The notes under the pieces: model-generated
What the model was told of the DNA's origin: nothing
Seen by the model: the letters and a program-made list of their open reading frames with translations, nothing else
Databases searched by the model: none
IMG/VR virus record: IMGVR_UViG_3300000116_000143
Location: 1 to 28,521 of that record
Reading direction: 5' to 3' (one strand)
Origin: a virus
DNA length: 28,521 nt
In this document: positions 1-28,521 of the stretch, piece by piece
Layout of the letters: every line of letters begins with the position of its first letter
How positions within the stretch are numbered: position 1 is the first letter of the stretch
Translations under genes and position numbers: made by a program

Positions 1-2
1 TA

Positions 3-551
3 CTTAGAGAAGATATTCACACCAGAAATCAAGTTGCTGCGGGACTTGCAACAAGACCTCAGGCAAAGACTTTCATCTACGCTTTCCTCTACGGAGCAGG
101 TGACGCAAAGATTGGAAGCATCGTCGGAGGAACTGCAAGAGATGGCAGTGAGCTTAGGGGGCGCTTTCTACGAAATACACCTGCTCTTGAAACTCTACGA
201 GAACGAGTTGGACAAGCGTCTAGGAAAGGCTTCCTCGTCGGGATCGACGGACGTAAGCTCTGGGTCAGATCAGAACATAGTGCACTAAACACATTGCTAC
301 AGGCCGCTGGTGCTATCATTATGAAGAGGGCTTTGGTTCTCCTAGATGACTACGCAACTCAGCACAAGATTGACTACAGATTCGTAGGGAACGTACACGA
401 TGAAATACAAACGGAGGTTGTCACAGAACAAGCAGAGAAGTTTGGTTGGCTCGCAGTTGAGTGTATCAAGGCGTCGGGTCTATCATTCGACCTCAGGTGC
501 CCACTCGACGGAGAGTATAAAGTTGGATCAACTTGGTCGGACACACACTGA
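3..551 (+). CDS. DNA polymerase, family A (T7 gp5-like), 3' part only
   Basis: This is the C-terminal part of a replicative DNA polymerase; the gene enters from the left edge, so its exonuclease domain and start are outside the window. The frame is open from base 3 and ends with TGA at 549-551. It shows polymerase motif B as RPQAKTFIYAFLYGAG (bases 54-101), almost identical to the T7 gp5 O-helix, with the conserved Lys (66-68) and a Tyr at the T7 Tyr526 position (78-80). Motif C is VHDEIQ (393-410), carrying the catalytic Asp. The phrases DGRK and ALNTLLQ.AGA also match T7 gp5, and the protein ends in a T7-like way. It heads a + strand group of nucleases and RNR, consistent with a replication operon. 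Whether it uses host thioredoxin as a processivity factor cannot be judged, because the thumb is missing. Confidence 0.96.
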   Translation, partial: LREDIHTRNQVAAGLATRPQAKTFIYAFLYGAGDAKIGSIVGGTARDGSELRGRFLRNTPALETLRERVGQASRKGFLVGIDGRKLWVRSEHSALNTLLQAAGAIIMKRALVLLDDYATQHKIDYRFVGNVHDEIQTEVVTEQAEKFGWLAVECIKASGLSFDLRCPLDGEYKVGSTWSDTH

Positions 552-561
552 GGAGATAGGG

Positions 562-1029
562 ATGATTTACGAGAAAGTATCTGGAAAGTATTACAAAGAT
601 AACCCCTTAACTAAAAAGCAGGCAAATGACGGTCAGATGTACGTTAACGGGAAGTATATCAGTATTTCGCACCCCCTACACAAACCCGGACGCTACAAGA
701 CGTTTACAGATGCAGCTTTTGACAGTCTAGCGAAGTACGAAATGAGCAAAGAAGGACAGGTGTACATCATTACTAACCCTAACTTCCCTGAGTGGATTAA
801 AGTAGGCATGGCGATAGACTCAGAAGACAGACTCAACGGTTACCAAACGTCTTCACCCTTTCGCGATTACTCTTTGTTCACAAGCTGGTCTGTGTCTGAT
901 CGACGATCTGCTGAGTCAGAGGCCCACTCTCTACTGGAGAAATCTTTTGACCGCAGAGGCGAGTGGTTCAAGTGCACACCAGAGCAGGCACAAGACGCTG
1001 TGGCTGAACTCATGGAGAACCATGAATGA
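562..1029 (+). CDS. GIY-YIG nuclease domain protein (T5orf172 type)
   Basis: This is a 155-aa protein. The start at 562 is chosen because AGGAG (551-555) lies 6 bases upstream and directly overlaps the polymerase stop; the open frame extends further left, but that part runs inside the polymerase gene. Residues about 65-150 look like the T5orf172/MUG113 branch of the GIY-YIG nuclease superfamily: GQVYIIT (65-71) stands for GIY, WIKVG (78-82) for YIG, then Arg90, a Glu in the SAESEAH segment, and a terminal GEWF. The N-terminal 60 residues match nothing I recognise. It sits between the polymerase and the exonuclease, where T7 carries the small gene 5.3, a site often occupied by free-standing homing endonucleases. 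A homing role is inference; it could equally be a repair or host-DNA degrading nuclease. The stop overlaps the next start (ATGA, 1026-1029). Confidence 0.82.
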   Translation: MIYEKVSGKYYKDNPLTKKQANDGQMYVNGKYISISHPLHKPGRYKTFTDAAFDSLAKYEMSKEGQVYIITNPNFPEWIKVGMAIDSEDRLNGYQTSSPFRDYSLFTSWSVSDRRSAESEAHSLLEKSFDRRGEWFKCTPEQAQDAVAELMENHE

Positions 1030-1883
1030 ACAAAATATACTCGCTGGTAGAGGACATATACAAAGTAGTCGCTACCAAAGAAGTACCAGAGGACGTGGAC
1101 CTGTACGAAGAGATAGACCGCTTTGGTGAGAACTGTAAGAAACTCATGTCAAACTTGTTTACAGAGAAGCGAGACGGTCGTAAGTTACGCATGTCTAACA
1201 TTGGGCGTGATGATCGCTACCTCTGGAACGCTGTGAATAACTCTGACGTACAGGAGGATATGACTCCTAACACGTATGTCAAGTTTATGTACGGGCATCT
1301 GATTGAGGAGATGCTGCTGTTTCTCACTAGGCTCTCAGGACACGAGGTGACAGATGAACAAAAGCAGTGTGAAGTTGCAGGTATCAAAGGCTCTATGGAC
1401 TGCAAAATTGATGGTGTTGTCACTGATGTTAAAAGCACTTCCACTTTTGGGTTTAAAAAATTCAAAGACGGAAGTCTCGCTTTTGATGACCCGTTTGGGT
1501 ACGTTGCTCAAATTAAGGGCTATGCACATTCAGAGGGAGAAACCAAGTTTGGTTGGTTAGCTATGGACAAACAGAACGGACATCTAACTTATCTAATGTA
1601 CGACTCTGATGACACACAGGCTCCTGTACACGCTAAGATTGGCTACGACATAGAGGAGCATATAGAACGCGTAAAAAAGCTAGTAGAGCAACCAGAGTGG
1701 CCAGAGGTGTGTCACGAGGTCGTTCCAGACGGAAAAAGTGGCAACCAAAAGTTAGCAGTGGGTTGCTCTTATTGCCAGTACAAGCGCGTATGTTGGTCAG
1801 GTCTGCGTACTTTCTTGTACTCAAGTGGTCCAAGGTATTTAACAGAGGTGGTCAATGAGCCGAAAGTCCAAGAAGTATCCTAA
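1026..1883 (+). CDS. PD-(D/E)XK exonuclease, Cas4/AddB-like
   Basis: This 285-aa nuclease probably degrades or recombines DNA during phage replication, at the position where T7 has the gp6 exonuclease. Visible motifs are GHLIEE (90-95), GSMD with Asp125, the core TDVK (Asp134, Lys136), and QIKGY (Gln162, Tyr166). These are the order and spacing of RecB/Cas4-type PD-(D/E)XK nucleases. Near the C-terminus Cys247, Cys250 and Cys256 form CxxCx5C, the spacing of the Fe-S cluster ligands in Cas4 and AddB; Cys37 could be the fourth ligand. The cluster itself is inferred. The start has GGAG 8 bases upstream, and the ATGA overlap with the GIY-YIG gene suggests coupled translation. It overlaps the following endonuclease gene by 29 bases. 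Confidence 0.85.
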   Translation: MNKIYSLVEDIYKVVATKEVPEDVDLYEEIDRFGENCKKLMSNLFTEKRDGRKLRMSNIGRDDRYLWNAVNNSDVQEDMTPNTYVKFMYGHLIEEMLLFLTRLSGHEVTDEQKQCEVAGIKGSMDCKIDGVVTDVKSTSTFGFKKFKDGSLAFDDPFGYVAQIKGYAHSEGETKFGWLAMDKQNGHLTYLMYDSDDTQAPVHAKIGYDIEEHIERVKKLVEQPEWPEVCHEVVPDGKSGNQKLAVGCSYCQYKRVCWSGLRTFLYSSGPRYLTEVVNEPKVQEVS

Positions 1884-2262
1884 TGAATTTAGATCAGGGT
1901 TTGAATATGACGTATCGAAGCAGCTACAACCATACGGCTTTAGCTATGAGCCGTTCCAAGTCCCGTACAGGATTGAACGTAAGTACACACCAGACTTTGT
2001 GTACGAGAGGAACGACCATCAGTACCTCATTGAGTGCAAAGGGTACTTCAGAGCGGGAGACACCCAGAAGTATCGCTCAGTCTCTAACTGCCTTGGAAGC
2101 AATCAAGAACTTATCTTCATACTTATGAAGCCTAACCAAAAAGTAAGCAAAAGTACTAAGAATACAATGGCTCAATGGTGTGACAAACACGAGATTCTAT
2201 GGTATACTATAGACACACTAAAGGAATTAGTTGATTATGTCACTGACACTAGAAGAAATTAA
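1855..2262 (+). CDS. Endonuclease I, Holliday junction resolvase (T7 gp3-like)
   Basis: This 135-aa protein belongs to the T7 endonuclease I family, which as a dimer cuts four-way junctions and branched DNA, resolving replication intermediates before packaging and helping to break down host DNA. The family's catalytic set is visible: Glu17 in FRSGFE, Asp47 in YTPDF, and Glu60 and Lys62 in IECKG (compare Glu20, Asp55, Glu65 and Lys67 in T7). The phrase FRSG.E..VSKQL is also shared with T7 gp3. Its length is close to T7's 149 aa. It starts inside the exonuclease gene with GAGGTGG upstream. A promoter-like sequence lies near its 3' end (2180-2208), and the next gene starts within its last codons. 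Confidence 0.95.
   Translation: MSRKSKKYPNEFRSGFEYDVSKQLQPYGFSYEPFQVPYRIERKYTPDFVYERNDHQYLIECKGYFRAGDTQKYRSVSNCLGSNQELIFILMKPNQKVSKSTKNTMAQWCDKHEILWYTIDTLKELVDYVTDTRRN
2180..2208 (+). promoter_or_regulatory. Candidate sigma-70 promoter inside endonuclease I gene
   Basis: GTGACA (2180-2185), a 17-base spacer, then TATACT (2203-2208), preceded by TG one base upstream (extended -10). Each hexamer differs from consensus at one position. The segment ATGGTATA(C/A)T resembles the -10 region of the two late promoters on the other strand. It would drive the three small genes and RNR. It lies in coding sequence, so chance cannot be excluded. Confidence 0.4.
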
Positions 2263-2413
2263 GGAGAAGATTTTGCATTTGTATGACCCTGACGACCTAC
2301 TAGAGGCGTTACAAATTTCATCTGAGGAAATACTAGATAGATTTGAGGACAAACTACTACGTAAGCTGGATCAGTTTACAGAGGAGTTAGAAGAGGAAGT
2401 CTACGATGCGTAA
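2237..2413 (+). CDS. Small acidic conserved-type phage protein, unknown function
   Basis: This is a 58-aa protein rich in Glu, Asp and Leu, predicted almost wholly helical, with a LYDPDDLLEAL segment followed by ISSEEILDRFEDKL. Similar short proteins occur beside replication genes in other T7-like aquatic phages, but I know no function. ATG 2237 is chosen; a TTG at 2231 in the same frame has AAGGA at a tighter spacing (2221-2225) and would add two residues. The gene starts inside the end of endonuclease I and overlaps the start of the next gene by 8 bases, so it is part of the same operon. The acidic helical character would fit a protein-binding regulator, but that is speculation. Confidence 0.75.
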   Translation: MSLTLEEIKEKILHLYDPDDLLEALQISSEEILDRFEDKLLRKLDQFTEELEEEVYDA

Positions 2414-2780
2414 CGAATGGACTTACTACACAAACTGCGAGATCCGTAGGCAGGTGTGTGAAGAGTCTGGAGTACCTCTTGAGGATTGTAGAAAGAAATT
2501 TAAGGAGTGTAAAGAAATGTCCATAGATGAAGCTAAGCCGCATGAGTGGGACAGAGTAGCTAAGAAGATGCACGACCCAGTAGCACAACCAGATCACTAC
2601 AACAAGGGAGCCATAGAAGCAATTGAAGCTATCAAGGCATCTATGCACCCTCAGGAGTACAAAGGTTACCTCAAGGGTAACTGCCTGAAGTACCTCTGGC
2701 GCTACGAGTACAAGAATGGAAAAGAGGACCTTAAGAAAGCACAGGTCTACCTCAATTGGTTAGTGGAGGAGTTATCGTAA
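2406..2780 (+). CDS. DUF3310-domain protein (T7 gp1.7-related)
   Basis: The second half of this 124-aa protein carries the DUF3310 signature: QPDHYNKGAIEAIEAI (about residues 60-75), then YLKGNCLKYLWRYEYKNG (about 86-103) and a helical end with DLKKAQVYL. The same domain is present in T7 gp1.7, described as a nucleotide (dTMP/dGMP) kinase, so a role in nucleotide supply is plausible next to RNR. The N-terminal 55 residues are charged and contain three Cys (NCEIRRQVC, LEDC) that might bind a metal; this is only an observation. GAGGAA lies 7 bases upstream of ATG 2406. The stop TAA overlaps the next ATG as TAATG. Confidence 0.83.
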   Translation: MRNEWTYYTNCEIRRQVCEESGVPLEDCRKKFKECKEMSIDEAKPHEWDRVAKKMHDPVAQPDHYNKGAIEAIEAIKASMHPQEYKGYLKGNCLKYLWRYEYKNGKEDLKKAQVYLNWLVEELS

Positions 2781-3040
2781 TGAAAGTAGTTGAAGGTAAC
2801 TTTGGCAAGGGTGGTACAGAAGAAGACTCTATTACAACCACAGAGTTTCTCACGGCCTTTGCAACCAAAGCCGCACTGATGGAAGAGGAGGACAGGAGTC
2901 CTAAAGTAGTAGTAGTAATGTACGAGGACGGGGAGATGTTTGAAGTAGCCTCTAACGAGCAGTACCCTGACGGTGTACACATGCTACTACAGTTAGCGTC
3001 ACAAGCCATATTAAACGAGACACTAGGAGTAACAGAATAG
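2780..3040 (+). CDS. Hypothetical protein, unknown function
   Basis: This is an 86-aa acidic protein that I do not recognise. ATG 2780 is chosen because it overlaps the upstream stop (TAATG) and has GGAGG 9 bases upstream; an in-frame ATG at 2756 would lie inside the DUF3310 gene. The sequence shows a beta-like stretch KVVVVMYEDGEMFEVAS (about residues 42-58) and a helical C-terminus. No cysteines, signal peptide or membrane segment are seen. It ends exactly one base before the RNR start, so its translation is probably coupled with RNR, but there is no sequence basis for a role in nucleotide reduction. Confidence 0.72.
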   Translation: MKVVEGNFGKGGTEEDSITTTEFLTAFATKAALMEEEDRSPKVVVVMYEDGEMFEVASNEQYPDGVHMLLQLASQAILNETLGVTE

Positions 3041-4912
3041 ATGGACGCATATCAACAATACATACACAAGTCACGCTACGCACGTTACCTACCAGAAGAA
3101 CAACGACGTGAGACTTGGGAAGAGACAGTTAATCGTTATGTTAACTACTGGGTAGACAAAGCAGACCTAAATGACTTTGAAGTCTCTGATATCTTCAAGG
3201 CTATACATGATCTAGACGTTATGCCCAGCATGAGAGCGTTGATGACCGCAGGGGAAGCCTTAGACCGTGACAACGTAGCAGGGTTTAACTGTAGCTACCT
3301 ACCCATTGACCACCCTAAGGCCTTTGATGAGATGATGTACGTACTCATGTGTGGCACAGGAGTGGGTTACTCAGTAGAACGCCAGTACGTATCTAAGTTG
3401 CCAGAGGTTGCAGAGGAGTTTCATGGAACAGACACAGTTATTAATGTTGACGATTCAAAGGTCGGATGGGCGAAATCGTTTAGGGAACTGGTATCACTGC
3501 TGTATTCAGGTCAAATTCCCCAGTGGGACGTTAGCAGAGTACGACCTGCGGGTTCCGCACTTAAAACTTTCGGAGGTCGTGCAAGTGGTCCAGAACCTCT
3601 CGTTGACCTCTTCAAGTTCACAGTCGAAATCTTTCAAGAAGCTGCTGGAAGAAAACTTACATCCATTGAATGCCACGATCTTTGCTGTAAGATAGCATCG
3701 TGTATTGTGGTCGGAGGAGTCAGACGTAGCGCCCTTATCTCACTCTCTAACTTAACTGACGATCGCTTACGTCGTGCTAAGACAGGACAGTGGTGGGTGG
3801 ATAGTCCACACAGGGGTCTAGCTAACAACTCTGCTTGCTACACAGAGAAGCCTGACTTTGAGGCTTATCTTAATGAGTGGACTAGTTTGTACGAGTCACG
3901 CTCTGGTGAACGTGGTATGTTCTCTCGTGTCGCTAGTCAGAAACAAGCGGCTAAAAACGGTAGGCGTGACCCTGACCACGAGTTTGGAACTAACCCATGT
4001 TCTGAGATCATCCTCAGGCCTAACCAGTTCTGCAACCTGTCAGAAGTCGTAGTAAGACCTCAGGACACCTTAGCCACCTTGAAGCACAAGGTACGCATTG
4101 CGGCTATCCTAGGTACGCTACAGGCTACGCTAACTGACTTTAGGTACTTACGTAAGATATGGAAGACTAACACTGAGGAAGAGGCGTTACTAGGGGTGTC
4201 ACTGACAGGCATCATGGACCATCCACTACTATCAGGCCGAGGTGACAATGCAAAGCTTAAGAAGTGGCTCACAGAGATGCGAGAGGAATCAATTGAGACT
4301 AACAAGCGGTGGGCTGAGAGACTTAACATTAGTCCCTCTACAGCAATTACTGCGATTAAGCCTAGCGGTACTGTTAGTCAGTTGGTCGATAGTGCTAGTG
4401 GGTGCCATCCTCGTTTTAGCCCACAGTATATTCGACGGGTTCGTGCAGACGCTCGTGACCCTCTCTGTGTGGTCTTAGAGGCCGCTGGTGTGCCTGTGGA
4501 GGACGATGTGATGAACCCTAGTACCAAGGTGTTCAGCTTCCCTATCGCCTCACCAGAGGGCGCTGTGACAGCCTCAGACATGGGTGCAATAGAGCAACTA
4601 GAGTTGTGGGAGATGTATCAGGACTACTGGTGTGAACACAAGCCGTCTATGACTTGCTACTATCGTGACCACGAGTTTCTAGAGGTAGGCCAGTGGTTAT
4701 ACAACAAGTTTGACAAGGTATCAGGGATCTCTTTCCTGCCTTACTCAGACCATACGTACCAACAGGCACCTTATGAGCCGGTAGACAAGGCTACCCTCAA
4801 GTCACTCAAGAAGGACTTCCCTACTGAAATCAACTGGGACATCAATGAGGAGTCTGATATGACTGAAGGTAGCCAGCAGTTAGCTTGCACAGGTAACAAC
4901 TGTGAAATCTAA
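3041..4912 (+). CDS. Ribonucleoside-triphosphate reductase, adenosylcobalamin-dependent (class II, monomeric)
   Basis: This 623-aa enzyme reduces ribonucleoside triphosphates to deoxy forms using adenosylcobalamin, feeding phage DNA synthesis. The full cysteine set of Lactobacillus RTPR is present: Cys84 (NCSY; Cys119 there), Cys320 in NPCSEI with Glu322 (thiyl-radical Cys408 and Glu410), Cys331 (Cys419, same 11-residue spacing), and the C-terminal shuttle pair Cys616 and Cys621 in CTGNNCEI (Cys731/736, same spacing). GTGVGYS and RPAGSALKTFGGR are further family phrases. It is about 115 residues shorter than the Lactobacillus enzyme, mostly before the radical cysteine, as in other phage forms, and I see no ATP-cone. 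It depends on host or environmental cobalamin. AGGAG lies 11 bases upstream. The stop codon overlaps that of the converging gene at 4909-4911. Confidence 0.96.
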   Translation: MDAYQQYIHKSRYARYLPEEQRRETWEETVNRYVNYWVDKADLNDFEVSDIFKAIHDLDVMPSMRALMTAGEALDRDNVAGFNCSYLPIDHPKAFDEMMYVLMCGTGVGYSVERQYVSKLPEVAEEFHGTDTVINVDDSKVGWAKSFRELVSLLYSGQIPQWDVSRVRPAGSALKTFGGRASGPEPLVDLFKFTVEIFQEAAGRKLTSIECHDLCCKIASCIVVGGVRRSALISLSNLTDDRLRRAKTGQWWVDSPHRGLANNSACYTEKPDFEAYLNEWTSLYESRSGERGMFSRVASQKQAAKNGRRDPDHEFGTNPCSEIILRPNQFCNLSEVVVRPQDTLATLKHKVRIAAILGTLQATLTDFRYLRKIWKTNTEEEALLGVSLTGIMDHPLLSGRGDNAKLKKWLTEMREESIETNKRWAERLNISPSTAITAIKPSGTVSQLVDSASGCHPRFSPQYIRRVRADARDPLCVVLEAAGVPVEDDVMNPSTKVFSFPIASPEGAVTASDMGAIEQLELWEMYQDYWCEHKPSMTCYYRDHEFLEVGQWLYNKFDKVSGISFLPYSDHTYQQAPYEPVDKATLKSLKKDFPTEINWDINEESDMTEGSQQLACTGNNCEI

Positions 4913-5091
4913 GACATAAAGAAGATAGAGTAACCTCTGTCGTTACCACCTACGTCCTCTGGCTTCTCTTTAGGGTCATGGGACGTGGGTATTCCCTCCT
5001 TCTGCATCTTCTTGATGCGTTCCTTAGACTTCTGACACATACTGTGGTAGTCCAAAGATGTGTAGCTTACTGTGTGTTTATCGTCATTCAT
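4909..5091 (-). CDS. Small hypothetical protein at the convergent junction
   Basis: This is a 60-aa charged protein (many Lys, Asp and Glu; two Gly-Gly/Asp motifs near the end), last gene of the - strand late operon. It is kept as real because its ATG (5091) overlaps the stop of the large upstream gene, GGAGG lies about 5 bases before it, and it fills the gap between the operons exactly. Its stop TAG (4909-4911) shares bases with the RNR stop TAA (4910-4912) on the other strand. I do not recognise it and see no membrane segment or metal site (a single Cys). Confidence 0.62.
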   Translation of the reverse strand: MNDDKHTVSYTSLDYHSMCQKSKERIKKMQKEGIPTSHDPKEKPEDVGGNDRGYSIFFMS

Positions 5092-7409
5092 TATTGTCCT
5101 CCCGTCATCATACCCGTCCTGCCAATACTTCTAGCAAGAATGTCTGCTGTTCGTCCTGTGGCGTCTGCTTGTAAAAACCTTTGAGTAGCCATTTGTGGGC
5201 CTGTTTGTCCTGCAACAATTCTCTGCGCCGCTGGTGTAGCCATTGCTTTTCCTAAAGCACCGCCCGTAGCTAAAGAAGCCGCTTGAAATCCTGTACCAAC
5301 TGTTGCCCCCAAAATACCAGTGGCGGCTAAAGTATGGAACCAGCTAGGATTCTGAGGGCTTCTCAGTTGTTTTAGCTCATCTAACTGAGATCCAAGCTGC
5401 TTTATTTCAGCTTCCTTTGCATTTTTCAGTGTTGTCTGTCTAGCAATATCTTCTGCAAACTGTGGATTATTTCTTAATTTAGCTTTTTTAGATGCAATGT
5501 CTGCGTCAATGTTTTTAAGTTGTGTTTGAAGTTTATTTGAGTGTTCTTGAATCGTTTTTTCAACTAGATTTGCTCTAGCTTTAGCTAAATTTGCTGCTCT
5601 TTTTGCTATAGATTTTTCTGCCGTTTTTAGGTTTGTTTCTAAAACGTGAGCCTGCTTTACTAAAGGCCCTGTACCATAGCGTTTGTCTAGGTTGTTGTTA
5701 GATGAAGCCGCGTTAATCCAATCGCTTTCGTCAAACACCCCACGCTTAGTAGGATCTTTTCTAGTATTTTCAACAGCATCCCTTAAAATTACAGTGCTTT
5801 TCCAGTTTCCTGCTTCTTTTTCAAACGCTTTCTTCTGGCTTGTAGTAAGTTGCTTTTTAATTATATCGTCAATTTTGCCTTGAGCCATATAATAGGCTTT
5901 TCGCATTTGGGGATCTCCAGCATTAGAAGCTATAGTTCCTAATCTACTGCGTATAGTAGAAAGAATATCACCATCTATCCTGCTGCTGGCGTCTTTAAAA
6001 GAGTTTACACTGTTTATAGCACTCATTACGTTTGTCTTAAACGCCCCCATATCAGGAAGCAAAACTTTAAATACTGGGTCGTTAGAAATACCTTTAGCTA
6101 AGTCTGCTTCAAACTCATTTTTTAAAACCCTAATTTTTTTACCCTTAATCATAGAATAACCTTTGTCACTCCATAAATTGTCTAATGCTCGCACACGCTG
6201 ACCAACATCTTCAATGGATAAGACTTTTTGTATGTCATCAATAGAAGCTTTAGCAGGCATTGCACTAGAAAAGGCTTGATTTCTGAAGTCAAAGCGTCTA
6301 GCATTTAACAACTTACTTACTGTAGATGTTGCTTTTCCTGCTATTTCAGTTGCTTTTCCACTCTTTAACAGTTTTAGCTTTTCTTGTAGCGGTAAAATTG
6401 TGTCCGCAGATTCTTTGTTTTTAGCATCTTTTAATCTTTTAGCATCTGCTTTAAAAGCGGCTGACGCATCACTCATAGCATCTTTTTGTTCTTGGATTTT
6501 AACTTTAAGGTTTTCATCCATTTTTTTAGACATGACTTTTTGAGCATCTAAAAACTTTTCAGCTTTTCCTACTATCTTTTCTTCTTGGCCTCTTACAATA
6601 CCCTTTCCTCCAAAAGACGGGGCAACAATGTCTCTGTAAAACGTGTGCACAGCACCCTCAATACCGTCTGGTTTACTGGCGGCAAGCGTAATAGGCACAA
6701 AGTCACCTGCGTCGTCTATTAAGTCGCCTTCAACGTTTCTACGTGTAAAGGCGCTAACACCTCTACCAGCGACATTCATTCCACCCCGCAAAACACCGTA
6801 ACCTACTAGACCAGCACCAGCGCCTTGAGCAGCACCCTCAAGCCTCTCGCCTTCTTTAGACTCTCCAGCACCGTATATTGCGCCTTCAGCGGCGACTCTG
6901 CCTCCGGTTGACGCAGCCCGTGTTGCCTGTGCTGCTCTACCAACCATCCCCGCTCTTGCCGCTATGTTTACGCCGGGAATAAAGTTTACAGGAGATGCCA
7001 CAGACCCAGCAATATCTGCTGTCATGTACGCTCCCGGCTGTCTTTGTTTAAATTCTGATTGCCTTTGATCGTACTCTGTCCTTAATCTTTTGTAAATATC
7101 TTCAGAACTTTCGTCTGAATACAAGGACTCGCTTTGAGACTGTACCCATAATTGCATATCGTCGCCCCAGCCTAAAGCCATGCTGGAGAAAAAACGTTCG
7201 GAAGCAGCGAGAGAGTCCTCAGATGACCAAGCAGTTTTTTCTACTTTGAGTTGTTCTATTGTTTTAGAGTCAGTTTGTCTAGCGTTTTCTAATTCTTGCA
7301 AAATCCTTTGTTTTTCTTCTTCAGTTATTGAAGAAGCAGGATCTCCGCTAGAAACATCACCTACGTTTTGATTTTGTCTTCGCAATGAATTTAAAATTAA
7401 ATCAGACAT
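5091..7409 (-). CDS. Large virion protein, probable internal/ejection protein
   Basis: This 772-aa protein sits at the distal end of the structural operon, where T7-like phages place proteins ejected into the host with the DNA. Residues about 30-130 are charged and helical. A Gly/Ala-rich stretch follows (about 130-215, with PVNFIPGVNIAARAG and GAGAGLVGYGVLRGG) that could insert in membranes. Then comes a long helical, Lys/Ala-rich region with coiled-coil character (about 270-700) and a hydrophobic Gly/Ala patch near the C-terminus (ATGILGATVGTGFQAA). I see no lysozyme or transglycosylase motif of the T7 gp16 kind. GAGG lies 5 bases upstream of ATG. The gene looks AT-richer than the capsid gene. 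Function is inferred from position and composition. Confidence 0.8.
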   Translation of the reverse strand: MSDLILNSLRRQNQNVGDVSSGDPASSITEEEKQRILQELENARQTDSKTIEQLKVEKTAWSSEDSLAASERFFSSMALGWGDDMQLWVQSQSESLYSDESSEDIYKRLRTEYDQRQSEFKQRQPGAYMTADIAGSVASPVNFIPGVNIAARAGMVGRAAQATRAASTGGRVAAEGAIYGAGESKEGERLEGAAQGAGAGLVGYGVLRGGMNVAGRGVSAFTRRNVEGDLIDDAGDFVPITLAASKPDGIEGAVHTFYRDIVAPSFGGKGIVRGQEEKIVGKAEKFLDAQKVMSKKMDENLKVKIQEQKDAMSDASAAFKADAKRLKDAKNKESADTILPLQEKLKLLKSGKATEIAGKATSTVSKLLNARRFDFRNQAFSSAMPAKASIDDIQKVLSIEDVGQRVRALDNLWSDKGYSMIKGKKIRVLKNEFEADLAKGISNDPVFKVLLPDMGAFKTNVMSAINSVNSFKDASSRIDGDILSTIRSRLGTIASNAGDPQMRKAYYMAQGKIDDIIKKQLTTSQKKAFEKEAGNWKSTVILRDAVENTRKDPTKRGVFDESDWINAASSNNNLDKRYGTGPLVKQAHVLETNLKTAEKSIAKRAANLAKARANLVEKTIQEHSNKLQTQLKNIDADIASKKAKLRNNPQFAEDIARQTTLKNAKEAEIKQLGSQLDELKQLRSPQNPSWFHTLAATGILGATVGTGFQAASLATGGALGKAMATPAAQRIVAGQTGPQMATQRFLQADATGRTADILARSIGRTGMMTGGQ

Positions 7410-7416
7410 TTTAACC

Positions 7417-8742
7417 TCAGTTAAAAGTTATTTTGTTTTTTTCAACAAAGTCGTCATATCTTTGTTGTTCGGATTGTGCGTTTTCTAACAAATCTAAATA
7501 ACCTATTTTGTCTTGTGATCTGACAAACTCAATTAGTTCCTTTGCTGCTACTGTGTTTCCATTGCTATCTAATTGTGCTGCCTGTTGAAGCTGCGCGTCT
7601 AATACAGCGACTTCTTCTGAATTATCTTGGCGCAAAGCATCAACGCTTTTATTATAACCGTCTAAACTAACTTTTCTTTCGTAACCAAATGCCAAGGCGT
7701 CTCCAGTTTGCTCAATCCACCTGAGTTTACCGTCCATGTATTCTTTTTCAGCATCAGCTATTTTTTTCATGCCTCTAATATAGGCAATTCTGTCTTCAGC
7801 GTTTAGATTTTTAGGATCAACACTAGAGTCTAAAGCTAACTTAACATCTCTATCAGAAGCTGGTCCTCTTGGTAGAAGGGCTATAGCACTTTTCATACGA
7901 ACTTCGTTTAAACGAGAACGGTGAACAGTTATTGCGTCACCTAAACCAGCAACATCAGCAATAACAAAATCTCTAGCCATTCCTAGAAAACCACCAACCT
8001 GACCCTCTTCTCCTGCAATTTCTATTGTGTCATTTAAGAGATTAGAATATTTTATAGCCTCTGCTCCAGACTCTCTTTGCGCTGTTACAGTTTCTGTGTA
8101 AGCCTCTATTTCTGGGTTTTTCCAATCATTTCTTCCACGAGGAGCGTCAACGTCTTCTCCTGCCACTTTTCCAATTTCTCTTCTGCTTAAAAATACGCCT
8201 TTTGCGTCAAAAAAATCAACAACGCTTGTGTTTACGCCATTAATTACAACGTCTTTTTCTACTTTGTATCCTTTAGTCTCGCTTCCTTCTTTTTCTTTTT
8301 CAACAGAACCTTCAAGAATTTCTAAGGCTCTTTCCGCACTAACCCCGTATCCTTTTGCTATTTCTAAATAAGCTTGCCGCTTCTTGTTACTTCGTGAAAT
8401 ATCTTCGTCTGGAGAAGATTGCATCATACGTGACATATTAAAAAGAGCCAGTTCTCCTTTTTCGCTTGACGCCTCTTTAGCCCTAGTAGCAGCATCTTGA
8501 AACAACTCAGCCGCTTCTTTGTTACCACCTGCGGCGTACTTCTGAGACATAGCCGTTAGTTGTGCAGGGTCATTAGCGTACTGCTGTAGTAACTTCTGTA
8601 CTTCAGCCTGAGATTTCACACGGCTCTCCTCAGCCATCATCATTCCCGGCAACGCCCCTACTCCTTCAGCAGCATCGCCAAGCCTTTTAGAGTAACTAGG
8701 GTTAAGGAGTCCTTGTATAAATGTATCTGAAAACTTAGCCAT
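7417..8742 (-). CDS. Virion protein, probable internal/ejection protein
   Basis: This 441-aa, largely helical, charged protein begins 7 bases before the next large ejection-protein candidate and follows another by two bases, so the three form a block. The N-terminus (MAKFSDTFIQGLLNPSY) and the Gln/Ala-rich helical region after it (about 40-110) are of the type seen in internal virion proteins of marine podoviruses. The C-terminal third again has long Glu/Gln/Leu-rich helices. No enzyme motif, signal peptide or membrane segment is apparent. AGGAG lies 7 bases upstream of ATG 8742. A role inside the capsid, or as part of the trans-envelope channel during DNA entry, is inferred from neighbours only. 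Confidence 0.77.
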   Translation of the reverse strand: MAKFSDTFIQGLLNPSYSKRLGDAAEGVGALPGMMMAEESRVKSQAEVQKLLQQYANDPAQLTAMSQKYAAGGNKEAAELFQDAATRAKEASSEKGELALFNMSRMMQSSPDEDISRSNKKRQAYLEIAKGYGVSAERALEILEGSVEKEKEGSETKGYKVEKDVVINGVNTSVVDFFDAKGVFLSRREIGKVAGEDVDAPRGRNDWKNPEIEAYTETVTAQRESGAEAIKYSNLLNDTIEIAGEEGQVGGFLGMARDFVIADVAGLGDAITVHRSRLNEVRMKSAIALLPRGPASDRDVKLALDSSVDPKNLNAEDRIAYIRGMKKIADAEKEYMDGKLRWIEQTGDALAFGYERKVSLDGYNKSVDALRQDNSEEVAVLDAQLQQAAQLDSNGNTVAAKELIEFVRSQDKIGYLDLLENAQSEQQRYDDFVEKNKITFN

Positions 8743-8744
8743 TA

Positions 8745-9932
8745 TTACGCTCCTGTTACGCCTTTCACTAAACCACCAATGAGTCCTGTACCTACGTCAC
8801 CTAACAGATTAGCTCTAGCTTGTTCTGCGGCCAAACGTGCTTGGACACCACTCATCATGCCTTCACTGTAGTTACCTACTCCGTACTGTTGTGCTTGTTG
8901 TTGTAACTGCGGGAACAAAGAAGTAGCATTAATTTGATTAAGCATTTGTGCTTGTGGTAAATACGCACCTGTCAACAGTGCCATATTAAGAGCCTGTTGT
9001 TGTTGCTCAAGGTCTGTTGCTGCGCCGTAGGCTTGTTGACCAAAGACTAACGAATCATAAGCACGACGCTGTTGTGCATCTCTCATAGCGCCTTCAGCCG
9101 TTGCTAAGTCACTACCTAAGCCAGCAAACTGAGAACCTAATGCTGCTTGTTGTTGTTGCTCTGCTTGTGCTTGTTGCATAGCCATCAAGGATGCTTGGTT
9201 CTGAGCTTCTGCTTGTGCCTTAGACAAAGCAAACTGCTCTTGCGTACCACCATACATATTGGTTTGAACACCTAAACGACCCTGATTAAACAAACGCTCC
9301 TCAAGAGCTAACTGCTGACGTTGCTCTTCAGGTGCCTGCATAGCCCTCATACGGTTGTAAACATCAGTCTCTCTGGCACCTACTCCTTGACCCGCTTGAC
9401 CCATAAACATACCGCCTAAGTCTGAGGCACCTTGAGCTAACAACTGTTGATTAAGAATACCGTAGGGGTCTTGTCTAAGCTGTGTTTGACCACGTGTTAA
9501 AGCTAATCCTGCCCCTGTTCTAGTGTCAGCGGCTCCCATAGGACCCCTCATAGAACTAACACCAGCCCTACGTAGCATTTCGTTCTGAAAGGCTTGCTCT
9601 TCTGTCGATAGCGTTGTTTGAGCACCTAAACTAGTAACTACTCCAGTAGCAGGATCTATTGTAGGAGTTAAACCAAATGAAGAACCTGTGCTAGAAGTAA
9701 GAGTATAAGGTCTAAATTGAGATAGCCCTAGACCTTCTTGAGCAATCTGTGCTGCTCCGGGTATTGGCGTTCCATCTGATAATTCTCCTCCAAGATAAGA
9801 CTGCTCTCCAATAGTTGCTAGTCTATCGTAAGCCTCTTTTGTAAGAAGACCACCAGCCGCACCTGCACCTAAGCCTAAAAAAGCACCTACTGCGCTGTCA
9901 CCAGAAAAAAGATTTTTAATAGTATTAATCAT
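8745..9932 (-). CDS. Gln/Ala-rich virion protein, probable internal/ejection protein
   Basis: This 395-aa protein has a hydrophobic Gly/Ala segment near the N-terminus (AVGAFLGLGAGAAGGLL, about residues 15-31) that could act as a membrane-active helix. The rest is rich in Gln, Ala, Met and Gly, with long polar helices (QAQAEQQQQAALGSQ near 255-270). Such composition is common in proteins ejected by podoviruses, and it lies directly after the tail nozzle gene, as the first of three probable ejection genes. Its ATG overlaps the stop of the tail nozzle gene (ATGA, 9929-9932). No catalytic motif is seen. An alternative is a tail-lumen or tail-needle component. Confidence 0.75.
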   Translation of the reverse strand: MINTIKNLFSGDSAVGAFLGLGAGAAGGLLTKEAYDRLATIGEQSYLGGELSDGTPIPGAAQIAQEGLGLSQFRPYTLTSSTGSSFGLTPTIDPATGVVTSLGAQTTLSTEEQAFQNEMLRRAGVSSMRGPMGAADTRTGAGLALTRGQTQLRQDPYGILNQQLLAQGASDLGGMFMGQAGQGVGARETDVYNRMRAMQAPEEQRQQLALEERLFNQGRLGVQTNMYGGTQEQFALSKAQAEAQNQASLMAMQQAQAEQQQQAALGSQFAGLGSDLATAEGAMRDAQQRRAYDSLVFGQQAYGAATDLEQQQQALNMALLTGAYLPQAQMLNQINATSLFPQLQQQAQQYGVGNYSEGMMSGVQARLAAEQARANLLGDVGTGLIGGLVKGVTGA

Positions 9933-11452
9933 ATTGTTTTACCTACTAGTGCTAATACGTTCATTTCCTGTATAGACAAAGCAAAGCCGTTAATGTCTGT
10001 CTCAAGGCCCACGTTAATTACAGATCCATACCCTGTGGTGTTTAGTGAGTTCCTGCTTATAGTAATTCCTTCAGCAGAATAGTCAGATTCACTATATTCA
10101 GACTGACCGTAAAAAGCAGGAGTATCACTGCTTGTCCTAAAAGTACTAGAACTGGTATCTGTTGAAAAGTCATAAGACCATTTGAGGAAAATGTCTGAGT
10201 TGTTTCCTCCAATCAAAGTAGGTCTAATCTTCTTTAACATCTTAATTTTAGCTGAATCACCAAACGTAAGGCCCGGACTAAAGTACCTAAAGCGGTAAGG
10301 TTGTCCGTTGTCTTTATAGTTGTCGTACTTACCTAAGCCGTCTACACACCCTATGTATATGTCACCGTTCCTGTCTCTTTGAAACGACTTAAAGTCTACA
10401 CTGGGCCAACGAGTAACTCTGTACGCTCCGTTTTCTAGCGTTGCTCTTATGTCAAAGCAGTACACTAGGTTAAGATCAGCAAAACACAAAAGATAAAAGT
10501 AGTTCTCAGGGCTGTACACAGTGCTAACAGGTGTAGCAGTAGCCAGTGTATTAGCAATTAACTCTTGTTTTATGTTTCTGCTTAAGTCAGTAATAGGTAA
10601 AGATTTTTCTTGTATTGTTCTACCTAGTCCTCTTAGACCTGTAGGAGTTAAAAACAAAATATCTGTTCCTATGTCTTGTACACTGTTTCTGTCTACACAA
10701 CCTACACCAGCAATGGTGTCATTAATAGCCATAGATGCAGGACTGTCTGCTCCACTGTAAACAATTATATTATTCTCACCAAAAACAATAAGAAAGTTAT
10801 TGTGTGCGGCAAGAGCTACAACTTTATCAAACCCATTAGGCCATGCCTTAGCTACATCTATAGATCCGCTAGAGCCACTACTAAAGTTGTGTCCTACTAA
10901 CAAGTCAGACCAATAAATAATACTATCATTAGTCGCATTACCTACAACAAACAACCTACCATAAGCAGCAAGAACTTCATTAGAATACTGACTAGCTGTT
11001 ACATGAGCGCCAGATACACTAGACATTTTAGTTACTGCCCCTAGTGAGTGGCTATAGACTAAAGGTTCATAACCGCGTTGAAAGAAGTAAGCATGATCGT
11101 TAAAGTTTACAATCTTCCAATCGTTAGCTGCAATTGTATACGATCCCGGTGTAGCATCTACTAATGTCGTAGTGCCTGTCATAATCTTATTGTTACCCGT
11201 GCTAAAGATTACTTCGTTACCTGCACTGTCGTAAAACTCATGTATCTTATGTAGGTAGTCTGTACCTAGTACCGTTTTGTCTGTAGTTAAAACAGTGTTA
11301 CCTTTTCGTGACGCAAGACGACCACGCCTGTCAATGATAGCGTTATCAGCAACTTCTGCAAAAGCAGTGTCCTGTGCTATAGGAGAGTCTTCAGTATTGA
11401 TCCCCATAAAAGCAGGAGCAACTAAGTTAATACTCTGTAGTGGCTGGGCCAT
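9929..11452 (-). CDS. Tail nozzle protein (T7 gp12-type beta-propeller, likely)
   Basis: This 507-aa, beta-rich protein probably forms the tail nozzle below the adaptor ring. It carries repeated blade-like phrases with aromatic/Gly pairs typical of nozzle propellers: DNAIIDRRGRLASRKG near residues 36-51, YGRLFVVGN, NNFLIVFGENNIIVYSG and DILFLTPTGLRGLGR. The N-terminus opens with a hydrophobic strand (INLVAPAFMGINTEDSP), also common in this family. Its length is shorter than T7 gp12 (794 aa) but normal for proteins of this kind in marine podoviruses. It comes right after the adaptor gene, as gp11-gp12 do in T7. AGGAG lies 6 bases upstream of ATG 11452. Direct similarity to gp12 is not obvious by eye, so the call rests on pattern and context. 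Confidence 0.8.
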   Translation of the reverse strand: MAQPLQSINLVAPAFMGINTEDSPIAQDTAFAEVADNAIIDRRGRLASRKGNTVLTTDKTVLGTDYLHKIHEFYDSAGNEVIFSTGNNKIMTGTTTLVDATPGSYTIAANDWKIVNFNDHAYFFQRGYEPLVYSHSLGAVTKMSSVSGAHVTASQYSNEVLAAYGRLFVVGNATNDSIIYWSDLLVGHNFSSGSSGSIDVAKAWPNGFDKVVALAAHNNFLIVFGENNIIVYSGADSPASMAINDTIAGVGCVDRNSVQDIGTDILFLTPTGLRGLGRTIQEKSLPITDLSRNIKQELIANTLATATPVSTVYSPENYFYLLCFADLNLVYCFDIRATLENGAYRVTRWPSVDFKSFQRDRNGDIYIGCVDGLGKYDNYKDNGQPYRFRYFSPGLTFGDSAKIKMLKKIRPTLIGGNNSDIFLKWSYDFSTDTSSSTFRTSSDTPAFYGQSEYSESDYSAEGITISRNSLNTTGYGSVINVGLETDINGFALSIQEMNVLALVGKTI

Positions 11453-11460
11453 ACTTACTC

Positions 11461-12108
11461 CTACGGTGTGTACCAGATGGTTTCGTCAGGGTGCTTCTGT
11501 GCATCCATAGCGATTGCATCTGATAGATATTTGTCAGCCATAGCAAAGTACTCAGGGGTAGATGTACCGCCTGTCTCGCCACGTTCACGAGCTAACAGAG
11601 CTACTGCCATGTGAATAACAGGCTGACTAGGAATAGCAAGAGTATCTGCATCAACAGACAAAGGAACATTTCTAATTACCATCTTAGTTTTAATAGAGTA
11701 AACATCATCAGGTTTAGGATATACATCAATCTGTGAATCACCGTTAGCATCTACACTGTTGTAAGTGTAAAAAGAAGGTGTGCCAGATGCGGGTGTTCCT
11801 ATCAGATACTTTTCGTCAATCCAAGACTGAGGACGATACTCCATTATTATATTAGATGTATCGTTAACCATAGTCAGTACTTTACCGTAGTCCTGTGAAC
11901 CTGTAAGAGAATACGTGTAGTCATCTGCCGCAGTAGTAATCGTAACAGTAGTTCTAAGCTGTGACCAATCCCAAGCGTTTTCTATTATTGTCTTAGAGTC
12001 ATTAATATAGTCACCAACCATAGTGCTATAGGTATTAGCAAACACAGTAGTTACTTGGTCTTCCCGTAAACGCCTAAGCACATTGTTTACTAAATTTAAG
12101 TATGTCAT
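11461..12108 (-). CDS. Tail adaptor / tail tubular protein A-like
   Basis: This 215-aa protein probably forms the ring joining portal and tail nozzle. The N-terminus TYLNLVNNVLRRLRE with a following DYINDSKTIIENAWDWSQLR is the typical helical start of podovirus adaptor proteins (T7 gp11 type and related families). The middle is beta-rich (YTYSLTGSQDYGKV, QIDVYPKPDD) and the C-terminus returns to helices (LAIPSQPVIHMAVALLARERG) as in that fold. It lies just ahead of the nozzle gene, in T7 order. AAGGA lies 8 bases upstream of ATG 12108, and its start overlaps the upstream stop by 4 bases (ATGA). Confidence 0.85.
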   Translation of the reverse strand: MTYLNLVNNVLRRLREDQVTTVFANTYSTMVGDYINDSKTIIENAWDWSQLRTTVTITTAADDYTYSLTGSQDYGKVLTMVNDTSNIIMEYRPQSWIDEKYLIGTPASGTPSFYTYNSVDANGDSQIDVYPKPDDVYSIKTKMVIRNVPLSVDADTLAIPSQPVIHMAVALLARERGETGGTSTPEYFAMADKYLSDAIAMDAQKHPDETIWYTP

Positions 12109-13133
12109 ATCAAATCCTTAAACAAACTATTAGTTAAAAACCCTCTTAACATTTTAACGTAGTCTACGCTTTGTTGCTTTTCAATAGGGTCTTTTGCTTG
12201 AAAAGGAGTGTACTCAAAACTGCTGTTTACGGTTCCGGGGCCAGAAGCACCAAAATTACTACCGGGGCCAAAAGAAGTTGAAGAAGTTGAAGAAGTTGTT
12301 GGTACACTTTGCATACAAGAAATATGATTACGGTTAATGTTAGAATACATTTTACCGCCTACTCTATAGTAAACATGCAAGTCATTGCCTTGACATTCTT
12401 CAGCAATTGTCCCATCGTTAGTGTTATTAGGTGTTGCACCGTTAGTAGACCCTGTTAATGACGTGTCTGGTGTGTTTGATACTCCCTCACAATTAACATT
12501 ATTTTCTAATTTTTCTATTGTTCCGTCGCTCCAGTACACATTTAGAGTAGTATCAGCGCAAAAAGTTTTAAGAACTTTGGGTGGGACAAAATCAGGATCA
12601 GAGCCGTCTTTAGCCCCTTCGTCTACAGTAAAAACATTACCACTTAATCCAGTTTCAGTAGGTTGACTATCTGCCATTGGCACTAACATTGATTGCGCTG
12701 GTGCCTCTGTTTCTAACATTGATTGCGCTGGTGCTGGTGGTGGTGGGCCTATTGGATTAACAGTTCCAACTTGGTTAGGGTTAAGATCAGGGAAATTAGT
12801 TTCTGATAGGTATGATGCAGTGTCTTGAGCATCAGGAAACTGATCCATAAGAGAATCTACATCAACTTCTGGAATATATGGATTGTTGTTTTGAGAATCA
12901 GCAACCTGTTGACCGCTTCCAAACATACTGCCGCCCAAAGAACTATTAAGCCATGTATTATATTCAGTACCAGATGTGTAATGTGCCATTGGCCCTGTGT
13001 AAGTATAACCGAAACCGGGATAGTACGTATACTCATCTGGATGCGTTTCTGGACTAGTACTTGCTATGTAAGCATCAGCCGCTAAAGCCTGTTGACTAGG
13101 AACATAGGCAGGATCTCTATTGTCATACGCCAT
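12105..13133 (-). CDS. Putative virion protein with a duplicated Cys-bounded motif
   Basis: This is a 342-aa protein of no family I recognise. It is rich in Asn, Ser, Thr and Pro (GPPPPAPAQSM, TTSSTSSTSFGPGSN), suggesting extended or surface-exposed regions. Two short units, at about residues 191-214 and 246-272, look homologous: both begin with Cys, have L.VY(W/Y), then Gly, then Asn residues, and end with Cys. A 10-residue direct repeat containing PAQSML is encoded by two near-identical 22-base blocks starting at 12683 and 12713. It lies between the large Cys-rich protein and the tail adaptor and overlaps both starts, so it is co-translated with tail genes. A tail or accessory receptor-contact role is possible. 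AAGGA lies ahead of the start. Confidence 0.7.
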   Translation of the reverse strand: MAYDNRDPAYVPSQQALAADAYIASTSPETHPDEYTYYPGFGYTYTGPMAHYTSGTEYNTWLNSSLGGSMFGSGQQVADSQNNNPYIPEVDVDSLMDQFPDAQDTASYLSETNFPDLNPNQVGTVNPIGPPPPAPAQSMLETEAPAQSMLVPMADSQPTETGLSGNVFTVDEGAKDGSDPDFVPPKVLKTFCADTTLNVYWSDGTIEKLENNVNCEGVSNTPDTSLTGSTNGATPNNTNDGTIAEECQGNDLHVYYRVGGKMYSNINRNHISCMQSVPTTSSTSSTSFGPGSNFGASGPGTVNSSFEYTPFQAKDPIEKQQSVDYVKMLRGFLTNSLFKDLI

Positions 13134-15643
13134 TATAATATATCCTTATTTCTTTTAGACATTAATCTACCTATTTGTTCGTTTAACTGTGTTGTGTAAT
13201 CAACATAAGGAGTGCTTGAAACAACTAACTCAGGAGTCCTGTTCCAACTAAAATCAAAAGCAGCAGGGCTAAACATACCTGTACCTCCACCACCACCGCC
13301 GCCTCCACCACCACCACCACCGCCTCCACTACCGGGAGTTGTAGTAGTTACTAGTGTTTCTTTTTCTACACATTCATCTAAAGTAGAGTCAAATTCATAT
13401 CCTGCTTTACACTCACCACACGAACCATCTTCGTTTTCTACTCTGTTTTGTTGCGCACAAGGCGACCCTTCAGAAGGAGGACCTTCAGTAAAAACTACAG
13501 GGTTGTCTTCACATTGTCCTTCAGCGTTTTTAGTTTGACCTTCTGGACATTCTTCACAACCACTTTCTTTAGTAGCACCGTTAGCACACTCACCATTTCC
13601 AACAGGTGTTACAGTTGTTACCTCACCACAAAATTTATCCCAGTTAATCTGGTCAAAGCCGTACTCAGTAGGCCTTGGTTGGCTACATAGGGAATCAAGA
13701 GGGTCAACACAGTTTCCTTGTGCATCTCTAACTTTGTTACCTTCACAAGGCTCAGTACCACCGCCCGGAGGCCCTACTGTTACTGTCTCACACTGCTGTG
13801 TTTCTTCATTATATTGCTCATCTTCACCACACTCACCGTTGCCTCCGTTGCCTCCGTTGCCTCCAGTTCCTGTAGTTGGTACGTAGCAACCTCCCTCGTC
13901 ATCAAAGATGCCCTGCTGACCATCGCTAGTGTTACAAGGTTGGCCGGGAGTGAAAAAGACTTCATCAACACAAGCACCAGCAACCTCGTTGTACACCTGT
14001 CCTTCAAGACAAACCTCTACTGTTCCTGCTGATACGCACTTTCCAAATTCATCAGATTGAAAACCCTCTATACAAGGGCCACAAGACTCTTCTTCTGTAG
14101 CATCTGATGTTTGTACTCTGTTTACTGTAGAACAATCAAAGTCAGCATTAGACCCACCGTTGTTATCTCCGGGTCCTGTAGTTGCTACTGTAACAGTAGT
14201 ACCACCTTCTGTAGTGTGGCTACCTGATCCACTTGCGGCGTTATTAATCCAATCAGATAGTGTTTTAATCCAGCCGTCATCAGGATCTACAGAATCTAAG
14301 GTTGAGCTAAGTATTTCCCAATAAGGACTCGTGCCCTTTACCTCATCAAGCCCCTTAGCTACAAAATCTTTCCAGCTTAAAGTTTCAGTTAGACCGTCGT
14401 ATCCAGTTAAAGTTACAAACTTACCATCCTTGTTTTCAAAAATGTCTACGTAATCATAAGATTCTGTTGCGCTTTCCCACCAATCGCCACCAGTTATATT
14501 CTGCTCTACAAACTCGTTAAAGCCGCCTCTTATGTCTGCAATTACTCCACCAGAGTATTGTCCAGTAAGTGGGTCTGGGGTGCCATTGAAAAACTCATAG
14601 GTACTAGACCCCTCCTCAATTAGACCACCAAAGGTAAAGTCCTGATTAGAGGCTGATAATGAAGAAAGTAAATCTTTGCCTATTTCAAGACCACCACCTA
14701 ATGCTCCTGAAGTAATAACAGTTTCTAGGTCTATAGTACCATTAATAATACCTTGTTCTATAGCAGAAGCAGAGGCAGAAGCTATAGCAGACGTAGAAGC
14801 CGCAGATAAATCTGAGAATATACCTAACTGTGAAAACTGAGTACCTAGCCCAGCGCCTAAAGCACTTCCTAAAACACCCTCTACCGTTAATTCTTCTCCA
14901 AGTACTCCCTGTATGCCTGCGGAAACTAAAGACGATGTGGCGGCGCTCGCTGCTGCTCCACTCATCCCTAGTTGTGTAGTGAAGAAACCCTTTAGAGATG
15001 TTCCAATGGCTGCATTAGCTACTCCCCAAGTAGCTGCTGCTAGTACAGCGGTTTTAATAAGTTCTTTAGCGAAATCAACTTGAGGGGTTTTATAAGTCTT
15101 AGTAAAACTTGTGCCATTCCAACGGAACAAGTCACCATCGTCGTTCTGAAAGCTTTCTACTATTCCGTAACTCTCAATTAAGGCTTTATATTCTTCAGGG
15201 TTGTCGTATTGATTAAGACCTTGAGCATTTAAGGTTGAGGACTCCTTTACAAAGCTCATCCAGTTGTCGTAAGTTAAATTAGGGTTAGCTTCTTTAAAGT
15301 AACCCATTCCCTCGTCGGCATCCCAGAAGCTCTTAATTTTTTCTTCTGTCTGCCAAGATCCCTGAGTTGTTACAGAACCATCGTCCTCAACATCAAAGTA
15401 TATTTTACGTACATCACCTAGCTCAGATGGCTGATTAAAATAGTACACTGGTGTGCTAAAATCTGGGTCTGTCTGCCAACCACTCGGTGTATAATAAGCG
15501 TTGGAATAATACATATTCCCGTCGTCACCCTGAACTACAGGGCTAGGCTTATTATCTAGAATAGCACTCAAGTCAATGCCGTTTACATTGCCGAGATCAA
15601 AATCACCTAAGTTTAAGTTAGGGTCTAATTTTGGTGCAGCCAT
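13133..15643 (-). CDS. Large virion protein: hydrophobic core, Cys-rich repeats, poly-Gly
   Basis: This 836-aa protein is not matched to a known family. The first 190 residues are acidic and aromatic-rich. A 140-residue Ala/Gly/Ser-rich hydrophobic region follows (about 195-335, e.g. LIKTAVLAAATWGVANAAI, VLGSALGAGLG). The C-terminal part, from about residue 500, holds all of the protein's roughly 22 cysteines, in repeats of the form C..C..G(F/Y/Q)...-G.C (SCGPCIEGF, GCEECPEGQ, SCGECKAGY) that recall EGF- or ephrin-receptor-like Cys-rich modules. A run of 15 glycines follows, then a short tail. Disulfides would need an oxidising, extracellular setting, so exposure outside the particle or in the periplasm is inferred. 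It overlaps its neighbours by one base (TAATG). AAAGG lies upstream. Confidence 0.78.
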   Translation of the reverse strand: MAAPKLDPNLNLGDFDLGNVNGIDLSAILDNKPSPVVQGDDGNMYYSNAYYTPSGWQTDPDFSTPVYYFNQPSELGDVRKIYFDVEDDGSVTTQGSWQTEEKIKSFWDADEGMGYFKEANPNLTYDNWMSFVKESSTLNAQGLNQYDNPEEYKALIESYGIVESFQNDDGDLFRWNGTSFTKTYKTPQVDFAKELIKTAVLAAATWGVANAAIGTSLKGFFTTQLGMSGAAASAATSSLVSAGIQGVLGEELTVEGVLGSALGAGLGTQFSQLGIFSDLSAASTSAIASASASAIEQGIINGTIDLETVITSGALGGGLEIGKDLLSSLSASNQDFTFGGLIEEGSSTYEFFNGTPDPLTGQYSGGVIADIRGGFNEFVEQNITGGDWWESATESYDYVDIFENKDGKFVTLTGYDGLTETLSWKDFVAKGLDEVKGTSPYWEILSSTLDSVDPDDGWIKTLSDWINNAASGSGSHTTEGGTTVTVATTGPGDNNGGSNADFDCSTVNRVQTSDATEEESCGPCIEGFQSDEFGKCVSAGTVEVCLEGQVYNEVAGACVDEVFFTPGQPCNTSDGQQGIFDDEGGCYVPTTGTGGNGGNGGNGECGEDEQYNEETQQCETVTVGPPGGGTEPCEGNKVRDAQGNCVDPLDSLCSQPRPTEYGFDQINWDKFCGEVTTVTPVGNGECANGATKESGCEECPEGQTKNAEGQCEDNPVVFTEGPPSEGSPCAQQNRVENEDGSCGECKAGYEFDSTLDECVEKETLVTTTTPGSGGGGGGGGGGGGGGGTGMFSPAAFDFSWNRTPELVVSSTPYVDYTTQLNEQIGRLMSKRNKDIL
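13283..13327 (-). repeat. Poly-glycine codon run
   Basis: Fifteen consecutive GGN codons near the 3' end of the Cys-rich virion gene. The third bases vary (GGT, GGA, GGC), so the tract is not a pure trinucleotide repeat and should be less prone to slippage. It probably encodes a flexible linker or a polyglycine helix. Confidence 0.9.
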
Positions 15644-16020
15644 TATTTCTTACCTTTTAACGCAAGCAACTTGTCAGCGCCACGTATACCAAAGGAGGCA
15701 GATACTGCCATGAATAACAAATACTGATACCAATCAGGAAGTCTGTTAAGCTCCTCAAAGGCAAGACCAATGCGATCTAGTATATCTACATCATTCATTC
15801 CAATACCCCATACAACGGCAACCACAGGCGCTGAGAGCAACAATGTAAACCACTCGTCCTTCCAAGAGGTAGCACTGGCAGTTGCCATGAGTTGTTCCCA
15901 AGACGCTGTGTTCTGGATAACTTCCATCTTTGCTTTGTGTATTGCTGACTTTTCTTCAGACCTGTTCTTTAGAACCTGACCCAGCAAAGTAACAATAGGA
16001 GATATGAGTGTTTGCCACAT
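15643..16020 (-). CDS. Putative holin (GTA holin-like, 2-3 membrane segments)
   Basis: This 125-aa protein resembles the 3TM holin family described from gene transfer agents. Two clear membrane helices are visible at about residues 58-75 (FTLLLSAPVVAVVWGIGM) and 99-112 (QYLLFMAVSASFGI). There is also a hydrophobic, possibly amphipathic N-terminal helix (LISPIVTLLGQVL). Family-like features are the W.D.W before the first helix, the LNRLPDWYQ turn between helices, and a basic C-terminus after GIRGADK. Holins form lesions in the inner membrane that release the endolysin. The endolysin candidate lies 11 kb upstream on the same strand, so the lysis genes are split. GAGG lies 7 bases upstream of ATG 16020. 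Confidence 0.75.
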   Translation of the reverse strand: MWQTLISPIVTLLGQVLKNRSEEKSAIHKAKMEVIQNTASWEQLMATASATSWKDEWFTLLLSAPVVAVVWGIGMNDVDILDRIGLAFEELNRLPDWYQYLLFMAVSASFGIRGADKLLALKGKK

Positions 16021-16023
16021 AGA

Positions 16024-16290
16024 CTACCTCATCATATAAACAGCAAGAGATATACACGCACTAACAATAATCCAGAAGAATCTTTCTGAGTTTTTGACAG
16101 AGCTAGTGTTTACCATGACTACATTTTCTAAATCACGTAGGTCATCTTCTTGGTCATCTAATCTTTTTTCATGTCGATCCATGCGTTTAAAAGCAGATAG
16201 TAACTGCTCTTCCACACGTGCAATCTGAGATACCGCTTCAGTTAGCTTATCCAGCTTCTGCTCAATGCGGTCAAACCTGTTATCCATCAT
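16024..16290 (-). CDS. Coiled-coil protein with C-terminal membrane anchor (lysis-associated?)
   Basis: This is an 88-aa protein. The start at 16290 is chosen because AGGA lies 9 bases upstream; the open frame extends to a TTG at 16329 that lacks a good ribosome site. Residues about 5-60 form a heptad-rich coiled coil (FDRIEQKLDKLTEAVSQI), and the last 18 form one membrane helix (FFWIIVSACISLAVYMM). The arrangement resembles XhlA-type hemolysin/holin partners and some spanin-like proteins. Adjacent to the holin candidate, with 3 bases between them, it probably belongs to the lysis function as a holin partner. It could instead be a membrane-anchored tail or exclusion protein. Confidence 0.7.
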   Translation of the reverse strand: MMDNRFDRIEQKLDKLTEAVSQIARVEEQLLSAFKRMDRHEKRLDDQEDDLRDLENVVMVNTSSVKNSERFFWIIVSACISLAVYMMR

Positions 16291-16361
16291 AGATGCGCTT
16301 CCTGAGACGTTCATTTTACAAGGCAGCAACTAACAAAAATAAATTATTCATTCCAAGTTCC

Positions 16362-16724
16362 TTAAATAATTACATGTTCCCAGCTAATTGTATTTTCATC
16401 CCACCTATACATAGCACCGTCCGCAGGCATGGGTACAGGAGGTTCCCACTGGCAGGTTGAGTTAACTAAAGCCCAGCTTGGATATGGTTGTGGTGGTATA
16501 AAAGCATCAAGTTCTGTATCGTATGTATAGCCAACACCTGCAAAATTCTTACGTATATTTCCGTTATAACTAGTCTGCTTCCATGTACCGCCCAACAACT
16601 CACTACAAAACGATAAACCTAATGATTCTTGTTCTTCTTGGTTGTCATCAATAATTTCAGAGTTAGCTACAACAATAACTTGTAGAACTACATTGTTTTC
16701 ATCTAACTGTGCAAAGTGAGCCAT
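16362..16724 (-). CDS. Fibre-associated conserved phage protein
   Basis: This 120-aa protein is of a kind frequent in cyanophages and other marine phages. Characteristic phrases are MAHFAQLDENNVVLQVIVV at the N-terminus, GGTWKQTSYNGNIRKNFAG in the middle, and a Trp/Pro-rich end (PYPSWALVNSTCQWEPPVP and MYRWDE). Its function is unknown; it is usually found beside tail fibre or adhesin genes, as here, and is taken to be a structural or fibre-associated protein. The start overlaps the stop of the Gly-rich adhesin gene (TAATG). The 71 bases between its stop and the next start hold no gene. Confidence 0.82.
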   Translation of the reverse strand: MAHFAQLDENNVVLQVIVVANSEIIDDNQEEQESLGLSFCSELLGGTWKQTSYNGNIRKNFAGVGYTYDTELDAFIPPQPYPSWALVNSTCQWEPPVPMPADGAMYRWDENTISWEHVII

Positions 16725-17611
16725 TAGAACGTAATACTCCCTGATCCAGTAAAGGTATAAATATTATAAGAACCACTTGTAGTTTCAGTAGGGGAACCTG
16801 ACGTTGCTGAAGCAGTTGCAAGGGTTTTAATAATTACAACTCCTGATCCTCCTGCACCACCTGAAGATCCACCATGAGAGCCTGCTGCTCCACCTCCTCC
16901 TCCAGTGTTTACTGAACCTGTACCACCAGCACCTGCACCGCTGTTACCACCGCCTCCTGCTCCACCTGAAGCTCCAGAATTAGGATAACTACTACCACCG
17001 CCACCGCCTGCACGAGTAACAGCACTTCCTGTTATTGAGCTTGAAGAGCCTGCTCCACCAACACCGGCTGATGATGCGTCACCAAGACCACCTACAGCAC
17101 CTGCACCTCCTCCACCGCCACATCCGTATACACCAACAGCACCACTACTATTTCCACCGGCGCTTCCTTGGCCTAAAGTGCCAGCACCTCCAGTGTAACT
17201 TCCGTAAACTCCGCTACTAGCAACAGAGGCACCACCACCTGACCCGCCTGCATTACCATTACCTGAAGATCCGTAGTGAGCGCCACCACCTCCACCAGTA
17301 CTAGAAACTGTAGTAATACCAGTACCTGCTAAACTAGAAATATTACCGTCAGTTCCTCTAGAAAGATGATTAGCCGCTGTTGCGCCTGCACCCACAGTAA
17401 CAGTATATGTAACGCCTGCTGTTAAACTTAAGGAAGAGCCAGTAAGGTATCCACCAGCACCACCACCGGCACCGTGATAGGAACCTCCTCCTCCTCCACC
17501 GCCTCCAGCAATAACTAAATAATCAATATCAGGAACAGGATCGCCAGCCTCAAGGTGACTAAATCCAAAACCTTGTGCAGAAGCGCCACCAATTGTAGAT
17601 AAGATAGGCAT
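16724..17611 (-). CDS. Glycine-rich tail adhesin
   Basis: This 295-aa protein probably forms a receptor-binding tip. After a short head (ILSTIGGASAQGFGF) comes a DYLVIAGGGGGGG strand and then about 200 residues dominated by Gly, Ala and Ser in runs such as GGGGGAHYGSSGNG and GGAGGGGNSGAGAGG. The protein closes with GSGVVIIKT and YTFTGSGSITF, the usual end of phage Gly-rich domain proteins. Such Gly-rich regions can pack as polyglycine-II helices, as in the gp38 adhesin of phage S16, where loops between glycine runs set host specificity; applying that here is inference. It lies directly after the tail fibre gene and overlaps it by one base (TAATG). Confidence 0.85.
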   Translation of the reverse strand: MPILSTIGGASAQGFGFSHLEAGDPVPDIDYLVIAGGGGGGGGSYHGAGGGAGGYLTGSSLSLTAGVTYTVTVGAGATAANHLSRGTDGNISSLAGTGITTVSSTGGGGGAHYGSSGNGNAGGSGGGASVASSGVYGSYTGGAGTLGQGSAGGNSSGAVGVYGCGGGGGAGAVGGLGDASSAGVGGAGSSSSITGSAVTRAGGGGGSSYPNSGASGGAGGGGNSGAGAGGTGSVNTGGGGGAAGSHGGSSGGAGGSGVVIIKTLATASATSGSPTETTSGSYNIYTFTGSGSITF

Positions 17612-19185
17612 TATGCAAACTGCGTCTGAGCAGCTAAAACAGTAAACGTAGCATCTGCTGTTTTAATAATTGTAAATGAGTAAGTGTCAATACTATTCGT
17701 ATTACCAGCAGAAGGTGCAGCGCCTCCCTGCCACTCAGGTGTTACTGAAGAACCGTCTATTTGAAAAGTATTTAAGTAGTAAGCTGTTCCTGCCTGCTTC
17801 ATAAGAACAGCAGTAGTTATACTTTCTCCAGCAGCCATTGTACTGTTTAAAGTAGTACTGCCATCCCCTCTAAAATTAATTGTTCTGTTTGCTGTTTGAT
17901 TTACGTTGTAAAAATGAACGGCTTGGCTTAAAAAGTCAAAGTTGATAGTCCCTGATGTAGAGCTATCTACGTTAACTTTTTCTATAATTTCTGCAAGAGA
18001 AGTCGTGCCTACTAAAGTAACCTTGGATGTTGCACTAGCTGTAACTAAAGTAGAAGCCCCACTAGTGCCTAATACATTTGGTAAATCAACAGTGTAAGTA
18101 GCTGCTGCGCTATGCGCTGGGCCTCTTACTGTTACGCCGTGAGAGTTCGACTCACAGTTAAATCTAATAGTTCCGGGGTTAGTATTACCATATAGTTCAG
18201 TAAATCCAGTACCGTTAGGGAATAACTGTATGTTGCCGTTTGTATCAGTTGACTTTACTGCATTAGCATCTATCTGAATATTGTCTACGTTTAAAACACT
18301 AAGTGTAGCTAAAGATGCTACTCCTGTATCAGCAATAGTTATGTCCCCTGATACTACATTATCAATCCATTTTGAAGTTGCTGTGTCATAAAATAACAAA
18401 CCACCGTCAGCAGGAGAAGTAATGTTTACATCAGTTAACCCAGCAAGAGTAGCACCGCCTCCTCCCGTCTGTGCATCTACGTATGCTTTAATAGATTGTT
18501 GACTAGCAATACCTGTAGCTGAGTTACTAGCCATATTGTCTTCGTCTAAAAAAGCTTTACCAGTTAAAATGTTTAACTCAGCAGTTGAAGATGTTATTCC
18601 ATCAAGTGTGTTAAGCTCAGAAGCTGTAGAAGTTACTCCATCAAGTATATTTAATTCTGCTGTTGTAGAAGTAACGCCATCTAATATGTTTAGCTCTGCT
18701 GTTGTAGAGGTTACACCATCTAATATGTTTAGCTCAGAAGCAGTAGAAGTAACCCCATCTAAAATATTTAACTCAGCGGTTGTAGAGGTAACTCCGTCTA
18801 ATATGTTTAATTCAGCAGTAGTAGAGGTTACACCGTCTAAAATATTTAGCTCTGCTGTTGTAGAAGTTACACCATCAAGTATATTTAATTCAACCGCCGT
18901 TGAAGTAATTGCTGTGCCGTTAATAGATAAAGTAGTAAAGTTGCCTGTAGCTGCTGTACTGCTTCCAACAGTAGTGCCATCTATAGCACCACCATTAATA
19001 TCTACTGTAGGAATAACAACAGTACCAGTAAAAGTGGGGCCATCTGTGTTTGATTTAGTAGCAATAGCTACTGCAATAGCATTAAACTCTGTATCAAACT
19101 CTGAGCCACGGACAACCTTATTGGCATCACCCGTAGGTAAAGAATCTTTAGCAGTAAAATTTGTGGATTTTACATAGTTAGACAT
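17611..19185 (-). CDS. Tail fibre protein with nine 13-residue repeats
   Basis: This is a 524-aa fibre or fibre-base protein. The N-terminus (MSNYVKSTNFTAKDSLPTG) followed by VVRGSEFDTEFNAIA is a common virion-attachment start in marine phage fibres. Residues about 95-211 are nine tandem 13-mers of the form S(T/A)(A/S)ELNILDGVT, a repeat commonly seen in aquatic phage fibres and probably building a rod. The C-terminal half is beta-rich and ends with phrases (AYYLNTFQIDGSSVTPEWQGG) widespread in cyanophage fibre proteins. It is the first gene after the capsid terminator; I see only a weak promoter-like sequence in the 55 bases before it, so read-through is the likely source of its transcript. 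AGGAAAACC lies ahead of the ATG. Confidence 0.87.
   Translation of the reverse strand: MSNYVKSTNFTAKDSLPTGDANKVVRGSEFDTEFNAIAVAIATKSNTDGPTFTGTVVIPTVDINGGAIDGTTVGSSTAATGNFTTLSINGTAITSTAVELNILDGVTSTTAELNILDGVTSTTAELNILDGVTSTTAELNILDGVTSTASELNILDGVTSTTAELNILDGVTSTTAELNILDGVTSTASELNTLDGITSSTAELNILTGKAFLDEDNMASNSATGIASQQSIKAYVDAQTGGGGATLAGLTDVNITSPADGGLLFYDTATSKWIDNVVSGDITIADTGVASLATLSVLNVDNIQIDANAVKSTDTNGNIQLFPNGTGFTELYGNTNPGTIRFNCESNSHGVTVRGPAHSAAATYTVDLPNVLGTSGASTLVTASATSKVTLVGTTSLAEIIEKVNVDSSTSGTINFDFLSQAVHFYNVNQTANRTINFRGDGSTTLNSTMAAGESITTAVLMKQAGTAYYLNTFQIDGSSVTPEWQGGAAPSAGNTNSIDTYSFTIIKTADATFTVLAAQTQFA
18553..18903 (-). repeat. Nine 39-bp tandem coding repeats in tail fibre
   Basis: Nine in-frame units of 39 bases encode the ELNILDGVT repeat of the tail fibre. 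Protein units are almost identical, while the codons differ from unit to unit (for example AAT or AAC for Asn, and GCT, GCA, GCG or GCC for Ala). The outermost units are the most diverged (VELN at one end, TGKA at the other). Confidence 0.92.
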
Positions 19186-19240
19186 AAGGTTTTCCTATCC
19201 GTTGTGTCTTTTAGTTAAACACCCTAATTTAAGATGCTTA

Positions 19241-19266
19241 AATAAAAGGGGGCCATTGCGACCCCC
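19241..19266 (-). terminator. Intrinsic terminator after the capsid gene
   Basis: Read on the - strand: GGGGG (19266-19262), a 9-base loop, CCCCC (19252-19248), then TTTTATT. A U.G pair can extend the stem to six. It lies 8 bases after the capsid stop and before the tail fibre gene, and would limit transcription past the abundant capsid message. Confidence 0.85.
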
Positions 19267-19273
19267 GTAGGAC

Positions 19274-20266
19274 TTAAGCGTCAGCGAGTGACAGGATAAA
19301 TCCTGCTTCAGGACGATAGGTTTGGATGCCGTACAAAGTGTCAGCAGTGTACAGAGTAGACAAGTACTCTTGCTTGTACTGAGTCTGCGAACGTACAGCC
19401 ATTTGCTCTGCAAGAACAAGAGCGTCCTTGTGGAAGAACAAACAACCGCGAGTGTCAAGAGTTGAGGCGCTGTTTTGAGCAGCTACTTCAATAACAGGAC
19501 AGTTAGCAGAAACGTAAACGTCTACACCGTAGAGGTTACCAATCAAACCAGTTTCCACACCACGGCCACCAACAAAGTCAGAGGACACGTATCGCTCAAT
19601 ACCCATGATAGACTTACGTGCAGCAGGTGGAATCACCAAGCAACGATTGTCCATAGGTACGTTAGCATCATCCATCTTCTTGATAGCTTCGCGGAAACCA
19701 AGATCAGTAAAGTTATCACCAGAAGTTACTGTGTCAGTTGCGTAAGCAGCAAGACCAGCAGCAGCATTAAAGTAATAACTGTTAGTGTTAACCCAGTTTG
19801 CACCAGTGTTAGCAGGAGTAGTAGTACGAGTACCATCACCAAAGCCAGTAGCTGCATTCATCAGGTCAGTGTCAACCGTCACAGCCAATTGATAACCAGC
19901 ATCTTCAGTGTAGAACTGACGCAGAGAGGACAGAGCCTGTACTTCTACGATATCTTCGATGAAACGTGAGTACTCAAAGTGTCGATCAATAGTGATCTGC
20001 AACTCAGTCTCAGTGTTTGCTTGGATAGTGACAGCAGTGTCAGCTACCTTAGCATTTGCTTCACCACGAATGGGCTTAGGTACGTGAATCAAGTCACCTT
20101 TCTTTCCTGTCATAGATAAACGCTTGACAAGAGGTGCCATCTTCAAGTTCTTTTGGAAAGCAGCAATAATCTCGTCACTCCAAATTTCTGGAATGAACTT
20201 GTCTGCCGCTGTTTTGTTGACGATTGACCCGCCGCCAACTGTACCGGGATACGCTTGTTCAGCCAT
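19274..20266 (-). CDS. Major capsid protein
   Basis: This 330-aa protein is the main shell subunit, presumably with the HK97 fold. The sequence fits small podovirus coat proteins (T7 gp10A is 345 aa): an N-terminal arm (MAEQAYPGTVGGG), the segment IPEIWSDEIIAAFQKNLKMAPLVKR, a helical EDIVEVQALSSLRQFYTEDAG spine region, the A-domain phrase RCLVIPPAARKSI, and an end with TLYGIQTYRPEAGFIL. It lies directly after the scaffold gene, with a strong AAAGGAG 7 bases before ATG, and a terminator follows. Its base composition looks more GC-balanced than the ejection genes, in line with high expression. The group has its own promoter copy at 21647-21675. Confidence 0.93.
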   Translation of the reverse strand: MAEQAYPGTVGGGSIVNKTAADKFIPEIWSDEIIAAFQKNLKMAPLVKRLSMTGKKGDLIHVPKPIRGEANAKVADTAVTIQANTETELQITIDRHFEYSRFIEDIVEVQALSSLRQFYTEDAGYQLAVTVDTDLMNAATGFGDGTRTTTPANTGANWVNTNSYYFNAAAGLAAYATDTVTSGDNFTDLGFREAIKKMDDANVPMDNRCLVIPPAARKSIMGIERYVSSDFVGGRGVETGLIGNLYGVDVYVSANCPVIEVAAQNSASTLDTRGCLFFHKDALVLAEQMAVRSQTQYKQEYLSTLYTADTLYGIQTYRPEAGFILSLADA

Positions 20267-20283
20267 TGTATTTCTCCTTTAGG

Positions 20284-21075
20284 CTACTTGACCCTCCTTT
20301 CCGCATAAGCTGCCATTATTTCAGGCTGTAGTGCCATGTAGCGGTCAGGGTCTTCTTTCATAAGTTTAATTAAGTCAGCACGACGATAAACTTTCTTACG
20401 AGATCCTTCTGATGTTCCACGAGCGTTGCCTGTGTTAGCAGACTGTACCGCACTCTTACGAGCTACCTTTTCAGCTTGCGCTGTCTGTTGGACTACTTGG
20501 TTACGTTCTTTCCAGTTACTAAATAGTTCATCAGCGGCATCGTAATCGTACTTTTGGTCAGCATGTACAAACAAATTTGTTCGGACTTTAGACCCCTTGA
20601 TCCACTCAGCAAACTTAGGGTCTTGCAAAATACGTTCCATTTCTGGATGCTTAGATTTAAGCTGTGCAAGAGTAGCCTGTTGTTTGTATTGTTGTGTATA
20701 AGCTTGTGCTTCTTTTATCTTAGGGTGGTTGTCTATAGCTCTGTTTACAGCAGTTGTAGGATCAATAAAGAAATCTGTATCATCTTCTTGTTGCTGTTGT
20801 TGAGGTGCTGGTTGGTTAATAAGTTGTGTCTGAATATGGTTATCAACAACTTTTCGTAACTCTCCAACTTCCGTACTCTGCTTTCCAGTAAATCTTTCAA
20901 GCTCTTGGTGCATCTGCACTAGATCCTCTACTGATTTACCTTGGTACTTTTCTGGAAGTTCAGACGCTGCTTGAGGTTGCTCCTCTGGAGTCTCTACAGT
21001 ATTTTCTGTGTCGAGTTGATCTGTTGCTTCTAACTCTTCTTCTGGACGCTCATCAATTAGTGTTGCTCTTGACAT
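20284..21075 (-). CDS. Capsid scaffolding protein
   Basis: This 263-aa protein lies between portal-side small genes and the capsid gene, the normal site of the scaffold. Composition fits: an acidic, disordered N-terminus rich in Glu, Thr, Asp and Pro (about 1-45), a conserved-looking LPEKYQGKSVEDLVQMHQEL segment (about 40-59) common in podovirus scaffolds, a Gln-rich linker (PAPQQQQQEDD), helices through the middle, and a basic C-terminal end (about 215-263) suited to bind the coat protein. It should direct procapsid assembly and leave before or during packaging. The 57 bases between it and the upstream gene hold no other gene. The ribosome site is weak (GGGG about 13 bases upstream of ATG). 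Confidence 0.87.
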   Translation of the reverse strand: MSRATLIDERPEEELEATDQLDTENTVETPEEQPQAASELPEKYQGKSVEDLVQMHQELERFTGKQSTEVGELRKVVDNHIQTQLINQPAPQQQQQEDDTDFFIDPTTAVNRAIDNHPKIKEAQAYTQQYKQQATLAQLKSKHPEMERILQDPKFAEWIKGSKVRTNLFVHADQKYDYDAADELFSNWKERNQVVQQTAQAEKVARKSAVQSANTGNARGTSEGSRKKVYRRADLIKLMKEDPDRYMALQPEIMAAYAERRVK

Positions 21076-21132
21076 AATATAAACTTACCCCGCCTTATTA
21101 GGTTATGGAGAAATAAAATAGGAGTTGCCCGG

Positions 21133-21354
21133 CTAGGATTCCTTACTTGTCTGTCCTGCGTTTTCGTGTTCACGTACCCACTTCATGTGTCTACCGGGAA
21201 AGTCCCCAGAGGCACCGTCAAGTATGTGACGAGTAGCAGAAACAATCTTTGTAGCATTAGCACCACAATCGCACCTACTGATTGCCGTGTCTTGTTCTAC
21301 AAATTCTTCAAAAATATGCCCATTAGTACAACGAAACTCAAATACTTTAATCAT
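21133..21354 (-). CDS. Small zinc-ribbon protein (FmdB-like)
   Basis: This is a 73-aa protein; ATG 21354 is chosen over an upstream TTG-type extension because the protein begins naturally with IKVFEFRC and overlaps the end of the upstream gene. A single zinc ribbon is likely: Cys9 with His13 and a CDCG knuckle (Cys28, Cys30), a degenerate version of the FmdB-type C..C / C..CG pattern. The following SATRHILDGASGDFPGRHMKW is a usual continuation in phage copies. Its function is unknown; these proteins commonly sit just before scaffold and capsid genes in marine podoviruses, and an assembly or regulatory role is only a guess. Confidence 0.78.
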   Translation of the reverse strand: MIKVFEFRCTNGHIFEEFVEQDTAISRCDCGANATKIVSATRHILDGASGDFPGRHMKWVREHENAGQTSKES

Positions 21355-21592
21355 CGTCTTCAGTCTTATTAGCTTCTTCGTAGTTAGTAGTAACAATAGT
21401 TTCCATGTTGATTAAGTGGGCTAATACGTTTAGTTGTCCCTTACGGAAGTACATATCGTTAGCATCTTTAGTTGCTTCTATACTGTTAATGTTGTTAGCG
21501 TTGTTAGTAAATTCACTCGTAAGTTGCTTCCAACCGTCTGTTATAAAAAGACTAAAGTAATTGTCGTAGTACGTTTGTGTTTCTTGATCCAC
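21347..21592 (-). CDS. Conserved-type small phage protein, unknown function (GTG start)
   Basis: This 81-aa acidic protein starts with GTG at 21592, with AAGGGG 6 bases upstream supporting the choice. It is the first gene after the internal late promoter. The N-terminus (MDQETQTYYDNYFSLFITDGW) and a middle IEATKDANDMYFRKGQLNVL segment look like a short helical protein that recurs next to scaffold genes in T7-like marine phages; no function is known to me. No Cys, no membrane segment. Its stop lies inside the zinc-ribbon gene (8-base overlap), so the two are translationally linked. A role in head assembly is suggested by position only. Confidence 0.76.
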   Translation of the reverse strand: MDQETQTYYDNYFSLFITDGWKQLTSEFTNNANNINSIEATKDANDMYFRKGQLNVLAHLINMETIVTTNYEEANKTEDDD

Positions 21593-21642
21593 TTGAGGCC
21601 CCTTAGGTTGTCTCTAGTTAATAGGATATACCTTAGTATACT

Positions 21643-21678
21643 TTATATTATACCATACTTTTACTCAAAAGTCAAGCT
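21643..21678 (-). repeat. 36-bp promoter repeat, copy 1
   Basis: Identical over 36 bases to 28316-28351 and in the same orientation; flanks differ at once on both sides. It holds the whole promoter at 21647-21675. Confidence 0.95.
21647..21675 (-). promoter_or_regulatory. Late promoter copy 1 (sigma-70 type), scaffold/capsid group
   Basis: On the - strand: -35 TTGACT (21675-21670), 17-base spacer, extended TG at the usual place, -10 TATAAT (21652-21647). Transcription would start near 21640 and read the GTG-start gene, zinc ribbon, scaffold and capsid, ending at the terminator at 19241-19266. It lies in a 102-base gene gap, AT-rich, with no other gene seen. Confidence 0.85.
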
Positions 21679-21694
21679 ATTTTTAATGTTATTT

Positions 21695-21844
21695 TTACCG
21701 TTTCTTAGCTGTCTTAGCTGCTTTTTTGAAGGCAGAAGCCTTAGGCGCACCTTTAGACCCCGGTTTACGCATGGTTTCTCCTGAGCCAGCGGCAATACGT
21801 TTACGTTTAGCATTAATGTTGCTGTACAAACCGCGTTTAGCCAT
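21695..21844 (-). CDS. Small basic conserved-type phage protein
   Basis: This 49-aa, very basic protein is rich in Lys, Arg, Ala and Gly (AKRGLYSNINAKRKRIAAG, then MRKPGSKGAPKASAFKKAA). ATG 21844 is chosen because AAGGAAAA lies 5-8 bases upstream; the frame also opens 17 codons further up but that part covers another small reading frame. Near-identical short proteins with the same AKRKRI and KPGSKGAP phrases occur in many aquatic phages; function is unknown. The charge suggests nucleic acid or capsid-interior binding. It is the last gene before the internal late promoter. Confidence 0.8.
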   Translation of the reverse strand: MAKRGLYSNINAKRKRIAAGSGETMRKPGSKGAPKASAFKKAAKTAKKR

Positions 21845-21845
21845 C

Positions 21846-21905
21846 TTATTTTCCTTTTGGCTTAGACTTTGGCTTTTTCTTCTTACCTTTTCCATAACTA
21901 TACAT
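21846..21905 (-). CDS. Micro-gene, 19 aa, Lys-rich (candidate)
   Basis: A 19-residue basic peptide, MYSYGKGKKKKPKSKPKGK. It is supported by AAGGAG 7 bases before its ATG, by overlap of that ATG with the stop of the upstream 56-aa gene (8 bases), and by the next gene starting one base after its stop. Lys-rich YGKGKKKK-type sequences recur in short phage genes. It could also be only a leader that couples translation to the 49-aa gene. Confidence 0.5.
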   Translation of the reverse strand: MYSYGKGKKKKPKSKPKGK

Positions 21906-22068
21906 TAGCTTTCTCCTTTGCTTTTTTAGACAAGTCTTTGTAGTGGTACAGTTTTACAGAAGTCTTGCCGTGGGTTTTACCAGAGTGTAAAGAACCATCT
22001 GGCATTTTGTGAGTTCCTCCTGTGTGTAAGGTTCCGTCACGTTTGTAGTGCTTCATGTTTTTAGCCAT
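21898..22068 (-). CDS. Small His/Lys-rich conserved-type phage protein
   Basis: This 56-aa protein has a clear internal duplication: YKRDGTLHTGGTHK and MPDGSLHSGKTHGK share the pattern DG(T/S)LH.G.TH.K. The His and Gly spacing could bind metal, but this is not known. The end is basic and helical (DLSKKAKEKA). Similar peptides appear beside portal genes in marine phages. Its ATG follows the upstream stop by one base, with only a weak ribosome site, so coupled translation is likely. Function unknown. Confidence 0.8.
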   Translation of the reverse strand: MAKNMKHYKRDGTLHTGGTHKMPDGSLHSGKTHGKTSVKLYHYKDLSKKAKEKANV

Positions 22069-22069
22069 A

Positions 22070-22327
22070 TTAATCTACCGTATGCACCTTAGTTATTGAG
22101 ATTACCCACTGTTGCGGGATTACTAACTCTGCATCACCCTCTATAATTTTATTATCTTCAATCAACAAGTGAGGACAAATTATTAACTTCTCTTCGTCGT
22201 TTAGTAAAATAGAACCACAAGAAATAGCAGTGGCTACTTTAATTTTAGTTAGCTCTTCTACTTCTCGCCAACCCGCGTTAGAACCGCCTTGGGCATCTTT
22301 CCAGACTACACAGTATAAATCTACCAT
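22070..22327 (-). CDS. Hypothetical phage protein, beta-rich
   Basis: This 85-aa protein alternates short beta-like strands (VDLYCVVWKDA, VATAISCGSILLN, KLIICPHLLIED, AELVIPQQWVISITKV), which suggests a small beta barrel or sandwich of the SH3 or gatekeeper kind. I do not recognise the family. Three Cys are present without a paired metal motif. It overlaps the upstream gene's stop by 7 bases and ends one base before the next start. Located among small genes between portal and scaffold, it may be a head-assembly accessory. Confidence 0.72.
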   Translation of the reverse strand: MVDLYCVVWKDAQGGSNAGWREVEELTKIKVATAISCGSILLNDEEKLIICPHLLIEDNKIIEGDAELVIPQQWVISITKVHTVD

Positions 22328-22605
22328 TTAACTTTATCCGACCAGTAAGCAGCAGAACATTTTCCTTTGGCTATGTTTTTAGCGTGTCTAGCTTTAAAGG
22401 ACTTACGTCTAGCTTTATCTTTAGCACTGCTAGGGTTTTTACCTGCGCCACTCACTCCTTGTTGTCCAAATCTAATTGTTTTAACTGAACCATCATCACA
22501 CTTAGCTACAACTACATGAGACTTCTTAGGATGATTAGGAGTCCTCTTTGGTTTGTTGAACCCGCTTACTCCTGCTCGCGCTAGCCTTGGATCCTTTTTG
22601 CTCAT
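22321..22605 (-). CDS. Small basic conserved-type phage protein
   Basis: This 94-aa, strongly basic protein begins MSKKDPRLARAGVSGFNKPK and ends with RRKSFKARHAKNIAKGKCSA and a Trp-Lys-Trp type tail, phrases that recur in proteins of many aquatic phages and some large viruses. The middle has a KTIRFGQQGVSGAGK strand-loop. Function is unknown; charge and the RRKSFKARH block suggest nucleic acid contact. GAGGG lies 8 bases upstream, and the ATG overlaps the portal stop (ATGA, 22602-22605), so it is made with the portal protein. Confidence 0.83.
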   Translation of the reverse strand: MSKKDPRLARAGVSGFNKPKRTPNHPKKSHVVVAKCDDGSVKTIRFGQQGVSGAGKNPSSAKDKARRKSFKARHAKNIAKGKCSAAYWSDKVKW

Positions 22606-22726
22606 TGAGTTGGCCCTCTAGCTCCTTGACCCGGCTCTCCAGTAAGTCCAATCTGTCTAGGTGGTCGCTGAACGCTTTGTTGATCTGGTCTAGGAACTTG
22701 TTGGTTTCTGTTTGTGTCATTAGCAT
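22535..22726 (-). CDS. Candidate nested gene over the portal 3' end (coiled coil)
   Basis: This 63-aa reading frame lies over the last 125 bases of the portal gene in another frame and runs 71 bases into the following gene. It is considered real because the product is protein-like: a clean heptad coiled coil (FLDQINKAFSDHLDRLDLLE, then RVKELEGQL) with a basic-polar tail, and because AGGA lies 10 bases before its ATG (22726). An ATG two codons later (22720) is possible. In the same DNA the portal frame encodes only a low-complexity Asn/Gln/Pro-rich tail. Function unknown. It may alternatively be a chance open frame. Confidence 0.5.
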   Translation of the reverse strand: MLMTQTETNKFLDQINKAFSDHLDRLDLLESRVKELEGQLNEQKGSKASASRSKRVQQTKEDS

Positions 22727-24629
22727 TTTGACGTTTTCCTTCTATTTCAACTTCTTTTAGTAAAGAATCTGCAACTTTAAGTCTACGCTCAAATTCTTTG
22801 GCGTCGTTGTCTCCAACCTGTAAGTTTCTAGTCAGGGCGTTAATCTTATCAATTTGTAGCTCTTGTGGCGCTAGTTGTGTTTCTACAGAGAGCTTACCTG
22901 CTCTAGCTTCAGACTCAGCAGCCTGCGCGTTCAGAGCATTAGTTTGACTCTGCTGGAACTGCATCTGTGTCTGTTGAGCCATCATAGCCATCTGTTGTGC
23001 CTGTGGATCAGGCTGTCCAGCTTGTGATAGTGCTGCAATTAACTCTTCACGATTACTTAGGTTCATGTTGTCAATAATGCTTTGGATTAACACAGGGTAC
23101 AGAGGACTGTCTTGCTTCATTGTCTGCAAGAGTTGTACCAACTGTGTAACCTCGTACTCCCTAGCAATAATGCCTAGAGTAGACGTAGCAATAAACTTGT
23201 AGTCAGACACTGGGTAATTCTCAGGATCAAACTGCATGTACCTGTGAGCAGCCTTAGTAACAAAAGGCATAAGGAAAGATTGTTGGAAGTTTATAAGAGT
23301 GCGCTTATGACGCTTGATAATAGCACCAAGAGACATACTGATCCCAGCAGCAGTAGCCTCGCCGTTAACCTGTCCCGCGATACCTGCTGAGTCAACGGCC
23401 CCAGTAGCTTGCTGTACCATGCCTTGGAGGGCTTGAGCCTGTGCAAACGTAATTTGTCCGACTTGACCAAAGTTAAACGGTTGTAGTACTTCACGCGGAT
23501 CTCCGTTAGTTAGAATCATCTTACCGGGACGGACTTCTGGTTTAGCCCCTCTAGGAAGCCGTGTAGCGTCGATAGCGAGCATTGGGTGGATAGTGAGAGC
23601 TAGTGCGTCAATACGAGCGCGTAGCTCTGTATCAAGCGCCTTCTGGCTGTTATAGCCTTTCTCACAAACACCACGACCCCAGAATCTTGATGGTACTACA
23701 TCCCAAGGGAAAGCAACTACAGGACGATCCTGCATCATGTACGGATTAGCTTCAGCTTTGAGCAGCGTACCACCGTTAGCAATAACCACGACAGCCTCGA
23801 CGTACTTACTGTCTTCTTCTACGTCTACTTCTTCTGCTTCTAGGAGTTCTCGTGGTACAAGCCCGTAGTACTTAGTTAGCCTAACTTTGTCATCGTGGTA
23901 CACGGATAAGTCTTGATCTGGCTCTAGTTCTGAATCAGGAGCCGCTGACTCAAGGTACGCCTCTTTGTACACTCCCTGTTCTTGTAGAAGCTCTACAGAG
24001 TGCATAGACACAAACTCATCAATAGCAACACCCATAGCGTCTTCAATAGACGTAGCTACAGGGTCAATAAGAAAGTTCTGAGGCATTACAGGCTTTAACT
24101 TAACAACTACTCTGTCAGTAATGCTTACACCTACAGCAGTAAGGTCACCACCCATGACAGGCTCAGTAGCCGGTGCCATCTCTTTGATCTCTTCTAGGAT
24201 AATTTCGCCAATGCCTGTACCAAAAACAGCAGAGTTAATTAAACACTCCGCAACAGCCTTACGTACTTTACAGGATTCAAAATCTTGTGATAGCTTGTTG
24301 CGTAGGTACATTACGTCCTGACGCTCTTGGTCGTTTACATCGTCTTCTATGTCAAACCACTTACCACGACCAAAGGTGGCTTCTTCTAGTTCTGCTACGT
24401 TAGACTCTACAGCCTGCTGTAACGCAGGAGAGATAATTCTAGAACGCTCTGACGCTCTTTCAGAGTCAGCAGGATCCCATTGACCTCTCCATAGCCTATA
24501 GTATTCCTCAAACTTTTGTTCGTAGTTTGACTCATAGTTGTCTCTCCAGTTATCACACTTTACCATTATCCACTGTTCTAGCGATTCTTCAATTAAAAGT
24601 GGATCAGGGCTGTAAAGTTCATCTGCCAT
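22602..24629 (-). CDS. Portal (head-tail connector) protein
   Basis: This 675-aa protein forms the dodecameric ring through which DNA is packaged and leaves. The call rests on place (directly after large terminase, before scaffold and capsid) and on sequence of the podovirus portal type. It has a helical, Trp-rich start (WRDNYESNYEQKFEEYYRLW) and RSRIISPALQQAVESNVAEL at about 63-82. ECLINSAVFGTGIGEIILEE follows at about 127-146, then the VAFPWDVVPSRFWGRGVCEK crown/wing segment near 305. The C-terminal 120 residues are Gln-rich helices (about 540-600, PQAQQMAMMAQQTQMQFQ) and then a polar, disordered tail that overlaps another reading frame. AAGGAAAA lies 6-8 bases before ATG 24629. Confidence 0.9.
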   Translation of the reverse strand: MADELYSPDPLLIEESLEQWIMVKCDNWRDNYESNYEQKFEEYYRLWRGQWDPADSERASERSRIISPALQQAVESNVAELEEATFGRGKWFDIEDDVNDQERQDVMYLRNKLSQDFESCKVRKAVAECLINSAVFGTGIGEIILEEIKEMAPATEPVMGGDLTAVGVSITDRVVVKLKPVMPQNFLIDPVATSIEDAMGVAIDEFVSMHSVELLQEQGVYKEAYLESAAPDSELEPDQDLSVYHDDKVRLTKYYGLVPRELLEAEEVDVEEDSKYVEAVVVIANGGTLLKAEANPYMMQDRPVVAFPWDVVPSRFWGRGVCEKGYNSQKALDTELRARIDALALTIHPMLAIDATRLPRGAKPEVRPGKMILTNGDPREVLQPFNFGQVGQITFAQAQALQGMVQQATGAVDSAGIAGQVNGEATAAGISMSLGAIIKRHKRTLINFQQSFLMPFVTKAAHRYMQFDPENYPVSDYKFIATSTLGIIAREYEVTQLVQLLQTMKQDSPLYPVLIQSIIDNMNLSNREELIAALSQAGQPDPQAQQMAMMAQQTQMQFQQSQTNALNAQAAESEARAGKLSVETQLAPQELQIDKINALTRNLQVGDNDAKEFERRLKVADSLLKEVEIEGKRQNANDTNRNQQVPRPDQQSVQRPPRQIGLTGEPGQGARGPTQ

Positions 24630-24639
24630 AGTATTTTCC

Positions 24640-24777
24640 TTAGATTATTGCTACGCTGTAACCAAGTGTAAAAAACACCACAGCAGAAATTGCGTAGATT
24701 CCGTATGTATTAAAAGGACGCCAAACACGCTTGGTACTCATAGATTTTACTAGCTCATCTGGTAAAGGGTTTATCAT
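24640..24777 (-). CDS. 45-aa single-pass membrane peptide
   Basis: This short gene fills the gap between large terminase and portal. It encodes 45 residues: a polar, basic N-terminus (MINPLPDELVKSMSTKRVWR) and one membrane helix (YGIYAISAVVFFTLGYSVA). The positive charges before the helix predict N-in orientation. The ATG begins one base before the terminase stop codon is reached on this strand, so translation is probably coupled; the ribosome site is weak. Small membrane peptides at this site are known in related phages but without assigned function; lysis control or superinfection exclusion are guesses. Confidence 0.7.
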   Translation of the reverse strand: MINPLPDELVKSMSTKRVWRPFNTYGIYAISAVVFFTLGYSVAII

Positions 24778-24778
24778 T

Positions 24779-26029
24779 TTAGTAACCTGCTACTATATCT
24801 AATATTTCGTGATCGTCAATTTCAAAGTCGTAGTTGTAAGCTACCTTAGCTAATTGATCTACGTATGCTAGCGCATCAACCAAATCGTCGTGGGTCAGAG
24901 GATCAGGGAACTGAAACAGTTGATCCATGAATCTGTTGTTCCACTCTGCCTTCCTTAGTTCTATTTGGCCGTTCTCAAACCTTCCTTGCAAAGCCCACAT
25001 AACCCTGTCAGTCTTTTTCTTGTTACCGTGGGTTAGTTCTTCGACTCTAAAAAATCTCCCGTACTGTTTCATTAGATCTGTCAGGGGACTCATTACAGCC
25101 TGCTTTGCTATTCCTCTTTCAATACCAACACTAACGGGTTCGTAATCTCTAACGGCCTGAAATATCTTGGAGGCAGTCTCGTCAAGGCTCCACCGCCCAT
25201 GTATAATGTTATCAACGTACCAACCATCAGTACCAACTTTAACAACAGCGATTGCAGTCTCATCAAGTTTAGTGTTCTTGGTTCTCTTCTTGTTAACTTC
25301 TTCAAAGCCAGCTAAGTCAATAGCGATATAGTATTGGGCATCGTCTGGTTCTTCTCCAAAGTGTACCCAATCTTCTTTGAACATTTCTGAGCCTCTTGCT
25401 TCAAATGAGGCCATGAACTCTTGTCGGAAGGCGTAACTCGACATGGACTTCTTTGCTGTATCAATTTCGTCAGGGTCGAGGATTGGGTTGTCATAACTGG
25501 TAAAGTGCCACCCCTTGTAAGTTTCATCGTCACCTAGCTCCGCAAACTTATACAACTCGTAAAAGTGATTCCTGCCCATAGGCGTACCTATAAACATCGC
25601 TGAACCTTTTTGGTCAGCTAGTGCTGGACGGAGGATCTGCTCCCATACGTCAGGCTTCATGTCTGCGTACTCGTCCATTACAAGAAACTTCAAGGAAACA
25701 CCACGCATTGTCTCTGGCCTGTCGGCTCCTTTGAGACTAATCATGGCCCCGTTGACCAGCTTGATCTGTAGATTATTGATGTGGGCACCACTAATCACAG
25801 GGTTTCCTAGCTCCATCAGGGTCTGCCACATGATATCACGGGCTTGTCCCTGAGTGGGCGCAACGTAAAAAACTTGACCTTTGTCGGTCTGTAGAGCATT
25901 AATAATAAGCATCCATGCAGCGAGGCGTGACTTCCCTGTCCTCCGCCCTGCCGCTACTACCTTGAACCGTGTAGGATCAGAGTAGACTTCCTGCTGCCAC
26001 GGCAACAACTGAACATTCAAATCAGCCAA
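24779..26029 (-). CDS. Terminase large subunit (packaging ATPase and nuclease)
   Basis: This 416-aa motor cuts and pumps phage DNA into procapsids through the portal. Visible parts: an adenine-side motif LLPWQQEVY (8-16), Walker A AGRRTGKS (27-34), Walker B LKFLVMDE (113-120, Asp119 and Glu120), coupling motif MFIGTPMG (about 145-152), and the RNase H-like nuclease with IAIDLAG (first Asp near 234), VGIERG (Glu near 303) and HDDLVDALAYV near the end. It is on the short side for the family. The only possible start near the Walker region is TTG at 26029: its frame closes at a TAA just upstream, no ribosome site is seen, and the lipoprotein stop lies 2 bases before. Re-initiation after that stop is therefore likely. 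Confidence 0.95.
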   Translation of the reverse strand: MADLNVQLLPWQQEVYSDPTRFKVVAAGRRTGKSRLAAWMLIINALQTDKGQVFYVAPTQGQARDIMWQTLMELGNPVISGAHINNLQIKLVNGAMISLKGADRPETMRGVSLKFLVMDEYADMKPDVWEQILRPALADQKGSAMFIGTPMGRNHFYELYKFAELGDDETYKGWHFTSYDNPILDPDEIDTAKKSMSSYAFRQEFMASFEARGSEMFKEDWVHFGEEPDDAQYYIAIDLAGFEEVNKKRTKNTKLDETAIAVVKVGTDGWYVDNIIHGRWSLDETASKIFQAVRDYEPVSVGIERGIAKQAVMSPLTDLMKQYGRFFRVEELTHGNKKKTDRVMWALQGRFENGQIELRKAEWNNRFMDQLFQFPDPLTHDDLVDALAYVDQLAKVAYNYDFEIDDHEILDIVAGY

Positions 26030-26031
26030 GG

Positions 26032-26802
26032 TTAGTTACACGTTACTATGACTTGACCAGTTTCGTTAGTGGTGACAGTACAGCCGCTTTGCTCAGTAGC
26101 TAATATGTCTTTCCAAGTAGCGTCGCGTGCCTCAGAATAGTTGAGCCAGTTAAGGCTATTTGTGGAAATGTCGTTCATCCCTGTAATACCTACATTTTGC
26201 GTAGCAGTAATTCCAAGAGTGCCTAGTGTGACTGCCCCATTAACACCAATCGTAGCAATATTTGTATTAGCATTTAAACCTGAAGTTCCTAGATCAACAA
26301 GGTTATCCATGCCAGTAGTTCCAAGATTTACCATACCGTCAATAAAAGGGGTGTAATCTACGTTCCCTACAGCAGCAAGACCTGCGCTAGAAATATTAGT
26401 AAAACTTCCATAAAGCGCCTGTTGGGTTTGAGCATCTGCTGCTACAGACGCAAGATCTACCTGCGAGTTGTATCGAGCCATAGTCTTAGCTGAGTCTGCT
26501 TGCATCCACATCATGCCTAATGAAGTAACAGGAGAGGCCAAGATAGATGCCCATTGAATCGCCTCAGACTTTTGAGGAATGGGCTGAACATTAGCCGTTT
26601 GGGTTAGAGCTAGAGCCATTACAGCAGCACTAGCCGCTTGTCCATCGCCACTAGATGCAATCTGAGACAAAGCATCAAACTTAGCCTGTGCTGCTTTTGC
26701 GTTAGCTTCCGCAGTCTTTTGAACTGCCTCGTAATATAGTGAGTTGCTTGAAGCGCAACTCGTTAATACTAATACCGTTAGTGCTATCACAATGATTTTC
26801 AT
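26032..26802 (-). CDS. Phage-encoded lipoprotein
   Basis: This 256-aa protein has a lipoprotein signal: MKIIVIALTVLVLTSC, lipobox LTSC with the lipidated Cys at residue 16, followed by Ala-Ser (no Asp, which favours the outer membrane in Gram-negative hosts). ATG 26802 is chosen because GGAG lies 6 bases upstream. The mature part starts with an Ala/Lys/Gln helix (about 22-50), then Ala-rich segments, and about residues 150-215 contain short degenerate repeats of the type LGTTGMDNLVDLG, GLNANTNIATIG, GITATQNVGITG. I know no family. Sitting between endolysin and terminase, it could serve outer-membrane disruption at lysis, or block superinfection. It may carry its own promoter (26823-26851). 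Confidence 0.78.
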   Translation of the reverse strand: MKIIVIALTVLVLTSCASSNSLYYEAVQKTAEANAKAAQAKFDALSQIASSGDGQAASAAVMALALTQTANVQPIPQKSEAIQWASILASPVTSLGMMWMQADSAKTMARYNSQVDLASVAADAQTQQALYGSFTNISSAGLAAVGNVDYTPFIDGMVNLGTTGMDNLVDLGTSGLNANTNIATIGVNGAVTLGTLGITATQNVGITGMNDISTNSLNWLNYSEARDATWKDILATEQSGCTVTTNETGQVIVTCN

Positions 26803-26822
26803 AAAGTTCTCCAATAAGGGCT

Positions 26823-26851
26823 TTTATACAAAGTTAATTTTAGTAAGTCCA
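26823..26851 (-). promoter_or_regulatory. Weak promoter candidate before the lipoprotein gene
   Basis: On the - strand: TGGACT (26851-26846), 17-base spacer, TATAAA (26828-26823). The -35 matches 4 of 6 and the -10 5 of 6 positions of the sigma-70 consensus. It lies in the 37-base gap before the lipoprotein gene, the -35 overlapping the end of the M15 gene. Confidence 0.35.
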
Positions 26852-27181
26852 CATAACAGGCAATGAAGGCCGTATGTCTAGGTGAATAAAGTTACCAGCG
26901 ACCCCTATGCCAGTAAAACCGTGTTCTAAGGCAGCTTTTATTAACGAATACCGTTGAGCAGAGTTAGTTATCTTAATGTCTGCTGCTATGCCTTGCGCGT
27001 GAGTCCCCGGTATCTCTTTTATAGCCTCTAACGGGTGACTAGGGCTTCTGTAGCCGCTGGTAATAACAAATGGAAGACCACAATAGTGCCTGAGTGTGTC
27101 TAGTTTTTCTAGAAACTCAGGATTCATATTGTTTTCTCCTGTTTCTTTACAGTCAAACTCTGTAATAGAGAAGTACTTCAT
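26840..27181 (-). CDS. Peptidase M15 family protein, endolysin candidate
   Basis: This 113-aa zinc peptidase probably cuts peptide cross-links of the cell wall at lysis. Family marks: FVITSGYRSPSHP (38-50), THAQGIAADI with zinc ligands His61 and Asp68, and FIHLDIR with His100 and Asp102. There is no signal peptide, so it would need the holin for release. ATG 27181 gives the usual N-terminus (KYFSITEFDC) but has no visible ribosome site, while an internal ATG (27127, Met19) has AGGAG 8 bases upstream. Both forms might be made; the shorter one keeps all catalytic residues. It could alternatively be a virion-associated peptidase. Confidence 0.88.
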   Translation of the reverse strand: MKYFSITEFDCKETGENNMNPEFLEKLDTLRHYCGLPFVITSGYRSPSHPLEAIKEIPGTHAQGIAADIKITNSAQRYSLIKAALEHGFTGIGVAGNFIHLDIRPSLPVMWTY

Positions 27182-27189
27182 AGTCGCGT

Positions 27190-27501
27190 TTAGGGACGCT
27201 GCTTCTTAGCGGGTTTTTTCTTAGGCTTAGACTCACTTAGGGTCTTTGCTGCCCTAGCTACATCGTTGTTATAAGCACGTTCACAGTGATTAGAACCTAT
27301 AAACACAAAGTCAATTGCTGTATTAAGCACAGACCACCCTTTATACTTACTCTTTAACCTGTGGCTACGCCCTGATACAGACTCGTTAGCGTTGTCACCT
27401 AGTAGTATGGCTACGTTTACTAACTGACTAGTGGCGTCTCCTACTCTCACTACGTATCCTAGTACTTCGTCTAGTGCTTCTTCTGCTTTATTCTGTGGCA
27501 T
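27190..27501 (-). CDS. Conserved-type phage protein, unknown function
   Basis: This 103-aa protein is helical in its first half (KAEEALDEVLGYVVRVG, SQLVNVAILLG), then shows a NESVSGRSHRLKSKYKGWSV segment and HCERAYNNDVARAA before a Lys/Pro-rich tail (SKPKKKPAKKQRP). Proteins with the same SGRSHRL and N.DVARA phrases are frequent in marine podoviruses close to terminase and lysis genes, without known function. The GRSHR and basic tail could contact DNA. GGAG lies 9 bases before ATG, inside the glutaredoxin gene, which it overlaps by 14 bases. Confidence 0.75.
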   Translation of the reverse strand: MPQNKAEEALDEVLGYVVRVGDATSQLVNVAILLGDNANESVSGRSHRLKSKYKGWSVLNTAIDFVFIGSNHCERAYNNDVARAAKTLSESKPKKKPAKKQRP

Positions 27502-27730
27502 CTACTGTTTCTCCGGTAAAAGAGTTTAAAACTTCTGTTAAGTCTTTATGTCCACCTAAGTGGTAGAATATTTGAGGTATAGACCGTTTACCTGTTAGTG
27601 TTTCTACCATGTCCCACCCCGCTTGACCCGGAGGAATATGTATGTACTTGTATGGTAGTTCGTACTCTTTTACTTTTTTCTTTGCGTTTCTACAAGCAGG
27701 ACACCAATCAGCCCCTATAATAGTAATCAC
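27488..27730 (-). CDS. Glutaredoxin-like thiol protein (GTG start)
   Basis: This 80-aa protein has a thioredoxin fold signature: WCPAC (Cys10 and Cys13) after a first beta strand (ITIIGAD), then the cis-proline in SIPQIF (Pro52) and a GGHKDL turn typical of glutaredoxins. It probably donates electrons to disulfides; the class II RNR on the other arm, whose C-terminal cysteine pair needs reduction, is a plausible client, though RTPR usually uses thioredoxin. It lies in the late operon between small terminase and an unknown gene, an odd place for a nucleotide-metabolism gene. GTG 27730 is the start, with GAGGAA 8 bases upstream; it overlaps the previous stop as TAGTG. Confidence 0.87.
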   Translation of the reverse strand: MITIIGADWCPACRNAKKKVKEYELPYKYIHIPPGQAGWDMVETLTGKRSIPQIFYHLGGHKDLTEVLNSFTGETVDATE

Positions 27731-28212
27731 TAGACTTGTTCCTCGTAGTCACCATCAATAACTAGGTCTTCTTCTGGTTCTTTAGTATTTCCTAAGACCT
27801 CTGTAGCTCCAACTCCAGTAATGTTGATCTGTATTGCGTTCCTACCACCGTCCTTCATTACTTCCTTCTCAAATGCTCCCACAGGGAGTACTCTATCCAT
27901 TACTAACTTCCATGCAGCAGCTTGGTTCTTGTGTTCGTTGTCTAGAGCAGCATCAAAGATAGTCTCTAGTACCTTAACTGACTTAGGACTAGCTAGCATA
28001 CGAGCTTTGTACTCATTTATGATGCCAGCATCGCCCTTAGGCCTACCTACTTTACCTCTAGAACCTGTAGTCTTAGCCCTTACTTCAGACTTCTTAGGTC
28101 TGCCTCTACTTCTCTTCCGTAAGTTTACTTCCTTACGTTCTGCTAGTTGCTTAGTTAGGGTGTCATCTTCAGACATTCTCCTGTGTTCCTTATGTTTAAC
28201 ATGAGTTCGCAT
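27730..28212 (-). CDS. Terminase small subunit (probable)
   Basis: This 160-aa protein is first in the late operon and is called small terminase from position and layout. It has a basic N-terminal part with two AT-hook-like motifs (RSRGRPKK near 35-42 and KVGRPKG near 54-60), a helical core (EYKARMLASPKSVKVLETIF and NEHKNQAAAWKLVMDRVLP) of the kind seen in small terminases of marine podoviruses, and an acidic C-terminus (about 140-160), which may contact the large subunit. Such proteins recognise the packaging site. ATG 28212 has TAAGGG close by; an alternative ATG at 28176 has AAGGA 10 bases upstream. Transcribed from the promoter(s) at 28320-28460. Confidence 0.75.
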   Translation of the reverse strand: MRTHVKHKEHRRMSEDDTLTKQLAERKEVNLRKRSRGRPKKSEVRAKTTGSRGKVGRPKGDAGIINEYKARMLASPKSVKVLETIFDAALDNEHKNQAAAWKLVMDRVLPVGAFEKEVMKDGGRNAIQINITGVGATEVLGNTKEPEEDLVIDGDYEEQV

Positions 28213-28315
28213 GAGTCCCTTACCTAGGAGGCAACAGAAGAAGGGATCTATACGAACAGTTTAGTAGTCAACTAAGGCCCAACATCTGTCTTATTAATTC
28301 ATCCTAGTATCTGCC

Positions 28316-28351
28316 TTATATTATACCATACTTTTACTCAAAAGTCAAGCT
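28316..28351 (-). repeat. 36-bp promoter repeat, copy 2
   Basis: Identical over 36 bases to 21643-21678, same strand. The first differing bases lie immediately outside on both sides. Confidence 0.95.
28320..28348 (-). promoter_or_regulatory. Late promoter copy 2 (sigma-70 type), terminase operon
   Basis: On the - strand: -35 TTGACT (28348-28343), 17-base spacer, extended TG, -10 TATAAT (28325-28320). The start point would be near 28313, giving a leader of about 100 bases before small terminase. Identical to the copy before the scaffold/capsid group. Confidence 0.87.
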
Positions 28352-28431
28352 TTATTTAGTGTAAATATATAACAAATACTACTTAGGGCGTACAGATTTA
28401 TTACTTTAGTGCCGCCCGTGGGTAAACACAA

Positions 28432-28460
28432 GGTATAACAAGGGGTTATACATATGTCAA
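28432..28460 (-). promoter_or_regulatory. Third promoter candidate upstream of late operon
   Basis: On the - strand: -35 TTGACA (28460-28455, perfect consensus), 17-base spacer, -10 TATACC (28437-28432) with TG one base upstream (extended -10). The -10 matches only 4 of 6 positions. A 7-bp-arm palindrome (28433-28451) lies across spacer and -10, so the promoter may be repressible. Confidence 0.5.
28433..28451. promoter_or_regulatory. Palindromic operator candidate
   Basis: GTATAAC (28433-28439), 5-base centre AAGGG, GTTATAC (28445-28451): perfect 7-bp arms. Its arm centres are 12 bases apart, about one helical turn, which suits a dimeric helix-turn-helix repressor. No poly-T follows, so it is not a terminator. 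No repressor gene is visible in the window. Confidence 0.5.
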
Positions 28461-28521
28461 CTAACCTACTTTTTAGCTAATTTAGCCTTATTTTGTGCCT
28501 GAGTAGGTACTACAATAATTA

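Follow-up and report, generated by a model that had tools for sequence, protein, structure and literature searches.

Exchangeable cysteine-rich modules in a hypervariable gene slot of related, probably podovirus-like phages

Described systems and database context

Several described systems resemble parts of the locus analysed here. Marine phage metaviromic islands are enriched in host-recognition genes and, like the present locus, show gene replacement between near-identical phages beside the tail genes (PMC3909814). The island genes encode tail fibre, C1q, lectin and carbohydrate-binding proteins, unlike the Cys-hairpin protein, and the text of that paper does not mention cysteine, EGF, collagen or DUF4214. 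The Agrobacterium phage Milano likewise has Cys-rich structural proteins and a particle stabilised by disulfides (PMC10491603). In this myophage the disulfides link proteins of the neck, collar, capsid and tail to one another, whereas the predicted hairpins of the present protein are local and in tandem within one chain, and the other particle proteins are Cys-poor. Collagen-like phage tail fibres (phrog_1806, phrog_5073) occupy the same gene slot in one relative (L055) but consist of triple-helix-type repeats instead of disulfide hairpins. The proteins of this slot keep the C-terminal tail and exchange their N-terminal parts, which is the reverse of the usual fibre.

Outside phages, the EGF, laminin-EGF, TNFR and TIL modules have a two-hairpin layout like that predicted for the 4-Cys phage module, and a weak profile match to the EGF end of fibulin-4 has been obtained. 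On the other hand, these modules have 6–8 Cys while the phage modules have 2 or 4, with adjacent pairing favoured. The insect growth-blocking/plasmatocyte-spreading peptide is a CxxGYx(n)C single-disulfide hairpin, as predicted for the phage units, and gives a weak sequence match (E 0.04), but it is a free 23-residue insect peptide and the likeness is likely to be convergence.

The 836-aa protein itself has no real match in Pfam, PHROGs or PDB sequence searches, in agreement with the first-pass annotation, which knew of no described family. The PDB sequence matches obtained are glycine linkers of antibody fragments. No known tail-fibre family of Pfam or PHROGs matches it either, the only fibre match being that of the collagen-like L055. 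With the protein and two of its relatives as queries, tblastn against 50,697 phage records finds no relative; pattern scans of GTDB genomes with the tail protein and a module string, which reach only close relatives, find none either. The open-access literature, which leaves most subscription journals outside its coverage, yields no description of the family. The family, unseen in cultured phages, is common in metagenomes, where 410 candidate stretches have been confirmed as carrying the neighbouring tail gene.

The gene and its neighbours

The window, a linear virus record of 28,521 bases, may be a fragment. The Cys-rich gene lies at 13133–15643 on the minus strand; the first-pass annotation had given this open reading frame and its 836 aa correctly but without the strand. 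The opposite (plus) strand is stop-rich over the same interval. The gene overlaps its neighbour by 1 nt on both sides, has full-length homologues (77–84% identical) in three other contigs (L001–L003) as well as a homologue at greater distance in L004, and shows a dN/dS of 0.33–0.58 in the Cys region. Based on the overlaps, the full-length homologues and this ratio, the reading frame is a real gene, and sequence comparison indicates that it is under purifying selection.

The gene is part of a minus-strand run. Besides the Cys gene and the second variable gene, this run comprises genes of TerL-like, portal-like and capsid-like type, a fibre gene bearing LNILDGV repeats, a fibre-type gene rich in Gly, genes for small membrane proteins, an SU10-type adaptor, a protein of tail/head-closure type and three ejection-type genes free of Cys. 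The labels portal, holin and ejection are putative and follow gene order. The placement of the gene in a phage structural region, as first annotated, holds. The run shows neither a tail-tube nor a tape-measure gene, so the phage is probably podovirus-like.

Upstream, the conserved flank is a small membrane protein (15643–16020, minus strand; phrog_2524), presumably holin-like. Downstream, the second variable gene (12105–13133, minus strand) encodes 342 aa with 4 Cys, and its final ~22 codons stay conserved beside the adaptor gene, which could reflect the translation start of the adaptor rather than docking. The SU10-type head-tail adaptor (11461–12108, minus strand; Pfam SU10_adaptor 1.4e-13) forms the downstream conserved flank. 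It is followed by the conserved tail/head-closure type protein (9929–11452, minus strand), which served as the bait for gathering relatives. With 410 candidates confirmed, 80 contigs were collected.

Domain layout and probable cysteine pairing

The N-terminal region (residues 1–189; 15077–15643, minus strand, as are all parts of the gene given below) is Cys-free and, by blastp of slot proteins, partly common to the Cys-poor relatives L024, L027 and L028. An Ala/Gly-rich stretch follows at about residues 190–430 (14354–15076), Cys-free as first described, which blastp also finds in the Cys-free or collagen-like relatives L065, L055 and L068; the full-length model predicts a helical core at 190–330. 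All 22 Cys lie within residues 504–758 (13370–14134) and fall into 11 consecutive pairs. The first Cys comes at 60% of the length, so that the count of about 22, all in the last 40%, is confirmed; the probability that 22 of 22 would land by chance in the final 333 residues is ~1e-9. The Cys region carries a net charge of −43 (residues 500–762). The single run of 15 glycines, also correctly noted, forms a linker at residues 773–787 (13283–13327). The C-terminal tail (residues 788–836; 13136–13282) has the pattern GMF...P.L...DY..L... and is loosely conserved across otherwise unrelated slot proteins; a profile of this tail does not reach convincingly to other particle proteins of the window. No obvious signal peptide is seen in the protein.

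The Cys region contains eight units, five of which hold just two Cys. The first 4-Cys module (residues 501–540; 14024–14143) has C504, C521, C524 and C536 and is supported by alignment A3. It is followed by the 2-Cys units C545/C558 (13970–14011), C570/C586 (13886–13936) and C605/C618 (13790–13831), each a predicted hairpin, and by C633/C645 (13709–13747) and C653/C672 (13628–13687), which are defined by their Cys positions. The second 4-Cys module (residues 683–716; 13496–13597; C686, C696, C699 and C711) is supported by alignments A1 and A3, and the third (residues 726–762; 13358–13468; C729, C742, C745 and C758) by alignment and by a model. The C..C..G...G.C motif of the first description is present as CGPCIEGFQSDEFGKC, CEECPEGQTKNAEGQC and CGECKAGYEFDSTLDEC. 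The module alignment holds about 55 modules (the third 4-Cys module and 54 others) picked by their Cys pattern, so the invariance of the Cys is partly by construction. A zinc-binding repeat with four Cys/His ligands per site throughout has been considered and does not describe a protein in which most units have two Cys, in a family whose totals are often not multiples of four.

The number of Cys is even in all 22 protein clusters with at least 4 Cys from related phages (range 4 to 64 Cys); the naive chance of this is 2.4e-7, although the clusters share modules and the counts are not fully independent. Even counts were also obtained in later finds, with 58 Cys in L096 (GTG start), 44 in L098 and 26 in L100. 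An even number is not a general property, since Cys in the adjacent tail protein vary freely from 3 to 6. When Cys are numbered from the N terminus and paired 1-2, 3-4 and so on, gaps of more than 25 aa fall 39 times between pairs and 4 times within them, while gaps of 9–20 aa make up 245/318 (77%) of those within pairs and 117/300 (39%) of those between. In pairwise alignments, paired Cys are kept or lost jointly more often, also at equal distance (0.67 within vs 0.57 between at 10–14 aa); no p value is attached, because the alignment cells are not independent. L001–L003 lack C686 and C696 together, exactly one adjacent pair. The even counts, the phase of the gaps and the joint retention and loss favour local pairs of the type 1-2, 3-4, and argue strongly for adjacent disulfides in the Cys region. 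The proposed disulfide bonding of the repeats therefore appears probable.

Their description as EGF-like holds in part. The modules look like the hairpin parts of EGF/TNFR/TIL-type modules, a likeness only, but they are 2- and 4-Cys units with adjacent pairing favoured instead of 6-Cys EGF domains with the pairing 1-3, 2-4, 5-6. No EGF profile of Pfam matches the 836-aa protein, and one relative matches cEGF at 4e-4, under the curated cut-off. The third 4-Cys module, folded together with the aligned modules, has been modelled with a pLDDT of 91 as two beta hairpins. Among solved structures, RANK, netrin laminin-EGF, Pfs25 EGF and a TIL inhibitor come closest, but none reaches significance (best Foldseek E 0.64, Z no higher than 2.4). 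RANK, a TNFR-type structure, heads the Foldseek list (E 0.64, TM 0.60 by query), still a weak match. Sequence profile matches of the module, to growth-blocking peptide and fibulin-4 hairpins, are also weak (E 0.04–0.06). The full-length AlphaFold model is of low confidence (pLDDT 48) and places hairpins in the Cys region; its best PDB match, the helices of serum albumin (Z 4.8), is uninformative. Disorder, which the first-pass annotation would have counted against itself, is not seen for the 4-Cys module; the poor full-length model speaks less clearly.

The hypervariable slot and the possible role of the protein

Among the 80 contigs, the slot that separates the small membrane protein from the adaptor encodes either one protein or two, and their Cys numbers range from 0 to 64. 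The adaptor genes are 73–100% identical (full-length matches), while the slot protein is unrecognisable or alike only in parts. Compared with L020/L022, the DNA is 96–97% identical as far as the start codon of the Cys gene. Beyond it the sequences are unrelated except for one stretch of 68% identity and a match of 39 bases, until an identity of 90% resumes shortly before the adaptor gene. L045 and L098 are 99% identical over 2.1 kb upstream and then carry different Cys modules, a module swap. The content of the slot is thus replaced between conserved flanks, as in the hypervariable host-interaction loci of marine phages. The replacements are other Cys modules, collagen-like, VDTG, GTG or T/V/P repeats, or Cys-free sequence. 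The N-terminal parts vary, with DUF4214 in 9 of 31 slot proteins scanned, and nearly all slot proteins end in the loosely conserved C-terminal tail, mostly behind a Gly- or Pro-rich linker.

Some slot proteins are of interest in their own right. That of L055 (3324–7343) has a very long GTTGTT (collagen-like) run with matches to Pfam Collagen (2.1e-9) and a tail-fibre PHROG (2.3e-21). The one in L057 (447–3263) has tandem CSDEELxxGGxEIRIGDPDSWYC repeats with two Cys per repeat and matches zf-CW (2.3e-11), possibly a chance profile match. A different phage contig (L100: 286–2214) encodes tandem 2-Cys DPCLNPAYAAENPVECGTPPT repeats (DPCxNPAYAAENPxxCG units, 26 Cys) on a stretch without adaptor or tail homologues, so that 2-Cys units are used beyond this slot.

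The string of predicted hairpins is swapped, dropped or replaced while its neighbours hardly change, a pattern that suggests a rapidly evolving, exposed part of the particle. We lean, by a slight balance of probability, towards an exposed, modular, disulfide-stapled spacer or adhesin, an accessory of a podovirus-like particle. Its location on the particle is suggested by the gene position, and we infer attachment by the C terminus and contact with the host surface. The attachment point would most likely be the C-terminal tail, on its glycine linker, and the Cys region would form a flexible, stable spacer or binding surface of 11 single-disulfide beta hairpins joined by Gly/Thr/Pro linkers. The cytoplasm is reducing and no obvious signal peptide is seen, so the disulfides would form after lysis. 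Recombination would exchange the gene, its N-terminal domain or single hairpin modules while the neighbouring tail genes are kept, as expected of a part facing a changing host surface.

A variant of this proposal, with host binding by the hairpin modules themselves and a host range shifted by their shuffling, is consistent with the module-level swaps, the hypervariable locus and the host-recognition genes enriched in marine phage metaviromic islands (PMC3909814). Such a receptor-binding adhesin is nonetheless unlikely, since low-complexity repeats replace the Cys region in relatives, which better fits a passive spacer, and since no ligand for the modules is known and a canonical fibre gene is present. 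This fibre (17611–19185, minus strand) may bind the host by itself, a point that also counts against the exposed spacer or adhesin. It carries LNILDGVTST-type repeats, about nine in number. In L096, L097 and L099 the first 70 residues of the fibre are found again directly behind the gene of the tail protein, and its N-terminus therefore occupies another cluster position in these relatives.

The main rival to the exposed spacer or adhesin is a protein carried inside the particle and ejected into the envelope of the host, with a membrane-active Ala/Gly helical core and Cys hairpins that fold in the oxidising periplasm after ejection. The helical core predicted at 190–330 would suit it, and weak matches to tape-measure PHROGs (2.2e-7) occur among the slot proteins, but these belong to relatives such as L061 and L051 and not to the Cys-rich protein itself. 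Variability alone does not prove surface exposure, because the downstream ejection-type genes vary too, which also speaks for this rival. These genes (5091–9932, minus strand) follow the tail protein and differ strongly even between relatives whose tail genes are nearly identical. The tail genes are already followed by three ejection-type genes free of Cys, however, and the collagen-like and other repeat spacers of relatives are typical of fibres, which leaves ejection a shade less likely than the receptor-binding variant.

A secreted or lysis-time protein outside the particle, such as a decoy or superinfection factor, would agree with the position of the gene directly after a holin-like gene and with the finding of no relative with proteomics among 50,697 phage records. 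It is improbable given that adaptor and tail genes follow in the same gene run, no signal peptide is seen and relatives carry fibre-type spacers. A metal-binding (zinc or iron-sulfur) repeat protein is very improbable, since the CxxC in the 4-Cys modules and the zf-CW match of L057 are set against many units with only 2 Cys, one CxxC per module instead of two knuckles, even counts that are often not multiples of 4 (22, 30, 34, 46, 54, 58) and a co-retention that fits pairs.

Returning to the disulfide-stapled spacer or adhesin, the same slot holds other spacers in relatives (collagen-like, VDTG and GTG repeats). It is tentatively proposed, a little short of what we would call probable, that an uncultured aquatic phage group shuffles single-disulfide hairpin modules and so diversifies a particle protein that is exposed, the disulfides forming only after release. 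This would be the counterpart, in bacterial viruses, of the shuffling of cysteine modules in extracellular proteins of animals. Should the protein prove to be on the particle, this one gene slot, with its range of 0 to 64 Cys, would offer a library of disulfide hairpins that are exchanged in nature. It could then be used to study what covalently stapled modules do for phages outside cells and what drives their exchange.

Additional genes of the window have been identified. A glutaredoxin (27488–27730, minus strand; Pfam 1.7e-7, CPAC motif) is found among the late genes of this phage with its disulfide-rich protein, and it may be no more than a partner of the ribonucleotide reductase. A B12-dependent (class II) ribonucleotide reductase of 623 aa is encoded at 3041–4912 (plus strand), and a T5orf172/GIY-YIG-type nuclease domain (5.5e-13) at 400–1029 (plus strand).

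Follow-up and report, generated by a model that had tools for sequence, protein, structure and literature searches.

Two identical sigma-70-type promoter blocks, probably read by host polymerase, ahead of two late gene units in an uncultured aquatic podovirus

What do two identical stretches of DNA do 6.7 kb apart in a phage genome, and what keeps them alike? The question is raised by a 28.5-kb virus record (the window, i.e. the whole stretch of DNA analysed here), a fragment from an uncultured aquatic phage. Direct comparison bears out the preliminary description in that positions 21643-21678 and 28316-28351 are identical over 36 bp, and that both carry TTGACT, a 17-bp spacer and TATAAT with an extended -10 on the coding strand of the late genes. 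The two blocks, subsequently named sites A and B, and their surroundings are as follows:

28316..28351, minus strand: site A, 36-bp promoter block; TTGACT (-35) 28343-28348, TG 28327-28328, TATAAT (-10) 28320-28325
28352..28359, minus strand: A-rich, UP-element-like stretch 5′ of site A, with A-rich positions conserved in relatives
21643..21678, minus strand: site B, 36-bp promoter block identical to site A; TTGACT (-35) 21670-21675, TG 21654-21655, TATAAT (-10) 21647-21652
21679..21686, minus strand: A-rich, UP-element-like stretch 5′ of site B, with A-rich positions conserved in relatives
22602..28212, minus strand: predicted late unit 1 behind site A; small-terminase-like ORF, glutaredoxin, M15 endolysin, large terminase, portal
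5091..21592, minus strand: predicted late unit 2 behind site B; small ORFs, zinc-ribbon ORF, scaffold, major capsid protein, tail and internal protein genes
3..4912, plus strand: opposite-strand arm; DNA polymerase end, endonucleases, class II ribonucleotide reductase (names via homologues in the relative G001)

Sequence and position of the two sites

Read on the minus strand, both sites have the form AGC-TTGACT-17 bp-TATAAT-ATAA with TGG before the -10, the TG lying one base before the hexamer. Near-consensus hexamers and a spacer of 17 bp (16-18 bp are required) give them the form of sigma-70-type promoters, and two optional traits are present as well: the extended -10 TG at both sites and conserved A-rich, UP-like positions upstream. 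The pattern TTGACW-N15-19-TATAAT has two matches in the window, namely sites A and B, while 100 dinucleotide shuffles of the window gave a mean of 0.06 and no shuffle with two. A consensus scan of the window likewise ranked both sites at the top (11/12 plus TG), the consensus being that of sigma-70, which may differ from that of the host. The blocks had been described as diverging at once outside the 36 bp; this is nearly right, except that upstream 8 of the next 11 bases still agree, so that the repeat extends imperfectly (94% over 47 nt).

The plus-strand arm converges on the minus-strand late genes. Site A precedes the start of the small-terminase-like ORF by ∼0.1 kb; this ORF was named by its position (it has no family hit), as was the scaffold gene. 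Site B, ∼6.7 kb from site A, directly follows the stop of a small ORF at 21695 and lies ahead of the scaffold-capsid-tail block. Gene order and strand suggest that each set of late genes forms one unit. Terminator-like sites showed no excess in the region 8600-28521 (13 found, 12.9 expected); a GC-rich hairpin with a T-rich tail, terminator-like in appearance, lies just after the capsid gene at 19248-19266.

A search for the exact 36-mer in relatives, which the preliminary description had proposed, found it in 15 further IMG/VR viral contigs, one of which (L003) contains both copies. Assembly programs may go wrong at short identical repeats, and the window record is incomplete; since the 36-mer recurs in these contigs, and both sites, together with their flanking genes, turn up in independent contigs, an assembly artefact or chimera can be dismissed, its probability being practically negligible. 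Copies before further gene groups would, according to that description, have lent support. None were found: relatives with the paired form have perfect matches at A and B only.

Conservation of the sites in related phages

Relatives were collected with the terminase, first as 80 loci at 84-99% identity and again as 80 partly overlapping loci with a more distant member as query. Occupancy was counted in loci found only via the terminase protein, after removal of duplicates and with a score of at least 13/14 as a match. A site of this form is present at A in 38 of 61 distinct relatives (mononucleotide shuffles: 0/610), if the search window reaches 200 bases further into the extrapolated start of the small-terminase ORF (15/61 otherwise), and at B in 50 of 64 (dinucleotide shuffles: 1/640); 23/61 had no match at A and 14/64 none at B. 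The interior of the portal gene, used as a control region, gave 0/101 matches. Both sites are present even in a distant member with 70% terminase identity (L305).

The terminase-derived loci yielded 23 distinct sequences for A and another 23 for B, which keep the 17-bp spacing, the TG and the -10; the selection itself had required that spacing together with a high hexamer score. Beyond the hexamers, this set conserves the C before TTGAC, the TG and A-rich positions at about -9 to -4 before the -35, and its spacers consist of a T-run and an A-run around a free centre. The A core agrees at 29/29 positions in L282, L339, L005, L014 and G003, with diverged flanks and TerL third codon positions 63-72% identical to those of the window. 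A second A form, ending in TATACT, marks another branch of relatives.

At site B, six loci (L252, L259, L260, L265, L269 and L248) have CTGAC for TTGAC and TACAAG, TAAAAG or TAAAAC instead of TATAAT, with T- and A-runs kept; most of them carry a GTGC-n6-GCAC inverted repeat over the -10. Judged by these hexamers, site B in the six loci is a poor sigma-70 site. No PF00940 match was found in their records.

Probable host-read late promoters

A further reading is that a T7-type phage RNA polymerase uses the blocks as its promoters, since they are nearly identical, precede late genes and occur alongside some T7-like replication genes. We regard this as very improbable: the sequence of both blocks is the sigma-70 consensus, and the single-subunit RNA polymerase family (PF00940) had matches in 0/12 and 0/14 relative records, many of these 26 records being fragments, with T7 as positive control matching at 1e-109; the scan covered relatives of the incomplete window. 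Three relatives look near-complete, because G002 is terminally redundant (an exact repeat) and the end words of G001 and G003 recur near their starts. Sigma70_r4 was not found in G001-G003 either, with positive controls.

We consider it probable that sites A and B are two strong sigma-70-type promoters that are read by host polymerase and drive two late units, their identity being due to selection together with occasional copying. From the sequence we infer that transcripts start at both sites. Site A would start the terminase-to-portal unit by means of the host's own RNA polymerase, and site B, ∼6.7 kb further on, would supply new transcripts of the scaffold, capsid and tail genes; the resulting boost in dosage would concern the proteins needed in most copies. 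Selection would hold both sites close to a common optimum, C-TTGACT-TTT-n4-AAAAGTATG-G-TATAAT, and from time to time conversion between short repeats would copy one site onto the other. The two-unit late regulon under host polymerase that had been suggested before thus gains support by inference, from a phage group without a detectable T7-type polymerase. Such an arrangement would show how transcription is organised in a large group of uncultured aquatic podoviruses that seemingly lack their own polymerase: two late units with two strong host-type promoters.

On the early strand, no site as good as A or B was found in the divergent region of G001-G003, and the analysis yielded nothing that accounts for a delay by which near-consensus promoters would act late. 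A terminase search of genome contigs for the host returned three metagenome-assembled contigs at 66-82% identity, labelled Sphingobacteriales, Verrucomicrobiales and Planctomycetaceae, and hence no consistent host.

Shared consensus and possible copying between the sites

The identity of A and B might reflect a shared consensus only, with both sites at the same optimum and copying absent. Part of the identity is indeed shared consensus, since the A form most often seen in the group is that of the window; furthermore, several relatives with ∼10% different terminase retain this form at 29/29 positions, and identical runs of at least 36 occur in 25 of 702 cross-genome A-B pairs. In most relatives, A and B are not identical within a genome: among the 27 A-B pairs listed, the longest identical run reaches at least 36 in three (G003, the window and L003, a near twin of the window), is 33 in one pair and 32 in another, and does not exceed 25 in the rest.

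A and B resemble each other more within than across genomes (similarity 0.541 versus 0.451, permutation p 5e-5; 15 genomes that differ by 5% or more in TerL, with no tree-based kinship in the test). The relative pools also drew loci with homologous late proteins from an 18-bp-spacer scan (120 loci, 17 with a homologous protein), which had no part in the motif evidence; L346, whose A is not promoter-like, and L003, both sites of which equal the window's, were left out of the similarity test. In the same 15 genomes the excess was found in the spacer (p 0.003), upstream (p 0.00095) and downstream (p 0.0003), in contrast to the far-upstream control (p 0.32). With near relatives as control the A-B excess was weaker and present in 16/22 genomes.

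That the within-genome excess extends to flanks beyond the core speaks against consensus alone, as do individual genomes: A and B of G003 share 50 identical bp, and L241 has an unusual spacer at both sites that is missing from the B sites of its relatives. In L305 the shared block runs downstream, and the B core of L014 differs from that of its near twin L013 solely by an A-type centre, GAGT instead of AGTC, which is what a single copying event would produce. Other genomes contain shared tracts of varying length, which point to occasional copying from site to site; the within-genome likeness of A and B fits this as well. We therefore hold consensus without copying to be possible, on the unlikely side. 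The recent copying put forward in the preliminary description finds support as a recurrent tendency, given the within-genome excess, with part of the identity belonging to shared consensus.

A bolder version is a self-correcting pair: repeated conversion inside each genome, driven by phage recombination, would keep A and B alike and the packaging and capsid units in fixed proportion, and the promoter type would change at both together, perhaps with a phage factor at the A/T tracts. We regard this as speculative and give it a small chance. If the pair does evolve in concert, it would be a simple natural case of distant promoters kept alike without a phage polymerase enforcing it, and the within-genome A-B test can be repeated in other phages. 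A limited literature search found no report of paired or concerted sigma-70 late promoters in phages.

A proposed factor reading the spacer

The identity includes the spacer, and the preliminary description offered an additional factor reading it. A phage- or host-encoded regulator that binds the spacer or the A/T tracts would make the two late units one timed regulon, with both sites fitting it. Conservation does reach the C before the -35, the T-run and the A-run; A and B co-vary within genomes; late use of strong promoters would seem to need a delay; and in six loci the hexamers changed with the tracts kept. One of ten early ORFs of G001 matches phrog_624 ('DNA binding protein') and is at most a candidate, whereas the other nine show no regulator-like family. 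Dyad symmetry kept by compensating changes, as in an operator, was not observed: the inverted repeat ACTTTT-n4-AAAAGT, with its AGTC and GAGT centres, lacks covariation (469 paired cells versus 476 in shuffles, 97 distinct cores), and we rejected the spacer palindrome as operator. The 97-core counts include loci found with a pattern that demanded the T-run and the A-run, so they overstate the conservation of these runs; the terminase-found sets are free of this.

The tracted motif is not specific to this group either: among the matches listed, 27 of 131 distinct sites with T-run/A-run spacers belong to loci that lack a homologous protein. Moreover, passages of a study on promoter spacers (PMC8695583) state that spacer composition alone changes sigma-70 promoter strength almost ten-fold and that 17 bp is best. 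With pairing at shuffle level, similar spacers in non-homologous loci and a reported effect of spacer composition on strength, the proposed factor is not supported, and we think a regulator of this kind improbable.

Comparison with known phages

Host-polymerase promoters of a podovirus are known from T7 (NC_001604), whose A1 has a -35 TTGACT after an A-rich stretch, as at sites A and B. T7 A2 and A3 share TTGACAACATGAAGTAA, an identity that covers the -35, reaches into the spacer and is comparable to that of A and B. T7 A1-A3 lie ∼0.12 kb apart at the genome start ahead of the phage polymerase gene; sites A and B, by contrast, are separated by 6.7 kb, each in front of a late unit, and a phage polymerase was not found. 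The genes had earlier been called T7-like; this applies to the replication genes, whereas capsid and portal are closer to cyanophages A-4L/CHP58 and HMO-2011-type phages.

Podoviruses of the T7 supergroup without RNA polymerase are known, and the genes of CHP58 are grouped by direction into two clusters, according to passages of a published account (PMC6129581). The Saffermanviridae (A-4L, Pf-WMP3, Pf-WMP4) and Mastigocladus phage CHP58 are such podoviruses; PF00940 was absent from these four, from HMO-2011 and from SIO1 in our scan. The window capsid shows 27-30% identity to the A-4L/CHP58 group. Features of the Saffermanviridae that recur in our phages are a homologous capsid, no detected RNA polymerase and two gene clusters; at a capsid identity of 30% or less, membership of that family is at most possible. 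Host promoters are annotated in Pf-WMP4, and the four records of A-4L, Pf-WMP3, Pf-WMP4 and CHP58 contain no pair of the A/B form at up to 2 mismatches. Their hosts are cyanobacterial.

Puniceispirillum phage HMO-2011, which has a portal related at about 25%, carries a late-gene intergenic site, TTGACAAAGCCACAAAAGTATGGTATAAT, that has AAAAGTATGGTATAAT exactly in common with sites A and B. Its genome is 55 kb, and the site lies between tail-fibre and structural-protein genes, rather than being one of a pair before terminase and scaffold. As AAAAGTATGGTATAAT occurs in this remote phage and similar spacers in non-homologous loci, the tracts seem to represent a promoter form that works well in general.

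Further observations

The small-terminase-like ORF (27730-28212, minus strand) contains RGRPKK and GRPKGD stretches, which we take to resemble AT-hooks. A tail-fibre-like gene at 18520-18948 contains 39-bp tandem repeats that encode repeated TAELNILDGVTS units. On the plus strand, GTGACA-17-TATACT with TG lies at 2180-2208 within the endonuclease I gene, where relatives have GTGACA...TATGGTATAAT; this is possibly an internal promoter upstream of the reductase gene.

In the early arm of G001 (L098:17088-19286), seven near-identical blocks of a 31-nt family stand around early gene starts, with AGGAGGCCTGAGGCCATG in gene direction; the block looks like a repeated ribosome-binding site. The divergent region of the same genome (L098:19653-19774, minus strand) contains three tandem copies of ATACTATGGTAGGACATT.GG with AAAATAAAGCT in early direction, and these echo the upstream part of site A.
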